Below are positions 1 to 64,000 of a stretch of DNA of 64,000 bases, in pieces. The number at the start of each line of letters is the position of its first letter. Within the stretch, counting starts at the first letter, position 1. Where the stretch lies: positions 4,154,001 to 4,218,000 of the forward strand of contig NZ_CP108006.1 of the NCBI RefSeq assembly GCF_036127095.1, written 5' to 3'. The notes beneath the pieces are model-generated. The model saw only the letters and a program-made list of their open reading frames with translations, was not told where the DNA came from and searched no databases. The position numbers and the translations under genes are program-made. The DNA comes from Streptomyces sp. NBC_00335 (GTDB taxonomy: Bacteria > Actinomycetota > Actinomycetes > Streptomycetales > Streptomycetaceae).

Positions 1-901
1 CGTCCGGCCGGGGCTTGGAGCGCTTTCCTTCCGTGACGACCGTAGCCCGGCGGCGGGTCAGGGCCACGCCCAGGAGGACGACGGCCATGCCTGCGATCAC
101 GCGCGGGCCGGGCTCCTCGCCGAGCACGAGCGCGCCCAGCAGGACCGAGACCACGGGCAGGAGGTAGCCGACGGTCGCGGCGTTGGTCGCGCCCTCGTCG
201 GCGATGATCCGGTAGGTGAGGTAGAAGGTGACGCCGGTGGCGAAGACGCCGAGGACCACGACGGCCGGCAGCGGCGCCGCCTGGAGCCTCACCGCGGTCA
301 GACCGCCGAAGGGCAGGGCCAGCGTCGTGAGCCCGGTGGCCGCGAGGAGTTGGGTGGTGGCGAGCGAGAGGGTGGGCACGCCCTTGCCGACGAGGTGGCG
401 GCCCATGTAGGTGAAGGCGAAGGCGTAGCTCGCTGCGGCGCCCAGGATGGCGAGCGCTCCCCAGCCCACCTGCCCCGACCGCTGCCACGGGGCGAAGATC
501 AGCGCGGTCCCGGCGAGCCCGACCAGCAGACCGGCCACCCTGATCGCGCGGGGGCGGCGCTCGGCACGGGTGACGAGCCCGATCAGCAGCGACCACAGCG
601 GGGTCGTCGCGTTCAGCACGCCCGCGAGCCCCGAGTCGACGCTCTGCTGGCCCACGCTGAAGAGGGCGAACGGAAGCGCGTTGCAGAAGAAGGCCGCCAC
701 CAGGACGTGGCCCCACACCACCCGGCCTGTGGGCAGCCGTTGGCGCGCGAACCGGCACGCCACCCCGAGGACGAGCGCGCCGAGCGCGCACCGGGCCAGG
801 GTGACCTGGACCGGGGTCAGCCCCTCCAGGGCCAGGTCGATCCACAGGAACGTCGAGCCCCACAGGAGGGCGAGCACGCCGACGCGTCCGGCACTGATCA
901 C
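1..901 (-). CDS. EamA/DMT-family membrane transporter (3' end at or beyond window edge)
   Basis: Drug/metabolite-transporter (EamA, RhaT-like) permease, probably exporting small metabolites or amino acids across the cytoplasmic membrane. Translated from a GTG at 901 it gives about 300 residues without a stop: two homologous halves rich in hydrophobic helices, an N-terminal LLWGSTFLW motif typical of EamA proteins, and a second-half segment with LLPVVSVLLGALVLGE, the usual EamA signature. The reading frame runs off the left edge after a basic, proline-rich tail (KRSKPRPD), so only the last few residues are likely missing. It is divergent from the LysR gene at 1028 with 126 bp between, the usual arrangement in which the regulator controls the exporter and itself. 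The substrate cannot be read from the sequence. Confidence 0.82.
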   Translation of the reverse strand, partial: MISAGRVGVLALLWGSTFLWIDLALEGLTPVQVTLARCALGALVLGVACRFARQRLPTGRVVWGHVLVAAFFCNALPFALFSVGQQSVDSGLAGVLNATTPLWSLLIGLVTRAERRPRAIRVAGLLVGLAGTALIFAPWQRSGQVGWGALAILGAAASYAFAFTYMGRHLVGKGVPTLSLATTQLLAATGLTTLALPFGGLTAVRLQAAPLPAVVVLGVFATGVTFYLTYRIIADEGATNAATVGYLLPVVSVLLGALVLGEEPGPRVIAGMAVVLLGVALTRRRATVVTEGKRSKPRPD

Positions 902-1027
902 GGTTCTGCTCCTCGGGTGGCGGGTGGCGGGCCGCGGGATGGGGTCGCGGCTCCGTCCTCCCACGGTGTGGCACCCGATACGACAGGACAAGCAAATGGT
1001 TCTGCATCAACCGTTAACGTGTACTAC
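902..1027. promoter_or_regulatory. divergent exporter/LysR intergenic promoter region
   Basis: A 126-bp gap between the divergent EamA and LysR genes must hold both promoters. An AT-richer patch at about 996-1027 (ATGGTTCTGCATCAACCGTTAACG) contains T-N11-A-like spacing typical of LysR boxes, but no single site is clear enough to fix. Confidence 0.4.
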
Positions 1028-1984
1028 ATGCTCGATGTGCGAAGGATGCAGGTCCTGAGGGCGGTCGTCACCAGCGGATCGGTGACGGCCGCGGCGGCCC
1101 ACCTGGGGTACACGCCCTCCGCGGTCAGCCAGCAGGTGGCGGCCCTGGAGCGGCAGGCCGGCATCCCCCTGCTCGAACGCGTCGGGCGGGGCGTCCGGCC
1201 GACGGCGGCGGGCCGGCTGCTCGCCGACCACGCCGCCGTCATCAGCCGCAACGTCGCCGAGGCGGAGACCGCCCTGGCCGACCTCAGGGCCGGCCGCACC
1301 GGGCGGCTCGCCGTCCGCTACTTCGCCACGGCGGGCGCGGCCCTGGTGGCCCCCGCCCTCGCCGGACTGCGCCGCGAACACCCGGACGTGCGGGTCGACT
1401 TGCGGATGACCGACCCCGAGGACCCGCTGCTGGAGGTGGAGCAGGGCCGCGCGGACCTCGCCCTGGTCATCGCGCCCCGGACGCGGCCGCGCGAGGACGT
1501 GGAGCTGATCCACCTGCTCGACGACGCGTACGACGCGGTGCTCCCGGCCGGGCACCGGCTCGCGTCCGAGGAGACGATCGCCCTCGTGGAGCTCTCGGAC
1601 GAGCAGTGGGTCGGCAGCGAGCCGGCCGGCCCCTGCCTGGAGCCGGTCCTCGAAGCCTGCGCGGCGGCGGGCTTCAGCCCCGACTTCGTGGTGCAGAGCG
1701 AGGACTACCCGACGGCGCAGGGGTTCGTCGCGGCCGGGCTCGGCATCGGCCTGATGCCGCGCATGGGGCTGGGCCTCGGCCCGGGTCCCGGGGCCGGGGC
1801 CGGGGCGGGAACGGGCGCCGTGGCCCGCCATCCGGGGGTCGTCGTACGCCCGGTCCGCGATCCGCGCCCGACCAGGGCCGTCTACGCCGCGGTCCGCAAG
1901 GTCTCCATGGGCCGGCCGGCCGTACGCGCCCTGCTCGAAGCGCTCCGGCAGGGCTCGGCGCCCGCACAGGACCCCTCGGCCTGA
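1028..1984 (+). CDS. LysR-family transcriptional regulator
   Basis: LysR-type activator/repressor of 318 residues. The N-terminal winged helix-turn-helix (about residues 1-60) reads MLDVRRMQVLRAVVTSGSVT followed by AAAHLGYTPSAVSQQVAALE, and then comes the periplasmic-binding-protein-like effector domain (about 90-300). The ATG at 1028 was chosen because it directly precedes the HTH. A Gly/Ala-rich insertion near residues 250-262 (GLGLGPGPGAGAGAGTG) sits in a loop of the effector domain and is low-complexity DNA, probably species-specific. Divergent to the EamA exporter, which is its likely target. The effector is unknown. Confidence 0.88.
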   Translation: MLDVRRMQVLRAVVTSGSVTAAAAHLGYTPSAVSQQVAALERQAGIPLLERVGRGVRPTAAGRLLADHAAVISRNVAEAETALADLRAGRTGRLAVRYFATAGAALVAPALAGLRREHPDVRVDLRMTDPEDPLLEVEQGRADLALVIAPRTRPREDVELIHLLDDAYDAVLPAGHRLASEETIALVELSDEQWVGSEPAGPCLEPVLEACAAAGFSPDFVVQSEDYPTAQGFVAAGLGIGLMPRMGLGLGPGPGAGAGAGTGAVARHPGVVVRPVRDPRPTRAVYAAVRKVSMGRPAVRALLEALRQGSAPAQDPSA

Positions 1985-1995
1985 GCCTCCCGGCC

Positions 1996-2655
1996 TCAGG
2001 CGGCCGAACCGACCCGCGCCGAGGCCGACTTGCCCTTCGACTCCGCGTCCGCGAGCGCCTGCGCGTACGAGGCCTCCGCGAGGGGGATGAGCCCGGCCAT
2101 CGCCGGGACGGACGCGGCCAGGGTCAGCTCGGGGACGATGAAGTCGACCTCGGCGCCGAACATCTCGGTCAGGACCCCGTCCAGGTAGTTCTGCACGAAC
2201 TCCATGCCCTCGCGCGGGGTGCCCGGCGCGTACGAGCCGCCGCGGCTGGCGACGACGGTGACCGGCAGGCCCTTGAGGGGGGAGTCCGGACCCGCGTTGC
2301 GGCCCATCACGATGACCTGGTCCAGCCACGCCTTGAGGGTGGAGGGGATCGAGAAGTTGTACATCGGGGCGCCGATCAGCACGGCGTCCGCCCGCTCCAG
2401 CTCGGCGACCAGCTCCAGCCGCTCGGCGAAGGACGCGGCCTGCTCGGGGCTGTGGGCGGAGGGGTCGGTGAAGGCGGCGGACCAGGCGAGGCCGTCGAGG
2501 TGCGGGACGGGGTCGGCCGCCAGGTCGCGGTAGACGACCGTGCCGTCGGGGTGCTGCTCCTCCCAGGCCTTGCGGAAGGCGGCGGTCACCGCGCGCGAGG
2601 CGGAACCTGCGGCGGCGGACTTCAGGGACGAGTCGAGGTGCAGAAGGGTGGCCAT
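1996..2655 (-). CDS. azoR: FMN-dependent NADH-azoreductase / quinone reductase
   Basis: Flavodoxin-like NAD(P)H:quinone/azo reductase of 219 residues, reducing quinones and azo compounds by two-electron transfer and so protecting the cytosol from electrophile stress. It begins MATLLHLDSS, the usual AzoR N-terminus that forms the FMN phosphate loop. It then has GAPMYNFSIPSTLKAWLDQV (FMN isoalloxazine-binding segment) and a SRGGSYAPGTPREG loop, both typical of AzoR. The ATG at 2655 has a strong GGAGG 7 bp upstream; an in-frame upstream extension to 2703 lacks one. Divergent from an HxlR/YodB-type regulator, a pairing known for azoreductases in Bacillus (YodB-AzoR1). Confidence 0.9.
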   Translation of the reverse strand: MATLLHLDSSLKSAAAGSASRAVTAAFRKAWEEQHPDGTVVYRDLAADPVPHLDGLAWSAAFTDPSAHSPEQAASFAERLELVAELERADAVLIGAPMYNFSIPSTLKAWLDQVIVMGRNAGPDSPLKGLPVTVVASRGGSYAPGTPREGMEFVQNYLDGVLTEMFGAEVDFIVPELTLAASVPAMAGLIPLAEASYAQALADAESKGKSASARVGSAA

Positions 2656-2692
2656 GGGAACCTCCGAGGAGAGCGCTTTTCCGTACGTCACT

Positions 2693-2714
2693 AGTAATAA
2701 CACAGTCGCTTACT
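2693..2714. promoter_or_regulatory. candidate HxlR operator (AGTAA-N12-TTACT)
   Basis: An inverted repeat AGTAA (2693-2697) and TTACT (2710-2714) in the AT-rich 98-bp gap between azoR and the HxlR gene. Its position upstream of both starts fits an operator for the divergent regulator. The arms are only 5 bp, so this is a candidate. Confidence 0.4.
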
Positions 2715-2753
2715 TTTTCTCACCCCCTAAGTCGCGGGTAGTACCCTGGAGCC

Positions 2754-3113
2754 ATGGCGGACAAGGGGAAACACCAGGACGCGGGCGCCTGCAGCCGGGT
2801 GAGCGAGGGCATCACCCAGGTCTTCGGGCTGCTCGGAAAGCGCTGGACCGGCGTGATCGTGGCCTCGCTGATGGACGGCCCGGTGCACTTCGCCGACCTG
2901 CGCAGGTCCATCTCCGGCATCAGCGAGCGCATGCTCTCCGACCGCCTGGTCGAGCTCGGAGCGGCCGGCCTCGTCCTGCGCGAGGTGGACGAGGGACCGC
3001 CCCTGCGGGTCGCCTACCGGCTGACGGAGCGGGGCTCCGCGCTGAAGCCCGCGCTCACGGAGCTGGGCCAGTGGGCCGAGAAGTGCCTGATCAAGGACGG
3101 GGACGCCGGCTGA
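2754..3113 (+). CDS. HxlR-family (YodB-like) winged-helix regulator
   Basis: Small MarR-like winged-helix DNA-binding protein of 119 residues, HxlR family. The core ITQVFGLLGKRWTGVIVASL starts the helix that precedes recognition helix RRSISGISERMLSDRLVELG, and a wing motif follows. A single cysteine (Cys13, in ACSRV) lies just before the first core helix, where YodB/HypR-type quinone- and disulfide-stress sensors of Bacillus carry their redox cysteine. Divergent to azoR. By analogy it should repress azoR until the cysteine is modified by quinones or diamide-like oxidants. A second cysteine (Cys102, KCLIKD) is near the C-terminus. Confidence 0.85.
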   Translation: MADKGKHQDAGACSRVSEGITQVFGLLGKRWTGVIVASLMDGPVHFADLRRSISGISERMLSDRLVELGAAGLVLREVDEGPPLRVAYRLTERGSALKPALTELGQWAEKCLIKDGDAG

Positions 3114-3184
3114 CCTGCCGTAGTCGCCCCGCGTCCGCGCCAAAGTCGCTTGGGGCGTGCGGGCACGACCATTAGCGTGCCCAC

Positions 3185-3595
3185 ATGACCCTTGTACTGA
3201 ACGACACCGTGCGAAAGCTCCTCGACGCCCCCCACCCCGCGGTGCTCGCCACCCTCAACCCGGACGGCAGCCCGCAGAGTTCGGTGGTGTGGCTGACCCG
3301 CGACGGTGACGACGTCCTGATCTCCACCGAGCGCGGCCGCCGCAAGGAACGCAACATCGTGGGGGACCCCCGCGTCGGCCTCACCGTCTTCGACCTGGCC
3401 AACTCCTCGCTCTACGCGGAGATCCGCGGCACCGCCACCGTCACCGAGGACATCGGCCGGGCCGTCGCCGTCCGCGTCGCCGAGGAGTACGAGGGCCCGG
3501 GCGCGGGCGAGGAGTACGCGAACCTCCCGGCCGAGAACGTCCGGGTCGTCATACGCCTCAGCCCCGCCAAGGTGCTCGGCAGCGCGGCGCGCTGA
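3185..3595 (+). CDS. PPOX-class F420-dependent oxidoreductase
   Basis: Pyridoxamine-5'-phosphate-oxidase-like split beta-barrel protein of 136 residues. The opening (LDAPHPAVLATLNPDGSPQSSVVW) and the KERNIVGDPRVGLTVFD segment are typical of actinobacterial F420-dependent reductases (Rv1155-like, FDOR-B). Such enzymes bind deazaflavin F420 or FMN and reduce small aromatic or tetrapyrrole-related substrates in the cytosol. It stands alone between the HxlR gene and a convergent gene of unknown function. The cofactor (F420 or FMN) is inferred from family resemblance only. Confidence 0.78.
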   Translation: MTLVLNDTVRKLLDAPHPAVLATLNPDGSPQSSVVWLTRDGDDVLISTERGRRKERNIVGDPRVGLTVFDLANSSLYAEIRGTATVTEDIGRAVAVRVAEEYEGPGAGEEYANLPAENVRVVIRLSPAKVLGSAAR

Positions 3596-3613
3596 AGCCC
3601 TGCGGAAGGCCTT

Positions 3614-4363
3614 TTACGGGAGCCCCGGCCGCACCGCCGCCCAGGCGTCCACCGCCACCGCCAGGGGGTCGGACGCCGCGAGGTACGGCCGAGCCGGCTC
3701 CGTGCAGCGCATCAGGTTCTTGATGCGGCGCAGCCGCAGGATGGCGGGGCGCGGCAAGTCCCGCCAGCCGGGAGCCTGCTCGGCCGCCTGCGCCGGGGTC
3801 AGCTCGAAGAGCGCCAGCACGTCCCGGCACAGGGCGGCGGGGTCACGATCCGGATCGCCGTCCCCGCCGGGACCGAAGCGCTGGATCAAGTAGCTCCGTA
3901 CGTACGGCCGTTCCTCGGGACGGCCCAGCCGGTCGAGCGCGGCGAGCGCGACGCGGCCCCAGCGCAGCCGCACCCCGTCGGGCAGCTCCTCGTCCTGCAT
4001 CCGGAACGTGGCCAGGGACCGCAGCTGCTCCGAATCCGGCTCCTCCAGCAGCGGGGGCCCGGTGGCCAGCCACGCCTCCAGCTCCCCCAGCGCGTGCCCG
4101 GTCGGCGGTACGCACGTCAGTACCTGCCCCCGCGCGAGCAGAGCGACCACGGGCCCCGTGAGGTGCACCTTCGCCACGTGCCCCGCGTCGAAGGAGCCGA
4201 CCGTGCGCCCGTACCGCTCGATCTCCCGCAGCCTGGTCCGCAGTTCGCCGGTCGCGTACACCTGCCCGGCCCGCGCCACCCCGCCGATGCACCGCACCAC
4301 GCACACCCCGCCCGCGGCATCGGCCGCCTCGACGGCACACACCTGCAACTCCGCGAAGGACAC
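3614..4363 (-). CDS. protein of unknown function with an EF-Tu-domain-2-like N-terminus
   Basis: 249 residues from a GTG at 4363 (upstream sequence GGGAGAGGGGTGG supplies a ribosome site; longer frames upstream are low-complexity). The first 80 residues have the rhythm of the translation-factor domain-2 beta-barrel: VCVVRCIGGVARAGQVYATG, then RTVGSFDAGHVAKVHLTGPV and LARGQVL. The rest is helical with many Arg/Asp/Pro and no catalytic signature. No GTPase domain is present, so a role in translation is not implied. Convergent with the PPOX gene, 18 bp apart. Function unknown. Confidence 0.65.
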   Translation of the reverse strand: MSFAELQVCAVEAADAAGGVCVVRCIGGVARAGQVYATGELRTRLREIERYGRTVGSFDAGHVAKVHLTGPVVALLARGQVLTCVPPTGHALGELEAWLATGPPLLEEPDSEQLRSLATFRMQDEELPDGVRLRWGRVALAALDRLGRPEERPYVRSYLIQRFGPGGDGDPDRDPAALCRDVLALFELTPAQAAEQAPGWRDLPRPAILRLRRIKNLMRCTEPARPYLAASDPLAVAVDAWAAVRPGLP

Positions 4364-4463
4364 CCGGCCCCACCCCTCTCCCGGCGGGGAGGCTACCCCC
4401 GGGAGCCCCGGCGCGCGGTCACTTCCGGGTTCACGGCGGGGCCCGACGGGCCGATCCGGCCGG

Positions 4464-5024
4464 TCATACCGAAGCCTCGCCGGCCCAGACCTCGGGCTTG
4501 ACCAGCACAGGGTCCGCCACGGAGCGCGCGCCGGCCGCGTAGGCGAGCCAGCGCAGGTCCTCCCAGGAGAAGAAGGGCTCACCCCAGGTGTCCGCCCAGA
4601 GCCGCACCGCGCCCTCCTCCGCGGGCGAGCGCGTCATGTCCCACCAGGCCCAGCCCCGGACTTCCGTGTCGGGATCGAAGCGCCAGAGCCAGTCCTGCAG
4701 GCGCCAGGGCGTGTCACCGGTCCGCTCGGTGTACCGGCCGCGGCCCTCCGCCGCGAAGGGCTCCGGGGAGGCGCCGCCCCGGCAGGCGCCGGAGAACCAC
4801 GCGGGAATCGTGTCGACGGGCACGTCGCCGTCGTCGTCGAAGGCCCCCGAGACGGCGATCTCCAGCACGGCGTCCAGGAGGCCGCGCAGCCTGCTCGCGT
4901 ACTGCGCCGGGTCCCCGTCCACGCCGATCTCGAAATGGGCCAGGACCGGGGGCGCGCAATCTTGCTCCGGCCGGCGGGATGCCCGGGACCTCTCCGCGGC
5001 AAGGTCCGCAATTTCGTGCAGCAT
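4464..5024 (-). CDS. hypothetical acidic, Trp-rich protein
   Basis: 186 residues, starting at ATG 5022-5024 (MLHEIADLAAERS). The protein is acidic and unusually rich in tryptophan in its second half (WRLQDWLWRFD, GWAWWDMTR, LRWLAYAAG), with no signal peptide or membrane segment. Codon use is normal for the region, so it is a real gene. I recognise no family. Small soluble acidic proteins of this look are common in Streptomyces as immunity-like or regulatory partners, but no toxin partner is adjacent. Confidence 0.6.
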   Translation of the reverse strand: MLHEIADLAAERSRASRRPEQDCAPPVLAHFEIGVDGDPAQYASRLRGLLDAVLEIAVSGAFDDDGDVPVDTIPAWFSGACRGGASPEPFAAEGRGRYTERTGDTPWRLQDWLWRFDPDTEVRGWAWWDMTRSPAEEGAVRLWADTWGEPFFSWEDLRWLAYAAGARSVADPVLVKPEVWAGEASV

Positions 5025-5152
5025 GTCACCATCTTCGCCAATGAGCCCGGACGTTGCCGTTCTCGTCGATGTGCACCCTCTGGGGGATGGATCCCCTCCG
5101 GCGCCGGACGGCGTCCTGAAGAAACGCGCTGTCGGGGACCCCGCCGGTTCCC

Positions 5153-6094
5153 TCAGGCCCCCGGGGCCGCCTCCATGACCAGGCGGATTTCCGTGACCTC
5201 GTAGCCGGCTCGGGTGAAGGCGGCGGCCATCGGGGCGTTCACGGTGTCCGTGGTGGCGGTGATGCGGTCGGCTCCCTCGGAGGCGTGGAAGCGGGTGATC
5301 TCGGCGAGGATCTCGTCGATCAGGCCCTGGCCGCGCTGCTCCGGGACCACGCCGAGGTAGCCGACGTTGCGGTGGTACGGGGTCGCGGAGGGGATCGCCA
5401 TGCCGGCGAGCGTGCCGTCGGGCAGGTGGGCCAGGCGCCACCAGGAGCGCTCGCCCGGGCAGTCGGTGTAGAACTCGATGTCGTCGCGCGCCAGTTCCTC
5501 GGCGTCGATCGTGCGGAGCTCGTTCTGCGTGTGCAGGTCCAGGCTGCCCTGCGAGAGGCGGACGAAGGCGCCCTGGAACTCCTCGTCGGTGCCTTCGCGG
5601 AAGACGAGGCGGCCGGTGGGCTCGGCGGTCCCGGCGGCCGGGGTCCACTCGAAGCGGAGTCGCTCGATCTCGCGGACCAGACCGGAGGAGGCGGCCGCCT
5701 TCTGGCGCCAGGCGACCGCGTCGGCCAGGCCGTCGGGGGAGGTGCGCCAGTCGCGCGGCAGCGAGACGTTGTAGTCGGGGAGCTTGCCGAAGGCCTCGTG
5801 CCCGGCGGCGAGCAGCCCGGCGGCGACGGCGGCCGGGTCGGCCACGGAGCTCCGTACCTGGAGGCAGTCGAGCGCGATCGGCCGCTCGCTGTCGGCGCGA
5901 CCCCACCACAGGGCGCGGGCCAGGATCTCGCCGTTCTCGTCCTCGGCGAACCAGGTCCACTCGGGGCGCATCTGGCCCGCGGCGAACTCTTCGCGGATCT
6001 TCTCGGGGGTGAGGGCGGGAACGGGGCCGTCGGCCGGGTAGGCCAGGGCGCGGTCCAGGTCGGTGGGGTCTGCTGTGGCAGCGCGGAAGTGCAT
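5153..6094 (-). CDS. GNAT-family N-acetyltransferase (tandem GNAT fold)
   Basis: 313-residue acetyl-CoA-dependent N-acetyltransferase. The C-terminal GNAT domain shows the acetyl-CoA loop VGYLGVVPEQRGQGLIDEIL followed by TDTVNAPMAAAFTRAGYEV. The N-terminal 140 residues (MHFRAATADPTDLDRAL onward) look like a second, degenerate GNAT half lacking the RGxG loop, as in other tandem GNAT proteins. ATG 6094 was preferred to an in-frame start at 6130 because MHFRAA opens the first strand. The substrate is unknown, and no partner gene is nearby. Confidence 0.82.
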   Translation of the reverse strand: MHFRAATADPTDLDRALAYPADGPVPALTPEKIREEFAAGQMRPEWTWFAEDENGEILARALWWGRADSERPIALDCLQVRSSVADPAAVAAGLLAAGHEAFGKLPDYNVSLPRDWRTSPDGLADAVAWRQKAAASSGLVREIERLRFEWTPAAGTAEPTGRLVFREGTDEEFQGAFVRLSQGSLDLHTQNELRTIDAEELARDDIEFYTDCPGERSWWRLAHLPDGTLAGMAIPSATPYHRNVGYLGVVPEQRGQGLIDEILAEITRFHASEGADRITATTDTVNAPMAAAFTRAGYEVTEIRLVMEAAPGA

Positions 6095-6211
6095 GGCCCG
6101 ATCATCACACCGGGCGGAGACGGTCTTCAAAGAGTTTCTGCACGTCAGAGGCAGTTTGGTACGGAATTCCGGCCCCCGGGTGGAATACCCGGGGGCCGGT
6201 CCGCCGGGCCG

Positions 6212-7675
6212 TCAGGACCAGGTGATCAGACGGCGCGGGTGCTCCAGGACGGCGGCGATGTCCGCGAGGAAGCGGGAGCCGAGTTCGCCGTCGATGAGGC
6301 GGTGGTCGAAGGACAGCGCCAGGGTGGTGACGTGGCGGGCCTTGACCTTGCCCTTGTGGACCCACGGCTGGAGCTTGATCGCGCCGACCGCGAGGATCGC
6401 GGACTCGCCGGGGTTCAGGATGGGCGTACCGGTGTCGACGCCGAAGACGCCGACGTTGGTGATGGTGATGGTGCCCTGCTGCATGTCGGCCGGGGAGGTC
6501 TTGCCCTCGCGGGCCGTGGCGACCAGCCCGGACAGGGCCTGCGACAGCTCGCCGAGCGTCTTGGCGTGGGCGTCCTTGATGTTCGGGACGATCAGCCCGC
6601 GGGGCGTGGCCGCCGCGATGCCCAGGTTGACGTAGTGCTTGAGCACGATCTCCTGGGCCGCCTCGTCCCAGGACGCGTTCACGTCCGGGTTGCGGCGGAT
6701 CGCCACGAGGACGGCCTTGGCGATCAGGAGCAGCGGGTTGATCCGGAGCCCAGCGAGGTCCGGGTCCTCCTTGAGCTCCTGCACCAGCTTCATCGTGCGG
6801 GTCACGTCGAAGGTGATGAACTCGGTGACGTGGGGCGCGGTGAAGGCGGAGCCGACCATGGCCTGGGCGGTGACCTTGCGGACGCCCTTGACCGGGATAC
6901 GGGTCTCGCGGGCGGAGCCGGACACCTCGGCCGGAGCCTGTACGGGGGCCGCCTGAGCCGCCACCACCGGCGCCGCCGGGGCGACCGGAACCGCCGGGGC
7001 CACCGTCTGCGGGGCAATGGCCGCAGCGGCCGCGGCGTGCACGTCCTCGCGGGTCACGACCCCGCCGTCGCCGGTGGGGGTCACCGCCGCCAGGTCGATG
7101 CCGAGGTCCTTGGCGAGCTTGCGCACCGGCGGCTTCGCCAGTGCCTTGCCCGCGCCGCCCTGGGCGGGGACCACCACGGGGGCGGCCGGAGCGGCCGGAG
7201 CCACAGGAGCCGCCGCCTGGGCCACGCCCGTGCCGTTCTGCGCGGCGACCGCGGGCTGCGGCGCAGCCTTGCGCGGGCGGCGCTTCGTAGAGGCGGTGGA
7301 GACTCCGTAGCCGACCAGAACGGGCTGGCGGGCCGCGGGGGCCTCGGGCTCCGCCTCGGCGGCGACCGGAGCGGCGACCGGAGCGGCCACAGCGGGTGCC
7401 GCTGCTGCCGCCTCTGCCGGAGCCTCGTCGCCGGAGCCGGTCTGCACCGAGATGATGACCTGGCCGACGTCGACGGTGACGCCCTCCTCGAAGAGGAGCG
7501 CGTGCACGACCCCGTCGAAGGGGATCGGCAGCTCGACGGCCGCCTTCGCCGTCTCCACCTCGCAGACGACCTGGCCGTCGGTGACGGTGTCACCCGGCTG
7601 GACGTACCACTTGAGGATCTCGGCCTCGGTGAGGCCCTCGCCCACATCGGGCATCTTGAATTCGCGGATCGTCAT
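6212..7675 (-). CDS. bkdC: branched-chain 2-oxoacid dehydrogenase E2 (dihydrolipoyl acyltransferase)
   Basis: E2 core of a 2-oxoacid dehydrogenase complex, 487 residues, transferring the acyl group from lipoyl-lysine to CoA. Domains in order: one lipoyl domain (about 1-80; lipoylation lysine in EVETAKAAVE), a long Ala/Pro linker, a peripheral-subunit-binding domain (VRKLAKDLGIDLAAVTPTG), a second Ala/Pro linker, and the catalytic acyltransferase domain (about 255-487) with active-site SFDHRLIDG. Last gene of a three-gene operon E1alpha-E1beta-E2, 13 bp after E1beta. It matches the bkdABC type of Streptomyces, which makes isobutyryl-, isovaleryl- and 2-methylbutyryl-CoA as branched fatty acid and polyketide starters. 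No E3 gene is present. Confidence 0.92.
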   Translation of the reverse strand: MTIREFKMPDVGEGLTEAEILKWYVQPGDTVTDGQVVCEVETAKAAVELPIPFDGVVHALLFEEGVTVDVGQVIISVQTGSGDEAPAEAAAAAPAVAAPVAAPVAAEAEPEAPAARQPVLVGYGVSTASTKRRPRKAAPQPAVAAQNGTGVAQAAAPVAPAAPAAPVVVPAQGGAGKALAKPPVRKLAKDLGIDLAAVTPTGDGGVVTREDVHAAAAAAIAPQTVAPAVPVAPAAPVVAAQAAPVQAPAEVSGSARETRIPVKGVRKVTAQAMVGSAFTAPHVTEFITFDVTRTMKLVQELKEDPDLAGLRINPLLLIAKAVLVAIRRNPDVNASWDEAAQEIVLKHYVNLGIAAATPRGLIVPNIKDAHAKTLGELSQALSGLVATAREGKTSPADMQQGTITITNVGVFGVDTGTPILNPGESAILAVGAIKLQPWVHKGKVKARHVTTLALSFDHRLIDGELGSRFLADIAAVLEHPRRLITWS

Positions 7676-7688
7676 CGCAGGGCTCTCC

Positions 7689-8669
7689 TCAGTACGCCAG
7701 CGAGCGGTCGACTGCGTCGAGCACCCTGTCCAGGCCCGGCAGGTACTCGTCCTCCAGGCGGGCCGGCGGGTACGGGGCGTGGTAGCCGCCCACGCGCAGC
7801 ACGGGCGCCTCCAGGTGGTAGAAGCACCGCTCCGTGATGCGAGCGGCGATCTCCGAACCCACACCGAGGAACACCGGCGCCTCGTGGACCACCACGAGCC
7901 GGCGGGTCTTCTCCACCGACGCCTGGATCCCGTCGAAGTCGACCGGGGACATCGAGCGCAGGTCGAGGACCTCCACCGACTTGCCCTCCTCGGCGGCCGC
8001 CGCGGCGGCCTCCAGGCAGACCTTCACCATGGGCCCGTAGGCCGCGAGGGTGATGTCGGTGCCCGCACGGGCCACCCGCGAGGCGTGCAGCGCGTCGGGG
8101 ATGGCCTCGACGTCGACCTCGCCCTTGTCCCAGTAGCGGCGCTTCGGCTCGAAGAAGATCACCGGGTCGTCGCTGAGGATGGCCTGCTGGAGCATCCAGT
8201 AGGCATCGCTGGCGTTGGACGGCGAGACCACCTTCAGGCCCGGGACGTGCGCGAACAGCGTCTCCGGGGACTCCGAGTGGTGCTCGACCGCGCCGATGCC
8301 GCCCGCGTAGGGGATGCGGATGACGACCGGCATCTTGATCTTGCCGAGCGAGCGCGCGTGCATCTTGGCGAGCTGCGTGACGATCTGGTCGTACGCGGGG
8401 AAGACGAAGCCGTCGAACTGGATCTCCACGACCGGCCGGTACCCGCGCAGGGCCAGGCCGATCGCGGTGCCGACGATGCCCGACTCGGCGAGCGGGGTGT
8501 CGATGACCCGCTCCTCGCCGAAGTCCTTCTGGAGTCCGTCGGTGATGCGGAAGACGCCGCCGAGCTTGCCGACGTCCTCACCCATGATCAGGACCTTCGG
8601 GTCCTCTTCCAGGGCCTTGCGCAGGGAGTCGTTGAGCGCCTTGGCGATGGTGAGCTTCTGTACGGCCAT
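7689..8669 (-). CDS. bkdB: branched-chain 2-oxoacid dehydrogenase E1 beta subunit
   Basis: Transketolase-type E1beta subunit, 326 residues, forming the alpha2beta2 decarboxylase with the upstream E1alpha. Diagnostic segments: MGEDVGKLGGVFRITDGLQ, DTPLAESGIVGTAIGLALRG, EIQFDGFVFPAYDQIV, AVEHHSESPE, and the C-terminal APVLRVGGYHAPYPPA. ATG 8669 has GGGGAG 9 bp upstream. An in-frame GTG at 8678 would overlap the E1alpha stop by 4 bp (GTGA) and is an alternative start. Coupled tightly to its neighbours in the operon. Confidence 0.92.
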   Translation of the reverse strand: MAVQKLTIAKALNDSLRKALEEDPKVLIMGEDVGKLGGVFRITDGLQKDFGEERVIDTPLAESGIVGTAIGLALRGYRPVVEIQFDGFVFPAYDQIVTQLAKMHARSLGKIKMPVVIRIPYAGGIGAVEHHSESPETLFAHVPGLKVVSPSNASDAYWMLQQAILSDDPVIFFEPKRRYWDKGEVDVEAIPDALHASRVARAGTDITLAAYGPMVKVCLEAAAAAAEEGKSVEVLDLRSMSPVDFDGIQASVEKTRRLVVVHEAPVFLGVGSEIAARITERCFYHLEAPVLRVGGYHAPYPPARLEDEYLPGLDRVLDAVDRSLAY

Positions 8670-8674
8670 GACGG

Positions 8675-9880
8675 TCACTCCCCGCCTTCGAAGGACGCGA
8701 GGTAGGCGGCGAACTGCGCGCGCTCCTCGTCGACGAGCGCGTGCCCGTCCGCGTAGACGTTCTCGAAGATCGCCATCGTGTCGGGGTCGGGCATGGAGCG
8801 GACGACCTCGCGCACCCGCTTGCCGAGTGCCTCGCTCTCCACCTCCAGCTCCGCGAAGTACGCCTCGTCGGCGCCTCCGGTGGCCAGCAGGTGGGCCTTC
8901 AGGCGCAGGATCGGGTCCTTGGCCTCCCAGGCCGCCGTCTCCTCGTCGCGCCGGTACTTCGTCGGGTCGTCGGAGGTGGTGTGCGCACCCATCCGGTACG
9001 TGAAGGCCTCCACCAGGGTGGGTCCCTCGCCCCGGCGGGCCCGCTCCAGCGCCCAGCGGGTCACCGCGAGGCAGGCCAGTACGTCGTTGCCGTCCACCCG
9101 GACGCCCGGGAAGCCGAAGCCCTGGGCGCGCTGGTAGAGCGGCACGCGCATCTGGCGCTCGGTGGGCTCGGAGATGGCCCACTGGTTGTTCTGGCAGAAG
9201 AACACCACGGGCGAGTTGTAGACCGCCGAGAAGGTGAAGGCCTCCGCCACGTCGCCCTGGCTGGACGCGCCGTCGCCGAAGTAGGCGATGACGGCCGAGT
9301 CGGCGCCGTCCTTGGCCACGCCCATCGCGTACCCGGTCGCGTGCAGCGTCTGGGAGCCGATGACGATCGTGTACAGGTGGAAGTTGTTGGTGGTCGGGTC
9401 CCAGCCACCGTGGTTCACACCGCGGAACATGCCGAGCAGGTTGGTCGGGTCGACCCCCCGGCACCAGGCGACACCGTGCTCGCGGTACGTCGGGAAGACG
9501 TAGTCGTCGTCGCGCAGGGCCCGGCCGGAGCCGATCTGGGCGGCCTCCTGGCCGAGCAGCGAGGCCCACAGGCCCAGCTCGCCCTGACGCTGGAGGGCGG
9601 TCGCCTCCCCGTCGAAACGGCGGGTCATGACCATGTCGCGGTACAGACCGCGCAGGTCATCGGTGGTGATGTCGGCGACGAAGGGCGCGAACTCCGCGAC
9701 GTCGGGATTCTCCGCGACGTCGACGCGCACCCCCTCGGGCGTCAGCAGCTGTACGAGCTGGGGCTCGGCGTCATGCGTCTTCGCGGTGGCAGCGGCGGGC
9801 TTGGCGGCGCTTGCCGCGCCGGCCGGCCGCTTGGTGCCGCTGCGGCGCGGCTTGCGCGCGGCAGTGCTCTCCACGGTCAC
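8675..9880 (-). CDS. bkdA: branched-chain 2-oxoacid dehydrogenase E1 alpha subunit
   Basis: Thiamine-diphosphate-binding E1alpha subunit, 401 residues, first gene of the bkdABC-type operon. The TPP/Mg motif is intact: AYFGDGASSQGDVAEAFTFS ending in FFCQNNQW (GDG-X~27-NN). Substrate-channel residues FPTYREHG and the phosphorylation-loop equivalent YRMGAHTTSDDPTKYR are present. The first 40 residues are a basic Lys/Arg/Ala-rich extension (RKPRRSGTKRPAG), common in Streptomyces homologues. Divergent from the orphan response regulator at 10187 with a 306-bp control region. Confidence 0.93.
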   Translation of the reverse strand: MTVESTAARKPRRSGTKRPAGAASAAKPAAATAKTHDAEPQLVQLLTPEGVRVDVAENPDVAEFAPFVADITTDDLRGLYRDMVMTRRFDGEATALQRQGELGLWASLLGQEAAQIGSGRALRDDDYVFPTYREHGVAWCRGVDPTNLLGMFRGVNHGGWDPTTNNFHLYTIVIGSQTLHATGYAMGVAKDGADSAVIAYFGDGASSQGDVAEAFTFSAVYNSPVVFFCQNNQWAISEPTERQMRVPLYQRAQGFGFPGVRVDGNDVLACLAVTRWALERARRGEGPTLVEAFTYRMGAHTTSDDPTKYRRDEETAAWEAKDPILRLKAHLLATGGADEAYFAELEVESEALGKRVREVVRSMPDPDTMAIFENVYADGHALVDEERAQFAAYLASFEGGE

Positions 9881-10186
9881 GATTGCTCCTCCGTCGGTCC
9901 GGCACCCGGGTTCTCCGGGGACCAGTGCGGCTCACCTGATCTCTGCCCGCGCACGGGGTGGGTGCGCTTCGGGTCTGGGATTCAGGCGTGACAGGTGCCC
10001 CGGCGAGTGCCCTGCGCAATGCACGTTACCCAGTGCGTCGCATATCTGCGAAACCCCGTTTGACCTGCGATTTTGCTTGGATTTCCAAGTAAATCGGCGG
10101 AACCGGGAACAACCACTGGTCACAGCCTTGCAGGGGGCCGGAACAACGGCACGTTATCCCGGCCGTCCCCGGCAGGGAAGGGGTGA
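9881..10186. promoter_or_regulatory. bkdA / response-regulator divergent control region with palindrome CTTGGA-TT-TCCAAG
   Basis: 306 bp without a gene. The central part (about 10050-10100) is AT-richer than its surroundings and holds a perfect inverted repeat CTTGGA/TCCAAG at 10076-10089, 98 bp upstream of the GTG of the NarL-type regulator and 196 bp upstream of bkdA. It is the best operator candidate here. No clear sigma-factor hexamers could be assigned. Confidence 0.4.
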
Positions 10187-10867
10187 GTGTGTGAAACTGA
10201 GTTCGTGCGCGAAAACGGAAAAATCAAGGTATTCCTCCTGGACGACCACGAAGTGGTACGTCGGGGAGTTCACGAGCTGTTGTCGATGGAATCGGACATC
10301 GAGGTGGTGGGTGAGGCCGGTACGGCCGCCGACGCGCTGGTCCGGATCCCCGCCACCCGCCCCGACGTGGCCGTTCTCGACGTCCGGCTGCCCGACGGCA
10401 GCGGCGTGGAGGTGTGCCGCGAGGTGCGCTCCCAGAACGAGGACATCAAGTGCCTGATGCTCACCTCCTTCGCGGACGACGAAGCGCTGTTCGACGCGAT
10501 CATGGCCGGTGCCTCGGGCTACGTGCTCAAGGCGATCCGCGGGAACGAGCTCCTCAACGCGGTGCGTGACGTGGCGGCCGGCAAGTCCCTGCTGGACCCC
10601 GTCGCCACGGCCCGGGTGCTGGAGCGGCTGCGCGACGGCAAGAACGGCAAGGGCGACGACCGCCTGTCGAACCTCACCGAGCAGGAACGCAAGATCCTCG
10701 ACCTGATCGGCGAGGGCCTGACGAACCGCGTCATCGGCGAGCGGCTGCACCTGGCCGAGAAGACCATCAAGAACTACGTCTCCAGCCTGCTGTCCAAGCT
10801 CGGCATGGAGCGCCGGTCCCAGGCCGCCGCGTACGTGGCCCGCCTGCAGGCCGAGAAGGGGCGCTAG
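10187..10867 (+). CDS. NarL/DevR-type orphan response regulator
   Basis: 226-residue two-component regulator. The receiver domain (IKVFLLDDHEVVRRG, phospho-acceptor Asp in AVLDVRLPDG, switch Thr/Ser in LMLTSFADDE, Lys in GYVLKAI) is followed by a LuxR/GerE helix-turn-helix (LTEQERKILDLIGEGLTNRV, then LAEKTIKNYVSSLLSKLGM). GTG 10187 has AGGGAAGG 8 bp upstream; a second in-frame GTG at 10205 (VRENGKIKV) is possible. No histidine kinase is adjacent, so it is an orphan. Its closest look-alikes are DevR/DosR-type regulators. Divergent from bkdA, which may be a target. Confidence 0.87.
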   Translation: MCETEFVRENGKIKVFLLDDHEVVRRGVHELLSMESDIEVVGEAGTAADALVRIPATRPDVAVLDVRLPDGSGVEVCREVRSQNEDIKCLMLTSFADDEALFDAIMAGASGYVLKAIRGNELLNAVRDVAAGKSLLDPVATARVLERLRDGKNGKGDDRLSNLTEQERKILDLIGEGLTNRVIGERLHLAEKTIKNYVSSLLSKLGMERRSQAAAYVARLQAEKGR

Positions 10868-10908
10868 CCTCCGCAGGCCTCCCTGCAATCGCTCCCCGCA
10901 TTCGCTAC

Positions 10909-10955
10909 ACAGCGTTACGCCCCGTGGTCGCACGTTTCCACGGGGCGCGCTGTTT
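10909..10955 (+). terminator. intrinsic terminator after the response regulator
   Basis: Stem CGCCCCGTGG (10918-10927) pairs with CCACGGGGCG (10938-10947), extended by ACAGCG (10909-10914) with CGCTGT (10948-10953), and is followed by TTTAATT. Confidence 0.75.
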
Positions 10956-11033
10956 AATTCGGGACCAACGTCCCCGATGTGCGGGGCGGGATCCTCTTTT
11001 CCGGCAGGGTGTCGGTACCGGACAGTGGATGAC

Positions 11034-11450
11034 ATGTCCCCAGAGGAACTTCACGCCATCGAACTGCTGCGCCGCGTGCCGTACGGCCGAGCCGCCACCA
11101 GCATGCGCGCGCTGCCCTTCCTCGCGATCGCGCGCCACATCGTGGTGAACGGCAAGGTCGTCCTGAGAATGCATTCCGGTTTCGGCTACCACCAGGCCTG
11201 CAACGGCAGCGTGGTCTCGTACGGGGCCGACAACTTCAATTCCGGTGAGGCCGAGCTGTGGTCGGTGCAGTTCACCGGTACGGCGAACCTCGTCGAACCC
11301 ACCACGGCCGAACTGGAACTGTTCGGACCCGCTCCGCACTTCGTGGACGGCGCGGTCTTCGACCCCGTCTACATGCGCATCGAGCCGCACCTGGTCACCG
11401 TCCACACCTTCGCGGGCACCATGGACCGGCAGTACCAGCACGCGCTCTGA
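11034..11450 (+). CDS. pyridoxamine-5'-phosphate-oxidase-family flavin-binding protein
   Basis: 138 residues from ATG 11034 (MSPEELHAIELLRRVPYGR). The split-barrel pattern AIARHIVVNGKVVLRMHSGFGYHQAC, the internal VVSYGADNF and the AELWSVQFTGTANLVEP strand pair match the NimA/flavin-nucleotide-binding branch of the PNPOx-like family. Such proteins bind FMN or F420 and act as reductases or redox-sensing proteins; the substrate is unknown. Upstream GTGs in frame are possible, but the chosen ATG directly precedes the conserved part. It stands alone between two terminators. Confidence 0.72.
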   Translation: MSPEELHAIELLRRVPYGRAATSMRALPFLAIARHIVVNGKVVLRMHSGFGYHQACNGSVVSYGADNFNSGEAELWSVQFTGTANLVEPTTAELELFGPAPHFVDGAVFDPVYMRIEPHLVTVHTFAGTMDRQYQHAL

Positions 11451-11480
11451 GCGACCCACCGGGACTTTGGTCCCGAAGCG

Positions 11481-11525
11481 GAACGGCCCGGCGGCCATGT
11501 CGATGACATGGCCGCCGGGCCGTTC
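11481..11525. terminator. bidirectional terminator between convergent genes
   Basis: A 21-bp perfect stem (11481-11501 with 11505-11525) around a GAT loop lies between the stop codons of the flavin protein (+) and the Ser/Thr kinase (-), so it can end transcripts from both sides. Confidence 0.8.
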
Positions 11526-11541
11526 TCGTACCTCGGGACGA

Positions 11542-13158
11542 CTACTCTGCGTCGGCCGGGTTGCCGTCGCCATCGGGCTTCGACGGCGTCGGCGACGGCG
11601 ACGTCGGCTTCGACGGGCTCGGCGTGGGCGTCGGGGTCGGCGTGGGCGTCGGCGTGGGGGTCGGCGTCGGCGTGGGCGTCGACGACGGGGAGTACGACGG
11701 CGAGTACGAGTAGCTCGGCGTGGAGGACCTGCTGCGGCTCGGGCCCGGCGTGTACGAGCTCTCCGGCGCCGACTTGGACGTCGAGGTGTCCGGCTCCGGG
11801 GTGTCCTGCGTCGTACCCGCCGGGGAGGACACGGAGTTCGACGACGGGGTCCCGCCGTTGCCGGGGTCCTTCTTGCCGCCGAGGTTGTCGACGGCGTACG
11901 CCACGCCACCCGCGACCGCGAGGATGGCGAGGACCGCGAACAGCCACATCTTCCACTTGCCGCCGCCGGGGCGGTCGTCGTACCCGCCGTTCCCGTTGTA
12001 CCCGCCCGGCCCGTTGTACCCGCCGTTCCCGCCGTGGCCGTTGCCGCCCCCGCCGGGGTAGGCGGAGCCGTCGTCCGGGTTCAGCGGCGGCACCATCGGC
12101 TGCTGGAACTGCGAGGTGTTGGAGTGCGAGCCGTACTGCGGCTGCCCCTGGCCGGGCGTGGCCATCGCCGTGGTCTGCGCCGGGCCGCGGCCGTGCGGCA
12201 GCGCCATGGTGACCGGGCCGGTGTTCCAGGTGCCGCTGTTGGGCCCCTGGTCGTGCAGCATCTGCAGGGCGTACTGGACCAGCCCGCGCATCTCCTCGGC
12301 ACTCTGGAACCGGTCGTCCGGGTCCTTGGCGAGGGAGCGCATGACGAGCCCGTCGAGCTCCTGCGGGATGTGGGCGCCCTCCGGCAGCTGCGACGGCGGG
12401 ATCGGCGCGTCCTGCACGTGCTGGTAGACCACCGACAGCGGAGTCTCCCCGGTGAACGGGGGACGCAGCGAGAGGAGTTCGTAGAGCAGGCAGCCCGTCG
12501 CGTACAGGTCGGAGCGGTGGTCCACGGCCTTGCCGAGGGCCTGTTCGGGCGAGAGGTACTGCGGCGTGCCCATGACCATGCCGGTCTGGGTCATCGTCGA
12601 CTGCGCGCCGTGCAGGGCGCGCGCGATGCCGAAGTCCATCACCTTGACCGCGCCGGTGTCCGTGATGATCACGTTGGCGGGCTTGATGTCACGGTGCACG
12701 ATGCCGTGCTGGTGCGAGTACGCGAGCGCTTCGAGCACGCCGGAGGTGATGATCAGCGCCTGGTCGGGGCCCGGGGCCTCGGCGCTGATCAGCAGGTCGC
12801 GGATGGTGCGGCCCTCGACCAGTTCCATGACGATGTAGGGGACGACGTTCGGGCCGACCCGGTCCTCGCCCGAGTCGTACACGGCGACCACGGCATGGTG
12901 GTTCAGGCCGGCGACCGACTGCGCCTCGCGCGTGAAGCGGGCCTTGGACACCGGGTCCTCGGCCAGGTCCGGGCGCAGCAGCTTGACGGCGACGGTCCGG
13001 CCCAGCCGGACGTCCTCGGCCGCGAAGACCTCGGCCATGCCGCCCCGGCCCAGACGGTGGGTCAGCCGGTAACGGCCGTCACCCACCAGGCCGCCCGCGC
13101 CCCAGTGCTCAGGACCCTCTGCCATCCCGGCGCCGCTTCCCTCGGGTTCGGGTGCCAT
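11542..13158 (-). CDS. membrane Ser/Thr protein kinase (Hanks type) with Pro/Thr-rich extracellular tail
   Basis: 538-residue receptor-like kinase. The kinase domain spans about residues 30-295: glycine loop LGRGGMAEVF, ATP lysine Lys59 (VAVKLL), catalytic loop HRDIKPAN (Asp157), DFG at 175-177 and activation-loop TMTQTG. A Gly/Asn/Tyr-rich juxtamembrane linker follows, then one transmembrane helix (about 403-423) and an extracytoplasmic tail of about 115 residues rich in Ser/Pro/Thr ending in about ten Thr-Pro repeats. There is no PASTA domain, so the ligand sensor, if any, is unlike that of PknB. Head-to-head with a second kinase at 13419 (260 bp between), possibly co-regulated. Confidence 0.92.
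   Translation of the reverse strand: MAPEPEGSGAGMAEGPEHWGAGGLVGDGRYRLTHRLGRGGMAEVFAAEDVRLGRTVAVKLLRPDLAEDPVSKARFTREAQSVAGLNHHAVVAVYDSGEDRVGPNVVPYIVMELVEGRTIRDLLISAEAPGPDQALIITSGVLEALAYSHQHGIVHRDIKPANVIITDTGAVKVMDFGIARALHGAQSTMTQTGMVMGTPQYLSPEQALGKAVDHRSDLYATGCLLYELLSLRPPFTGETPLSVVYQHVQDAPIPPSQLPEGAHIPQELDGLVMRSLAKDPDDRFQSAEEMRGLVQYALQMLHDQGPNSGTWNTGPVTMALPHGRGPAQTTAMATPGQGQPQYGSHSNTSQFQQPMVPPLNPDDGSAYPGGGGNGHGGNGGYNGPGGYNGNGGYDDRPGGGKWKMWLFAVLAILAVAGGVAYAVDNLGGKKDPGNGGTPSSNSVSSPAGTTQDTPEPDTSTSKSAPESSYTPGPSRSRSSTPSYSYSPSYSPSSTPTPTPTPTPTPTPTPTPTPSPSKPTSPSPTPSKPDGDGNPADAE
11620..11690 (-). repeat. hexanucleotide repeat encoding Thr-Pro tail of the kinase
   Basis: About 70 bp of imperfect 6-bp repeats (ACNCCN on the coding strand) inside the kinase gene encode an uninterrupted run of about ten Thr-Pro pairs. 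This is a likely site of length variation between strains. Confidence 0.8.
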
Positions 13159-13418
13159 CAGTCCTCACCGTCGTCTGTCTCGGCCGCCGCTCAGCGGTAG
13201 TCCTCATCGTGTGCTCCGACGAACGCTACAGCCTCGCAACCGGTCATTGTTCGGGTGACGACGCCCGCGGTCGACGACGCGTACCGCCTGTGGACCCCTT
13301 GTGGCCTTGTGGTCACGGAACGGGAACCCGGCTTGACGTGTGCTTGCCCTCCGGCAGACTGAGGCCGACATGCGCTCAGCCAGAGGCGTAGGGACACACC
13401 CGAGGGGAAGCAACAGTC

Positions 13419-15122
13419 ATGAGCCAGGACGGCACTCAGGGCCAGTACGCGGGCGGCTCTCTGGCCGGTGGCCGTTACCAGCTAAGGGACTTGCTGGGCG
13501 AGGGAGGCATGGCCTCCGTTTACCTCGCCTACGACACCGCGCTCGACCGCCAGGTCGCCATCAAGACCCTGCACAGCGAGCTCGGGCGCGAGCAGTCCTT
13601 CCGCGAACGCTTCCGCCGCGAGGCCCAGGCTGTAGCGAAACTGTCGCACACCAACATCGTCTCGGTATTCGACACCGGTGAGGGCGTCGTCTCCTTCGCG
13701 GACCCCTCGATCGCCGACGGCGGTGTCATGCCGTACATCGTCATGGAGTACGTCGAGGGGCAGCCGCTCGGCTCCGTCCTGGACGGCGACATCAGGCAGT
13801 ACGGGGCCATGCCGGCCGACAAGGCGCTGAAGGTGACGGCCGACGTGCTGGCCGCTCTGGAGAGCAGCCACGAGATGGGGCTGGTCCACCGCGACATCAA
13901 GCCGGGCAACGTCATGATGACGCGGCGCGGAGTGGTCAAGGTGATGGACTTCGGCATCGCGCGGGCCATGCAGTCGGGGGTCACCTCGATGACGCAGACC
14001 GGCATGGTCGTCGGCACCCCGCAGTACCTCTCCCCCGAGCAGGCGCTCGGGCGGGCCGTGGACGCCCGCTCCGACCTGTACTCGGTGGGCATCATGCTCT
14101 TCGAGCTGCTGACCGGGCGGGTCCCCTTCATCGCCGACTCCGCGCTGGGCATGGCGTACGCCCACGTACAGGAGGAGCCCGTCGCGCCCTCCTCCATCAA
14201 CCGCTCGGTCACCCCGGCGATGGACGCGCTGGTGGCGCGGGCCCTGAGGAAGAACCCGAACGAGCGTTTCCCCACCGCCGCCGCCATGCTCGACGAGGTC
14301 GCGCGGGTGGCGGGCGCCGGGCACACCGGAGCCCCGGCCATCGTCCCGGGCGCGCACCCGACGAACAGCGGCGCCGGGCTCGGCTCGGCCGTGTTCCCGC
14401 CGGTGGACTCCGCCCTGCAGGCACCGCCGCCGTCGGTGCAGCAGCCGTACCAGGCGCCGCACACCCCGGTGCCGTCCGCGTACGCGCCGACGCCGCAGCC
14501 GATGGCGCACCCCGGGCCGCAGTCCGGGGCGTACGGGTACCCGCAGCAGCAGCCGCTGCACCAGCAGGCGCAGACCCCGGCGCCGTACGGGGTCCCGACC
14601 CCGCCGCCGTACACGATGTCGCCGCAGGGCGGGCATGGCGGGCAGAGCGGCCACGGGCCGGCCGCCGGTTCCGGGAAGAAGAAGAACATCCCCGTCCTGG
14701 TGGGGTCCGTCGTGCTGGCGCTGGCGGCCATCGGCGGGCTGATCGCCGCGCTGGACCTGGGCGGAGACGACAAGGACAAGGCCGGGCCGACGGACCCGGG
14801 CTCCTCGACTTCGGCGTCCGCCCCGGCGAAGGCCGGGCACAAGGGTCCGGACCCTTCGCGGACGATCGATGAGAAGAGGTGCAAGGAGGCGACGAAGGAC
14901 CAGGACCCGGCCAAGGTGATGGCACCGGACTTCCGGACCATCGACCAGGTCTCGGTGAAGGCGTGCATCCGGGCCGCCGGCTGGAAGTACGACCCCAAGC
15001 CCAAGGACGAGGCGATCTACGGCGAGGGGACCGTCGTCCAGCAGCAGCCCGAACCCAACATCGCGTTCGACCCGACGAAGACCACCATCACCCTGTGGAT
15101 CTCGACGGGCGACCCGGAGTAG
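13419..15122 (+). CDS. membrane Ser/Thr protein kinase with one PASTA-like domain
   Basis: 567-residue Hanks-type kinase. The kinase domain spans about residues 20-290, with LGEGGMASVY, Lys49 (VAIKTL), HRDIKPGN (Asp159), MDFGIARA and activation-loop SMTQTGMVVGTPQYLSPE. A Pro/Gln-rich cytoplasmic linker (about 305-425) precedes a single transmembrane helix (NIPVLVGSVVLALAAIGGLI). The last 80 residues (APDFRTIDQVSVKACIRAAG... GTVVQQQPEPN...TITLWISTGD) resemble one PASTA module, a muropeptide-binding fold. Its pair of cysteines (KRCKEA, VKACIRAA) could form a disulfide outside the cell. Divergent from the Thr-Pro-tailed kinase. Confidence 0.9.
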   Translation: MSQDGTQGQYAGGSLAGGRYQLRDLLGEGGMASVYLAYDTALDRQVAIKTLHSELGREQSFRERFRREAQAVAKLSHTNIVSVFDTGEGVVSFADPSIADGGVMPYIVMEYVEGQPLGSVLDGDIRQYGAMPADKALKVTADVLAALESSHEMGLVHRDIKPGNVMMTRRGVVKVMDFGIARAMQSGVTSMTQTGMVVGTPQYLSPEQALGRAVDARSDLYSVGIMLFELLTGRVPFIADSALGMAYAHVQEEPVAPSSINRSVTPAMDALVARALRKNPNERFPTAAAMLDEVARVAGAGHTGAPAIVPGAHPTNSGAGLGSAVFPPVDSALQAPPPSVQQPYQAPHTPVPSAYAPTPQPMAHPGPQSGAYGYPQQQPLHQQAQTPAPYGVPTPPPYTMSPQGGHGGQSGHGPAAGSGKKKNIPVLVGSVVLALAAIGGLIAALDLGGDDKDKAGPTDPGSSTSASAPAKAGHKGPDPSRTIDEKRCKEATKDQDPAKVMAPDFRTIDQVSVKACIRAAGWKYDPKPKDEAIYGEGTVVQQQPEPNIAFDPTKTTITLWISTGDPE

Positions 15123-15165
15123 GCGACCCGTAGTAGGCGGCCCGCAGTAGGCGCGGCGTAGAAGC

Positions 15166-15204
15166 CCGGCATCCCGAACGGCCTGTACGGGATGCCGGTT
15201 TTGT
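15166..15204 (+). terminator. intrinsic terminator after the PASTA-like kinase
   Basis: Perfect 11-bp stem CCGGCATCCCG (15166-15176) / CGGGATGCCGG (15188-15198) followed by TTTTG. Confidence 0.85.
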
Positions 15205-15226
15205 CCGGTTATGTAAATCTGAGTCC

Positions 15227-15766
15227 GTGACCTACGCCCGCGCGCTGCGCTGGACCGCCGGGGCAGCGTTGGCGACCGCCACGCTGCTGATGACGGCGCC
15301 CGGACACGCCGCGGCCTCCGGGTCCGCCCCGGGCCTCTCCCCCGGGCTGCCCTTCGCCTCCGCTTACGTCTTCGCCGCCGCTCCGGCTGCCGCGACCACT
15401 CCCGCCGCCGCTACCGATGCCGCTACCGATGCCGCCACCGACGCCGACTCTGCGGACCGGGTCTTCGAGGACCTCGCCGGAAGTTCCGCCGGGTCCGGGC
15501 GGGAACGGCCCGGGCGGCCGGTGGGCGAGCCCGCCAATCCCGAGACCGTGCTCGCCGCGCGCCCCGTCCCGGCGCACCCGCGCACCGAGCGGCTCCCGGC
15601 GGTCCCCGCGGCCCCCTCCGCACCCCCCGTGATCGGCGCGCTCGGCACCGAGCCGAACGAGCGGGCCGCCGATCTGGCCGCGCACATACTGCCGCTCGGA
15701 ACGGGGTTCGCCCTGATGGGGCTGGGTCTCGGATTCATGGGAATGCGGCTGCGCCGGGGCATGTAG
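15227..15766 (+). CDS. secreted, C-terminally anchored Ala/Pro-rich protein of unknown function
   Basis: 179 residues from GTG 15227. An N-terminal signal peptide (LRWTAGAALATATLLMTAPGHAAA) is followed by a low-complexity Ala/Thr/Asp/Pro region, and the protein ends with a hydrophobic segment (LPLGTGFALMGLGLGFMGMR) and an Arg tail (RRGM). This is the build of a cell-wall sorting tail or single-pass anchor. A strict LPXTG or LAXTG pentapeptide is absent; LPLGTG has one extra residue. Starts 104 bp after the kinase, beyond a terminator, so it is probably transcribed separately. Function unknown. Confidence 0.68.
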   Translation: MTYARALRWTAGAALATATLLMTAPGHAAASGSAPGLSPGLPFASAYVFAAAPAAATTPAAATDAATDAATDADSADRVFEDLAGSSAGSGRERPGRPVGEPANPETVLAARPVPAHPRTERLPAVPAAPSAPPVIGALGTEPNERAADLAAHILPLGTGFALMGLGLGFMGMRLRRGM

Positions 15767-15872
15767 CCCCGGTCCCGCCATCGGTCCTGACCCCGCCCCG
15801 CCCCGGGTCCCGGCCCCGCCCCGACGCCGGTCCCGACCCCGGGTCCCCCTTGCGATGTAGGCCCCAGGATGG

Positions 15873-15912
15873 TTGCGGAGGGATACATACTCGGTATACA
15901 TACTGAGTATGT
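15873..15912 (+). promoter_or_regulatory. padR promoter and operator overlapping the start codon
   Basis: TTGCGG (15873-15878), 16 bp, then TATACA (15895-15900) form a plausible promoter whose start site would fall on or next to the ATG at 15909, giving a leaderless mRNA. Two direct 13-bp repeats ATACATACT(C/G)(G/A)GT lie at 15883-15895 and 15896-15908, and a perfect 15-bp palindrome ACATACT-G-AGTATGT covers 15898-15912, including the start codon. This is PadR-operator-like (ATAC...GTAT) and fits autorepression. Confidence 0.65.
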
Positions 15913-16571
15913 CGATCCGCCACGGCCTTCTCGCCCTGCTGGAACGGGGCCCCCGGTACGGCTCCCAACTGCGCACCGAATTCGAGTCCCGCACCGGTTC
16001 CACCTGGCCTCTCAACGTCGGGCAGGTGTACACCACGCTCGCCCGGCTGGAGCGCGACGGCCTCGTCGCCCCCGGCGGCGAGGACACCGCCGGGCACACC
16101 CTGTACGCCATCACCGAGACCGGGCGCCACGAACTGCGCGAGTGGTACGAGCGTCCCGTCGACCGGGCCAACCCGCCCCGGGACGAGCTCGCCATCAAGC
16201 TCGCCATGGCCGTGGGCGCGCCCGGCGTGGACATCCGCGCCGTCATCCAGGCCCAGCGGCACGCCACCGTCCAGGCCATGCAGGACTACACCCGGCTCAA
16301 GGCCCAGGCGCTCGCCGCCATCGAGAGCGGGCGCGGCAACGAGCGCGACGACATCGCCTGGCTGCTGGTCCTGGAACAGCTGATCTTCCAGACCGAGGCC
16401 GAGGCCCGCTGGCTCGACCACTGCGAGTCCCGGCTCGTACGGCTGTCCGCGCGCGGGGAGCGCGCACCGGCCGAAGCCGAACCGCCCGAGGGCACCACCG
16501 TCCCGACCACACCCACACCCACGACCACCGACCGGTCTCTTTCCCGCACCGCCCGTACGCGGCGGGTCTGA
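15909..16571 (+). CDS. PadR-family transcriptional repressor
   Basis: 220-residue PadR regulator (subfamily with Vir C-terminal helices). The winged helix reads MSIRHGLLALLERGPRYGSQ, then NVGQVYTTLARLERDGLV and the wing GHTLYAITETGRHELREWY; a C-terminal helical dimerisation part and a disordered Thr/Pro tail follow. Upstream in-frame TTG (15873) would place the palindromic operator inside the gene; the ATG at 15909 starts the conserved HTH. The only Shine-Dalgarno-like GGAGGG is 26 bp away, supporting leaderless translation. First gene of an operon with an ABC transporter (33 bp to the ATPase), the standard arrangement in which PadR controls export of an antibiotic or lipid-like effector. Confidence 0.9.
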   Translation: MSIRHGLLALLERGPRYGSQLRTEFESRTGSTWPLNVGQVYTTLARLERDGLVAPGGEDTAGHTLYAITETGRHELREWYERPVDRANPPRDELAIKLAMAVGAPGVDIRAVIQAQRHATVQAMQDYTRLKAQALAAIESGRGNERDDIAWLLVLEQLIFQTEAEARWLDHCESRLVRLSARGERAPAEAEPPEGTTVPTTPTPTTTDRSLSRTARTRRV

Positions 16572-16604
16572 ACCACCGCTCAACGTCCCAGGGGGGAACC
16601 CTTC

Positions 16605-17332
<728 letters not shown>

Positions 17333-17336
<4 letters not shown>

Positions 17337-20182
17337 TCTCCTGGTACCACTCCTGGATCGCGGCGATCCGGATAGCCCGCCGCGACGCCTGGCGCTCCAA
17401 GGGCCGCAGCGCCCTCGTGCTGGCCATGATCGCCCTGCCGATCGTCGGCGTGAGCGCCGTCGACCTCACCATCCGCAGCTCGGAGCTCTCCACCGAGCAG
17501 CGCGTCGGACGGATGCTCGGCGCCGCCGACGCCCTGGTGACCGCCACTCACATGGGCACGGCCCTCTACCAGAGCCCCGACGGCGAGAACTACGCCCCGG
17601 TCGGCGGCTACGACAAGTACGAACCGAGCGCCAGCGGCCGCGACGAGGGCATGGCCGCCCCGCAACTCCCGGCCGGATCGCAGTCCGTCAAGGACAGCAC
17701 CACCTACGCCAAGGTCCGCACCCGCCACGGGATCCTGGACGCCGAGCTCCGCGAGGTGGACCCGGCGAGCCCGCTGGTCAAGGGCCTGTGGACGCTGGAG
17801 CGCGGCCGGCTGCCGAAGGCCGCCGGCGAGATCCTCGCCACCGGCGCCTTCCTGGAGGAGTCCGGGTACTTCCTCGGCTCCAGCGTGACCCCGCGCGAGT
17901 CGACCACCACGTACAAGATCGTCGGCGTCTACGAGCTGCCCTCCGGCCTGAACACCCCGCAGCTCCTGGCCCAGCCCGGCACCCTGCTGGCCCCGCTCGA
18001 CCGGGACCGCAAGGCCGCCGGCGGCACGGGGCTGGAGCCCCAGGACTCGTACCTGGTGAAGGTCGGCGGCGAAGGTTTCACGTGGAACATGGTCAAGGAG
18101 GCCAACGCCAAGCAGCACCTCCTCGTCAAGTCCCGCGTCGTGCTGCTGAACCCGCCGGCCGACTCCGAAGTGCCGCTCTACACGGAGCAGAACAGGGACG
18201 CGTGGCGGTACGAGGCCGGCCTCGGAACCACCGAACTCGCCATCGTCTCCACCGTCGTGGGCCTCGCCATGCTGGAGATCTGCCTGCTGGCCGGACCGGC
18301 CTTCGCGGTCGGCGCCCGGCGTTCGCGCCGCCAGCTCGGCCTGGTCGGCGCCAACGGCGGTGACCGGCGGCACATCCGGGCCATCGTGCTCTCCGGCGGC
18401 CTCGTCATCGGCGCCGCGGCGGCCGTCACCGGCACCGCCCTCGGCATCGCCCTCACCATCGGGCTCCGCCCGGTGCTGGAAGGCGTGATCGGCGAACGGT
18501 TCGGCAGCTTCGACGTCCGCCCGCTGGAACTGCTCGGCATCGGCCTCCTCGCCGTCCTGACCGGTCTCCTGGCCGCCATCGTGCCGGCCGTCAACGCCTC
18601 CCGGCAGACCGTGCTGGCCTCCCTCACGGGCCGCCGCGGCGTGCGCCGGGCCAACCGGGTGCTGCCCGTCATCGGGCTGATCGCCATCGCCGGCGGGGCC
18701 GCCATCGCCCTGTTCGGCTCCGTCGCCAAGATGGGCGAGACCGTCGTCGCGGGCGGCAGCGCCATCGCCGAGCTCGGCGTCGTCGCCCTCACCCCCACCC
18801 TGGTCGGCCTCTTCGGCCGGGCCGGCCGGTGGCTGCCGCTGTCGCCCCGGCTCGCCCTGCGCGACGCCGTCCGCAACCGGGGGCGTACGGCACCGGCCGT
18901 GGCCGCCGTACTGGCCGCCGTCGCCGGCACCGTGGCCGTGGCCACGTACCAGCACAGCCGGGAGATCCAGGCGCGGCACGACTACGTCGCCAGCCTGCCC
19001 TTCGGCACCGGGGTGATCGAGACCAACGAGTACACCGCGTTCCGGGACGTACCCGCGATGCGCGAGACGCTGTCGAAGGAACTCCCGGTGGCCGTACGGG
19101 CCGACGTGGAGCGGCCCGTCGTCGGCAAGCCGGGCTGCTCCCCGTACGGAGAGAGCGCGGAGTGCGGGCGGACCCAGATCGTCATCCCGAAGGTGCAGCG
19201 CTGCCCCCTCTACTCGACCGAGGAGGGACCGAGTGCGTTCCCCCTGGCCGAGCGGAAGAAGCTGGCCGCGGACTGGCGCTGCCAGGAGGACCGCAACGGC
19301 ACCCAGTACTCCCTGGTCGTCGCCGACGAGAAGCTGATGGCCGTCATGGCCGTCGACGACCCGGGCGCGGCGGCCGCGCTCAAGGCGGGCAAGGCCGTCT
19401 CCTTCAAGAAGCAGAACGTGCTCGGGGACAAGGTCACCGTCCGGCTGGTCATGGGCCGGGACGAGCCCGCCCCGGGCTCCGCACCCGATGAGCCGCCGCC
19501 CGGCACGGACAAGGTCTTCGCCGCGTACCAGGTACCCGCATCGGTGAAGGGCTACGGCCTGGAACTGGTGCTGCCGCCCTCGGCCGCGAAGAGCGCCGGG
19601 ATCACCTCCGTCCCCTTCGGCTCGTACTTCACCCTCGACGGGGACGCGAGCTCCGAGCAGCGCCAGCGCCTCGACGGGGCCCTCGACAAGCTGGGCCTGG
19701 ACACCAACGTACGGATCGAGAAGGGCTACGAGGGCGACGACAGCCTGGCCATGCTCGTCCTGACCATCTTCGCGGGCCTGGTCACCATCGGCGCGGCCGG
19801 CATCGCCACCGGCCTGGCCCAGGCGGACGCCGAGGGCGACCTGAAGACCCTGGCGGCGGTCGGCGCACCGCCGCGCGTGCGGCGCACGCTCAGCGGCTTC
19901 CAGTGCGGGGTGGTCGCCCTGATGGGCGTGGTCCTCGGCTCGGCAGCCGGCATCCTGCCGGCGGTCGGGCTCCGGCTCACCGAACGGCGGGCCGCGGCCG
20001 ACATGATCCGGGAGGGCATCGAGAGCGGCTACTCGGCGGCCTCCGAGGCCGTGCCGTACATCCCGATCTCGGTGCCGTGGACCACGCTGGGCGGGCTGCT
20101 GATCGTCGTCCCGCTGGGCGCGGCGCTGCTGGCGGCCCTGGTCACCCGTTCGAGCGGAGCACTGGCCCGCCGAGAGGTCTGA
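17333..20182 (+). CDS. FtsX-type ABC transporter permease (two FtsX domains)
   Basis: 949-residue permease from GTG 17333, overlapping the ATPase stop by 4 bp. It has an N-terminal helix (SALVLAMIALPIVGVSAVDL), a first extracytoplasmic domain (about 45-290), a first FtsX core (about 300-440: LAIVSTVVGLAMLEICLLAG, GLVIGAAAAVTGTALGIALT), a middle membrane block (VLPVIGLIAIAGGAAIALFG), a second extracytoplasmic domain (about 540-790) containing six cysteines (CSPYGESAEC, RCPLYSTEE, WRCQED) and a C-terminal FtsX core (MLVLTIFAGLVTIGAAGIAT). The whole matches two-module BceB/MacB-like exporters. Its substrate is unknown, but PadR control hints at antibiotic or cell-envelope stress. Confidence 0.9.
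18075..18088. other. degenerate parS-like site inside the permease gene
   Basis: GTTTCACGTGGAAC differs from the Streptomyces parS consensus GTTTCACGTGAAAC at one position. It is inside coding sequence and may be chance or a weak ParB site. Confidence 0.4.
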
Positions 20183-20212
20183 CGGGTCCGGCGCCGCTCG
20201 ATCTCTCTCTTG

Positions 20213-20252
20213 GTGCCCCCGCACAGGGTGGATCACGCCCGTGCGGGGGCAC
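20213..20252 (+). terminator. hairpin between the ABC permease and bpa
   Basis: Perfect 12-bp stem GTGCCCCCGCAC (20213-20224) / GTGCGGGGGCAC (20241-20252) with a 16-nt loop. There is no strong T tract, so it could also be a leader hairpin of bpa. Confidence 0.5.
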
Positions 20253-20289
20253 ACCGTGTGAATACGAAGGTGTGCGAGAGAATGACGGC

Positions 20290-20829
20290 ATGGAGATGCC
20301 GAGGAGTGAACGGTCGCAGGACAGCCCCCCGCCCGGCCTGATCGTTGGGCAGGACGGGATGCCGGTCGGCGGCGCCGATGACGAGTCGCGCGAGGTCCCG
20401 GTGACGGAGATGGTCGAACAGCCCGCCAAGGTCATGCGGATCGGCAGCATGATCAAGCAACTCCTGGAAGAGGTACGCGCCGCACCTCTGGACGAGGCCA
20501 GCCGGGTCCGTCTGAAGGACATTCACGCAGCGTCGGTGAAGGAGCTGGAAGACGGTCTGGCTCCCGAGCTGGTCGAGGAACTGGAGCGGCTCTCCCTTCC
20601 CTTCACGGAAGAGGCCATCCCCTCCGAAGCGGAACTGCGCATTGCCCAAGCCCAGTTGGTCGGATGGCTGGAAGGCCTGTTCCACGGCATCCAGACGGCC
20701 CTGTTCGCGCAGCAGATGGCGGCGCGGGCCCAGCTGGAACAGATGCGCCGCGCCCTCCCGCCGGGCTCCTCCCACGAGGACGACGAGGACGGCCCCCACG
20801 GCGCCATCCGCTCGGGCCCGTACCTCTAA
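20290..20829 (+). CDS. bpa: bacterial proteasome activator Bpa (PafE)
   Basis: 179-residue ATP-independent activator of the 20S proteasome, forming a dodecameric ring that opens the proteasome gate. The conserved core is unmistakable: EVRAAPLDEASRVRLKDIHA, KELEDGLAPELVEELERL, AELRIAQAQLVGWLEGLFHG, then IQTALFAQQMAARAQLEQMR. The C-terminus GPYL gives the HbYX-like gate-opening motif. The disordered N-terminal 45 residues are typical. ATG 20290 or the ATG 6 bp later could be used. It is monocistronic here, far from any proteasome genes, as in other actinobacteria. Confidence 0.93.
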   Translation: MEMPRSERSQDSPPPGLIVGQDGMPVGGADDESREVPVTEMVEQPAKVMRIGSMIKQLLEEVRAAPLDEASRVRLKDIHAASVKELEDGLAPELVEELERLSLPFTEEAIPSEAELRIAQAQLVGWLEGLFHGIQTALFAQQMAARAQLEQMRRALPPGSSHEDDEDGPHGAIRSGPYL

Positions 20830-20849
20830 AACCCACCCCGCCCCACCCC

Positions 20850-20876
20850 TCCGGGGCCGCCCAAGGCGGCCCCGGA
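20850..20876 (+). terminator. intrinsic hairpin terminator after bpa
   Basis: Perfect 12-bp stem TCCGGGGCCGCC (20850-20861) / GGCGGCCCCGGA (20865-20876) with CAA loop, 21 bp after the stop codon. Confidence 0.7.
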
Positions 20877-20891
20877 CCCATGTCCACGCTC

Positions 20892-21225
20892 CCAGCCCGC
20901 CCGGCACGCCTTCCAGCCCCGCCAACGCTTGAGACGCGGGGTCCGGGGCGGAGCCCCAGGCGGGTCCGGGCGCAGCCCGATACCCCTTCCCAGCCCGTCC
21001 GGCGTGCCTTCCAGCCCCGCCGGCGTTTGAGGCGCGGGGTCTGGGGCGGAGCCCCAGGGGGTCCGGGCACAGCCCGGTACCCCGATTCCAGCCCGTCCGG
21101 CGTTTGAGGACCGGGTCAGGGCAGAGCCCTGGGAACGGTGGAAGGGCGGGTAGGGGTCTTCGCCCCGCGCAGCGGCAAGGGTCGCTGCGCGGACTGCTGC
21201 CCCGCGCAGCGGCAAGGGTTGCTGC
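20892..21225 (+). repeat. GC-rich intergenic repeat block, locus 1
   Basis: A 507-bp gene-free gap (20830-21336) is filled mainly with repeats. Two units of about 98 bp (starting near 20891 and 20989: CCAGCCCG...GCC, CGCTTGAG/CGTTTGAG, GGGGCGGAGCCCC, GTCCGGGC.CAGCCCG) are followed at 21087 by a shorter unit with CCGTCCGGCGTTTGAGGA and the tail GAACGGTGGAAGGG...CGCAGCGG. Three short CGCAGCGGCAAGGG-like copies follow. The same family recurs near 25755 and 35567. Each unit can fold GGGGCGGAGCCCC or GGGCAGAGCCC hairpins. I see no gene here. Confidence 0.85.
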
Positions 21226-21336
21226 GGCGGCTGCGCCCCGCGCACCGGCACACCCCACGGCCGCCACCCCGGCACCGGGTAAGAACCCGGTAAACGCCGC
21301 AGCCCATCCGGCCCCAACCCCCCGCATACTCGGGGA

Positions 21337-22266
21337 ATGACCTACGACGCCATCGTCCTGGCCGGCGGCGCCGCAAGCCGACTGGACGGAGCCGACAAAC
21401 CCGGCCTCCGAGTCGGCGGCCGCCGCCTCCTCGACCGCGTCCTGGACGCCTGCGCGGACGCCCGCACCACCGTCGTCGTAGCCGCCCGCAGGCAAACGCC
21501 CAGGCCGGTGCAGTGGGCCCGGGAGGACCCCCCGGGCGGCGGCCCCCTCGCCGCACTGGACGCCGGGCTGCGGCACACCACCGCCCCGCTGGTCCTCGTA
21601 CTCTCCGCCGATCTGCCGTTCCTGGACCGGGACACGGTGCACTCCCTGCTGCGAGCCCTCGACGCGCCCGAGCACCGCACCCGCGACGGTGCCCTGCTCC
21701 GGGACCCGGACGGCCGCGATCAGCCCCTGGTCGCCGCGTACCGCGCCGAGCCCCTGCGCAGGGAAATCGCCCTACTGGCCACCGAGCACGGCTCGGTGAA
21801 CAATCTCCCCCTGCGCGCCCTCACCGCAGAACTCGACCTCGCCCCGGTCACCGCGGCAGCCCCACTCGCCTCCTTCGACTGCGACACCTGGGACGATCTC
21901 GCCGCCGCCCGCGCCCGAATCAGAGAGCATGGAACCGTGCTGGAGCAATGGATCACCGCCGTCAAGAACGAGCTGGGCATCGACGTCGCCGTCGACACCA
22001 AGACCCTGCTCGACCTCGCCCGTGACGCCGCGCACGGCGTCGCCCGGCCCGCCGCCCCGCTGACGACCTTCCTCGTCGGCTACGCGGCGGCCCACGCCGA
22101 AGCCACGGGCGCCGACCCCGCGCAGGCCGTGGCCGAGGCCTCCCGCAAGGCCGCCGAACTGGCCCTGCGCTGGGCCGCGGAAGGCGAGGCCGCCGGCCCG
22201 GAAGCGACCGGCCCCGCAGCCACCGGTCCCGAGGCGACCGGCCCGGAAGCGACCGGTTCCGGATGA
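21337..22266 (+). CDS. mobA: MobA-like molybdenum cofactor nucleotidyltransferase fused to a C-terminal helical domain
   Basis: 309 residues. Residues 1-195 are a MobA/NTP-transferase fold with the signature LAGGAASRLDGADKPGL, the metal-binding SADLPFL and the late PLASFDCDTWDDLAAARA. This enzyme attaches GMP (or CMP) to molybdopterin. Residues about 198-280 (TVLEQWITAVKNELGIDV... DLARDAAHGVARPAAPLTTF) form a second helical domain of the DUF6457 kind, seen fused to or beside Moco genes in actinobacteria. The end is a repeat tail of four ATGP-like units. It overlaps moeA by 4 bp (ATGA), so the two proteins are made together. Confidence 0.85.
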   Translation: MTYDAIVLAGGAASRLDGADKPGLRVGGRRLLDRVLDACADARTTVVVAARRQTPRPVQWAREDPPGGGPLAALDAGLRHTTAPLVLVLSADLPFLDRDTVHSLLRALDAPEHRTRDGALLRDPDGRDQPLVAAYRAEPLRREIALLATEHGSVNNLPLRALTAELDLAPVTAAAPLASFDCDTWDDLAAARARIREHGTVLEQWITAVKNELGIDVAVDTKTLLDLARDAAHGVARPAAPLTTFLVGYAAAHAEATGADPAQAVAEASRKAAELALRWAAEGEAAGPEATGPAATGPEATGPEATGSG

Positions 22267-23603
22267 CCGCCGACCCCGACACCGACGCCGACCGCGCCCT
22301 CGACCAGGCCCTCGCGCTGGTCAGCCGCGCCCCCCGCTCCGGCGCCGCAGGCACCGCAGGCGCAGACCCCGCCACCGACACCACCGCCGGCGGCCACCGC
22401 GCCGCGCCCTGGCACCGGGCCCGGGAGACCGCGACCCGCGCCGGTTCGGCCGTCCGCGGCCGCACCCACCGGGTCCCCCTGCCGGCCGCCCTCGGCGAGG
22501 TGCTGGCCGCGCCCCTCGACGCCCTGGGCGACCTGCCGTCCTTCGACACCTCCGCGATGGACGGCTGGGCCGTCGCCGGGCCCGGCCCGTGGACCATCCG
22601 CCCCGGCGAGAGCGCACTGGCCGGGAGCGAGCGCCCCGCGCCCCTCGCGGACGGCGAGGCCGTACGGATCGCCACCGGCGCGCGGATCCCCGCGGACACC
22701 ACCGCCGTGATCCGCAGCGAGCACTCCCGCGAGGCGGGCACCCTGCTGTACGCCGAACGGCCCGTCGCCACCGGCCAGGACATCCGCCCGCGCGGCCAGG
22801 AATGCCGCTCCGGCGACCTGTTGCTGCCCGCCGGGTCCCTGGTGACCCCGGCCGTCCTCGGCCTCGCCGCGGCCGCCGGGTACGACGAGCTCACCACCCG
22901 CCCCCGGCCCCGCGTGGAGATCCTGGTCCTCGGCGACGAGCTGCTCACCGAGGGGCCCCCGCACGACGGCCTCATCCGCGACGCCCTGAGCCCCATGCTC
23001 GGCCCCTGGCTGACCCGGCTCGGCGCCGAGGTCATCGCCGTCCGGCGGCTCGGCGACGACCCGGCGGGCGCCGAAGCACTGCTGGCGGCCGTCACCGGCT
23101 CGGAGGCCGACGTGGTCATCACCACCGGCGGCACCGCCTCCGGCCCCGTCGACCACGTCCACCCGGTGCTCGCCAAGGCCGGCGCCGAACTGCTCGTCGA
23201 CGGGGTGGCCGTACGCCCCGGGCACCCGATGCTGCTGGCCCGCCTCGGCGACGGCCCCGACAGCCGCCACCTGGTGGGCCTGCCCGGCAACCCGCTGGCC
23301 GCCGTATCCGGGCTGCTCACCCTCGCCGAACCGCTGCTGCGCGCCCTCGCCGGACGGCGTCCGCGCCCCCGGTACGTGGTGCCCGTGGAGGGCGACGTAC
23401 CGGGCCACCCGCACGACACCAGGCTCGTACCGGTCCTGCTGACCGAGGACCATGCCGTACCGCTGCGCTACAACGGGCCTGCGATGCTGCGCGGCGTGGC
23501 CGCCGCGGACGCGCTGGCCGTCGTACCCCCGAACGGGGCGCGATCCGGACAGGAGTTGGAGATCCTCGATCTCCCGTGGGCCTCAGGGGGATGTTTCACG
23601 TGA
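22263..23603 (+). CDS. moeA: molybdopterin molybdenumtransferase MoeA
   Basis: 446-residue MoeA, which inserts molybdate into adenylylated molybdopterin. After an N-terminal Ala/Thr-rich extension (about 1-50) come DTSAMDGWAV, the glycine-rich GDELLTEG, the VITTGGTASGPVDHV active-site segment and LPGNPLAA, all canonical. Its stop codon overlaps the GTG start of the potassium-channel gene by 4 bp, and both lie in a parS site. It works downstream of the MobA-like protein or of other Moco enzymes not in this window. Confidence 0.92.
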   Translation: MTADPDTDADRALDQALALVSRAPRSGAAGTAGADPATDTTAGGHRAAPWHRARETATRAGSAVRGRTHRVPLPAALGEVLAAPLDALGDLPSFDTSAMDGWAVAGPGPWTIRPGESALAGSERPAPLADGEAVRIATGARIPADTTAVIRSEHSREAGTLLYAERPVATGQDIRPRGQECRSGDLLLPAGSLVTPAVLGLAAAAGYDELTTRPRPRVEILVLGDELLTEGPPHDGLIRDALSPMLGPWLTRLGAEVIAVRRLGDDPAGAEALLAAVTGSEADVVITTGGTASGPVDHVHPVLAKAGAELLVDGVAVRPGHPMLLARLGDGPDSRHLVGLPGNPLAAVSGLLTLAEPLLRALAGRRPRPRYVVPVEGDVPGHPHDTRLVPVLLTEDHAVPLRYNGPAMLRGVAAADALAVVPPNGARSGQELEILDLPWASGGCFT

Positions 23604-23606
23604 AAC
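23593..23606. other. parS site (ParB-binding), GTTTCACGTGAAAC
   Basis: A perfect 14-bp parS palindrome matching the consensus of the Streptomyces chromosome partition system. It contains the last codons of moeA, its TGA, and the overlapping GTG start of the channel gene, so three signals share 14 bp. Confidence 0.88.
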
Positions 23607-24691
23607 TTCACGGATCCGACGCGATGGCACGCGGCGCCGACGAGAAACTCGTCTCGCGCCGCATCAAACTGCCCAAGCGCATCGTCGAGAAGCCGCTCCG
23701 CCAGGTCTCCCGGCGCCTGCTGATGGCGCTGTTCGTGATGTCCCTGACGGTCCTGATCGTGTGGATCGACCGCGACGGCTATCACGACAACGCCAACAAC
23801 AAGGTCGACTTCCTCGACTGCGTCTACTACGCGACCGTCACCCTGTCGACGACCGGCTACGGCGACATCGTCCCGTACAGCGACAGCGCGCGGCTGGTCA
23901 ACGTCCTGCTGATCACCCCGCTGCGGGTGCTGTTCCTGATCATCCTGGTCGGCACCACCCTGGAAGTCCTCACCGAACGGACCAGGGAAGAGTGGCGGCT
24001 CAGCCGCTGGAGGAAGAACTTGCGTGAGCACACGGTCGTCGTCGGCTTCGGCACGAAGGGCCGTTCCGCCCTCCAGACCCTGCTGGCCACCGGCCTCAGC
24101 AAGGAACAGGTCGTCATCGTCGACCCCAGCGCCAAGGTGATCGACATCGCCAACGCGGAGGGGTTCACGGGCGTCGTCGGCGATGCCACGCGCTCCGAAG
24201 TCCTGCTGCGGGCCGAGATCCAGAAGGCCCGTCAGATCGTCATCGCGACCCAGCGCGACGATACGGCCGTGCTGGTCACCCTGACCGCCCGCCAGCTCAA
24301 CCGCGGCGCGAAGATCGTGGCGGCCGTCCGGGAAGAGGAGAACGCACCGCTGCTGCGCCAGTCCGGCGCGGACGCGGTCATCACGAGCGCGAGCGCGGCG
24401 GGCCGCCTGCTCGGGCTCTCGGTGCTCAGCCCGAGCGCGGGCACGGTGATGGAAGACCTCATCCAGCAGGGCAGCGGGCTCGATCTGATCGAGCGTCCGG
24501 TGAACCGCAAGGAGGTCGGCAAATCGGTCCGGGACACCGACGACCTGGTCGTCAGCGTCCTGCGCGGCCACCGCCTGCTCGCGTACGACGACCCGCACGC
24601 GAGCCCCCTCCAGCTGACGGACCGTGTGATCTCCATCGTCCGGGCGGTCCCGCCGAGTTCGCCTCCGGTGGTCCTGGGCTCGGTGGAGTAA
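23600..24691 (+). CDS. potassium channel with RCK/TrkA domains
   Basis: 363-residue ion channel from GTG 23600, with AGGGGG 9 bp upstream. Two transmembrane helices (about 35-50 and 93-112) flank a pore with selectivity filter STTGYGDIVP. The cytoplasmic RCK/TrkA-N domain follows (VVVGFGTKGRSALQTLL, Rossmann GxGxxG-like, with VVIVDPS and VVGDATRSE), then a TrkA-C half. This is the architecture of prokaryotic ligand-gated K+ channels such as MthK or Kch, controlling potassium flow and membrane potential. It is translationally coupled to moeA with no obvious functional link. Confidence 0.9.
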   Translation: MKLHGSDAMARGADEKLVSRRIKLPKRIVEKPLRQVSRRLLMALFVMSLTVLIVWIDRDGYHDNANNKVDFLDCVYYATVTLSTTGYGDIVPYSDSARLVNVLLITPLRVLFLIILVGTTLEVLTERTREEWRLSRWRKNLREHTVVVGFGTKGRSALQTLLATGLSKEQVVIVDPSAKVIDIANAEGFTGVVGDATRSEVLLRAEIQKARQIVIATQRDDTAVLVTLTARQLNRGAKIVAAVREEENAPLLRQSGADAVITSASAAGRLLGLSVLSPSAGTVMEDLIQQGSGLDLIERPVNRKEVGKSVRDTDDLVVSVLRGHRLLAYDDPHASPLQLTDRVISIVRAVPPSSPPVVLGSVE

Positions 24692-24729
24692 CCCTCCACC
24701 CGGCGGGCCCTACCGGTAGCCTCCGGGCC

Positions 24730-25707
24730 ATGTATGCGATCACCATCGAACAGCCCGGCGGCCCCGAGGCCCTGGTGTGGGCCGAAGCACCCGACCCGGT
24801 GGCCGGCGACGGCGAGGTCATCGTCGAGGTCGCGGCGAGCGCCGTGAACCGCGCGGACGTCCTGCAGCGGCAGGGTTTCTACAACCCTCCGCCCGGCGCC
24901 TCGCCCCATCCCGGCCTGGAATGCTCCGGGCGGATCTCCGCGATCGGGCCCGGGGTGTCCGGCTGGTCGGTCGGCGACGAGGTGTGCGCGCTGCTCGCCG
25001 GCGGCGGGTACGCGCAGCGGGTGGCCGTCCCGGCGGGCCAGCTGCTGCCGGTACCGGCGGGCGTGGACCTGGTGACGGCGGCGGCCCTGCCGGAGGTCGT
25101 CTCCACCGTCTGGTCGAACGTGTTCATGGTGGCCGGCCTGCGCCCGGGCGAAACCCTGCTGGTGCACGGAGGATCGAGCGGCATCGGGACGATGGCGATC
25201 CAGCTCGCGAAGGCCGTGGGCGCGCGGGTCGCGGTCACGGCGGGCGGCAAGGAGAAGCTGGCGCGCTGCGCCGAGCTGGGCGCCGACATCCTGATCGACT
25301 ACCGCGAGCAGGACTTCGTGGAGGAGATCCGGGCAGCCACGGGCGGCGCCGGGGCGGACGTGATCCTGGACATCATGGGCGCGAAGTACCTGACCCGGAA
25401 CGTGGACGCCCTCGCGGTGAACGGCCGCCTCGCGATCATCGGGCTCCAGGGCGGAGTCAAGGCGGAGCTCAACCTGGCCGCCCTGCTGGCGAAGCGTGCG
25501 GCGATCACCGCCACCACGCTCCGCGCGCGCCCCCTGGACGAAAAGGCGGCGATCGTCGCGGCCGTACGGGAACACGTATGGCCCCTGGTCGCGACGGGCC
25601 GCATCCACCCGGTGGTGCACGGCACCTTCCCCATGCGGGAGGCAGCCGAGGCCCACCGCGTCCTGGAGTCGAGCACGCACGTAGGCAAACTCCTGCTGAC
25701 CACGTGA
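24730..25707 (+). CDS. NADPH:quinone oxidoreductase (zinc-free MDR family)
   Basis: 325-residue medium-chain dehydrogenase/reductase of the quinone-oxidoreductase/TP53I3 group. It starts MYAITIEQPGGPEALVW, has ASAVNRADVLQRQGFYNPPP and the nucleotide-binding loop LVHGGSSGIGTMAIQLAK, and lacks the zinc-ligand cysteines of alcohol dehydrogenases. It reduces quinones or enones with NADPH. Located 38 bp after the channel gene, likely in the same transcript. Convergent with bkdH. Confidence 0.9.
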   Translation: MYAITIEQPGGPEALVWAEAPDPVAGDGEVIVEVAASAVNRADVLQRQGFYNPPPGASPHPGLECSGRISAIGPGVSGWSVGDEVCALLAGGGYAQRVAVPAGQLLPVPAGVDLVTAAALPEVVSTVWSNVFMVAGLRPGETLLVHGGSSGIGTMAIQLAKAVGARVAVTAGGKEKLARCAELGADILIDYREQDFVEEIRAATGGAGADVILDIMGAKYLTRNVDALAVNGRLAIIGLQGGVKAELNLAALLAKRAAITATTLRARPLDEKAAIVAAVREHVWPLVATGRIHPVVHGTFPMREAAEAHRVLESSTHVGKLLLTT

Positions 25708-25756
25708 GCCGACCGGGTCAGCGGGCGCCGCTGCGCGGGACGGGGTCCCCTACCCG

Positions 25757-25925
25757 CCCTTCGCCCGTTCCCCGGGGCTGCGAAAATCCAGCCCCTCCGG
25801 CGTTTGAGGAGCGGGGGTCCGGGGGCCGGCCCCCGGAAACGGCGCCGCACGCGGCAAAGGGTCCGGGCAGAGCCCGGGGAACGGTGGAAGGGTGGGTAGG
25901 GGACTCCGCCCGCGCAGCGGCGCCC
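25757..25925 (+). repeat. GC-rich intergenic repeat block, locus 2
   Basis: In the 239-bp gap between the convergent quinone reductase and bkdH. Units include CCCTCCGGCGTTTGAGGA, GGGGGCCGGCCCCC, GGGTCCGGGCAGAGCCC and the tail GAACGGTGGAAGGG...CGCGCAGCGG, which is nearly identical to the tail of locus 1. The strong GC hairpins here may serve as a two-way terminator. Confidence 0.8.
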
Positions 25926-25946
25926 CCGACACCCACCCCCGCGGAG

Positions 25947-27314
25947 CTACAGGCTGCGCAGCAGCACCGACGGCGACTCGACGCAGTCGGCGACGTACCG
26001 CAGGAACCCACCCGCGGTCCCGCCGTCACACACCCGGTGATCGAAGGTCAGCGACAGCTGAACGACCTGGCGGACCGCCAACTCCCCCTGGTGCACCCAC
26101 GGCTTCGGAATGATCCGCCCCACACCGAGCATCGCCGCCTCAGGATGGTTGATGATCGGCGTGGACCCGTCGACCCCGAACACCCCGTAGTTGTTCAGGG
26201 TGAAGGTGCCACCGGTGAGATCCGCCGGGGCCAGCTTCCCCGCCCGGGCCAGCTCCGTGAGCCGGGCGAACTCGGCCGACAGCGACTCCGCACTGCGCGC
26301 CTGCGCGTCCCGGACCACCGGAACCATCAGCCCCCGCTCGGTCTGCGCCGCGAAGCCCAGGTTCACGGCCGGCAGCCGGACGATCTCGTTCGCCGCGAGG
26401 TCCACCGTGGAGTTGAGCTCCGGGTGGCGGGCCAGCGCCGCCGTGCAGATGCGGGCGAGCAGCGCGAGCACCGAGATCTTGGGCCCGCCCGCGGCGTTCA
26501 TCGCCGCCCGGGCCGCCATCAGCTCGGTGGCGTCCGCGTCGACCCAGCAGGTGGCGTCCGGGATCTCGCGCCGGCTGCGCGACAGCTTGTCCGCGACCGC
26601 GCCGCGCACCCCCTTGAGGGGGATCCGCGTGGCACCCTCCGACACGGCGGAGGCGACGACGGGGGCCGCAGCCACCGGTGCCTGCTCCGGTGCGCGCAGC
26701 GCCGTCTCGACGTCCGCGCGCAGGATCAGCCCCTCGGGACCCGAGCCGCGCAGACCGCGCAGGTCGACCCCGTGGTCCCGGGCCAGCTTGCGCACCAGCG
26801 GCGAGATGACCGGCACGGGCCCGGCGACGACGGCCGGTGCGGTGGCCGCCGGTGCCGCGACGGCGGGTGCCGCGACGGCACCCGCGCCCACCGGGGCCAC
26901 GGCCGAAGCCCGCCACCCGGGAGCGGCCCCCGGCGCGGCGGAGCCGGGTCGCACCCGCCTCCGACGCGCCGGACGTGATTCGTCGGAGCCGTAACCGATC
27001 AAGGGCCGGGGCGCGCTCGCGGAGTCCGGGGTCCCCTCGGGGCCGAGGGCATCGGACGGCACGCTCACCGCGCCCACCGCCACCGTGATCAGCGGGGCGC
27101 CGACGGGCAGTTCGGTCCCCTCCTCGCCGAAGCGGGCGGTGACGACGCCCCCGTACGGGCAGGGCACCTCCACCATCGCCTTGGCCGTCTCGACCTCGAC
27201 GACGGGCTGGTCGATGGCGACGACGTCGCCGACGGCCACCAGCCAGCGGACGATCTCCGCCTCGGTGAGCCCCTCGCCCAGGTCCGGCAGCTTGAACTCC
27301 ATGACCTGCGGCAT
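25947..27314 (-). CDS. bkdH: branched-chain 2-oxoacid dehydrogenase E2, second complex
   Basis: 455-residue dihydrolipoyl acyltransferase, the length of S. avermitilis BkdH. Domains: lipoyl (about 1-80, lysine in EVETAKAMVE), Arg-rich and Ala/Pro linkers, peripheral-subunit-binding (VRKLARDHGVDLRGLRGSG), then the acyltransferase with active-site LTFDHRVCDGG. The ATG shares one base with the E1beta stop codon (TGATG). Last gene of the bkdFGH operon. No lipoamide dehydrogenase gene is nearby, so a shared E3 must come from elsewhere in the genome. Confidence 0.92.
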   Translation of the reverse strand: MPQVMEFKLPDLGEGLTEAEIVRWLVAVGDVVAIDQPVVEVETAKAMVEVPCPYGGVVTARFGEEGTELPVGAPLITVAVGAVSVPSDALGPEGTPDSASAPRPLIGYGSDESRPARRRRVRPGSAAPGAAPGWRASAVAPVGAGAVAAPAVAAPAATAPAVVAGPVPVISPLVRKLARDHGVDLRGLRGSGPEGLILRADVETALRAPEQAPVAAAPVVASAVSEGATRIPLKGVRGAVADKLSRSRREIPDATCWVDADATELMAARAAMNAAGGPKISVLALLARICTAALARHPELNSTVDLAANEIVRLPAVNLGFAAQTERGLMVPVVRDAQARSAESLSAEFARLTELARAGKLAPADLTGGTFTLNNYGVFGVDGSTPIINHPEAAMLGVGRIIPKPWVHQGELAVRQVVQLSLTFDHRVCDGGTAGGFLRYVADCVESPSVLLRSL

Positions 27315-28327
27315 CAGTTCTCCCACTGCAGACGGGCCACGGTGTCCAGGATCCGGTCCACGCCGGGCAGGTGGTACTTCTCCAGCATGGGCGGCGGATA
27401 CGGGATGTCGAAGCCGGTGACGCGCAGCACGGGCGCCTCCAGGTGGTGGAAGCACCGCTCCGTGATCCGGGCGGCGATCTCCGCGCCCGGTCCGCCGAAG
27501 CCGCCGGACTCGTGGACCACCACCGCACGCCCGGTCCGGCGTACGGAGGCCACGACGGTCTCCTCGTCGAAGGGGACCAGCGAGCGCAGGTCCACGACCT
27601 CCAGGTCCCAGCCCTCCTCGCGGGCCGCCTCGGCCGCCTCCATGCACACCGGCAGGGAGGGCCCGTAGGTGATCAGGGTCGCGCTGGTGCCGGTCCGCCG
27701 GACGAGCGCCTCGCCGATCCCGGGGACCGCCGCGGGCGCCTCGGGCGACCAGTCGGACTTGGACCAGTACAGCCGCTTCGGCTCCAGGAAGATCACCGGG
27801 TCGTCGCTGGCTATCGAGGCGCGCAGCAGTCCGTACGCGTCCTCGACGGTCGCCGGGGTCACGACGGTGAGGCCGGGGGTGGCCACGTAGTACGCCTCGG
27901 AGGAGTCGCAGTGGTGCTCCACGCCGCCGATCCCGCCGCCGTACGGCACCCGGATCGTGATCGGGAGCGGCATCGCGCCCCGCGTGCGGTTGCGCATCTT
28001 CGCCACGTGCGAGATCAGCTGCTCGAAGGCCGGGTACGCGAACGCGTCGAACTGCATCTCCACGACCGGCCGCAGCCCGTACATGGCCATGCCGACGGCC
28101 GCGCCGAGTATGCCGGCCTCGGCCAGCGGGGTGTCCGTACAGCGGTCCTCGCCGAACTCCTTCGCGAGGCCGTCCGTGATGCGGAAGACCCCGCCGAGCG
28201 CGCCGACGTCCTCGCCCATGACGTGGACGGTCGGGTCCTCGGCCATCGCGTCGCGCATCGCCCGGTTCAGGGCCTGCGCCATGGTCGCCGGCTTGGTGGT
28301 CGCCGGCTTCACCGCCACGGTGGTCAT
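27314..28327 (-). CDS. bkdG: branched-chain 2-oxoacid dehydrogenase E1 beta, second complex
   Basis: 337-residue E1beta subunit with the same landmarks as BkdB (MGEDVGALGGVFRITDGLA, DTPLAEAGILGAAVGMAMYG, EMQFDAFAYPAFEQLI, GGVEHHCDSSEAYY, APVLRVTGFDIPYPPPM). Its ATG overlaps the E1alpha stop by 4 bp (ATGA), giving tight coupling. The substrate-contact loop differs from BkdB (CDSSE against SESPE), which could reflect a different 2-oxoacid preference. Confidence 0.92.
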   Translation of the reverse strand: MTTVAVKPATTKPATMAQALNRAMRDAMAEDPTVHVMGEDVGALGGVFRITDGLAKEFGEDRCTDTPLAEAGILGAAVGMAMYGLRPVVEMQFDAFAYPAFEQLISHVAKMRNRTRGAMPLPITIRVPYGGGIGGVEHHCDSSEAYYVATPGLTVVTPATVEDAYGLLRASIASDDPVIFLEPKRLYWSKSDWSPEAPAAVPGIGEALVRRTGTSATLITYGPSLPVCMEAAEAAREEGWDLEVVDLRSLVPFDEETVVASVRRTGRAVVVHESGGFGGPGAEIAARITERCFHHLEAPVLRVTGFDIPYPPPMLEKYHLPGVDRILDTVARLQWEN

Positions 28328-29475
28328 GATCCGTCCCCCTCTTCCTGCTCGGCCGCGTCCAGCTCGGCACGGAGCATGGCCGCCTGTTCGCGCAGCCGGC
28401 CGGTCTGCTGCGCGTAGACGTTTTCGAAGAGGTCCATCGGGTCGATCACCGGCTCCGCGTTCATCCCGTCCCTCAGCGCCGCCGCCATCGCCTCGGCCGC
28501 GTCCTTGGCGGCCTTGATGCCCGCCTCGTCCAGCAGGCCGCGCGCGGTCAGCTCGCGCTCCAGCAGATCGATGGGGTCGTGCGCCTTCCAGGCCTCGACC
28601 TCGGCGTCGCCCCGGTAGCGGGTGGCGTCGTCGGCGTTGGTGTGGGCCTCGATGCGGTACGTGACGGCCTCGATCATGGTCGGTCCGCCGCCGGACCGGG
28701 CCCGCCGGACCGCCTCGGACAGCACCTCGTGCATGGCGGCGATGTCGTTGCCGTCGACGAGGCGGCCGGGCATCCCGTACCCCACGGCCTTGTGGGCCAG
28801 GGTCGGGGCGGCGGTCTGCTTGGCGAGCGGCACCGATATCGCGAAGCCGTTGTTCTGCACGAGGAAGACGACCGGCGCCTGCCAGACGGCGGCGAAGTTC
28901 ATGGCCTCGTGGAAATCGCCCTCGCTGGTGCCGCCGTCGCCGACCATGGCGAGGGCGACCACGTCGTCACCGCGCAGCCGGGCGGCGTGCGCCAGGCCGA
29001 CCGCGTGCGGCAGCTGGGTGGCGAGGGGCGTCGAGAGGGGCGCTATCCGGTGCTCGCGCGGGTCGTACCCGGTGTGCCAGTCGCCGCGCAGCAGCGTCAG
29101 GGCCTGTACGGGATCCAGTCCGCGCGCCACGGCCGCGAGGGTGTCACGGTAGCTCGGGAAGAGCCAGTCCTGCTCCTCCAGGACCATGGCTGCGGCGATC
29201 TCGCACGCCTCCTGGCCGACGGTGGAGGGATATACGGCCAGACGGCCCTGCCGGGTGAGGGCGGTGGCCTGGGCGTTGTAGCGGCGGCCGCGCACCAGCT
29301 CGGCGTAGCACCGGCGCATCAGCTCGGGGTCGAGCCGGTCGGCGGCCGGGGTGCCCAGCACCCGGTACGGCTCGGGGTCCGGGAGCAGCGGGGCGGCATC
29401 CGTACGGGGCCTCCAGGCGGGCGGCGGGGTGGAGCGGTGGGACGCACCGGCACCGGGCAGCTCTTGGACCGTCAT
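28324..29475 (-). CDS. bkdF: branched-chain 2-oxoacid dehydrogenase E1 alpha, second complex
   Basis: 383-residue TPP-dependent E1alpha. The TPP motif is MVGDGGTSEGDFHEAMNFAA ending FLVQNNGF. Also visible are FPSYRDTLAA, LRGDWHTGYDPREHR and TYRIEAHTNADDATRYRGD. These features and the PPPAW / RVLG N-terminal part match S. avermitilis BkdF as I remember it. ATG 29475 has GAGGAGGTG 9 bp upstream. First gene of bkdFGH; the promoter region carries an ACCG-N6-CGGT inverted repeat shared with the paa genes. Divergent AsnC regulator at 29653. Confidence 0.93.
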   Translation of the reverse strand: MTVQELPGAGASHRSTPPPAWRPRTDAAPLLPDPEPYRVLGTPAADRLDPELMRRCYAELVRGRRYNAQATALTRQGRLAVYPSTVGQEACEIAAAMVLEEQDWLFPSYRDTLAAVARGLDPVQALTLLRGDWHTGYDPREHRIAPLSTPLATQLPHAVGLAHAARLRGDDVVALAMVGDGGTSEGDFHEAMNFAAVWQAPVVFLVQNNGFAISVPLAKQTAAPTLAHKAVGYGMPGRLVDGNDIAAMHEVLSEAVRRARSGGGPTMIEAVTYRIEAHTNADDATRYRGDAEVEAWKAHDPIDLLERELTARGLLDEAGIKAAKDAAEAMAAALRDGMNAEPVIDPMDLFENVYAQQTGRLREQAAMLRAELDAAEQEEGDGS

Positions 29476-29537
29476 GGCGGCGTACACCTCCTCGTGGGAA
29501 GCGGGCAGGGAGGCCTCGGGTGTGAGGCCCCTCACCT

Positions 29538-29552
29538 ACCGATTGTTCGGTT
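29538..29552. promoter_or_regulatory. PaaR-type operator copy upstream of bkdF
   Basis: ACCGA-TTGT-TCGGT followed by T. On the minus strand it lies between a possible -35 (TTGCCC, 29562-29557) and a possible -10 (TAGGTG, 29538-29533) of bkdF. It differs from the paaN/paaA copies at one centre base. Confidence 0.6.
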
Positions 29553-29652
29553 GTCCGGGCAATTTGGCTACAGGCGGCGCCAGGCTGTGGACAAAGTGGC
29601 GTCGACGCCCTGGTATGGGTGCAGGACGTCCAGGAGAGGCAGGCATCGGGCG

Positions 29653-30240
29653 ATGACGGATGAACAAATGGCCGGAGCGGGTTCCGGGGCGGCGACCCCT
29701 GCGGGGGGCGCACTCGGGGGCGCGCCCGTACCGCCGGTAGCCCCAGGACCGGCGACGGCACCGCCCCGCCCCCTCGACCCGATCGACCGGTCGATCGTCC
29801 GGCTGCTCCAGGCGGACGGCCGGGCCTCGATACGCTCCGTCGCCGAGCAGGTCCACGTGTCCCGGGCCAATGCCTACGCCCGGATCAACCGGCTCATCGA
29901 CGACGGGGTGATCCGCGGCTTCACCGCCCGCGTCAACCACGAACGCGCAGGCCAGGGCGCCTCCGCCTACATCACTCTCAAAATCGTCCAGAACTCCTGG
30001 CGCACGGTCCGCGAACAGCTCCGCGAACTCCCCGGCGCCGCCCACATCGCCCTGGTCAGCGGTGATTTCGACGTCCTGCTCCTGGTCCACACCCCGGACA
30101 ACCGCACCCTGCGCGAGCTGGTCCTGACCCGCCTCCAGTCCATCCCGGAGGTCCTCTCCACGCGCACCCTGCTGGTCTTCGAGGAAACGGACCTCCTGTC
30201 CCGCGACCAGACCGCCGGCCCGACGATCAGCGAGGACTAG
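29653..30240 (+). CDS. bkdR: Lrp/AsnC-family regulator (BkdR type)
   Basis: 195-residue Lrp/AsnC transcription factor. After a disordered Gly/Pro/Ala N-terminal extension (about 1-40), an HTH reads LDPIDRSIVRLLQADGRASI and VAEQVHVSRANAYARINRLI. The AsnC effector (RAM) domain follows (ASAYITLKI..., ALVSGDFDVLLLVH). Lrp-type regulators divergent from bkd operons (BkdR in Pseudomonas and Streptomyces) respond to branched-chain amino acids, so bkdFGH is the natural target. It lies 177 bp from bkdF on the opposite strand. Confidence 0.9.
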   Translation: MTDEQMAGAGSGAATPAGGALGGAPVPPVAPGPATAPPRPLDPIDRSIVRLLQADGRASIRSVAEQVHVSRANAYARINRLIDDGVIRGFTARVNHERAGQGASAYITLKIVQNSWRTVREQLRELPGAAHIALVSGDFDVLLLVHTPDNRTLRELVLTRLQSIPEVLSTRTLLVFEETDLLSRDQTAGPTISED

Positions 30241-30244
30241 CCGC

Positions 30245-30781
30245 ATGGCCCGGACCACCCCCGGCCCGCACCCGGATCTCCTCGCGGCGAAGGAGCTCGT
30301 CTACGACCCCTGCGGGTTCATCTGCTCACCGCCGGTCCCCGAAGCCGAGAGCGCCGAGTACGCCGCCCACGCCTTCACCCTCGACGGGCTCGCCGTCCGG
30401 TTCCGCGCAGCCAGGACGACCCCCACCAAGGCCGGCCAGTTCGTCACGCTGTGGCAGCGGTCCCCGGGCGGGCCCATCCGGCCCTTCGACACGGCCGACC
30501 CGGTCGACCTCTTCGTCGTCGCCGCCCGCGACGGCGACCGCACCGGCCAGTTCGTCTTCTCCATGGACGCGCTGCACCGCAACGGTGTCGTATCGGCAGA
30601 CGGGTCCGGCGGGAAAAGGGCGTTCCGCGTCTACCCGCCCTGGGTGGCCGCCCCCAACCGGCAGGCCTCCGCCGCCCAGGCGTGGCAGCTCGACCACTTC
30701 CTGCCCCTGCCCTTGGCCGGGCCCGGGGCCCTGGCCCGCGCCCGCGAGCTCTACCGCCCCCGGGCCGCCCGCGGGGCGTAG
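30245..30781 (+). CDS. MepB family protein
   Basis: 178 residues, 4 bp after bkdR. The segments YAAHAFTLDGLAVRFRAART, TPTKAGQFVTLWQR, GPIRPFDTADPVDLFVVAAR and QFVFSMDAL are diagnostic of the MepB family, named for a gene beside the MepA efflux pump in Staphylococcus. Its biochemical role is unknown. It is soluble, with no membrane segment. Co-transcription with bkdR is likely from the spacing. Convergent with the TetR gene, stops 4 bp apart. Confidence 0.85.
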   Translation: MARTTPGPHPDLLAAKELVYDPCGFICSPPVPEAESAEYAAHAFTLDGLAVRFRAARTTPTKAGQFVTLWQRSPGGPIRPFDTADPVDLFVVAARDGDRTGQFVFSMDALHRNGVVSADGSGGKRAFRVYPPWVAAPNRQASAAQAWQLDHFLPLPLAGPGALARARELYRPRAARGA

Positions 30782-30785
30782 CGGT

Positions 30786-31373
30786 TCACCGCTGGGTGCG
30801 CAGGCCGTCCAGGGCCATGCTGACCACCGCGTCCGCGAGCTGGTCGGGGGTGGTGCCCGGGTGCGGGCGGTACCACTCGACCAGCGAGTTGACCATGCCG
30901 AAGAGGAGGCGGGTGGCGAGGCGGATGTCCACGTCCGCGCGCAGGTCGCCCTCGGCGGCGGCGGCCTTCAGCAGCTCCGCGACCTGGTGGTCGAACTCGC
31001 GGCGGCGCTCCAGGGCCCAGCGCTCGGTGCGGGTGTTGCCCCGGACCCGCAGCAGCAGGGTGACGTAGGGGAGCTCCCGGGCGAGGACCTCGACCGTGCG
31101 GCGCGTGACGTACTCGACGCGTTCGACCGCGCGGCCCCGTATCGCCCCCGGCTCCGCCAGGACCGCGAAGAGCTCGTCCAGGGCCCGGCTGACGGCGCGG
31201 TGGAGCAGCTCCTCCTTGCCGGCGACGTGGTGGTAGATCGAGGACTTCGAGATGCCGGCGGCCTTGGAGAGGTGCTCCATCGAGGTGCCGTCGTAGCCGC
31301 GCTCGTTGAAGACCTGGACGGCGACGGACAGGAGCGTCTCGGGCGTGTACGTGTCCCGCTTGGCCGTGGTCAT
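30786..31373 (-). CDS. paaR: TetR-family regulator, likely PaaR (phenylacetate gene repressor)
   Basis: 195-residue TetR repressor. The HTH is TLLSVAVQVFNERGYDGTSM then LSKAAGISKSSIYHHVAGKE; the rest is an all-helical ligand-binding domain. Its ATG overlaps the paaH stop by 4 bp (ATGA), so it is in the paaH transcript. The matching inverted repeats ACCG-N6-CGGT before paaH/paaN and paaA are its expected operators, and the TetR regulator PaaR of Corynebacterium binds a motif of this type as I recall. The likely ligand is phenylacetyl-CoA. The symbol is an inference from context. Confidence 0.75.
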   Translation of the reverse strand: MTTAKRDTYTPETLLSVAVQVFNERGYDGTSMEHLSKAAGISKSSIYHHVAGKEELLHRAVSRALDELFAVLAEPGAIRGRAVERVEYVTRRTVEVLARELPYVTLLLRVRGNTRTERWALERRREFDHQVAELLKAAAAEGDLRADVDIRLATRLLFGMVNSLVEWYRPHPGTTPDQLADAVVSMALDGLRTQR

Positions 31374-32920
31374 TCCGACTCCCCCGCCTCGTCGTCGGCG
31401 CCCTCTGCGTCCTCTGCGTCCTCGTCGGCCCCCGCCGCGTAGCCCAGCTTGTACAGCGCCAGCGACGGCGCGTACCGGCCGCCGGGGCAGCGCTCGTCGA
31501 GGTGGTGCAGCAGGTCGTACGCCCAGTCGCGGCCGAGCTTGTCGTGCCATTCGGCGGGGCCCGCCGGGTAGTTGACCCCGAGCCGCATCGCCGTGTCGAT
31601 GTCCTCGGCGCCCGCCACCCCGCGCGCGACGGCGTCGGCGGTGAGGTCGATCAGCATCGCGACCGTCCGGGCGACGATCATGCCCGGGACGTCGCCGATG
31701 ACGGAGACCTTCTTGCCGAGCTTCTGGAACAGCCCGACGGCCTCGGCGACCGTCCGCTCGCTGGTGTCCTCGCTGACGGAGAGCGCGATCCGGGTGGCGC
31801 CGCGGTAGTCGAAGGCGAGGTCGAAGTAGACGACGTCGGCGAACTCGATCGCCGTCTTGCCGTCGGCGAGCACGAGCTGCCCCTCGCCGGGGAGCTGGAT
31901 GTACGGGCCCCCGTGCTCGACGGCCGTGACCGCGATCCCGGCCTCCTCCAGGAGGTCGAGGAGGCCCGCCGCCGGTCCGAGGTCACCGACGACGGTCACC
32001 TTCGCGGGCGCCTCCTCGGGGCCCGCGGTGTGCGGGGCCGCGACCTTCGCGTCGGGGCCGTACGGGTACCAGCCGTGGCCCGACTTGCGGCCCAGGCGGC
32101 CCGACTGGACCAGCCGGCGCTGCGCGAGGGAGGGGGTGAACTTGGGGCTACGGAAGAAGGACTCCCACACCGAGCGGGTGACGGCCTCGTTGACGTCCTG
32201 GCCGATCAGGTCGGTCAGCGCGAAGGGACCCATCTTGAAGCCGCCGCTCTCGCGGAGCACGGCGTCGATGGTCGCCGGGTCGGCGCCCTGCTCCTCGTAC
32301 ACCGCGAAGGCCTCGGCGTAGAAGGGCCGGGCGATCCGGTTGACGATGAAGCCCGGGGTGTCGGCGCAGCGCACCGGCGTCTTCCCCCAGCCCAGGACGG
32401 TGGCGTACGCGCGGTTCGCGGCGGCGGGGTCCGTCGCGAACCCGGAGACCACCTCGACCAGCGGGAGCAGCGGAGCCGGATTGAAGAAGTGAAGGCCCAG
32501 GAAGCGGCCGGGGTGCGCGAGTCCGGCGGCGAGCTCGGTGACCGAGAGGGAGGAGGTGTTGGTGGCCAGCAGCGCCTCCGGCGAAACCACCTCTTCGAGG
32601 GCCGCGAACAGGGCCCGCTTGACGGTGACGTCCTCGACGACCGCCTCCACCACGAGCGCCGCGCCGGCCAGCTCCGCCAGCCCGGCCGCCGATGCGATCC
32701 GGCCGATCGCGTCCTCGGCCTCGGCGCGGTCCAGCCGCCCCTTGGCGGCCATCCGCTCGACGCGGTCCTGGACGAATCCGACCGCGTCCGCGGCGAGCGG
32801 GGCGTTGATGTCGTAGATCAGCACGCGGTGACCTGCGAGAAGGGCGACTTGGGCGATGCCCTGCCCCATGGTGCCGGCGCCGACGACCGCCACTGTGCGG
32901 GACCGCTCGATTGCTGTCAT
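31370..32920 (-). CDS. paaH: 3-hydroxyacyl-CoA dehydrogenase (PaaH/PaaC type)
   Basis: 516-residue NAD-dependent 3-hydroxyacyl-CoA dehydrogenase. N-terminal Rossmann fold VAVVGAGTMGQGIAQVALLA, catalytic-site region FFNPAPLLPLVEVVSG and DTPGFIVNRIARPF, a first C-terminal domain (GFKMGPFALTDLIGQDVN), then a degenerate second copy of the C-terminal domain (about 290-505; GLGRKSGHGWYPYG, PGMIVARTVAMLIDLTADAV, LGVNYPAGPAEWHDKLG), as in PaaH enzymes of the phenylacetate pathway, which oxidise 3-hydroxyadipyl-CoA. The acidic tail (GADEDAEDAEGADDEAGE) is unusual. Divergent from paaN across a shared operator. Confidence 0.88.
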   Translation of the reverse strand: MTAIERSRTVAVVGAGTMGQGIAQVALLAGHRVLIYDINAPLAADAVGFVQDRVERMAAKGRLDRAEAEDAIGRIASAAGLAELAGAALVVEAVVEDVTVKRALFAALEEVVSPEALLATNTSSLSVTELAAGLAHPGRFLGLHFFNPAPLLPLVEVVSGFATDPAAANRAYATVLGWGKTPVRCADTPGFIVNRIARPFYAEAFAVYEEQGADPATIDAVLRESGGFKMGPFALTDLIGQDVNEAVTRSVWESFFRSPKFTPSLAQRRLVQSGRLGRKSGHGWYPYGPDAKVAAPHTAGPEEAPAKVTVVGDLGPAAGLLDLLEEAGIAVTAVEHGGPYIQLPGEGQLVLADGKTAIEFADVVYFDLAFDYRGATRIALSVSEDTSERTVAEAVGLFQKLGKKVSVIGDVPGMIVARTVAMLIDLTADAVARGVAGAEDIDTAMRLGVNYPAGPAEWHDKLGRDWAYDLLHHLDERCPGGRYAPSLALYKLGYAAGADEDAEDAEGADDEAGESE

Positions 32921-32967
32921 GCCCAGATCCTCCCGCACCGACTTGTCCACAGGTCTGCCGGGCCCTC

Positions 32968-32995
32968 TTGTCCCGACCGATCGTTCGGTTACTCT
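32968..32995. promoter_or_regulatory. paaN promoter with PaaR-type operator between -35 and -10
   Basis: TTGTCC (32968-32973), 16 bp, TACTCT (32990-32995). The spacer is the operator GACCGATCGTTCGGTT (32975-32990), whose exact reverse complement occurs before paaA at 37852-37867. A repressor bound here would block paaN and could also block the divergent paaH. Confidence 0.7.
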
Positions 32996-33077
32996 AACTC
33001 CAGTCTGCTCTTGTTCATCCCTTCTTGCCTGCCCCGATCGCCTGATCCCGCCCGGCTCAAAGAGGAGTTGGTCCCTG

Positions 33078-34760
33078 ATGGCCGCCGAGCTCACCGTCCC
33101 CCAGCTGTCCGCCAAGCACCGGCCCACCCTGGACCAGGCGCTGGCCACGATCCGCAGCCGCGCCTACTGGTCCCCGCACCCCGAGCACCCCAAGGCGTAC
33201 GGGGAGACCGCGCCGGCCGACGGCCTCGCCGCCTTCGAGGCGCTGCGCGGCACCCGGCTCGACCTCGGGCAGCCCGGCACCGACGGCTGGACGGGCGCGG
33301 AGACCTCCCCCTACGGCGTGGAGCTCGGCGTCGAGTACCCGCACGTGGACCCGGAGGTGCTGCTGCCCGCGATGCGGGCCGGCATGGGCGCCTGGCGCGA
33401 TGCCGGGCCCGAGGCGCGCGCCCTGGTCTGCATCGAGATCCTGGCCCGGATCTCGGCGCGGACGCACGAGTTCGCGCACGCCGTCATGCACACCAGCGGC
33501 CAGGCCTTCATGATGGCGTTCCAGGCGGGCGGCCCGCACGCACAGGACCGCGGCCTGGAGGCGGTGGCCTACGCGTACGAGGAGCAGACCCGCGTCCCCG
33601 GGCAGGCCGACTGGTCGAAGCCGCAGGGCAAGAAGGACCCGCTGGAGCTGGGCAAGACCTTCACGGCCGTGCCGCGCGGCATCTCCCTGATGATCGGCTG
33701 CAACACCTTCCCCACCTGGAACGGCTACCCGGGCATCTTCGCCTCCCTGGCCACAGGCAACCCGGTGCTGGTCAAGCCGCACCCGCGCGCCGTCCTCCCG
33801 CTGGCGCTGACCGTCCAGGTCGCCCGCGAGGTCCTCGCCGACGCCGGCTTCGACCCGAACCTGGTCGCGCTGGCCGTGGAGCGTCCGGGCGAGGGCATCG
33901 CCAAGGAACTCGCCGTCCGCCCCGAGATCAAGGTCATCGACTACACCGGGTCCACCGAGTTCGGTGACTGGCTGGAGACCAACGCCCGTCAGGCGCAGGT
34001 CTACACGGAGAAGGCCGGCGTCAACACCGTCGTCCTGGACTCCACCGACAACTACAAGGGGATGCTGTCCAACCTGGCGTTCTCCCTGTCCCTCTACAGC
34101 GGCCAGATGTGCACCACCCCGCAGAACCTGCTGATCCCGCGCGACGGCATCGAGACCGACGCCGGGCACAAGTCCTACGACGAGGTCGTCTCCGACCTCG
34201 CGGGCGCGGTCGGCGGCCTGCTCGGCGACGACGCGCGGGCCAACGCCCTGCTCGGCGCACTGGTCAACCCGGACGTGAAGGCCCGCCTGGAGGCCGCGGC
34301 CGGGCTCGGCGAGGTCGCGCTGGCCTCGCGCGAGGTGGCGAACCCGGAGTTCCCGGGCGCGGTCGTGCGCACCCCGGTGATGGTGAAGCTGGACTCGTCC
34401 AAGCCGGACGACTCCGCCCCCTACCTCTCCGAGTGCTTCGGCCCGGTCTCCTTCGCGGTGGCGGTCGACTCCACGGCGGACGCCCTCGAACTGCTGCGGC
34501 GCACCGTCCGCGAGAAGGGCGCCATGACGGTCGGGGCGTACACCACGTCCGCGGACACCGAGCGGGCCATCGAGGAGGTCTGCCTGGAGGAGTCGGCGCA
34601 GCTCTCGCTGAACCTGACGGGCGGGGTCTATGTGAACCAGACCGCGGCCTTCTCCGACTTCCACGGCTCCGGCGGCAACCCGGCGGCGAACGCCGCGCTG
34701 TGCGACGGCGCGTTCGTGTCGAACCGCTTCCGCGTGGTGGAGGTCCGCCGCCAGGGCTAG
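33078..34760 (+). CDS. paaN: phenylacetic acid degradation protein PaaN (aldehyde dehydrogenase fold)
   Basis: 560-residue aldehyde-dehydrogenase-superfamily protein of the PaaN group found in actinobacteria, thought to handle the ring-opened aldehyde in phenylacetate breakdown. The ALDH catalytic cysteine lies in SLYSGQMCTTPQNLLIP. NAD-site segments include GCNTFPTWNGYPGIFASLAT and GNPVLVKPHP. The start ATG has AGAGGAG 11 bp upstream. Unlike the fused PaaZ of E. coli there is no hydratase (MaoC) domain. The gene ends tail-to-tail with the RNA methyltransferase; both stop codons share CTAG at 34757-34760. Confidence 0.88.
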   Translation: MAAELTVPQLSAKHRPTLDQALATIRSRAYWSPHPEHPKAYGETAPADGLAAFEALRGTRLDLGQPGTDGWTGAETSPYGVELGVEYPHVDPEVLLPAMRAGMGAWRDAGPEARALVCIEILARISARTHEFAHAVMHTSGQAFMMAFQAGGPHAQDRGLEAVAYAYEEQTRVPGQADWSKPQGKKDPLELGKTFTAVPRGISLMIGCNTFPTWNGYPGIFASLATGNPVLVKPHPRAVLPLALTVQVAREVLADAGFDPNLVALAVERPGEGIAKELAVRPEIKVIDYTGSTEFGDWLETNARQAQVYTEKAGVNTVVLDSTDNYKGMLSNLAFSLSLYSGQMCTTPQNLLIPRDGIETDAGHKSYDEVVSDLAGAVGGLLGDDARANALLGALVNPDVKARLEAAAGLGEVALASREVANPEFPGAVVRTPVMVKLDSSKPDDSAPYLSECFGPVSFAVAVDSTADALELLRRTVREKGAMTVGAYTTSADTERAIEEVCLEESAQLSLNLTGGVYVNQTAAFSDFHGSGGNPAANAALCDGAFVSNRFRVVEVRRQG

Positions 34761-35530
34761 GCCTTCTCCTTCGGCCCACCCCAGTGGAAGAGGGTCATGG
34801 CCACGCTGGTGGCCAGGTTGTAGCTGGAGACCTGCGGGCGCATCGGCAGGGACACCAGGTGATCGGCGCGGGCGCGCAGCTCGGGCGAGATGCCGTGGCG
34901 TTCGGAGCCGAAGGCGAGCAGGCCCTCGTCCGGGAGGGTGAGGGCGCGGATGTCCTCGCCCTCCGGGTCGAGGGCGTACAGCGGGCCGGGCGGCAGCGTG
35001 CCGAGCTCCACCCGGTCCACGGTGGTGGCGTAGTGCAGGCCCGCGCCGGCCCGGACCACGTTGGGGTGCCAGGGATCCAGATCCCCCCGGGTGACCACGC
35101 CGGTGGCGCCGAAGCCGGCGGCGAGCCGGACGACGGCGCCTACGTTGCCCAGGTTGCGCGGGTTGTCGAGGAGCACGATCGGGGCCGTCCTGGGCCGTGC
35201 GTCGAGCCGGGCCCGTCCCTCGGCCCGCCCGGGCCGCACCGCGAGGGCCGCCACCCCGGTGGGGTGCACCCGCGCCACCAGCCCCTTGAGCGGCGCCCGC
35301 CGCACCAGCCGGGCGACGTCCGCCTCCACGTCCTGCGCCAACTCGCGCGCGAGCCCCCGTACGGCGTCCGGATCCTCGGCGACGACCAGCCGAACGTCCG
35401 CCCCGAACCGCAGGGCGTGCTTCAGCGCATGAAACCCGTCGAGAAGAACAAGATCTTCCCGCTCGACACCCTCCCGCCACTCCCGCTCGGTGTCCTCGAT
35501 GCCGCCGGGGCCCCCATGCTGCTCACTCAT
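34757..35530 (-). CDS. TrmH/SpoU-family RNA methyltransferase
   Basis: 257-residue SPOUT methyltransferase for 2'-O-methylation of tRNA or rRNA. A short N-terminal substrate-binding part (REDLVLLDGFHALKHALRFG) precedes the knotted catalytic domain: motif 1 VLLDNPRNLGNVGAVVRLAA, motif 2 LLAFGSERHGISPEL, motif 3 LPMRPQVSSYNLATSVAMTL. The usual SLNVSVA reads SYNLATSVA, a mild variation. Stand-alone gene. The TAG stop overlaps the paaN stop on the other strand by 3 bp. Confidence 0.88.
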   Translation of the reverse strand: MSEQHGGPGGIEDTEREWREGVEREDLVLLDGFHALKHALRFGADVRLVVAEDPDAVRGLARELAQDVEADVARLVRRAPLKGLVARVHPTGVAALAVRPGRAEGRARLDARPRTAPIVLLDNPRNLGNVGAVVRLAAGFGATGVVTRGDLDPWHPNVVRAGAGLHYATTVDRVELGTLPPGPLYALDPEGEDIRALTLPDEGLLAFGSERHGISPELRARADHLVSLPMRPQVSSYNLATSVAMTLFHWGGPKEKA

Positions 35531-35566
35531 ACCGCCGACCCTACGGCTCCGGTCCCGCCGACCAAA

Positions 35567-35815
35567 TCCAGCCCGTCCGGCGCTTGAGGACCGGGGTCCG
35601 GGGCGGAGCCCGGCACCCCCTCCAACCCATCCGGCGCTTGAGGACCGGGACCCGGAGCGGAGCCCGGCACCCCCTCCAACCCGTCCGGCGCTTGAGGACC
35701 GGGACCCGGGGCGCAGCCCGGCACCCCCTCCAGCCCGTCCGGCGCTTGAGGACCGGGGTCCGGGCAGCGCCCGGGGAACGGGCGAAGGGCGGGTAGGGGA
35801 CTTCGCCCCGCAGGG
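35567..35815 (+). repeat. 54-bp tandem repeat array (four units), locus 3 of the GC-rich family
   Basis: Units start at 35567, 35621, 35675 and 35729, exactly 54 bp apart. Each carries TCCAnCCnTCCGGCGCTTGA, GGACCGGG and an AGCCCGGCACCCCC end. The fourth runs into the same tail (GGGGAACGGGCGAAGGGCGG, GGGGACTTCGCCCCGC) seen at loci 1 and 2. The array fills nearly all of the 295-bp gap upstream of the methyltransferase and downstream of the HTTM gene. Confidence 0.9.
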
Positions 35816-35825
35816 CAGCCGGGCC

Positions 35826-37073
35826 TCAGCGCGGAACGGGACTGGGGAGCGCCGGCTCCGGCTCCGCGGAGGGATCCGGATCCGGCCCCGGCTCCGGAAC
35901 GGACCGCCAGACACCCACCCGCCGCGCAGCGACCCACGCACCGAGCCACACCAGAAACCCGGTCGGCAAGAACACCGCGTCAGCGGCGATCATCGCCAAC
36001 GAGAAGAACGGCAGCCCCAGCAACACCGCGATCCCCGCATGCTCCAGCATCATCAACGCCAGCAGCACGTTCTTGATCCGCCGGTTGAACAGCGTGAACG
36101 GAAAGGCCACCTGGACCGCGACCGTCCCGTAGGACAGCAGCATGACCAGCGTCCCGCTGCTCGCGAGGAAGGCCGAGACCCCGGGCCACGGGGTGAAGTA
36201 GTCCAGGTTCAGCGGGTAGTACAGCGCCGTGCCGTCCTGCCACCGCGAGCCCTGGATCTTGTACCACCCGGCCGTCGCGTAGATCAGGCAGACCTCCACC
36301 ATGATCACCAGCATCCCGGCGTTGTGCAGCAGGTTGGCCAGGACGTCGAGGACCGCCCGCCCCTCCCCCTCCGGCTCGTAGCGGTCGACCATCCACCACA
36401 GCGCGGCGAGCACCCACAGGGCCGTGAAGACCACCAGCCAGCCGGTGCTCAGCCGCCCGGTCGCGGCCCCGTACGCGAACACCGCGCCGAGCACCCCCCA
36501 CAGCACCGGCCCCGCCCGCCCGGCCGAGGCCGCGCCGAGGCGCCGTGCGCGGCGGGCGTCCAGCGACCACACCTGGGCGCAGCGGGTCAGCACGAGGTAG
36601 ATCGCCATCAGGTGGATGACGTTGTCCCCGCCGTCGCCCATGAAGACGCTGCGGTTCTGCAGGGACAGCACGCCGACCGCGAAGACCACGGAGGTCGCCC
36701 GGGTGCGCCAGCCCAGCATCAGCAGGGCGGACGCCAGCACGGCCACGGCGTAGACGATCTCGAACCAGAGCGCCGAGTCCGACCACATCAGCACCGTGAA
36801 GGCACGGTTCGAGTCGATCAGCTGCCGCGCCAGCTCCCAGCTCCACGGCCCGTCCGGCCCGTACAGCTCCTGGCGGTGCGGGAACTCGCGCAGCAGGAAG
36901 AACAGCCAGGTGCCGGCGAAGCCGATGCGGACCACGGCGCTCTGGTACGGACCCAGCGCCTGCCCGCTGACCCGGGCGACCGCCCGGCCGGCGGAGGCTT
37001 TGAGCCCCCGCACACCGGGCCCCTTCACACCGGGCTCCCGCACACCGGGCTCCCGCACACCGGCCCCACTCAC
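35826..37073 (-). CDS. HTTM-domain (vitamin-K-dependent gamma-carboxylase-like) membrane protein
   Basis: 415-residue polytopic membrane protein with the HTTM fold shared by gamma-glutamyl carboxylases and SdpB of Bacillus. Characteristic parts: AVVRIGFAGTWLFFLLREFP, FMGDGGDNVIHLMAIYLVLT, EVCLIYATAGWYKIQGSRWQDGTAL, YYPLNLDYFTPWP. About eight or nine helices. It starts at GTG 37073, overlapping the stop of the DUF5819 gene by 4 bp. The first 20 residues are a repeat (GVREPGVREPGVKGPG) encoded by a CACACCGGGCTCCCG DNA repeat. Always paired with a DUF5819 protein; the joint role is unknown. Confidence 0.83.
   Translation of the reverse strand: MSGAGVREPGVREPGVKGPGVRGLKASAGRAVARVSGQALGPYQSAVVRIGFAGTWLFFLLREFPHRQELYGPDGPWSWELARQLIDSNRAFTVLMWSDSALWFEIVYAVAVLASALLMLGWRTRATSVVFAVGVLSLQNRSVFMGDGGDNVIHLMAIYLVLTRCAQVWSLDARRARRLGAASAGRAGPVLWGVLGAVFAYGAATGRLSTGWLVVFTALWVLAALWWMVDRYEPEGEGRAVLDVLANLLHNAGMLVIMVEVCLIYATAGWYKIQGSRWQDGTALYYPLNLDYFTPWPGVSAFLASSGTLVMLLSYGTVAVQVAFPFTLFNRRIKNVLLALMMLEHAGIAVLLGLPFFSLAMIAADAVFLPTGFLVWLGAWVAARRVGVWRSVPEPGPDPDPSAEPEPALPSPVPR
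37022..37062 (-). repeat. 15-bp tandem repeat at the 5' end of the HTTM gene
   Basis: About 2.7 copies of a CACACCGGGCTCCCG-like unit encode GVREP-type pentapeptides just after the GTG start. It keeps the reading frame whatever the copy number. Confidence 0.7.
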
Positions 37074-37768
37074 ACCGTCCACCACGGCAGCTCCCGGTAG
37101 TACGTCTGGGTGTCGGCCTTCTCGTCGGACCACTCGGGCGCCGCGACCTCCGTCGTCGCCCCGCGCAGCTGGATCCGCACGATCCGTCCCTCGGCCAGGT
37201 GCCCGCCCTTGCCCACCGACGTATCGGCCGGCGTGCGCGGGTCCAGCCGGTCCAGGGCGATCCGGCGCAGGTACTGCTCGGAGAGTTCGCCGCGCTCGCC
37301 GGTGGACTTGTTGTCCTCGTCGTGGGAGTTGGTGAAGAAGTCCCAGGCCCGGCGGAGCTCGTTCTGCTCGGTGTGGCTCGGCAGCAGGCTGTGGCGGATG
37401 GCCGCGCCGTCCTCGGCGGAGAGCCCGCGCCAGTTGCCCGTCACCAGCAGGCCCTCGTCCGTCCGCACCTGCGCGCGGACCTCCACGGCGATGTTCTGCT
37501 GGAGCGGGTTGGGGGCGAAGAGCTTCCAGTTCTGTTCGAACTCGGGGTAGACCCAGCCGTCGATCACGCCCGCGTGCCGCTTGCTGACCGTGTTTGACGG
37601 GGCCACGTGCAGGAAGACGAGGGCCAGGTGCGAGCAGGCGGCCACCGCCACCGCGCCGAGCGCGAGGGCCGTGACGACCCGGTACGGCTTGGACAGGCCG
37701 GCGATTCCGGGCGCCCTGGGAGGGTGTGGAGCCTCACCTTCCGGGGGCTCGTGCTCGTTCGAATCCAT
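37070..37768 (-). CDS. DUF5819-family membrane-anchored protein
   Basis: 232 residues. A disordered N-terminus (DSNEHEPPEGEAPHPP) precedes a single transmembrane helix (VVTALALGAVAVAACSHLAL); the remainder lies outside the cytoplasm. Conserved features are EFEQNWKLFAPNPLQQNIAV and a C-terminal beta-rich part. The WKLFAPNP motif is the mark of DUF5819. It is the first gene of the pair with the HTTM protein and may present or receive a substrate of that enzyme-like partner. The promoter faces paaA, so the 145-bp gap is shared. Confidence 0.82.
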   Translation of the reverse strand: MDSNEHEPPEGEAPHPPRAPGIAGLSKPYRVVTALALGAVAVAACSHLALVFLHVAPSNTVSKRHAGVIDGWVYPEFEQNWKLFAPNPLQQNIAVEVRAQVRTDEGLLVTGNWRGLSAEDGAAIRHSLLPSHTEQNELRRAWDFFTNSHDEDNKSTGERGELSEQYLRRIALDRLDPRTPADTSVGKGGHLAEGRIVRIQLRGATTEVAAPEWSDEKADTQTYYRELPWWTV

Positions 37769-37851
37769 CCCGCCCCGATCATCCGGTGTCCACAGGGTTG
37801 ACCACAGAGGTTGACACCCTACGGGCCCTCGTCCCACCATTGAAGAGTACG

Positions 37852-37867
37852 AACCGAACGATCGGTC
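37852..37867. promoter_or_regulatory. PaaR-type operator upstream of paaA
   Basis: AACCGAACGATCGGTC, the exact reverse complement of 32975-32990. A TTGACA hexamer at 37811-37816 with a weak CACCAT 18 bp downstream lies just before it, so a bound repressor would block elongation or initiation of paaABCDE. The site is 47 bp before the paaA start. Confidence 0.7.
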
Positions 37868-37913
37868 GGTCGGGCGGCACGAGGCGGGAAAAGACCTCTG
37901 ACAGGGGGCCGTG

Positions 37914-38963
37914 ATGGTGGCAGTGACCCCGGCAGCGACATCGGGGACCGGGGGGCGGGACGCCGGGCAGGACGCGGGGATCGGCGTGACCGCCGACCTC
38001 GGCGCGCAGCTCGCGGCGGCATTCGACGCGGCCGTGGCGGCCGACGAGCGGGTGGAGCCGCGCGACTGGATGCCCGACGAATACCGCGCCACCCTGGTCC
38101 GCCAGATGGCCCAGCACGCCCACTCCGAGATCATCGGCATGCAGCCCGAGGCGAACTGGATCACCCGCGCGCCCTCCCTGCGCCGCAAGGCGATCCTGAT
38201 GGCGAAGGTCCAGGACGAGGCCGGGCACGGCCTGTACCTGTACAGCGCCGCCGAGACGCTGGGCACCAGCCGCGACGAGCTCCTCGACAAGCTCCACGCC
38301 GGGAAGCAGAAGTACTCCTCGATCTTCAACTACCCCACGCTGACCTGGGCCGACGTCGGCGCGATCGGCTGGCTCGTGGACGGCGCGGCGATCACCAACC
38401 AGGTGCCGATCTGCCGCTGCTCCTACGGGCCGTACGCGCGGGCCATGGTCCGGATCTGCAAGGAGGAGTCCTTCCACCAGCGCCAGGGGTACGAGCTGCT
38501 CCTCGCCCTCTCCCGGGGCACCGAGGCCCAGCACGCGATGGCGCAGGACGCCGTCGACCGCTGGTGGTGGCCCTCGCTGATGATGTTCGGCCCGCCCGAC
38601 GCCGAGTCGGGGCACTCCGCGCAGTCGATGGCATGGCGGATCAAGCGCCACTCCAACGACGAGCTGCGCCAGCGCTTCGTGGACATCGCCGTGCCGCAGG
38701 CCGAGTCGCTGGGTCTGACCCTGCCCGACCCGGACCTGAAGTGGAACGAGGAGCGCGGGCACCACGACTTCGGAGCCATCGACTGGACGGAGTTCTGGGA
38801 GGTGCTCAAGGGCAACGGCCCGTGCAACGAAGACCGGATCGGACAGCGCCGCGCGGCGCACGAGGAAGGCGCCTGGGTGCGCGACGCGGCCGCGGCGTAT
38901 GCGGAGAAGCAGGCGGCGGCCACAGCCGCCGCGGCGACCATCGGAAGCGAGGCTCGGGTATGA
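37914..38963 (+). CDS. paaA: phenylacetyl-CoA 1,2-epoxidase catalytic subunit PaaA
   Basis: 349-residue di-iron oxygenase subunit that epoxidises the ring of phenylacetyl-CoA. Carboxylate-bridged iron ligands appear in [22 protein letters not shown] (ExxH) and [16 protein letters not shown] (ExxH). Also typical are [20 protein letters not shown] and WKWNEE-like [16 protein letters not shown] 37914 (AGGGGG 5 bp before) or the GTG 3 bp earlier or later may be used. First gene of paaABCDE, every junction overlapping by 4 bp or abutting. Confidence 0.93.
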
Positions 38964-39244
38964 CGCAGAACTGGCCCCTGTGGGAGGTGTTCGTCCGCTC
39001 GCGGCGCGGCCTCTCGCACACGCACGCGGGCAGCCTGCACGCCCCCGACGCGGAGATGGCCCTGCGCAACGCCCGCGATCTCTACACCCGGCGCGGCGAG
39101 GGCATCTCCATCTGGGTGGTGCCCTCCACGGAGATCACCGCCTCCTCCCCGGACGAGCGGGACCCGTTCTTCGCCCCGTCCGCCGACAAGCCCTACCGGC
39201 ACCCCACCTTCTACGAGATCCCCGAGGGGGTGCAGCACCTGTGA
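38960..39244 (+). CDS. paaB: phenylacetyl-CoA epoxidase subunit PaaB
   Basis: 94-residue small subunit that bridges the PaaAC complexes. [22 protein letters not shown] and the [20 protein letters not shown] motif are diagnostic. ATGA overlap with paaA. Confidence 0.93.
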
Positions 39245-39996
39245 CGAGCACCGAGACGAGCAACGCATCAGGGACGGCCACGGTGGCGGCGGCCCTGGCC
39301 CTCGGCGACGACGCGCTGATCCTTTCGCACCGCCTCGCCGAGTGGGCGGGCCACGCGCCCGTCCTGGAGGAGGAGGTCGCGCTCGCCAACATCGCCCTCG
39401 ACCTGCTCGGCCAGGCTCGTGTCCTGCTGTCGACGGCCGGAGACGAGGACGAGCTGGCCTACCTCCGTGAGGAGCGGTCCTTCCGCAACCTCCAGCTGGT
39501 CGAGCAGCCGAACGGCGACTTCGCCCACACCATCGCGCGCCAGCTCTACTTCTCGCTCTACCAGCACGAGCTCTACGGGGAACTCGCGCTCGGCGACGGC
39601 CCGTTCGCGCCGCTCGCCGCCAAGGCGGTCAAGGAGACCGCCTACCACCGCGACCACGCCGAGCAGTGGACGCTGCGGCTCGGCGACGGCACCGAGGAGA
39701 GCCGGCGCCGCATGCGGGCCGGCCTGGACGGGCTGTGGAAGTACACCGGGGAGATGTTCCGGCCGGTGGACGGGCTCGACGGGGTCGGCGGGATCGACTG
39801 GGCCGCGCTGGAAGGCCGCTGGCTGGCCGCGCTGGGCGGCGTACTGGAGCGGGCCGGACTGGAGCTGCCCGAGGGACCGCGGCACGGCGCCTGGGCCGCG
39901 GGAGCCGGCCGGCAGGGACTGCACACCGAGTCGTTCGGCCGCCTGCTCGCGGAGATGCAGCACCTGCACCGCAGCCACCCGGGGGCATCGTGGTGA
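39241..39996 (+). CDS. paaC: phenylacetyl-CoA epoxidase structural subunit PaaC
   Basis: 251-residue ferritin-like non-catalytic partner of PaaA. LILSHRLAEWAGHAPVLEEE and VALANIALDLLGQARVLL, then FRNLQLVEQPNGDFAHTIARQ and KETAYHRDHAEQW are all canonical. It starts at GTG 39241 overlapping paaB by 4 bp. It lacks a full set of iron ligands, as usual for PaaC. Confidence 0.93.
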   Translation: MTSTETSNASGTATVAAALALGDDALILSHRLAEWAGHAPVLEEEVALANIALDLLGQARVLLSTAGDEDELAYLREERSFRNLQLVEQPNGDFAHTIARQLYFSLYQHELYGELALGDGPFAPLAAKAVKETAYHRDHAEQWTLRLGDGTEESRRRMRAGLDGLWKYTGEMFRPVDGLDGVGGIDWAALEGRWLAALGGVLERAGLELPEGPRHGAWAAGAGRQGLHTESFGRLLAEMQHLHRSHPGASW

Positions 39997-40517
39997 CCGG
40001 CACCAGTGCCGGCGCGGGCACCGGCACCGACAGGACCCGGCTGGAGGTGGAGCTGGCCGCGCTGGCCGGCTCCGTCCCCGACCCCGAACTGCCCGTGATC
40101 ACCCTCTCCGAGCTCGGCGTGATGCGCGGGGTGCGGATGCACGAGGACGGCCACGTGGAGGTCACCCTGACCCCCACCTACACCGGCTGCCCGGCCATCG
40201 AGGCCATGTCCGCCGACATCGAGCGGATCCTGACCGACCACGGCATACCCGAGGTCCGGGTCCGCACCGTGCTGGCCCCCGCCTGGTCCACCGACGACAT
40301 CAGCGCCGAAGGCCGCCGCAAGCTGGCCGAGTTCGGCATCGCCCCGCCGCGGCCGCACGCCGCCGGCGGACCGGTTCCGCTCACCCTGTCCGTCCGCTGC
40401 CCCAACTGCGGATCGACCGACACCGAGCTGCTCAGCCGGTTCTCCTCCACCGCATGCAAGGCGCTGCGCCGCTGCACCGCCTGCCGCGAACCGTTCGACC
40501 ACTTCAAGGAGCTGTAG
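39993..40517 (+). CDS. paaD: phenylacetyl-CoA epoxidase maturation protein PaaD
   Basis: 174-residue DUF59/MIP18-type iron-sulfur maturation factor for the epoxidase. The N-terminal part reads VPDPELPVITLSELGVMRGV and LTPTYTGCPAIEAMSADIER (conserved Cys). A C-terminal zinc ribbon has CPNCGSTDTELLSRFSSTAC and CTACREPFDHFKEL. It starts at GTG 39993 overlapping paaC by 4 bp. Confidence 0.92.
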   Translation: MTGTSAGAGTGTDRTRLEVELAALAGSVPDPELPVITLSELGVMRGVRMHEDGHVEVTLTPTYTGCPAIEAMSADIERILTDHGIPEVRVRTVLAPAWSTDDISAEGRRKLAEFGIAPPRPHAAGGPVPLTLSVRCPNCGSTDTELLSRFSSTACKALRRCTACREPFDHFKEL

Positions 40518-41699
40518 ATGGCCGTGTCACCGCCGTCGCCCACGCCGGTGTCGCCTGCCGGCCCGGCGGCCGACGCGTCGGCGCGCCCCGTACGCCACGG
40601 CGCGTTCCACGCCTTGACGGTGACGGCGGTCGACCGGCTCACCGATGACTCCGTGGCCCTGACCCTGGCCGTCCCGCCGGAGCTGCGCGCCGAGTACCGG
40701 CACGCCCCCGGTCAGCACCTCACCCTGCGCCGCGGCGGTTCCGGTGCGGCGGCCGGCACGGCAGTGCCGTCGGAGGTTCGGCGCACCTACTCGATCTGCT
40801 CCCCCGCCCCGGCCGCGGACGGGCCCGGGCCCGCCGTGCTGCGGGTCGGGGTGCGGCTGGTGGAGGGCGGGGAGTTCTCCTCCTACGCCCACAAGGAGAT
40901 CGCCGCCGGGGACGTCCTGGACGTGATGGTCCCGGCCGGCCGGTTCGTCCTGGACCCCGCGGCGGCGCCGCCCGCCGCGCACTACGCCGCGATCGTCGGC
41001 GGCAGCGGCATCACCCCGGTGCTCTCGATCGCCGCCACCCTCCTCGCCGCCCGCGCCGACGCCCGGTTCTGCCTGGTGCGCAGCGACCGCAGCGCGGCCT
41101 CGACGATGTTCCTGGAGGAGGTCGCCGACCTCAAGGACCGCTATCCCGACCGGTTCCAGCTCGTCACCGTGCTGTCCCGGGAGGAGCAGGAGGCCGGGCT
41201 GCCCTCGGGCCGGCTCGGCGAGGAGCGGCTGACGGAGCTGCTCCCCGCGCTGCTGCCGGTCGCGGAGGTGACGGGCTGGTTCCTGTGCGGGCCGTACGGC
41301 CTGGTGACGGGAGCGGAGAAGGCGCTGGGCTCGCTGGGCGTGCTGCGCACCCGGGTCCACGAGGAGGTCTTCCACGTCGAGGACACCGCCCCGCCCGCGC
41401 GCACCGTTTCGGCGGACGCCACCCGCGGCCGGGTCACCGCGCGGCTCGACGGCCGCTCGGGCACCTGGCCGGTGCGCGACGGCGAATCCCTGCTCGACGC
41501 GGTGCTCCGGGCCCGCGCGGACGCCCCGTACGCCTGCAAGGGCGGGGTGTGCGGCACCTGCCGGGCGTTCGTCGTCTCGGGCGAGGTGCGGATGGACCGC
41601 AACTTCGCGCTGGAGGAGCAGGAGACGGAGGCCGGGTTCGTGCTGGCCTGCCAGTCACACCCGGTGTCGGAGGACGTGGAGATCGACTTCGACCGCTGA
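40518..41699 (+). CDS. paaE: phenylacetyl-CoA epoxidase reductase PaaE
   Basis: 393-residue NADPH-dependent reductase feeding electrons to PaaAC. FAD-binding ferredoxin-reductase domain (RRTYSICSPAP; VGGSGITPVLSIAATLLA; FLCGPYGLVTGAEKALG), then a C-terminal plant-type [2Fe-2S] domain with cluster motif CKGGVCGTCRAF and the fourth ligand in LACQSHP. Starts directly after the paaD stop (TAGATG). End of the operon. PaaK, PaaG, PaaJ and the hydrolase are not in this window. Confidence 0.93.
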   Translation: MAVSPPSPTPVSPAGPAADASARPVRHGAFHALTVTAVDRLTDDSVALTLAVPPELRAEYRHAPGQHLTLRRGGSGAAAGTAVPSEVRRTYSICSPAPAADGPGPAVLRVGVRLVEGGEFSSYAHKEIAAGDVLDVMVPAGRFVLDPAAAPPAAHYAAIVGGSGITPVLSIAATLLAARADARFCLVRSDRSAASTMFLEEVADLKDRYPDRFQLVTVLSREEQEAGLPSGRLGEERLTELLPALLPVAEVTGWFLCGPYGLVTGAEKALGSLGVLRTRVHEEVFHVEDTAPPARTVSADATRGRVTARLDGRSGTWPVRDGESLLDAVLRARADAPYACKGGVCGTCRAFVVSGEVRMDRNFALEEQETEAGFVLACQSHPVSEDVEIDFDR

Positions 41700-41720
41700 G
41701 CCCGCCGCTGCCGTCCGCCT

Positions 41721-41795
41721 GCTGTGCCTTTTCAGGCTGTGCTTTTTCAGGCTGTGCTTTTTCAGGCTGTGCTTCTTCAGGCTGTGCTTCTTCAG
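41721..41795 (+). repeat. 15-bp tandem repeat, five copies
   Basis: Five consecutive units of GCTGTGCTTTTTCAG (variants with CC or CT at positions 8-10) fill the space between paaE and the acyl-CoA dehydrogenase promoter. The T-rich units stand out from the surrounding GC-rich DNA. Confidence 0.95.
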
Positions 41796-41823
41796 GAACG
41801 TGTTCTATCTTGACGCACCGTCA
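41796..41823 (+). promoter_or_regulatory. acyl-CoA dehydrogenase promoter with two inverted repeats
   Basis: GAAC-GT-GTTC (41796-41805), followed by TCTA as in KstR-type operators, and TGACG-CAC-CGTCA (41811-41823), which contains the -35-like TTGACG (41810-41815). The second palindrome over the -35 suggests TetR-type repression by an acyl-CoA-sensing regulator. Confidence 0.55.
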
Positions 41824-41859
41824 GGCAGAGCACGATTCGGGTACGCGGGAGGACAGGCA

Positions 41860-43011
41860 GTGGACTTCACCTTCACCGAGGAGCAGCAGGCCGCCGTCGA
41901 GGCGGCCAAGGCCGTGTTCGCGGACGTGGCCCCCGACGGCGTGCCCAGCCCCGCACTCACACCGAGGGCGGTGGCCGATGAGTTCGACCGCGAACTGTGG
42001 GCCAAGCTCGCCGACTCCGACCTGCTGAGCCTGGTCCTGACCGAGGAGCACGGCGGCTCCGGACTCGACGCCATCGCCCTGTGCCTGGTCCTGCGCGAGG
42101 CCGCGAAAGTACTGGCCCGGGTGCCCCTGCTGGAGCACTGCGCCACCGCCATGGCCGTCCAGGCCCACGGCAGCCCCGAGCTGGCCGCCGCCCTGCTGCC
42201 CGGCGCCGGGCGCGGCAGCGTCGTCCTCACCGTCGCCGCGCACGGCCGCAGCGGCCACGACCCGGCCGAACTGGCCGTCACCGCACGGCAGGAACGGCAG
42301 GGCGCAGGCACCTGGCTCCTGGAGGGCCTCCAGACGGCCGTCGCCTGGGCGCACAGCGCCGACTGGATCGCCGTACCGGCCCACACCGGGGAGGGCGAGG
42401 CGCTCCTCGCGTTCGTCCCCCGGGGCGCCGAGGGCCTGTCCCTCGCGGAGCAGTACTCCACCAGCGGGGAGCGGCTCGCCGAGCTCACCCTCGACGGCGT
42501 ACGGGTCCCGGCCACGCACCTGATCGATGCTCCCGGCGCCTGGGACCACCTGCGCCAGCTCCTGGCCACCGGGACCTGTGCGCTCGCGCTCGGCCTCGGC
42601 GAGAACGTGCTCACCATGACCAGCCAGTACACGAGCAAGCGCGAGCAGTTCGGCTTCCCGGTGGCCAGCTTCCAGGCCGTCGCCGTCCAGGCCGCCGACC
42701 GCTACATCGACCTGCGCGCCATGGAGGTCACCCTCTGGCAGGCCGCCTGGCGGCTCGACGCCTCCACGGGCGGAGCGGGCGGACCGCTGCCGAGCGCCGG
42801 CGATGTGGCCGTGGCCAAGATCTGGGCCTCCGAGGGCGTACGCCGCGTCGTGCAGACCGCACAGCACCTGCACGGCGGCTTCGGCGCCGACACCGACTAC
42901 CCGCTGCACCGCTACCACGCCTGGGCCAAGCAGCTGGAGCTCCAGCTCGGCCCGGCCGCGGCCCACGAGGAGGCGCTGGGCGACCTGCTGGCCGCCCACC
43001 CCCTCGCCTAG
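41860..43011 (+). CDS. acyl-CoA dehydrogenase
   Basis: 383-residue FAD-dependent acyl-CoA dehydrogenase from GTG 41860 with GGGAGGAC upstream. Typical parts are VDFTFTEEQQAAVEAAKAVF, VLTEEHGGSGLDAIALCLVL, TSKREQFGFPVASFQAVAVQ, AAQHLHGG-like TAQHLHGGFGADTDYPLHRY. It lacks the usual glutamate base near the C-terminus that I could point to with certainty. It looks more like the FadE28/FadE29-type enzymes that work as heteromers. No partner FadE is adjacent. Has its own promoter with a KstR-like motif; not clearly part of the paa operon. Confidence 0.82.
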   Translation: MDFTFTEEQQAAVEAAKAVFADVAPDGVPSPALTPRAVADEFDRELWAKLADSDLLSLVLTEEHGGSGLDAIALCLVLREAAKVLARVPLLEHCATAMAVQAHGSPELAAALLPGAGRGSVVLTVAAHGRSGHDPAELAVTARQERQGAGTWLLEGLQTAVAWAHSADWIAVPAHTGEGEALLAFVPRGAEGLSLAEQYSTSGERLAELTLDGVRVPATHLIDAPGAWDHLRQLLATGTCALALGLGENVLTMTSQYTSKREQFGFPVASFQAVAVQAADRYIDLRAMEVTLWQAAWRLDASTGGAGGPLPSAGDVAVAKIWASEGVRRVVQTAQHLHGGFGADTDYPLHRYHAWAKQLELQLGPAAAHEEALGDLLAAHPLA

Positions 43012-43029
43012 GCCGTCACCGGGCCGGCA

Positions 43030-43374
43030 TCAGACGACGAAGCCCGGGACGCCCGCGTCGGTGACGACCGGGCGGCCCGCGGCCTCCCAGTCCTGCATGC
43101 CGCCGGCCACGTTCACGGCGTCGATGTCCTGGCCCCGCAGGTACTGGGCCACCTGGGCGGAGCGTCCGCCGACCCGGCACATCACGTAGACCGGGCGCTC
43201 GTCCTCGATCTTCTCGGTCAGCTCACCGATGCGCGCCACGAACTCGCTCATCGGGATGTGCAGCGCGCCCTCGGCATGACCGGCCGCCCATTCGTCGTTC
43301 TCGCGAACGTCGAGGACAAAGGCTTCGGAGGGCAGGGCGGAGGCGGCCACCGAGGGAAGCGGTCCGGAGTTCAT
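43030..43374 (-). CDS. single-domain rhodanese-like sulfurtransferase
   Basis: 114-residue rhodanese domain. AFVLDVRENDEWAAGHAEGALHIP and the active-site loop with catalytic cysteine VMCRVGGRSAQVAQYL are intact, followed by NVAGGMQDWEAAGRPV. Such stand-alone rhodaneses move sulfane sulfur in the cytosol. Convergent with the acyl-CoA dehydrogenase, 18 bp between stops; 75 bp downstream of the J-domain gene. Confidence 0.9.
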   Translation of the reverse strand: MNSGPLPSVAASALPSEAFVLDVRENDEWAAGHAEGALHIPMSEFVARIGELTEKIEDERPVYVMCRVGGRSAQVAQYLRGQDIDAVNVAGGMQDWEAAGRPVVTDAGVPGFVV

Positions 43375-43449
43375 GTCTGTCGCCTTCTCTCGTCACGGAT
43401 AGCTGAGCCAACCTATCCGACCGGGCCGGCCGGCCCTGCCGCCGCGGGG

Positions 43450-44295
43450 TTACTCGGCGGCGAGCGCCGCCAGCTCCGCCTCACGCTTCTCGACGTCGCC
43501 GAGCAGCTGCTCGGCAATCTCCTCCAGCAGCCGGTCCGGGTCCTCCGGCGCCATCCGCAGCATGGACCCGATCGCGCTCTCCTCAAGCTCCCGGGCCACC
43601 ACCGACAGCAGCTCCTTGCGGCGCGAGAGCCACTCCAGGCGCTCGTACAGCTCCTCGCTCTCGCTCAGCCGCTGCTCGGCCGGCGCCGGGCCCTCCGCCC
43701 ATTCCTGCGCCAGCTCGCGCAGCGCCTGCTCCTCGCCGCGCCCGTAAGCCGCGTTGACCCGCACGATGAACGCATCGCGCCGCTCACGCTCGGCCTCGTC
43801 CTGGGCGAGGTCGGGGTGCGCCTGACGGACCAGCTCGCGGTAGAGGCGGCGCACCTCCTCCGAGGGGCGCACCCGCTCCGGCGGCCGCACCGCGCGGTCC
43901 GTGAGCATCGCGGAGGCGTCGGCGGACATCCCGTCCGAGTCCATCCAGTCGTGGAACAGCTCGTCCACCCCGGGCATCGGCATCACCAGCGAGCGGGCAT
44001 CGCGCGCACGGCGCAGGTCCTCCGGGTCCCCGGTCCTCGCCGCCTTCGCCTCGGCGATCAGGGCGTCCAGCTCGTCGAGCCGCGAGTACATCGGTCCGAG
44101 CTTCTGGTGGTGCAGGCGGGAGAAGTTCTCCACCTCCACCCGGAAGGTCTCCACCGCGATCTCGAACTCGATCAGTGCCTGTTCGGCGGCCCGCACGGCG
44201 CGCTCCAGGCGCGCCTCGGGCCGCTCGTCGGCAGCGGGGCCGGGGCCTTCGCCGGAGCCGGGCTCGGACGCTTCGGGAACTGTCTGCTCGCTCAC
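43450..44295 (-). CDS. J-domain (DnaJ-like) protein
   Basis: 281 residues, charged and mostly helical. Residues about 145-190 carry a J-domain core with the HPD tripeptide (RRLYRELVRQAHPDLAQDEA) and a third helix (RRDAFIVRVNAAYGRGEE). Long coiled-coil-forming stretches lie on both sides (ARLERAVRAAEQALIEFEIA; EEIAEQLLGDVEKREAELAA). It probably stimulates a DnaK-type ATPase in a specialised setting, with no Zn-finger or G/F region. Promoter region contains two parS sites. Confidence 0.78.
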   Translation of the reverse strand: MSEQTVPEASEPGSGEGPGPAADERPEARLERAVRAAEQALIEFEIAVETFRVEVENFSRLHHQKLGPMYSRLDELDALIAEAKAARTGDPEDLRRARDARSLVMPMPGVDELFHDWMDSDGMSADASAMLTDRAVRPPERVRPSEEVRRLYRELVRQAHPDLAQDEAERERRDAFIVRVNAAYGRGEEQALRELAQEWAEGPAPAEQRLSESEELYERLEWLSRRKELLSVVARELEESAIGSMLRMAPEDPDRLLEEIAEQLLGDVEKREAELAALAAE

Positions 44296-44325
44296 CCGGC
44301 CAGCCTAAGGCCCCGGGGCCCGGGT

Positions 44326-44339
44326 GTTTCACGTGAAAC
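44326..44339. other. parS site, copy 2
   Basis: Perfect GTTTCACGTGAAAC, 31 bp upstream of the J-domain gene start. Nine base pairs from copy 3. Confidence 0.92.
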
Positions 44340-44347
44340 ATCGACCG

Positions 44348-44361
44348 GTTTCACGTGAAAC
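44348..44361. other. parS site, copy 3
   Basis: Second perfect GTTTCACGTGAAAC, 22 bp (two helical turns) centre-to-centre from copy 2, so two ParB dimers would sit on the same face of the DNA. Confidence 0.92.
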
Positions 44362-44397
44362 ATCCCGGCTACGGACTCGGTTCCCGGGCCCCGCCCG

Positions 44398-44460
44398 CTC
44401 AGACCACGGGCCACTCAGACCCCGCCCGCTCAGACCCCGGACTGCTCAGACCCCGGACTC
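44398..44460 (+). repeat. 15-16-bp tandem repeat (four units) at the 3' end of DUF2252
   Basis: Four CTCAGACC(A/C)CG-based units at 44398, 44414, 44429 and 44445; the last runs into the C-terminal codons of the DUF2252 gene. Confidence 0.8.
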
Positions 44461-45885
44461 CGCCGCGATCCGCCCCGACCGCACCGCCGCCACCAGCACC
44501 GCGTGGTCGGCCTCGCTCCGGTCGGCGTAGGCCACGGCGAAGTCGGCGATGGCCTCGTCCAGCTCGTCGCTCTTGCCGCAGTACCCGGAGAGCAGCCGCG
44601 GATCCGCGCTGTGCGCGTGCGCACGCGCCAGCAGGGCTCCGGTCATCCGCCCGTAGTCGTCGAACTGGTCGGCGGACAGCGCCGCCGGGTCCACGCTGCC
44701 CTTGCGGTTGCGGAACTGGCGGACCTGGAAGGGCCGCCCCTCCACCGTCGTCCAGCCCAGCAGGATGTCGGAGACCACCTGCATCCGCTTCTGCCCGGCC
44801 ACCACCCGGCGGCCCTCGTGCTCCTCCGGCGGGGAGACGAAGCCGAGCCCGGGCAGGTGCGGCAGCAGCGCGGAGGGACGGGCCTCCTTCACCTGGAGGA
44901 CCAGCGCCTCACCCCGGTGGTCGAGCAGCAGCACCACGTACGAGCGGGTACCGACGCTGCCCGTGCCCACCACCCGGAAGGCCACGTCGTGGATCGCGTA
45001 CCGGGCCAGCAGCGGCAGCCGGTCGCCCTGCAGGGTCTCCAGGTACGGGCCCAGCGCGGCCGCCACGGCCGCCGCTTCCCCGTCGCCGACCCGGCGCAGC
45101 ACGGGCAGCGCGTCCACGAAGGCCCGGCCCCCGTCGGGCGTGGGCTCGGTGGACTTGGCGGCGAACCGGGCGGAGGTGTTGTTGCGGGCCTTCTCCGAGA
45201 CCCGTTCCAGGGTGCCCAGCAGGTCACGGGCATCGGTGTGCGAGACCAGTTCCTCGTCCGCGATGGCGTTCCACGCGTCGAGGGCCGGCAGTTTGGACAG
45301 CAGCCGCATCGTGCGCCGGTAGGCGCCCGCCGCGTCCTGCGCGGCCGCCCGGCAGGTGGCCTCGTCCGCGCCGGCCACCCGGCCCGCCAGCACCAGCGAG
45401 GTGGCCAGCCGCTTGAGGTCCCACTCCCACGGGCCGAAGACGGTCTCGTCGAAGTCGTTGAGGTCGATGACCAGCCGGCCGCGCGCGTCCCCGTACAGGC
45501 CGAAGTTGGCCGCGTGGGCGTCCCCGCAGATCTGCGCGCCGATCCCGGTGACGGGACCGCCGGAGAGGTCGTGGGCCATCAGCCCGGCCGCCCCGCGCAG
45601 GAAGGTGAAGGGGTTCGCGGCCATCCGGCCGACCCGTATCGGCGTGAGCTCGGCGACCCGGCCGACGTTGGACTCCTCCACCGCCCGCACCGCGTCCGGC
45701 CGGTCGGCCGGGGCCTCGAACCGCGCGTGCGCCGCCCGGGGCACCAGCGTGCGCAGCGCCTTGCCCGCCTCCCGGGGATTGCCGGCGGGCGAGCCCGCGG
45801 AGCGGCGCGGAGCGAACCCCTCGACCACCGGGATCCGTACCTTCGACTCCGGTCCCACGCCATGCTGCTGCGCTACCGCCGTCAT
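44446..45885 (-). CDS. DUF2252 family protein
   Basis: 479 residues. The kinase-like DUF2252 signature is clear: RMAANPFTFLRGAAGLMAHD, GAQICGDAHAANFGLYGDAR (nucleotide/active-site-like GDAHxxN), VIDLNDFDETVFGPWEWDLK, VVSDILLGWTTVEG and FQVRQFRNRKGS. The GDxHxxNF and DFDE motifs resemble aminoglycoside phosphotransferase-type kinases. The real substrate of this family is unknown. Monocistronic. ATG 45885 chosen as the start of conserved sequence. Confidence 0.88.
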   Translation of the reverse strand: MTAVAQQHGVGPESKVRIPVVEGFAPRRSAGSPAGNPREAGKALRTLVPRAAHARFEAPADRPDAVRAVEESNVGRVAELTPIRVGRMAANPFTFLRGAAGLMAHDLSGGPVTGIGAQICGDAHAANFGLYGDARGRLVIDLNDFDETVFGPWEWDLKRLATSLVLAGRVAGADEATCRAAAQDAAGAYRRTMRLLSKLPALDAWNAIADEELVSHTDARDLLGTLERVSEKARNNTSARFAAKSTEPTPDGGRAFVDALPVLRRVGDGEAAAVAAALGPYLETLQGDRLPLLARYAIHDVAFRVVGTGSVGTRSYVVLLLDHRGEALVLQVKEARPSALLPHLPGLGFVSPPEEHEGRRVVAGQKRMQVVSDILLGWTTVEGRPFQVRQFRNRKGSVDPAALSADQFDDYGRMTGALLARAHAHSADPRLLSGYCGKSDELDEAIADFAVAYADRSEADHAVLVAAVRSGRIAAESGV

Positions 45886-45929
45886 GCGCCCCGCCCCCTG
45901 ATCGCCATCGGATTTCGGCCCGACCGTAC

Positions 45930-46589
45930 CTACAGCCCGGCGTCCCTGGCCAGCAGGGCCGCCTGCACCCGGTTCTCGCATTCCAGTTTCGCCAGGATCC
46001 GGCTCACATACGTCTTCACCGTGGCCTCGCTCATGTGCAGCCGCCGCCCCGCGTCGGCGTTCGACAGCCCCTCCCCCAGCAGCGCCAGCACTCCCCGCTC
46101 GCGCTCGCTCAGTTCGGCCACCCGGCGCCGCGCCTGCTCGTCCCGGCCGGCCGTCCGGCCGGACGCGAGCTGGTCCACCACGTGCCGGGTCGCGGCCGGA
46201 GACAGGTACGCGTCCCCCGCCGCGGCCGCCCGTACGGCGCCGATGAGTTCGCCGGGCGCCGAGTCCTTCAGCAGGAACCCCGCGCCGCCGCCGCTCAGGG
46301 CCCGCAGCACGTTCTCCTTCTCCCCGAAGGTGGTCAGGATCAGCGCCCGCACCTCGGGCGCCGCCCGCCCGAGCTCGGCCAGCGCCGTCAGCCCGTCCAT
46401 CACCGGCATCTGGATGTCCAGCAGCACCACGTCCGGGCCGTGCGCCCGGGCCAGTTCCACCGCCTCCCGGCCGTTCGCCGCCTCGGCGACGACCTCGATG
46501 TCCGCCGCCGAGGTCAGGATCATCCTGATCCCGGCCCGGATCAGCGGTTCGTCGTCAGCGATCACCACGCGGATCACCTTGGCTGTCAC
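45930..46589 (-). CDS. NarL-type response regulator paired with the adjacent kinase
   Basis: 219 residues from GTG 46589. Receiver domain VIRVVIADDEPLIRAGIRMI, phospho-acceptor in VVLLDIQMPVMDG, switch LILTTFGEKE, and Lys in GFLLKDSAPG. LuxR HTH ELSERERGVLALLGEGLSNA then MSEATVKTYVSRILAKLE. It lies 8 bp after the histidine kinase, so the two form a cognate system. Confidence 0.92.
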   Translation of the reverse strand: MTAKVIRVVIADDEPLIRAGIRMILTSAADIEVVAEAANGREAVELARAHGPDVVLLDIQMPVMDGLTALAELGRAAPEVRALILTTFGEKENVLRALSGGGAGFLLKDSAPGELIGAVRAAAAGDAYLSPAATRHVVDQLASGRTAGRDEQARRRVAELSERERGVLALLGEGLSNADAGRRLHMSEATVKTYVSRILAKLECENRVQAALLARDAGL

Positions 46590-46597
46590 CCCTGCTC

Positions 46598-48292
46598 CTA
46601 CTGCTTGGCCTGGTACGCCTGCTTGTCGACGAGCTTGCCGTCCTTGAAGCAGAACCGGAAAACGCTGTCGCTGCCCAGGTCGGTGTCGTCGTCCGCCAGG
46701 AAGACCAGGCAGGCCGAGCCCTGCGGACGCGGCGGCCCCTTCCGGTCGAGCCCCTCGGTCAGGATGCTGTCCCCACTGGGCAGCTGAGAACGTACCGCTT
46801 CCTCCGGATCGCCCACGTGGACGGCGTCGTACTCGGCCTTGCCGAGCATCGCATCGCCCACCGAGCCCACCAGCAGCGCCACCGCGGCGCCGATCACGAT
46901 CAGCAGCACCACCACGGCCGCGACCGCGATCCCGCAGCCCAGTGTCACGCCCCCGGCCCGGCCGCCCCCGCTCAGCAGCTTCCGGTCGATCGCGTCCCAG
47001 TCGACCGGCGCGGCGTTCGGGCCCAGGGTCCTGGCCTGCACCTGCTGGCCGAAGTCATCGGCGACCTCGCCCGCCCCCAGCTCCTCGGCCCCGGCCGGCT
47101 CGGTCCCGTACGGGAGCACCCCGGCCACCCGGAACCCGCCGCCCTCCACGGCCGCCGCGTAGACCATGCCGCCGACCAGCCGCGCCCGTTCGCGCAGCCC
47201 GGTCAGCCCCTGCCCGCCGGACACCACCTCACCGGCGCCCGGACCGGCCGCCGGGCCGTTGGCGATCTCCACCACCAAGGAGTCGTCCTCGTACCGCAGT
47301 TCCACCGTGATGGGCGCGCCCGGCGCGTGCTTGTAGGCGTTGGTCAGCGCCTCCTGCGCGATCCGGTACGCCGCGTGGTCGCACGCCGCGACCAGCGGCC
47401 TGGGCTGCCCCGCGGTGGTGAGCCGTACGTCCGTCCCCGCGCTCCGCGCCGACTCCACGATCCCGGCGATGCCCGCCACCCCGCGTGCGGCGGGCTGCGC
47501 CTCCTCGACCGGCAGCGGAGCCTCCACCCCGTCCCGCAGGATGCCGACGACCTCGCGCAGCTCGTGCATGGCGGAGACGGAGGCCTGGCGCAGGACGCCC
47601 ACCGCCTCGCGCTGCCGGTCGGTCAGGACCGGATCGACCTCCAGCGCACCGGTGTGCACCGAGATCAGCGCGAGCTGGTGGCCGAGGCTGTCGTGCATGT
47701 CCTGGGCGATGCGCTGGCGTTCGCGCAGCCGGGCCTGCCCGGCGACCATCGCCCGCTCGCGCAGCAGCTGGGCGTTGCGCTCCTGGAGGGCGCGCAGCAG
47801 CGTATGGCGCTGGGACCAGTAGCGGCTGGCCAGACCGGGCATGACCACCATGGCCAGGAACATCAGCGCGCTGAAGACGACGACCAGCACCGCGCGGCCC
47901 TGCGACCACTCCTTGACCACATTGAGGGCGATGGCCAGGGCGAAGGCCGCGGTGAAGGCACCGAGCGCCCGTCCGACGCCGACGATGCGCCGCCCCGCCG
48001 ACCAGCCGAGCGGGATCGCCACCAGGAAGGCCCCCGGCAGGTAGACGCCCACCGCCGAGCCGGCCACCAGCGTGAGCACCGGAAGCCGGCGCCGCAGCAG
48101 GGTCAGCACCACCACGGACACGGCACTGGCCAGCATCCGGGCCGCGGAGCCCTTGTCGAGCTCTTCGACCCCCACCCCGAGCAGCACCAGCACCCCGGCC
48201 AGGGCGAGATCCCCCGCCAGCATCCGACGGGTCCAGGGCTCGGGCCCCTTCACCCAGTCCCATCCCGCACGCGCCCTCGCCGTTACGTCCAC
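46598..48292 (-). CDS. NarL/DesK-type histidine kinase with an extra C-terminal membrane helix and extracytoplasmic domain
   Basis: 564 residues from GTG 48292 (GTG at 48310 or 48313 are alternatives). N-terminal membrane domain of about five helices (about 25-160), HisKA_3 dimerisation with the phospho-histidine His200 in RIAQDMHDSLGHQLALI, HATPase with AYRIAQEALTNAYKHAPGAP and GGQGLTGLRERARLVGG (to about 395). Then, unusually, about 50 linker residues, another transmembrane helix (about 448-476, GCGIAVAAVVVLLIVIGAAV) and about 88 extracytoplasmic residues containing two cysteines (GSACLVFL, FRFCFKDGKLV). The tail may be a second sensor. See findings. Confidence 0.9.
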   Translation of the reverse strand: MDVTARARAGWDWVKGPEPWTRRMLAGDLALAGVLVLLGVGVEELDKGSAARMLASAVSVVVLTLLRRRLPVLTLVAGSAVGVYLPGAFLVAIPLGWSAGRRIVGVGRALGAFTAAFALAIALNVVKEWSQGRAVLVVVFSALMFLAMVVMPGLASRYWSQRHTLLRALQERNAQLLRERAMVAGQARLRERQRIAQDMHDSLGHQLALISVHTGALEVDPVLTDRQREAVGVLRQASVSAMHELREVVGILRDGVEAPLPVEEAQPAARGVAGIAGIVESARSAGTDVRLTTAGQPRPLVAACDHAAYRIAQEALTNAYKHAPGAPITVELRYEDDSLVVEIANGPAAGPGAGEVVSGGQGLTGLRERARLVGGMVYAAAVEGGGFRVAGVLPYGTEPAGAEELGAGEVADDFGQQVQARTLGPNAAPVDWDAIDRKLLSGGGRAGGVTLGCGIAVAAVVVLLIVIGAAVALLVGSVGDAMLGKAEYDAVHVGDPEEAVRSQLPSGDSILTEGLDRKGPPRPQGSACLVFLADDDTDLGSDSVFRFCFKDGKLVDKQAYQAKQ

Positions 48293-48427
48293 CCGGCAGA
48301 CCCTAGACACCACCCCGCCGCCGGGCTGCCCTCTTTAGTCGCGCCCCCCGCAACGAAAGTCTCCCGGCTCAGTACGGACGGACCCCCGGGCGCCCGGCCC
48401 TGGACGCTCCGCCGGGCCGGGCCGCGG

Positions 48428-50695
48428 TCATCGCCCGGCGTCGGCGGCACGGGGGGCGGCGGTGCGGTCTGAGTCCTCAGCAGCGGCCTCATCGGCGTGG
48501 CCCGTGCGGCCGACCTGCCCGGCGCCCCGCGACGCGGGGACCGTACGCTCCCCGGCCGCGGGCTCCCGGAAGCCGTGGCGGGACCACCAGCGGGCCAGCG
48601 GGGCCGGTGCCCACCAGGCCCACTTGCCCATCAGCGCCATGGTGGCCGGCACCAGCAGGCCCCGTACGACCGTCGCGTCGACGACCACCGCGATGACCAG
48701 GCCGACCCCGATCATCTTCATGAACAGGATGGACGAGGTCATGAACCCGCCGACCACCACGACGAACAGCAGCGCGGCACTGGTGATGATCTTCGCGGTG
48801 CGCTGGAGCCCGAGGGCCATCGACTCGATCGGATCGCCGCCGGCCTCCCACTCCTCGCGCACCCGGGAGAGCAGGAACACCTCGTAGTCCATGGCCAGGC
48901 CGAAGGCGATCGCCACGATGAGCACGGGGAAGTTGGCGTCCACCGCCCCGATGGGTTCGAAGCCGAGCAGCCCGGAGAGATGGCCGTCCTGGAAGATCCA
49001 CTTGATGGCGCCGAAGGTGGCCAGGAGCGACAGCAGGTTCAGGAGCACGGACTTCAGCGGAAGCAGCAGCGAGCCGAAGGCCAGGAAGAGGACCAGGAAG
49101 GACACGACCGCGACGAACAGGGCCATCCACGGAAGACGTCCGCCGATCATGTCGACGATGTCCACGCGGGAGGCCGGCATTCCGGTGACCAGCGCCTTCG
49201 CTCCCTCCGGTGCGGCGGTGCCCCGGACCCCGTGCACCAGGTCCACGGCCGGCCCGGACATCGCGTCGGGCGCGTACCGCACGGTCACCCGCGCGTCGTT
49301 GCCCACGAAGGCGGTGGGCACAGCCGACCGCACGCCCGCGACCCCCTCCAGCCGGTCCGCGTACGCCTCTACGGCGCTCCGGTCGGCCGGGCCGTCGAAG
49401 CGGACGACCGCGGTCATGATCCGGCCGGGGTTGGTCTCGAACTCGGCGGCCAGGGCCTGGCTGACGACCTTCGCGTCCCCGCTCGACGGCAGCACCCACT
49501 CCCCCGGCCGGGCCCAGTTGACGCCGAGCAGCGGCGCACCGAGGCCGACCAGGACGGCGACGATCGCCAGCGAGGACAGCAGGGGCCTGCGCATGACCGC
49601 CCGGGCGGTGCGGTACCAGCGCCCCTGCGTCAGCGGCTTCGCAGCGCCGCCCCGGCCGCCCGGCAGCGGGATCCGCCACTTGTCGATGCGGTGTCCCGTG
49701 TAGCGCAGCAGCGCGGGCAGCAGCGTCAGCGAGCCGATCACCGCGAAGGCGACCACGGAGACGGCCGCGTAGCCCATGGAGGACAGGAACCGCGACGGGA
49801 AGAGGGCCAGACCCGCGAAGGAGATCGCCACGGCGAGCCCGGAGAAGGCGACCGTGCGCCCGGCCGTGGCCGTCGCGCGCCGGACCGCGGTGTCCACGTC
49901 CGCACCGGCATGCAGTTCCTCACGGAAGCGGTTGACCAGGAACAGCGCGTAGTCGATGGCCAGGCCGAGGCCCAGGATCGTGATGACGTTGATGACGGTG
50001 CCGGAGATCTCGGTGAACAGCGTCAGCACGCGCAGCACCACGAAGGAGCCGAGTGCCACGAAGGTGCCGACGGCCAGCGGCAGCAGCGCGGCGACCGCAC
50101 TGCGGAAGATCAGCACCAGCAGGACCAGCAGGACCGGGACCGAGAGCATCTCGGCCCGGGCGATGTCCGCGCCGGTCAGGGCGTTGACCTGCTCCGTCAT
50201 CGCGGCCACGCCGCCGAAGCGGGCGGTCACCCCCTCGGCCTCGAACTCCTCCTTGATCCTCGTCAGCGCCTCGACCTGTTGCCGGTCGTCGTCGGCGGCG
50301 AACTGCACCGTGGCGTACGTCCGGGTGCGGTCCCGCGATACGTAGGCGTCCGCGCCCCCGGCGCCGGGCTCCCATAAGGAGCTCAGGCGGGTGATTCCCG
50401 CACGCGGCACGCCGTCGAGCGCCGCCCGGACGGCGCCGCCGAACTCCTCGACGGTCCGACCCGCTTCCTTCGACTCGTAGAGCACGATCAGGTCGTTGGA
50501 CTCGCGCCCCAGCGGGCCGGCGAGAACCTTGTCGGCCTCGACCGACTCACTGGCCGGGTCGTCGAATCCGGCGCCGCCCGTGAACGAGCCGAAGACGCCG
50601 GTGCCCCACACGCCGGCGAACAGCGTGAAGACGACCGCGGCGATCACGACCCACTTACGACGCCGCGCGGTGAATGCTCCGATGGAGGCAAACAA
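48428..50695 (-). CDS. MMPL/RND-family membrane transporter
   Basis: 755-residue RND-superfamily exporter of the MMPL group, moving lipids or hydrophobic compounds across the membrane with proton-motive force. Twelve helices in two blocks, each with an extracytoplasmic domain after the first helix. Proton-relay-type segments are LGLGLAIDYALFLVNRFREEL and VAIAFGLAMDYEVFLLSRVREEW. The start is a TTG at 50695 (FASIGAFTARRRKWVV) with GGGAGAG upstream; no ATG/GTG fits. The C-terminal 60 residues are disordered. Upstream sequence holds a 9-bp inverted repeat. Confidence 0.92.
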   Translation of the reverse strand: MFASIGAFTARRRKWVVIAAVVFTLFAGVWGTGVFGSFTGGAGFDDPASESVEADKVLAGPLGRESNDLIVLYESKEAGRTVEEFGGAVRAALDGVPRAGITRLSSLWEPGAGGADAYVSRDRTRTYATVQFAADDDRQQVEALTRIKEEFEAEGVTARFGGVAAMTEQVNALTGADIARAEMLSVPVLLVLLVLIFRSAVAALLPLAVGTFVALGSFVVLRVLTLFTEISGTVINVITILGLGLAIDYALFLVNRFREELHAGADVDTAVRRATATAGRTVAFSGLAVAISFAGLALFPSRFLSSMGYAAVSVVAFAVIGSLTLLPALLRYTGHRIDKWRIPLPGGRGGAAKPLTQGRWYRTARAVMRRPLLSSLAIVAVLVGLGAPLLGVNWARPGEWVLPSSGDAKVVSQALAAEFETNPGRIMTAVVRFDGPADRSAVEAYADRLEGVAGVRSAVPTAFVGNDARVTVRYAPDAMSGPAVDLVHGVRGTAAPEGAKALVTGMPASRVDIVDMIGGRLPWMALFVAVVSFLVLFLAFGSLLLPLKSVLLNLLSLLATFGAIKWIFQDGHLSGLLGFEPIGAVDANFPVLIVAIAFGLAMDYEVFLLSRVREEWEAGGDPIESMALGLQRTAKIITSAALLFVVVVGGFMTSSILFMKMIGVGLVIAVVVDATVVRGLLVPATMALMGKWAWWAPAPLARWWSRHGFREPAAGERTVPASRGAGQVGRTGHADEAAAEDSDRTAAPRAADAGR

Positions 50696-51028
50696 TTTCT
50701 CTCCCTGGCTCGTATCGCTTTTGCTCAGGCTGCCGAGTTGTTTCGGCCTTCGACCCCGCGCGGTTTCGGTTCACGAATCTTCCGAAACCGGCGATTTCTC
50801 GAAATGCACGTTCGGATCGCTCGCCCTACGTCTTTCGCCACGCTCCCGGAAGGCACCCTCCCGGCCGCACTCCGCACGGGAGCACTCCGCACGGGAGCAC
50901 CGAGCCGCCAGGCGGTACGCCGCTGCGCGAGCGAAGCGGCCGGCCTCCCTTCCCCGTTGTCCACAGCAACAGTAACCTAAGCTATCGATAGATTCACTAT
51001 CACCTATCACCAGCCTAGGCGGCCACCC
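50696..51028. promoter_or_regulatory. divergent MMPL/methyltransferase control region
   Basis: 333 bp without a gene. It contains an inverted repeat CGGTTTCGG (50761-50769) / CCGAAACCG (50782-50790), a 15-bp direct repeat of GCACTCCGCACGGGA at 50867-50896, and the palindrome CTATCGATAG (50982-50991) followed by two CTATCAC copies just before the methyltransferase. These are candidate operators; no regulator is adjacent on the MMPL side. Confidence 0.5.
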
Positions 51029-51661
51029 ATGACCGACGTGATGCTGTTCCTCAGGGAGTTCGCCCGGACCCGTCGGGACACGGGAGCCATCGCTCCCAGC
51101 AGTCCCTTACTGGCCCGGGCCCTCACCCGCTACGTGATCCCCGGCCCCGGCAGGCCGCGCGCGGTGCTCGAAGTCGGCCCCGGCACGGGCGCCGTGACCC
51201 GCCACATCCAGCCGGCGCTGGGCCCCCTCGACACCCTCGACCTGATCGAGCCCAACCTCCGGTTCGCCGGTCTGCTGAGGCACTCCTACCGGGACGACTC
51301 GCGCATAGGCCTGCTGTCGGGACTGGTCCAGGACCACCAACTGGGCTCGTACGACACGATCGTGTGCGGCCTGCCCTTCGCGAACTTCGAGGCCCGCGTC
51401 GTGGAGGAGATCCTCGGGCAGCTGCTCGGCGCGCTGAACCCGGGCGGCACCCTGTCGTTCTTCGCCTACGCCGGCATCCCGCCGCTGCGCCGGGCGCTCA
51501 CCTCCGGCGTGACCCGCGAACGCACGCTGGGCACCCAGGCCGTGCTGGAACGCACGCTGCGGCGCCACCGGTTCCGCACCGAGACGGTGCTGTGGAACGT
51601 ACCGCCCGCCCACGTCCACCACCTGGTCCCGACGGCCCCTGCGCTCGCCTACAGCGGCTGA
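51029..51661 (+). CDS. class I SAM-dependent methyltransferase, phospholipid-N-methyltransferase-like
   Basis: 210 residues. FLREFARTRRDTGAIAPSSP is the N-terminal mark of the PmtA-like/rRNA-dimethylase-like group (lid helix and substrate site). The SAM loop is VLEVGPGTGAVTRHI, followed by DLIEPNLRFAGLL (acidic ribose contact) and IVCGLPFANFEARVVEEIL. This family methylates phosphatidylethanolamine in some bacteria. Its role here is not proven. Opposite the MMPL exporter and convergent with the MerR gene (13-bp overlap of the 3' ends). Confidence 0.8.
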   Translation: MTDVMLFLREFARTRRDTGAIAPSSPLLARALTRYVIPGPGRPRAVLEVGPGTGAVTRHIQPALGPLDTLDLIEPNLRFAGLLRHSYRDDSRIGLLSGLVQDHQLGSYDTIVCGLPFANFEARVVEEILGQLLGALNPGGTLSFFAYAGIPPLRRALTSGVTRERTLGTQAVLERTLRRHRFRTETVLWNVPPAHVHHLVPTAPALAYSG

Positions 51662-52296
51662 CCCTCCGCCCGGGCGGACACGCGCTTGGACGCGTCCTCC
51701 TGCGCGATCCGGCGCAGGGCCGACATGGCCGCGTCTCCGAGGAGGGTGCCGAGGACGACGCCCTCCACCTTGCCGTCCGTACCGGGCACCCCGGCGAGGA
51801 CGGCCAGCTCGGCGTCGGCCAGGCGTCCGGCTGCGGCCGCGTACTCGTCGAGCAGGGCCAGCAGATCGCCCCGGCCCAGGTCGCGGTAGGTCACGACGAT
51901 CTGGACCAGCGCCTTCCAGCCGGGGTTCGTGGGCTTGACCTCCCAGCCGCAGCGCCGCACCAGCTCCTCGACGGCGCGTTCGGCACGCGCCCAGTCGTCC
52001 TCGGGGCCCGGCTCGGGCACGGCGCGGGTGACCGCGGACTGGGCGACGCCGAGCATGCCGTGGACCGTGCGGTGGGGCGAGTCGACCTCGCCGAGCACCT
52101 CGCGGACGGCCGCGATCGACAGGCCGCCGACCTCCAGCATCGCCCGGATCAGCCGGAGCCGGTGCGCGTGCGCCTCGGAGTAGCTCACCTGGTTCGGACT
52201 CGTCCGCTCGCCGGACGGCAACAGCCCTTCACGGGTGTAGTACTTGACCGTCGCTACCGAAACTCCGGTACTCCGCGCCAGCTCTCCGATACGCAT
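51649..52296 (-). CDS. MerR-family transcriptional regulator
   Basis: 215 residues. N-terminal HTH MRIGELARSTGVSVATVKYY, TREGLLPSGERTSPNQVSYS with the MerR wing, then a dimerisation helix. The C-terminal half (about 120-215) is a helical effector domain without the metal-binding cysteines of MerR/CueR, so it likely senses an organic compound. The 3' end overlaps the methyltransferase gene by 13 bp. Confidence 0.88.
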   Translation of the reverse strand: MRIGELARSTGVSVATVKYYTREGLLPSGERTSPNQVSYSEAHAHRLRLIRAMLEVGGLSIAAVREVLGEVDSPHRTVHGMLGVAQSAVTRAVPEPGPEDDWARAERAVEELVRRCGWEVKPTNPGWKALVQIVVTYRDLGRGDLLALLDEYAAAAGRLADAELAVLAGVPGTDGKVEGVVLGTLLGDAAMSALRRIAQEDASKRVSARAEGQPL

Positions 52297-52586
52297 TCCG
52301 TCAGGGTACTGCGTTCCCCCTCCGTGCTAACCCGCGACCACGACCCCGGCCACAACCCGGCCGGAGTCCGCGGCCCCGCGAATTGCCCAGCTTTTATCGG
52401 TACTGAAATCGGTCCCGGCCGAAGGAATCACGTACGTCCGCGGAAGCCGCTCCGGAGCTCCCCTCCGAGCCCGGCGATCCCGCTCTCGAACCCACCCGCG
52501 GCCCGGCCGCCCGAGACCCTCGTCACGCCCCGCGCCCACCCCGCCCGCATCCCCCGCGCCCGCCCCCATCCCCGGGGCACAACGAA
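52297..52586. other. gene-free gap
   Basis: From the MerR start to the tRNA terminator. Contains the MerR promoter region and about 250 bp in which I see no gene, repeat or RNA structure of note. Confidence 0.6.
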
Positions 52587-52624
52587 AGAGCCCCCGCTCC
52601 GGATCTCTCCGGAGCGGGGGCTCT
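52587..52624 (-). terminator. intrinsic terminator of tRNA-Leu
   Basis: Perfect 17-bp stem (52587-52603 with 52608-52624), TCTC tetraloop on the plus strand, followed on the minus strand by TTTCGTT. It is 9 bp after the tRNA 3' end. Confidence 0.88.
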
Positions 52625-52632
52625 CTCAACTG

Positions 52633-52715
52633 TGCGCGAGGGGGGATTTGAACCCCCACGTCCCGAAGGACACTGGCACCTGAAGCCAGCGCGTCTGCCG
52701 TTCCGCCACTCGCGC
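52633..52715 (-). tRNA. tRNA-Leu (anticodon CAG)
   Basis: 83-nt class II tRNA on the minus strand. Acceptor GCGCGAG pairs with CTCGCGC. The anticodon stem-loop CTGGC-TTCAGGT-GCCAG gives anticodon CAG (codon CUG). A variable arm (TGTCCTTCGGGACG) and T-arm GGGGGTTCAAATCCCCC are present. The CCA end is not encoded. tRNA-Leu next to fhaA is also the mycobacterial order, as I recall. Confidence 0.95.
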
Positions 52716-53007
52716 AAGTGGCTACCAGCGGTTCTTCCCTTGCGGGCCGTTCCCCTGGCGACATCGGAACATTAGCACGTCGGATGGGGTGGATTCACAT
52801 CGCTTTTCGTGCTCTCCCCACTCCCGCCGACGACCGCCCCTCCCGTACTCGGCCGCCGGTGCGGGACACTGTCCTCGGGGCGCCCCTACGATCGCTTGTG
52901 AGGACCAACACTCATGCGCACGTGACCGATGGGGAACCACCCGAATCCGCCATGCGTGGATACGATCAGTAAGCAGTACAGGGCGACAACGACGGAGGAG
53001 GTGCCCC

Positions 53008-53862
53008 ATGGGAGTCCTGAAGCGGTTCGAGCAGCGACTCGAAGGTCTGGTGAACGGCACCTTCGCCAAGGTGTTCAAGTCCGAGGTCCAGCCGGTGGAG
53101 ATCGCGGGCGCCCTCCAGCGCGAGTGCGACAACAACGCCACCATCTGGAACCGCGAGCGGACCGTCGTCCCCAACGACTTCATCGTGGAGCTGAGCACCG
53201 GCGACTACGAGCGCCTGAGCCCCTACTCGGGCCAGCTCGGCGACGAGCTCGCGGGCCTCGTCCGCGACTACGCCAAGCAGCAGCGCTACAGCTTCATGGG
53301 CCCCATCAAGGTCCAGCTGGAGAAGGCCGACGACCTGGACACCGGGCTCTACCGGGTCCGCAGCCGCACGCTCGCCTCCAGCACCTCCCAGTCCCCCGGC
53401 CAGCAGGGTCCGGGCCAGGGACAGGGCCACCAGGCCCCCCCGGCCCAGCCCGGCGGCTACGGATACCCGCCGGCCTCGGCGCCGCCCATGCCCGCCGGAC
53501 CGCCCCCGGGCGGTCCCGGTGCACGCAGGCCGGGGCCCGGCGGACCCGGCGGACCGGCTCCCGTACCCACCGGCGGCGCCGTCCGGCGCCACTGGATCGA
53601 GATCAACGGCACCCGCCACCAGATCTCGCGCCCTACGCTCGTACTCGGCCGAAGCACCGAAGCCGACGTGCGGATCGACGACCCCGGCGTATCGCGCCGG
53701 CACTGTGAGATCCGGACCGGAACGCCCTCGACGATCCAGGATCTCGGGTCCACCAACGGCATCGTGGTGGACGGGCAGCACACCACCCGCGCTACGCTCC
53801 GCGACGGTTCGCGGATCGTCGTGGGATCCACCACCATCATTTACCGGCAAGCCGAAGGGTAA
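53008..53862 (+). CDS. fhaA: FHA-domain protein FhaA (DUF3662 plus FHA)
   Basis: 284 residues. An N-terminal DUF3662 domain (about 1-115, GVLKRFEQRLEGLVNGTFAK; VQPVEIAGALQRECDNNA) is joined by a Gly/Pro/Gln linker to a C-terminal FHA domain (about 205-280, LGRSTEADVRIDDPGVSRRH and LGSTNGIVVDG). The FHA domain binds phosphothreonine on PknB and targets. In mycobacteria FhaA controls peptidoglycan synthesis with MviN/MurJ. Strong GGAGGAGG ribosome site. First gene of the cluster. Confidence 0.93.
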   Translation: MGVLKRFEQRLEGLVNGTFAKVFKSEVQPVEIAGALQRECDNNATIWNRERTVVPNDFIVELSTGDYERLSPYSGQLGDELAGLVRDYAKQQRYSFMGPIKVQLEKADDLDTGLYRVRSRTLASSTSQSPGQQGPGQGQGHQAPPAQPGGYGYPPASAPPMPAGPPPGGPGARRPGPGGPGGPAPVPTGGAVRRHWIEINGTRHQISRPTLVLGRSTEADVRIDDPGVSRRHCEIRTGTPSTIQDLGSTNGIVVDGQHTTRATLRDGSRIVVGSTTIIYRQAEG

Positions 53863-53871
53863 GCGGGGGCA

Positions 53872-54378
53872 ATGTCAGAGCTGACCCTGACGGTCATGCG
53901 GTTGGGTTTCCTGGCCGTTCTGTGGCTGTTCGTCATCGTGGCCGTCCAGGTCATCCGCAGCGATCTCTTCGGTACGAGAGTCACGCAGCGCGGTTCCCGA
54001 CGCGGCGGGAGCGCTTCCGGCGCCCCGGCGCAGCAGCAGGGCCGCCAGCCGGCGGCCCCGCCACAGCAGCGCCAGCGCCGCGGTGCGCCCACCAAACTCG
54101 TCGTCTCCGAGGGCACCCTCACGGGCACCACGGTGGCCCTCGCGGGCCAGACGATCACCTTGGGCCGCGCCCACGACTCCACGATCGTGCTGGACGACGA
54201 CTACGCCTCCAGCAGGCATGCCAGGATCTACCCCGACCGTGACGGCCAGTGGATCGTCGAGGATCTCGGGTCCACCAACGGCACGTATCTCGACCGGACC
54301 CGGCTGACCACCCCGACGCCCATTCCGCCGGGCGCCCCGATCCGCATCGGCAAGACCGTCATCGAGCTGCGGAAGTAG
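53872..54378 (+). CDS. fhaB: FHA-domain membrane protein FhaB
   Basis: 168 residues. An N-terminal transmembrane helix (RLGFLAVLWLFVIVAVQVIR) is followed by a basic Gln/Arg linker and a C-terminal FHA domain (LGRAHDSTIVLDDDYASSRH; LGSTNGTYLDRTRL). The threonine in GRAPTK-like RRGAPTKLVV precedes the FHA domain, where mycobacterial FhaB (FipA) is phosphorylated by PknB/PknA. 9 bp after fhaA. Reads kinase signals at the division site. Confidence 0.92.
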   Translation: MSELTLTVMRLGFLAVLWLFVIVAVQVIRSDLFGTRVTQRGSRRGGSASGAPAQQQGRQPAAPPQQRQRRGAPTKLVVSEGTLTGTTVALAGQTITLGRAHDSTIVLDDDYASSRHARIYPDRDGQWIVEDLGSTNGTYLDRTRLTTPTPIPPGAPIRIGKTVIELRK

Positions 54379-54528
54379 TACGAGAATGAGCGAGCGGAGC
54401 GAGCGAGCCGCAGCGGTCCGTCCCACCGGGGACACGGACCCGAGCGCGCTCCAGGCCGGAGGGTGGGCAGTGTGGCTCGAGACCGGTTGTACCCCGAGGC
54501 AGCATCGTCGTCGACAGGGCAGGTGCGC

Positions 54529-56004
54529 ATGAGTCTGTCCCTGCGGTTCGCCGCCGGATCGCACAAGGGCATGATCCGCGAGGGCAACGAGGACTCCGGC
54601 TACGCCGGTCCCCGTCTCCTCGCGATCGCCGACGGCATGGGCGGCCAGGCCGCCGGCGAAGTCGCCAGCTCCGAGGTGATCTCCGCCCTCGTGCAGCTCG
54701 ACGACGACGTCCCGGGCTCCGACATGCTCACCGCGCTGAGCACCGCCGTGCAGCGCGCCAACGACCAGTTGCGCGTCATGGTCGAGGAGGACCCCCAGCT
54801 GGAGGGCATGGGCACCACGCTCACCGCCCTGCTGTGGACGGGCCAGCGCCTCGGCCTGGTCCACGTCGGCGACTCCCGCGCCTACCTGCTCCGCGACGGC
54901 GTCCTCACGCAGATCACCCAGGACCACACCTGGGTGCAGCGCCTCGTCGACGAGGGCCGGATCACCGAAGAGGAAGCCACCACCCACCCGCAGCGCTCCC
55001 TGCTGATGAGAGCCCTGGGCAGCGGCGACATCGTCGAACCCGACCTCTCCATCCGCGAGGTCCGGGTCGGCGACCGCTACCTGATCTGCTCCGACGGGCT
55101 CTCCGGCGTGGTCTCCCACCAGACCCTGGAAGAGACCCTCGCCGACTACCACGGCCCCCGCGAGACCGTGGCCTCCCTGATCCAGCTCGCGCTGCGCGGC
55201 GGCGGCCCCGACAACATCACCTGCATCGTGGCCGACGTCCTCGACACCGACAGCGGCGACACCCTGGCCGCGCAGGTCAACGACACCCCGGTCGTCGTCG
55301 GCGCGGTCGCCGAGAACCAGCACCACCAGCTCTTCGACGGCGGCAACGCCATGCAGACGCCGGCCGGCCGCGCCTCCGGGCTAGGCCGCCAGAGCCCCCC
55401 GCCCCCCGGCGCCTTCGGGCCGCCCGGCAGCGGCGAGGCCGCGGGTTACGGCGGTTACGGCGCCCAGGGACAGGGCGGCGGAGCCGACGCGTACGGCAGC
55501 TTCGGCGAGCCCGACCCCTACGACGGGGACTCCGGGTACGAGGACACGTACAACCACCCGCGCAGGCGCCGCGGCAAAGGGCGCAAGTGGACCACGCGCA
55601 CGCTGACGCTGCTCGTGGTCCTCGGTGTCATCGGCGGCGGCCTCTACGCGGGCTACCGCTGGACGCAGACGCAGTTCTACGTCGGGGTCAAGGACGAGCA
55701 CGTCGCGCTCTTCCGCGGGATCAGCCAGAAGCTGGGGCCGCTGGAGCTCTCCAAGGTGGAGACCGACCGCCCCGACATCGAACTGAAGTACCTGCCGACC
55801 TTCAAGCGCAAGCAGGTCGTGGACACGATCAGCGAGGGCAGCCTCGACACCGCCCGTACGAAGATCGACGAGCTCGGCACCCAGACCTCCGCGTGCAAGA
55901 AGGACGAGGAGCGGCGTGCCGCCGAGGCCCAGGGCAACCAAACGCCCGGCCCGGTCCTGACTGCCGCCGAGCAGCAGGTCGTCAACCTGTGCGAGAAGCA
56001 GTAG
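54529..56004 (+). CDS. pstP: PP2C-type Ser/Thr phosphatase PstP
   Basis: 491 residues from ATG 54529 (MSLSLRFAAGSHKGMIREGN); an in-frame GTG at 54463 would add 22 residues. PP2C domain to about 235: REGNEDSGYA and LLAIADGMGGQAAGE (metal ligands), VHVGDSRAYLLRDG, GGGPDNITCIVAD (metal ligand DN). A Gly/Tyr-rich linker leads to a transmembrane helix (TLTLLVVLGVIGGGLYAGYR) and a soluble extracytoplasmic tail of about 110 residues. It reverses PknB phosphorylation. Confidence 0.93.
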   Translation: MSLSLRFAAGSHKGMIREGNEDSGYAGPRLLAIADGMGGQAAGEVASSEVISALVQLDDDVPGSDMLTALSTAVQRANDQLRVMVEEDPQLEGMGTTLTALLWTGQRLGLVHVGDSRAYLLRDGVLTQITQDHTWVQRLVDEGRITEEEATTHPQRSLLMRALGSGDIVEPDLSIREVRVGDRYLICSDGLSGVVSHQTLEETLADYHGPRETVASLIQLALRGGGPDNITCIVADVLDTDSGDTLAAQVNDTPVVVGAVAENQHHQLFDGGNAMQTPAGRASGLGRQSPPPPGAFGPPGSGEAAGYGGYGAQGQGGGADAYGSFGEPDPYDGDSGYEDTYNHPRRRRGKGRKWTTRTLTLLVVLGVIGGGLYAGYRWTQTQFYVGVKDEHVALFRGISQKLGPLELSKVETDRPDIELKYLPTFKRKQVVDTISEGSLDTARTKIDELGTQTSACKKDEERRAAEAQGNQTPGPVLTAAEQQVVNLCEKQ

Positions 56005-56035
56005 ACATACGCGGGCACAGGGGGCCCGCCACACC

Positions 56036-57460
56036 ATGAGCGTTGTCACCAACACGACCACCATCGGCGCCATCGAGCTGCCGAGCCGGCGGAACACCGA
56101 GCTCCTGCTGCTCGTGTTCGCCGTGGTCATCCCGATCTTCGCCTACGCCAACGCGGGCCTGGCGCTCGACGGAGAGCTGCCCCCCGGCATGTTCACCTAC
56201 GGGCTCGGCCTCGGCATCCTGGCGGGCATCGCCCACTTCGTCGTACGGCGCTACGCCAAGTACGCCGACCCGCTGCTGCTGCCGATCGCCACGCTCCTCA
56301 ACGGGCTGGGCCTCGTCCTGATCTGGCGACTGGACCAGTCCGGACGCCTGCAGAACCAAGCGAAGCGCGCCTACGGCGTCTTCACCGAGTCCGCGCCCCG
56401 GCAGATGATGTACACGGCGCTCGCCATCGCGATGTTCGCCGGCGTACTGCTGGTCCTCAAGGACCACCGCGTGCTCCAGCGGTTCACGTACATCTCCATG
56501 GCCGCCTCGCTGGTGCTGCTGATCCTGCCCGTGATCCCGGGCCTGGGAGCCGACGTCTTCGGCGCCAAGATCTGGATCAGCGTCGGCGGCTTCTCCATCC
56601 AGCCCGGCGAGTTCGCCAAGATCGTCATCGCCGTCTTCTTCGCCGGCTACCTGATGGTCAAGCGCGACGCCCTGGCACTGGCCAGCCGCCGCTTCATGGG
56701 CCTCTACCTGCCGCGCGGCCGCGACCTCGGACCGATCCTGATGATCTGGGCGATGAGCCTGCTGGTCCTGATCTTCGAGAACGACCTCGGCACCTCGCTG
56801 CTCTTCTTCGGCATGTTCGTGATCATGCTGTACGTGGCCACCGAGCGGACCAGCTGGATCGTGATCGGCCTGCTCATGAGCGTGGGCGGCGCCACCGTGG
56901 TCGGCGCCACCGCCAGCCACGTCCAGGCCCGCGTCAACGCCTGGCTCGACCCCTTCAGCTGCTACCTGACCTCCGACGCCTGCCAGCAGGTCGGCCAGTC
57001 GATCATGACCTTCGGCTCCGGCGGGGTCCTCGGCACCGGCTGGGGACAGGGCAACTCCGACCTCATCGGATTCGCCGCCAACTCCGACTTCATCTTCTCC
57101 ACCGTCGGCGAGGAGCTCGGGCTCACCGGGGTCATGGCCTTCCTCCTGCTCTACGGCCTGATCATCGAGCGGGGCGTGCGCACCGCGCTCGCCGCCCGCG
57201 ACCCCTTCGGCAAGCTCTTCGCGGTCGGCCTCTCCGGCGCCTTCGCGCTCCAGGTCTTCGTGGTCGCCGGCGGAGTCATGGGCCTCATCCCCCTGACCGG
57301 CATGACCATGCCCTTCCTCGCGTCCGGCGGCTCCTCCGTCCTCGCGAACTGGATCCTCATCGCCATCCTCATCCGGATCAGCGACACCGCACGCCGCCCT
57401 GCCCCGGCCCCGGCACCGTCCCCCGACTCCGAGATGACCCAGGTGGTCCGCCCGTCATGA
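56036..57460 (+). CDS. rodA: RodA/FtsW/SpoVE-family peptidoglycan glycosyltransferase
   Basis: 474-residue SEDS glycosyltransferase with about ten to twelve helices, polymerising lipid II for cell elongation or spore wall. Key segments are IWISVGGFSIQPGEFAKIVI, FENDLGTSLLFFGMFVIMLY, NSDFIFSTVGEELGLTGVMA (catalytic-region equivalents) and LTGMTMPFLASGGSSVLANW. The 3' end overlaps pbpA by 4 bp, and the pair forms a SEDS/bPBP synthase. Confidence 0.93.
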   Translation: MSVVTNTTTIGAIELPSRRNTELLLLVFAVVIPIFAYANAGLALDGELPPGMFTYGLGLGILAGIAHFVVRRYAKYADPLLLPIATLLNGLGLVLIWRLDQSGRLQNQAKRAYGVFTESAPRQMMYTALAIAMFAGVLLVLKDHRVLQRFTYISMAASLVLLILPVIPGLGADVFGAKIWISVGGFSIQPGEFAKIVIAVFFAGYLMVKRDALALASRRFMGLYLPRGRDLGPILMIWAMSLLVLIFENDLGTSLLFFGMFVIMLYVATERTSWIVIGLLMSVGGATVVGATASHVQARVNAWLDPFSCYLTSDACQQVGQSIMTFGSGGVLGTGWGQGNSDLIGFAANSDFIFSTVGEELGLTGVMAFLLLYGLIIERGVRTALAARDPFGKLFAVGLSGAFALQVFVVAGGVMGLIPLTGMTMPFLASGGSSVLANWILIAILIRISDTARRPAPAPAPSPDSEMTQVVRPS

Positions 57461-58923
57461 ACAAGCCCCTGCGCCGCATCGCGATCTTCTGCGGGCTGCT
57501 CGTCCTGGCACTGCTCGTGCGGACCAACTGGCTGCAGTACGTCAAGGCCGAGGATCTGAGCACCCGCAAGGAGAACCGCCGGGTCCAGATCGCCCAGTAC
57601 GCCACCGAGCGCGGCAACATCATCGTCGAGGGCAAGCCGATCACCGGCTCCGCCGTCACCGACGGCAGCGACTACAAGTTCAAGCGGACCTACCTCGACG
57701 GTCCCCTGTGGGCTCCGGTGACCGGCTACGCCTCGCAGGCCTTCGGTTCCACGCAGCTGGAGTCCCTCGAGGACGGCATCCTCACCGGCAACGACGACCG
57801 GCTGTTCTTCGACCGCACCATCGGCATGTTCACCGGCGAGAAGAAGCAGGGCGGCAACGTCGTCACCACGCTGAACGCCGCCGCGCAGAAGGCCGCGTTC
57901 ACGACCCTCGGCTCCAAGAAGGGCGCCGTCGCGGCGATCGACCCGCGCACCGGCGCGATCCTCGCCCTGGTCAGCACCCCCTCGTACGACCCCACGTCCT
58001 TCGCGGGCAACTCCAAGGCCGACGAGAAGGCCTGGGTCGAGCTCAAAGACAGCGAGGACAAGAAGCTGGTCAACCGCGCCCTGCGCGAGACCTACCCGCC
58101 CGGCTCCACCTTCAAGGTGGTCACCGCCGCCGCGGCCCTCGAGCACAAGATCGTCACGGACATCAACGCGCCGACCGACACCGAGGACCCGTACATCCTG
58201 CCGGGCACCACGACGCCGATGGTCAACCACGCCGCGAACTGCGGCAAGGCCACCCTCAACTACGCCCTGCAGGTCTCCTGCAACTCCGTCTTCGCCAACA
58301 TGGGCGACAAGGTGGGGGCGGACAACATGGTGAAGACCGCCGAGAAGTTCGGCTTCAACAACGACAAGATCGACACCCCGGTCCGCGCCTTCGCCAGCGT
58401 CTACGACAAGAACATGAAGAGGGACGGCAACGCCCAGAGCTCCATCGGCCAGTTCAACACCGCGGCCACCCCGCTGCAGATGGCCATGGTCACCGCCGCC
58501 ATCGCCAACAACGGCAAGCTGATGAAGCCGTACATGGTCAGGCAGCTGGAATCGCCCGGCCTCGACATCGTCGAGAAGCACGAGCCGGAGGAAATGAGCC
58601 GTCCCCTCTCCGTCGAGAACGCGAAGAAGGTCCGGGACATGATGGTCAACGTCGTCGACGCCGGCACCGGCGGCAAGGCCCGGATCAAGGGCACCGTCGT
58701 CGGCGGCAAGACCGGCACCGCCCAGCACGGCGAGGGCAACAAGAAGCGCCCGTACGCCTGGTTCATCTCCTACGCCGAGAACCCCGACGGCAGCTCGCCG
58801 GTCGCCGTCGCCGTCGTCATCGAGGACAGCGAAGCGGAGCGCGAGGACATCAGCGGCGGCGGCCTCGCCGCCCCGGTCGCCAAGGCCGTCATGGAAGCCG
58901 TGCTCAAGAGCAACAAGGGGTAA
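57457..58923 (+). CDS. pbpA: class B penicillin-binding protein PbpA
   Basis: 488-residue transpeptidase. N-terminal membrane helix (IAIFCGLLVLALLVRTNWL), then a short dimerisation domain (about 35-135), then the transpeptidase with SxxK at 217-220 (PPGSTFKV), SxN at 274-276 (VSCNS) and KTG at 418-420 (GGKTGTAQH). It partners the SEDS protein above. The threonines near the N-terminus (LSTRKENRR) are of the kind PknB phosphorylates. Confidence 0.94.
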   Translation: MNKPLRRIAIFCGLLVLALLVRTNWLQYVKAEDLSTRKENRRVQIAQYATERGNIIVEGKPITGSAVTDGSDYKFKRTYLDGPLWAPVTGYASQAFGSTQLESLEDGILTGNDDRLFFDRTIGMFTGEKKQGGNVVTTLNAAAQKAAFTTLGSKKGAVAAIDPRTGAILALVSTPSYDPTSFAGNSKADEKAWVELKDSEDKKLVNRALRETYPPGSTFKVVTAAAALEHKIVTDINAPTDTEDPYILPGTTTPMVNHAANCGKATLNYALQVSCNSVFANMGDKVGADNMVKTAEKFGFNNDKIDTPVRAFASVYDKNMKRDGNAQSSIGQFNTAATPLQMAMVTAAIANNGKLMKPYMVRQLESPGLDIVEKHEPEEMSRPLSVENAKKVRDMMVNVVDAGTGGKARIKGTVVGGKTGTAQHGEGNKKRPYAWFISYAENPDGSSPVAVAVVIEDSEAEREDISGGGLAAPVAKAVMEAVLKSNKG

Positions 58924-59137
58924 CGGGCGGGGCCGAAGGCCACGCGAGAGCCGCAAGGGGCACACAGACGTGATCCGGGTCACTGTTCCCGCCCGGATCC
59001 GAGCGTACGGTACCGGTCCGGTATCAGCCTGTGGTCACGAACCGATCACCGACGATCGGCCGGTAGCCTTTGCGCGAACAGCACACCGCCGGACCACACA
59101 CGGGTGCGGTCGGGACTGACGGAGAGGGCTGCACGTT
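58924..59137. promoter_or_regulatory. pbpA-pknB gap, probable pknB promoter region
   Basis: 214 bp. No terminator visible after pbpA. Short inverted repeats such as GATCCGGGTC-like sequence near 58970 and ACCGGTCCGGT near 59011 occur, but no clear promoter is assignable. Confidence 0.4.
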
Positions 59138-61168
59138 ATGGAAGAGCCGCGTCGCCTCGGCGGCCGGTACGAGCTGAGCCACGTGCTCGGCCGTGGTGGC
59201 ATGGCCGAGGTCTACCTCGCCCACGACACCCGGCTCGGCCGTACCGTCGCCGTCAAGACCCTGCGCGCCGATCTCGCCCGCGACCCGTCCTTCCAGGCCA
59301 GGTTCCGCCGCGAGGCCCAGTCGGCCGCATCGCTCAACCACCCGGCGATCGTCGCCGTGTACGACACCGGCGAGGACTACGTCGACAACATCTCCATCCC
59401 GTACATCGTGATGGAGTACGTCGACGGCTCGACCCTGCGCGAGCTCCTGCACTCCGGCCGCAAGCTGCTGCCCGAGCGGACGCTGGAGATGTGCATCGGC
59501 ATCCTCCAGGCGCTGGAGTACTCGCACCGCGCCGGCATCGTGCACCGTGACATCAAGCCCGCCAACGTCATGCTCACCCGCACCGGCCAGGTCAAGGTCA
59601 TGGACTTCGGCATCGCCCGTGCCATGGGCGACTCCGGCATGACCATGACGCAGACCGCCGCCGTCATCGGCACCGCCCAGTACCTCTCCCCGGAGCAGGC
59701 CAGGGGCGAGCAGGTCGACGCGCGCTCCGACCTCTACTCGGCCGGCTGCCTGCTGTACGAGCTCCTCGCCGTCCGGCCGCCCTTCATCGGCGACTCCCCG
59801 GTCGCGGTCGCCTACCAGCACGTACGGGAAGAGCCCCAGCCCCCGTCGAACTTCGACTCCGAGATCACGCCCGAGATGGACGCGATCGTGCTGAAGGCGC
59901 TGGTCAAGGACGCCGACTACCGCTACCAGTCCGCCGACGAGATGCGCGCCGACATCGAGGCCTGCCTCGACGGCCAGCCCGTCGCGGCCACCGCCTCCAT
60001 GGGCGCCGCCGGCTACGGCTACCCCGACCAGGGCCACGGCTACGGACACCAGGGCTACGACCAGCCCACCACGGCCCTGCGCACCGCCGACCCGAACCAG
60101 ACCTCCATGCTCCCGCCGATGTCCCCGGGCGACGGCGGCTACGGGGCCACCGGGTACGCGGGCCAGGGCGGCTACGACCAGGGCGGCCGCGGCCGGCGTC
60201 CGCAGAAGAAGAGCAAGGCCTCCACGATCCTGCTGGTCACCGCCGGCATCCTCGTCCTGGTCGGCGCGATCCTGATCGGGCAATCCCTCTTCAAGACCAC
60301 CGCCGACAACCGGCCCACGGTCCCCAAGCTCATCGGCGAGACCCTGGAGGCCGCCAAGGCCAACGGGGACAACGTCGGTCTCGTCGTCCAGCAGGACGGT
60401 GAGATGCCCTGCGACGCCGCCCCCAAGGGCAGCGTCTGCGAGCAGTCCCCGGCCGAGGGCCTCAAGGTCGACAAGAACTCCGTCGTCAAGGTGAAGGTCT
60501 CCACCGGACCGTCCAAGGTCGCCGTCCCGAACGTCATGCACCTGGCGATCGCCGACGCGGAGAAGGCGCTCCAGGACAAGGGCTTCCAGATCGAGAAGAA
60601 GACGGTCGAGTCCGAGCGGCCCGCCGGCACCGTCATCGAGCAGAACCCGAAGAGCGGCGAGGCCGACAAGGGCTCGACCGTCACCGTGACGGTGGCCAAG
60701 GAAATCTCCAAGGTGACCGTCCCGGACCTGTCCGGCAAGACCCAGGCCGACGCTTCGAAGGCCCTGGAGGCCCTCAACCTCAAGCTCGGCAGCGTCACCG
60801 AGGTGGACGCGGCCCCGGGCACGGCCCCCAAGACGGTCGTCAGCCAGGACCCCGGCCCCAACGGCCAGGTCACGGTCGGCTCGTCGGTCAACATCTCGGT
60901 CGCCAAGCCGGTCCAGCAGCTCACGGTCCCGAACCTGTTCGGCAAGACCATCAACGCGGCCAGGGCCGAACTCGCCTTGAGGGGCCTGGTCTTCGGATCC
61001 GTCCTGTCGGGCTCCTCGGACGGCAAGGCGAAGATCCTTAGCACGGACCCGGCCGTCGGCAGCCCGGTGACCCCCGGCATGGTGATCAACGTGAACACGG
61101 TGCCCGACGGCCAGCAGAACGGCGGCAACGACGGCGGCGGAGGCTTCATCGGAGGCCTCGGCGGCTGA
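59138..61168 (+). CDS. pknB: PASTA-domain Ser/Thr protein kinase PknB
   Basis: 676-residue kinase. Kinase domain (about 10-275): LGRGGMAEVYLAHD, ATP lysine Lys40, HRDIKPAN (Asp138), MDFGIARA and activation loop GMTMTQTAAVIGT with paired Thr sites. A Gly/Tyr-rich juxtamembrane linker, transmembrane helix (about 362-384), and four extracytoplasmic PASTA modules (about 392-665; RPTVPKLIGET, KVAVPNVMHLA, KVTVPDLSGKT, LTVPNLFGKT). It senses muropeptides or lipid II and phosphorylates division and wall enzymes. PknA, present in mycobacteria here, is absent. Confidence 0.95.
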   Translation: MEEPRRLGGRYELSHVLGRGGMAEVYLAHDTRLGRTVAVKTLRADLARDPSFQARFRREAQSAASLNHPAIVAVYDTGEDYVDNISIPYIVMEYVDGSTLRELLHSGRKLLPERTLEMCIGILQALEYSHRAGIVHRDIKPANVMLTRTGQVKVMDFGIARAMGDSGMTMTQTAAVIGTAQYLSPEQARGEQVDARSDLYSAGCLLYELLAVRPPFIGDSPVAVAYQHVREEPQPPSNFDSEITPEMDAIVLKALVKDADYRYQSADEMRADIEACLDGQPVAATASMGAAGYGYPDQGHGYGHQGYDQPTTALRTADPNQTSMLPPMSPGDGGYGATGYAGQGGYDQGGRGRRPQKKSKASTILLVTAGILVLVGAILIGQSLFKTTADNRPTVPKLIGETLEAAKANGDNVGLVVQQDGEMPCDAAPKGSVCEQSPAEGLKVDKNSVVKVKVSTGPSKVAVPNVMHLAIADAEKALQDKGFQIEKKTVESERPAGTVIEQNPKSGEADKGSTVTVTVAKEISKVTVPDLSGKTQADASKALEALNLKLGSVTEVDAAPGTAPKTVVSQDPGPNGQVTVGSSVNISVAKPVQQLTVPNLFGKTINAARAELALRGLVFGSVLSGSSDGKAKILSTDPAVGSPVTPGMVINVNTVPDGQQNGGNDGGGGFIGGLGG

Positions 61169-61187
61169 CCGCGCGGCAACGAGCACC

Positions 61188-61229
61188 AAAGGGTCCGGCC
61201 CCTCTCCATGAGAGGGGCCGGACCCTTTT
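61188..61229 (+). terminator. strong intrinsic terminator after pknB
   Basis: 18-bp perfect stem (61188-61205 with 61211-61228), CCATG loop, ending in TTTT. It closes the fhaA-pknB block. Confidence 0.92.
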
Positions 61230-61458
61230 CCGTACGCGTCTTCACGGGCAAACGAATCGGTGCTGCCGGTGGCCCTCCGAGCGGCCACCACGCGGCCTCC
61301 ACGCAGCCCCACGCGGCCACCTGCGCCTTTCGGAGCGAGCCCCTGGCCCATCGCCACTCGGATGGGCGTCACGGCCGTCCACAGGGGGCTCCTGGCGGCC
61401 TGGGGCCCATCCCCGGCGGTCACGACCGGCAGCGTCACGACCGGCAGCGCAACGACCG
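61230..61458. other. gene-free gap between pknB terminator and srtE2
   Basis: No gene seen. Contains short direct repeats around 61420-61460 (GTCACGACCGGCAGC / GTCAACGACCGTCAGC-type, three units), low-complexity GC DNA just after the srtE2 stop. Confidence 0.5.
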
Positions 61459-62175
61459 TCAGCGCAGCTCCGCCGGAAGGCTCCGCTTCGCGTCCACCTT
61501 CTCCGTGCGGACCAGCTCGCCCCACACGATGTAGCGGTACTTCGAGGTGTACACGGGCGTGCAGGTCGTCAGGGTGATGTAGCGGCCCGGTGCCGTGCGG
61601 CCCGATTCCTTGGGGACCGGGCTGATCGAGTCCACGTTGTACTTCGAGGTCTGGCTCAGCTCGGCGAAGACCTTGTACACGTACCAGGTGTCACGGGTCT
61701 CGAAGACGACCGCGTCGCCGTTCTTCAGCTTGTCGATGTTGTGGAACTTGGCCCCGTGCCCGTCGCGGTGGGCCGCCAGCGCGAAGTTGCCCGCCGGGTC
61801 CCACGGCAGCGCCGACTTGACCGGCTCCGTGTAGTAACCGGCGACGCCGTCGTTCAGGACCTCCGAGTCGGTGCCCCGTTTCACCAGCACCTCGCCGTTC
61901 TTCATCGCCGGCACGTGCAGGAAGCCGATCCCGCCCTGGACGTCCAGCGCGCCCGGCGCCGCGGCCGAGGCCTGCGAGGGCGCCGCCCGGTCCCACTGCT
62001 CGCGCACCGCGTCCCCGCGCGCGGAGGCGTCCCGGTCCGCCAGGACGTTCGTCCACCACAGCGAGTACGCCACGAACAGCCCGAGCACCAGGCCCGCCGT
62101 GATCAGGACCTCGCCCAGCAGGCTCAGGAACCCCGCGAGGGCGCTGCGGTTCGGGGGCGGTGCGGCACGTGACAC
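61459..62175 (-). CDS. srtE2: class E sortase (SrtE2-like)
   Basis: 238 residues from GTG 62175. N-terminal transmembrane helix (FLSLLGEVLITAGLVLGLFV) then the sortase beta-barrel with His in ALAAHRDGHG, catalytic Cys in ITLTTCTPVYTSKYR and Arg after it (YRYIVWGEL). Class E enzymes of Streptomyces prefer LAXTG motifs and anchor chaplins for aerial growth. Two sortases beside pknB match srtE1/srtE2 of S. coelicolor as I recall. 10 bp after srtE1. Confidence 0.92.
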   Translation of the reverse strand: MSRAAPPPNRSALAGFLSLLGEVLITAGLVLGLFVAYSLWWTNVLADRDASARGDAVREQWDRAAPSQASAAAPGALDVQGGIGFLHVPAMKNGEVLVKRGTDSEVLNDGVAGYYTEPVKSALPWDPAGNFALAAHRDGHGAKFHNIDKLKNGDAVVFETRDTWYVYKVFAELSQTSKYNVDSISPVPKESGRTAPGRYITLTTCTPVYTSKYRYIVWGELVRTEKVDAKRSLPAELR

Positions 62176-62185
62176 TGCGGATCCT

Positions 62186-63007
62186 CTACGGGCTGGTCAG
62201 CTCGGGCGGAGCACCCTGGCTGCGGGGGCGTTCAGCGGTCATCCTGCCCCATACGATCAGCCGGTAGGTGCTGGTGAACTCCGGGGTGCAGGTGGTCAGC
62301 GTGATGTACCGGCCCGCGGAAGTGAACCCCGATCCGGCGGGCACCGGCTTGATCACCGCCACGTTCGAGGGCGGGGTCTGCGCGAGCTGTGCGCTCATCT
62401 CGTACGTGTAGTACGCGTCCCGCGTCTCCACCACGATCTTGTCGCCCGGCACCAGCCGGTTGATGTAGCGGAACGGTTCTCCGTGCGTGTTCCGGTGGCC
62501 CGCCAGCGCGAAGTTGCCCTGGCGGTCGGCCGGCATCCCGGTCGCGAGCGGCGCCTCGGAGTAGTGGCCGACCATCCCCTTGTCGAGGACCTTCGCCTTG
62601 TTCGTGCCCTCCGCGACCGGCACCTTCACGTCCAGCTTCGGGATGTACAGGATCGCGAAGCCCTGGCCCGGTTCGAACGCCGTCGCCACGGGCGGGGCGG
62701 CCGCCCCGCCCGGATCGCGGTCCCAGTTCTGGAGCAGGGAGCCCGCCGCGTCATCGGCCGTCCGGTCCGCCAGGAAGTTCGTGTACCAGAGCTGGTAGCC
62801 GACGAAGAGCAGCATCACCAGGCCCAGCGTGATGAACAGCTCCCCGGCGAGCCTGCTGACGACCACCACCGGCCCGCCCGAGGCCGGCCGCCTGCGCCGC
62901 CGGCCGCGGCCCCGGCCACGCGTGCGCGTACGCTTCGCGGCCTCCTGCGCTGCCCTGCGTCGCGCTGCCCGGCCCTCGGTGGGCGCGGACGGCGCGAGCG
63001 CCGTCAC
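62186..63007 (-). CDS. srtE1: class E sortase (SrtE1-like)
   Basis: 273 residues from GTG 63007, overlapping the glutamine amidotransferase stop by 4 bp. Very basic N-terminus (ARRRAAQEAAKRTRTRGRGR), one membrane helix (GELFITLGLVMLLFVGYQLW), sortase core with His in FALAGHRNTHG, catalytic Cys in ITLTTCTPEFTSTYR and Arg in YRLIVWGRM. The extended basic cytoplasmic N-terminus is typical of SrtE1. Confidence 0.92.
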   Translation of the reverse strand: MTALAPSAPTEGRAARRRAAQEAAKRTRTRGRGRGRRRRRPASGGPVVVVSRLAGELFITLGLVMLLFVGYQLWYTNFLADRTADDAAGSLLQNWDRDPGGAAAPPVATAFEPGQGFAILYIPKLDVKVPVAEGTNKAKVLDKGMVGHYSEAPLATGMPADRQGNFALAGHRNTHGEPFRYINRLVPGDKIVVETRDAYYTYEMSAQLAQTPPSNVAVIKPVPAGSGFTSAGRYITLTTCTPEFTSTYRLIVWGRMTAERPRSQGAPPELTSP

Positions 63008-63642
63008 GCGACGGCCTTGCCCACCACCGGGGCGAGCCCCACCGAGCGCTCCACCGCGCCCGCGTCACCGCAGCGCACCAGCCAGTTCGCGAGCATCCGG
63101 TGGCCCCACTCGGTCAGCACGGACTCGGGGTGGAACTGCACGCCCTCGACGTCGTGCTCGCGGTGACGCAGACCCATGATGATCCCGTCCTCGGTCCGCG
63201 CCGTGACCTCCAGCGTGTCCGGGAGGGTCGGCGGCTCGGCCGCGAGGGAGTGGTAGCGGGTCGCGGTGAAGGGCGAGGGCAGCCCCTCGAAGACGCCGAG
63301 GCCCTCGTGGACCACCGGCGAGGTCTTGCCGTGCAGCAGTTCCGGAGCCCGGCCGACGACGCCTCCGTAGGCGACGGCCATCGACTGCATGCCCAGGCAG
63401 ACGCCGAAGACCGGTACTCCCGTGTCCGCGCAGTGGCGGACCATGTCCACGCAGACGCCGGCTTCTTCCGGCGTGCCCGGGCCCGGGGACAGCAGGACGC
63501 CGTCGAAGCCGTCCTGGGCGTGGGCGAGCTCGACCTCGTCGTTGCGCAGCACCTCGCACTCGGCGCCGAGCTGATAGAGGTACTGGACCAGGTTGAAGAC
63601 AAAGCTGTCGTAATTGTCGACAACCAGAATGCGCGCGCTCAC
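63004..63642 (-). CDS. pabA: glutamine amidotransferase, anthranilate/para-aminobenzoate synthase component II
   Basis: 212 residues from GTG 63642. Class I GATase: ILVVDNYDSFVFNLVQYLYQ, oxyanion LLSPGPGTPEEAG, nucleophile in VFGVCLGMQSMAV, and His/Glu in EGVQFHPESVLTEWG. Supplies ammonia to a TrpE- or PabB-type chorismate enzyme. Its partner is not in the window. Sits between a small membrane protein and srtE1, both with 4-bp overlaps. Confidence 0.9.
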   Translation of the reverse strand: MSARILVVDNYDSFVFNLVQYLYQLGAECEVLRNDEVELAHAQDGFDGVLLSPGPGTPEEAGVCVDMVRHCADTGVPVFGVCLGMQSMAVAYGGVVGRAPELLHGKTSPVVHEGLGVFEGLPSPFTATRYHSLAAEPPTLPDTLEVTARTEDGIIMGLRHREHDVEGVQFHPESVLTEWGHRMLANWLVRCGDAGAVERSVGLAPVVGKAVA

Positions 63643-63815
63643 GGAGTCGCTCCCGATCCCTCGTCCACCGTCACATCGTTGAACGGAAGCAGCGGCTCGG
63701 CCCACGGGAAGACGTACTGGAACAGCACGAACACCACCGCGAGCACCAGCACGAGGGAGATCATCACGCGTACCCACGCGTTACCCGGCAAATGCCGCCA
63801 GATCCAGCCGTACAT
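63639..63815 (-). CDS. small single-pass membrane protein
   Basis: 58 residues from ATG 63815 (MYGWIWRHLPGNAWVRVM) with AAGGA 10 bp upstream; a GTG at 63839 would add eight residues. One transmembrane helix (ISLVLVLAVVFVLFQYVFPW) and a short acidic tail. Stop overlaps the pabA GTG by 4 bp. Conserved in position in Streptomyces from memory; function unknown. Confidence 0.8.
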   Translation of the reverse strand: MYGWIWRHLPGNAWVRVMISLVLVLAVVFVLFQYVFPWAEPLLPFNDVTVDEGSGATP

Positions 63816-63904
63816 GCCGCCTGTGTCCTTTTCGTCCACGATCGTTCAACGCACCGCGGGGGCGGTACGTCCACAGCCTAAAGCCACCCGCCCGGCGCGG
63901 AGGG

Positions 63905-64000
63905 TCACCTTGCCAAACCCTCCGGTACGCCCTGTGCGAGGGTCCGCATACCGGTCAGTTCGGCCCAGACCACGAGCCGGTGGCTGTGGCCCCATTCCGG
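63905..64000 (-). CDS. C-terminal fragment of a third class E sortase (runs off the window)
   Basis: Reading inward from the right edge gives 31 codons ending in TGA at 63905-63907: GHSHRLVVWAELTGMRT, then LAQGVPEGLAR. The HRLVVWAEL segment aligns with the last strand of the two sortases just upstream (YRLIVWGRM, YRYIVWGEL). The catalytic cysteine lies outside the window, so the call rests on this match and on synteny. Confidence 0.7.
   Translation of the reverse strand, partial: PEWGHSHRLVVWAELTGMRTLAQGVPEGLAR

Follow-up and report, generated by a model that had tools for sequence, protein, structure and literature searches.

Why does an operon for a branched-chain 2-oxo acid dehydrogenase carry the same palindrome as the genes for phenylacetate breakdown? 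This question is raised by the 64,000-nt stretch of Streptomyces sp. NBC_00335 DNA analysed here (the window), in which bkdFGH and bkdR lie near paaH, paaN and paaABCDE. The BkdFGH complex supplies branched-chain starters for avermectin and other polyketides. The following genes are relevant:

6224..9655, minus strand: bkdABC, second branched-chain dehydrogenase (39%, 57% and 42% identical to BkdH, BkdG and BkdF)
25947..27323, minus strand: bkdH, E2 acyltransferase
27314..28327, minus strand: bkdG, E1 beta
28324..29475, minus strand: bkdF, encoding the 383-aa E1 alpha subunit of a 2-oxo acid dehydrogenase
29653..30240, plus strand: bkdR, Lrp/AsnC-type regulator, divergent from bkdF
30245..30781, plus strand: gene for a MepB-like protein
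30786..31373, minus strand: probable paaR, a regulator gene of the TetR family (SCO3833, 2IAI, is the closest solved chain)
31370..32920, minus strand: paaH, 3-hydroxyacyl-CoA dehydrogenase (577.8 bits with the PaaH model, whose cut-off is 669.4; above cut-off for PRK08268)
33078..34760, plus strand: paaN (TIGR02288 above cut-off)
37911..41699, plus strand: paaABCDE (A, C, D and E by Pfam; B from gene order)

The names bkdFGH and bkdR, which we take to apply to the window genes, come from gene order; in keeping with them, E1 alpha, E1 beta and E2 are encoded alongside an Lrp-type bkdR. The gene identities given in an earlier note on this DNA (E1 alpha, E1 beta, E2, Lrp-type and TetR regulators, PaaH-type enzyme, paaN, paaA, paaC, paaD and paaE) hold. 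Since NCBIfam assigns a pyruvate dehydrogenase name to the E1 alpha (TIGR03181, above cut-off), its substrate is not settled by sequence.

A palindrome common to bkdF and the paa genes

The pattern ACCGNNNGTTCGGT has three exact matches in the window, at 29538-29551 (+), 32976-32989 (+) and 37853-37866 (-). A chance origin of the three is ruled out by the expectation of 0.01 for the window, and none of 100 shuffles gave three. The 16-mer GACCGATCGTTCGGTT occurs in exact copies at 32975-32990 and 37852-37867, from which the bkdF copy departs by two mismatches, or by a single one within the 14-mer. The positions claimed in the earlier note and its description of the bkdF copy as a one-base variant are thus confirmed. 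The sites and associated elements are:

29538..29551, minus strand: PaaR-type operator before bkdF, ACCGAACAATCGGT in bkdF direction (pattern match and conservation)
29542..29547, minus strand: AACAAT, proposed as the -10 of bkdF and lying within the operator (from the fixed spacing to TRGYCR)
29565..29570, minus strand: proposed -35 TAGCCA of the bkdF promoter, TRGYCR in relatives (from the alignment)
32976..32989, plus strand: PaaR-type operator between paaN (+) and paaH-paaR (-), within the spacer of TTGTCC-N16-TACTCT
37853..37866, minus strand: PaaR-type operator before paaABCDE (pattern match)
37857..37870, plus strand: second copy overlapping the paaA operator, AACGATCGGTCGGT, in agreement with AACGA-N4-TCGGT, which a review lists as the putative PaaR site of S. 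pristinaespiralis

The earlier note had placed the palindrome between -35 and -10 at both paaN and bkdF. By eye this applies to paaN (TTGTCC-N16-TACTCT), but at bkdF the alignment of relatives suggests a promoter, TRGYCR-N17/18-AACAAT, with its -10 inside the site.

The core common to the three window sites and a published, tested PaaR operator is ACCGA-N4-TCGGT. A loose pattern has eight matches in the 9.0-Mb genome, the ACCGATY form being confined to the three window sites. In the same genome, outside the window, ACCGAATGATCGGT lies 87 bp before the paaK match. As paaA, paaN/paaH and paaK carry sites, the three other assignable targets are all paa genes, as expected of a PaaR regulon. The second branched-chain dehydrogenase operon of the window, bkdABC, serves as an internal control and is devoid of the operator. 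Against the assignment count the other genome matches without a tie to paa genes, including the exact RACCGANYGWTCGGTY at C1:2891000 (raw sequence viewed).

Among 24 paaK matches from several genomes, a site is found within 240 bp upstream in 13 and within 650 bp in 19; six sites at 533-648 bp may serve a neighbouring gene instead. The site near paaK of G177 is that of the divergent paaA, the nearest one in G230 is only at -1375, and G152, G178, G168 and G184 have no site upstream of paaK. The paaK set, like the non-family paaA set, was hand-picked, partly for holding bkdF. A strict site by paaN is absent from four of 18 loci with this gene, which counts against the PaaR reading. The 20-kb stretches examined at the exact sites in G153, G178:C59 and G162:C35 (L156, L157 and L172) contain none of the bkd or paa genes considered, and these sites are provisionally put down to chance.

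Conservation of the bkdF site and the TetR gene as its partner

Lack of the site upstream of bkdF in relatives had been named as a refutation, with a scan for ACCG-N6-CGGT as the means; the site proved conserved, being identical in 79/79 Streptomyces loci reaching bkdF and in 41/41 other Streptomycetaceae genomes. The Streptomyces loci come from the best 80 TetR matches, hence are near relatives conditioned on TetR, and the other genomes are those which, among the matches listed, have the TetR gene together with a bkdF of 63% identity or more (G010, whose bkdF upstream region reads N, was left out). Across an alignment of 41 sequences the 14-mer does not vary, whereas the 60 columns on each side average 59% and 49% identity, with 97.5% attained in just five of them. 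Because the flanks drifted around an unchanged 14-mer, we reject the idea that a stretch without function was simply inherited. The fixed centre may in part be the trace of a -10 element, which counts against the PaaR reading. TRGYCR and AACAAT are spaced by 17 or 18 in 41/41 sequences.

The operator tracks the regulator. It is kept in G088, though bkdF lies 15 kb from paaR there, and it is degenerate in G158, where TetR and paaA/paaC are absent while bkdF-bkdR and the neighbouring box are kept. It counts against this correlation that G158 is the only clean loss. The exception is G168, in which TetR (63%) and bkdF (60% identical) lie side by side, yet the bkdF site is absent. Outside the Streptomycetaceae, the site was found at none of 20 bkdF loci in 19 genomes, 11 of which loci have a bkdR match; this also counts against the PaaR reading. 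For this sample 118 genomes were drawn, 25 had a bkdF match, and G204, G219, G248, G264, G279 and G286 were left out.

The TetR protein (S. coelicolor SCO3833, PDB 2IAI) is very probably PaaR. Its gene adjoins paaH and paaN in the window, and a site lies 68-103 bp upstream of paaR itself in 25/80 loci. Of 51 genomes of the family from outside Streptomyces, 43 have TetR (E <= 1e-40), each of them together with strong paaA/paaC matches; such matches occur in 46 of the 51. In most genomes 64 TetR candidates were scored. Because all 45 were scored in G158 and 64 of 226 in G178, the lack of TetR is firm in the former and less firm in the latter. The published operator, the sites before paaR and the joint lack in G158 argue for the TetR protein as the binder, as the earlier note had supposed. 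PaaR very likely controls bkdFGH. The co-regulation of bkdFGH with phenylacetate breakdown proposed in the earlier note is thus very likely, G168 with its TetR and bkdF being the one contrary result.

Two readings dispense with a direct action of PaaR on bkdFGH. The palindrome could belong to the promoter itself or be bound by BkdR, the Lrp-family regulator, and resemble the paa sites by coincidence. It does sit between bkdF and bkdR with the proposed -10 AACAAT inside, and G168 has bkdR and TetR with the site absent. However, paaA, paaN, paaK and paaR are preceded by this palindrome too, far from bkdR in several genomes, G158 has bkdR with the intact site gone, the non-family loci with a bkdR match lack the site like the rest, and a promoter leaves the invariant half-sites ACCGA and TCGGT unexplained; we regard this reading as highly improbable. 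Little more credence is due to PaaR acting on the divergent bkdR promoter with an indirect effect on bkdFGH. The site is intergenic and reads TTGTTC towards bkdR, by eye a possible -35, but the box spacing (TRGYCR-N17/18-AACAAT throughout) favours bkdF, and a good -10 is absent by eye at the matching distance towards bkdR.

A possible role of BkdFGH in phenylalanine catabolism

We propose that the TetR gene of the paaH operon encodes PaaR, a dimer of which would occupy ACCGA-N4-TCGGT at paaABCDE, paaN/paaH-paaR, paaK and the -10 of bkdFGH. By analogy with published PaaRs, phenylacetyl-CoA would free PaaR from these sites, and therefore bkdFGH would be induced alongside phenylacetate breakdown, in addition to its regulation by BkdR (Lrp type). 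The arrangement probably serves supply: besides branched-chain keto acids, BkdFGH would oxidatively decarboxylate phenylpyruvate to phenylacetyl-CoA, so that phenylalanine enters the Paa route directly, beside PaaK. Taken as a whole, we consider this scheme rather probable.

Gene context independently points in the same direction. In G178, bkdFGH heads a same-strand run of 14 frames with gaps of about 100 bp or less, in the order bkdFGH-paaN-thiolase-hydratase-PaaH-like-PaaG-like-paaA-frame-paaC-paaD-paaE-paaK, and in G037 it adjoins paaA, C, D and E, all on one strand. From this context there is about an even chance that BkdFGH makes phenylacetyl-CoA from phenylpyruvate, and the operator across the family suggests that carbon from phenylalanine, too, reaches the phenylacetate pathway through this complex. 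More tentative, and just short of an even prospect, is the idea that BkdFGH of Streptomycetaceae is in no small part a dehydrogenase of phenylpyruvate (aromatic 2-oxo acids) controlled by PaaR. The phenylacetyl-CoA that it makes from phenylalanine-derived phenylpyruvate would then be inducer and substrate of the Paa route at once, bypassing free phenylacetate and PaaK.

Alternatively, PaaR may control bkdFGH while only branched-chain keto acids are used, the link being CoA or carbon balance as a general signal of amino-acid catabolism. BkdFGH is the well-known branched-chain complex, which counts against a phenylpyruvate role, and Denoya's work of 1995 reportedly describes it as such. Moreover, as paaK belongs to the regulon in most genomes examined, a source of phenylacetyl-CoA is already present and BkdFGH need not supply it. 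The notion that paaK stands outside the regulon and is replaced by bkdFGH is ruled out, most paaK matches having upstream sites. Nevertheless, the site is missing from bkdABC, the other branched-chain operon here, and bkdFGH heads or adjoins the paa runs of G178 and G037, and we consider a purely branched-chain role unlikely.

If BkdFGH acts in no small part on phenylpyruvate, phenylalanine would enter mainly through it where a close paaK match is missing, as in G088, G119 and G037 for example, and branched-chain starter supply for antibiotics and fatty acids would be tied to aromatic catabolism. Should bkdFGH answer to phenylacetyl-CoA via PaaR, what was learnt by feeding or engineering bkd mutants would need rereading, likewise work on the precursor of L-phenylglycine (pristinamycin, virginiamycin). 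The proposal offers a directly testable account of the route from phenylalanine into phenylacetyl-CoA catabolism in Streptomyces, and could explain why these bacteria keep two branched-chain complexes.

Comparison with known systems

A PaaR-bkdF link was not found in the searchable literature, although Zhao 2015 or Sprusansky 2005 may mention the bkdF site, and we found no Streptomyces report joining phenylpyruvate, branched-chain keto acid dehydrogenase and phenylacetyl-CoA. The genes, their order and the divergent Lrp-type BkdR are the same in S. avermitilis and S. coelicolor (SCO3829-SCO3832), where the accessible portions of the reports describe a branched-chain keto acid dehydrogenase under BkdR without an aromatic link. 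MtrA sites are predicted in the S. coelicolor bkdF-bkdR intergenic region, according to the available part of the source, which counts against the PaaR reading.

As far as the accessible text of the sources goes, the TetR gene lies in a paa locus like the PaaR genes of Burkholderia cenocepacia, Thermus thermophilus, Corynebacterium glutamicum and S. pristinaespiralis, phenylacetyl-CoA is the effector in the first two species, and the reporter-tested B. cenocepacia operator, ACCGACCGGTCGGTT, has the same ACCGA-N4-TCGGT as the sites here. The targets named there are paa genes, whereas here a 2-oxo acid dehydrogenase operon would be a further, family-wide target. A precedent for the proposed reaction is PglB/PglC of the L-phenylglycine pathway in S. 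pristinaespiralis, by the accessible account a pyruvate-dehydrogenase-like E1 pair that forms phenylacetyl-CoA from phenylpyruvate, but in an antibiotic gene cluster under PapR2 and not in catabolism under PaaR. Direct control of a branched-chain dehydrogenase operon by a TetR regulator is reported for PccD of Saccharopolyspora erythraea, a different regulator that recognises a different site, WTGACGSTGYTGW, as given in the table of a partly available review.

Palindromic sites around bkdFGH and the paa genes

The earlier note had placed one inverted repeat before bkdF, paaN/paaH and paaA, and the pattern ACCGNNNGTTCGGT is indeed present at 29538, 32976 and 37853, against 0.01 matches expected in the 64 kb window. 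Its gene identities were borne out as well: bkdFGH for the three components of a 2-oxo acid dehydrogenase, an Lrp-type gene (bkdR), a TetR gene (probable paaR), a PaaH-type dehydrogenase, paaN, paaA, paaC, paaD and paaE. The 9.0 Mb genome holds eight matches to the pattern, i.e. these three and five further loose ones, and the ACCGATY form occurs only in the window's three. A pattern search of the window gave no such site at the paralogous bkdABC.

Further features in the genome of NBC_00335 (G000)
37857-37870 of the window: second, overlapping palindrome at paaA (pattern match)
G000:C1:7742167-7743423: paaK, fourth target, with ACCGAATGATCGGT 87 bp upstream of the paaK match
6224-9655 of the window: bkdABC, second branched-chain complex

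At the paaA promoter (37853-37870) the two palindromes, ACCGAACGATCGGT and AACGATCGGTCGGT, are offset by four bases, so that two dimers of the repressor could perhaps bind there. Doubled sites of this kind, with one imperfect copy, also precede paaA in other genomes (stretches L246, L247 and L257). The bkdABC genes lie about 19 kb from bkdFGH, and a second E1 alpha gene is likewise 15-18 kb away in several relatives. Elsewhere on the chromosome there are one-mismatch sites at 1583577 and 7386370 and an exact RACCGANYGWTCGGTY match at C1:2891000-2891015 (L091), which reads AACCGAGCGATCGGTC; none of these, and none of the five loose matches, is tied to a paa gene.

Distribution of the bkdF site

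Within Streptomyces, ACCGAYYGTTCGGT has matches in 147 of 150 genomes, versus three matches altogether for the reversed control pattern; 50 genomes appear among the matches listed, each with one ACCGATTGTTCGGT. The proposed check for a site before bkdF in relatives was run on 80 named loci of near relatives, fetched by the TetR protein, and the site is conserved. ACCGATT is found in 79, and the exception (L020) ends short of bkdF. Of the 80 loci, 73 have three sites, two of them ACCGATC and the third ACCGATT, and the other seven, in which a contig end falls inside the stretch, have two sites. The middle site falls 68-103 bp upstream of the TetR gene in 25 of the 80 loci, a placement that suits a repressor acting on its own gene. 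The bkdF site is retained even in G088, where it lies with bkdF about 15 kb from paaR.

Strong paaA/paaC matches occur in 46 of 51 genomes from other genera of the Streptomycetaceae; 43 of the 46 also have the TetR gene, which is found in none of the other genomes. In 41 non-Streptomyces genomes of the family, TetR occurs together with a bkdF of 63% identity or more. All 38 bkdF upstream regions extracted from these contain ACCGAACAATCGGT, and in the remaining three (G167, G182, G186) the same 14-mer lies directly before bkdF, judged by coordinates. The 14-mer is invariant across an alignment of 41 sequences (the 38 regions, two Streptomyces and the window), whereas the averages for the 60 columns on its upstream and downstream sides are 59% and 49%. 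In the sister genomes the sites of paaA and paaN vary (ACCGAATGATCGGT, ACCGACCATTCGGT, ACCGAACGGTCGGT). The paaA site is retained even where paaA is unlinked from bkd and paaR (L220-L223), with one mismatch in G174 (L224). Counting against the pattern, 4 of 18 paaN-holding loci (G191, G199, G154, G188) lack a strict site by paaN.

G158, a genome 93% complete, has bkdF and bkdR, but the position that the site takes relative to the conserved TRGYC box reads ACCGAGGATGCTTC, with one half-site lost; no match to TetR (all 45 candidates scored) or paaA/paaC was obtained. This is one single case of joint absence. G168 (TetR 63%, bkdF 60% identical) argues against a simple rule, as all genes are adjacent and yet the bkdF site is missing. 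A bkdF site is also missing in G184 and G178 (bkdF 58-61%), and no TetR match was obtained in either, with 64 of 226 candidates scored in G178. At 20 bkdF loci from 19 genomes outside the family, the best candidates show 2-4 mismatches of 10, similar to shuffled sequence (lowest shuffle fraction 0.08). Around paaA in 15 outside genomes (1.5 kb flanks), the exact site occurs in four (G230, G237, G269, G295), a one-mismatch upstream site in two (G228, G203) and none in nine. From this distribution, bkdFGH seems to have been recruited into the PaaR regulon within the Streptomycetaceae.

Several ACCGAAC-type near-palindromes in L156 (G153:C3, 9904-11544), many spaced at multiples of about 138 bases, are perhaps a coding repeat; the G153 genome has no matches to bkdFGH, TetR or paaA/paaC.

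Probable control of bkdFGH and its possible purpose

In 41 of 41 aligned sequences a TRGYCR box is located 17 or 18 bases upstream of AACAAT, which lies inside the palindrome. We infer a bkdF promoter whose -10 element the repressor would cover, an overlap that could explain the palindrome centre CA at bkdF instead of CG. The region 29538-29653 is the counterpart of the SCO3831/SCO3832 intergenic region of S. coelicolor. Because MtrA sites are predicted there in a 2025 paper (excerpt of PMC12323332), bkdF-bkdR may be under more than two regulators.

In other genomes bkdFGH also resides beside paa genes. In G178, of the same family, it stands at the head of 14 successive frames that are separated by no more than about 100 bp.

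The bkd-paa run of G178
L304 (G178:C31:8000-27900), 826-15013, one strand: bkdF, bkdG, bkdH, paaN, 3-oxoadipyl-CoA-thiolase-like, PaaF-like hydratase, PaaH-like dehydrogenase, PaaG-like isomerase, paaA, short frame in paaB position, paaC, paaD, paaE, paaK

Of the Paa models, PaaN alone scores above its curated cut-off here and PaaK slightly below (640.6 of 646.3); "-like" denotes lower scores. In Streptomyces G037, which has no TetR match, bkdFGH (56-69%) lies about 0.9 kb from paaA, C, D and E on one strand. G138 carries bkdFGH twice, and the second set (L300, G138:C43, 5710-13093), which has a bkdR to itself, lies beside a PaaN-like aldehyde dehydrogenase and a PRK03321-model aminotransferase, a type that presumably acts on aromatic amino acids; L300 contains no exact PaaR-type site. 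In G237, G269 and G295, from one genus of another family, bkdFGH is close to a long frame that carries near-sites and that we read, from its first residues, as a candidate paaZ. In L239, L240 and L242 (genus g50) the two are convergent, with PaaR-like near-sites at the frame start.

Taken together, it is very probable that PaaR controls bkdFGH. We are less sure of the reason. The simplest would be that BkdFGH supplies phenylacetyl-CoA from phenylpyruvate: all remaining targets with an assignment are paa genes, the paralog bkdABC lacks the site, and in other genomes bkdFGH forms part of paa runs. Against it stand the branched-chain role for which BkdFGH is known and the membership of paaK itself in the regulon. 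At E 1e-60, paaK had no match in four hand-picked genomes with paaA and bkdFGH (G088, G119, G174, G037).

Relation to known systems

No paper treating PaaR and bkdF together was found in the literature searched, which excluded Zhao 2015 and Sprusansky 2005, and words beginning "phenylacet" have 0 occurrences in the main text of PMC8176718. Relative to that literature, we claim the PaaR-bkdFGH link as new. Parts of PMC13186573, PMC10331944, PMC9636800 and PMC4424350 were also drawn on, and the papers cited below are represented by excerpts.

The closest solved chain to the TetR protein is S. coelicolor SCO3833 (2IAI, E 2.2e-89), and bkdFGH-bkdR of that species is SCO3829-SCO3832 (PMC12323332, PMC13033682); therefore, this is the standard Streptomyces locus. 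PglB/PglC are a described precedent for conversion of phenylpyruvate to phenylacetyl-CoA (PMC7089894), which is the effector of PaaR in B. cenocepacia and T. thermophilus (PMC9493321). A putative PaaR site of S. pristinaespiralis is AACGA-N4-TCGGT (PMC10933834). The tested PaaR operator of B. cenocepacia, ACCGACCGGTCGGTT (PMC9493321), has ACCGA-N4-TCGGT in common with all four sites described here, i.e. those of bkdF, paaN/paaH, paaA and paaK.
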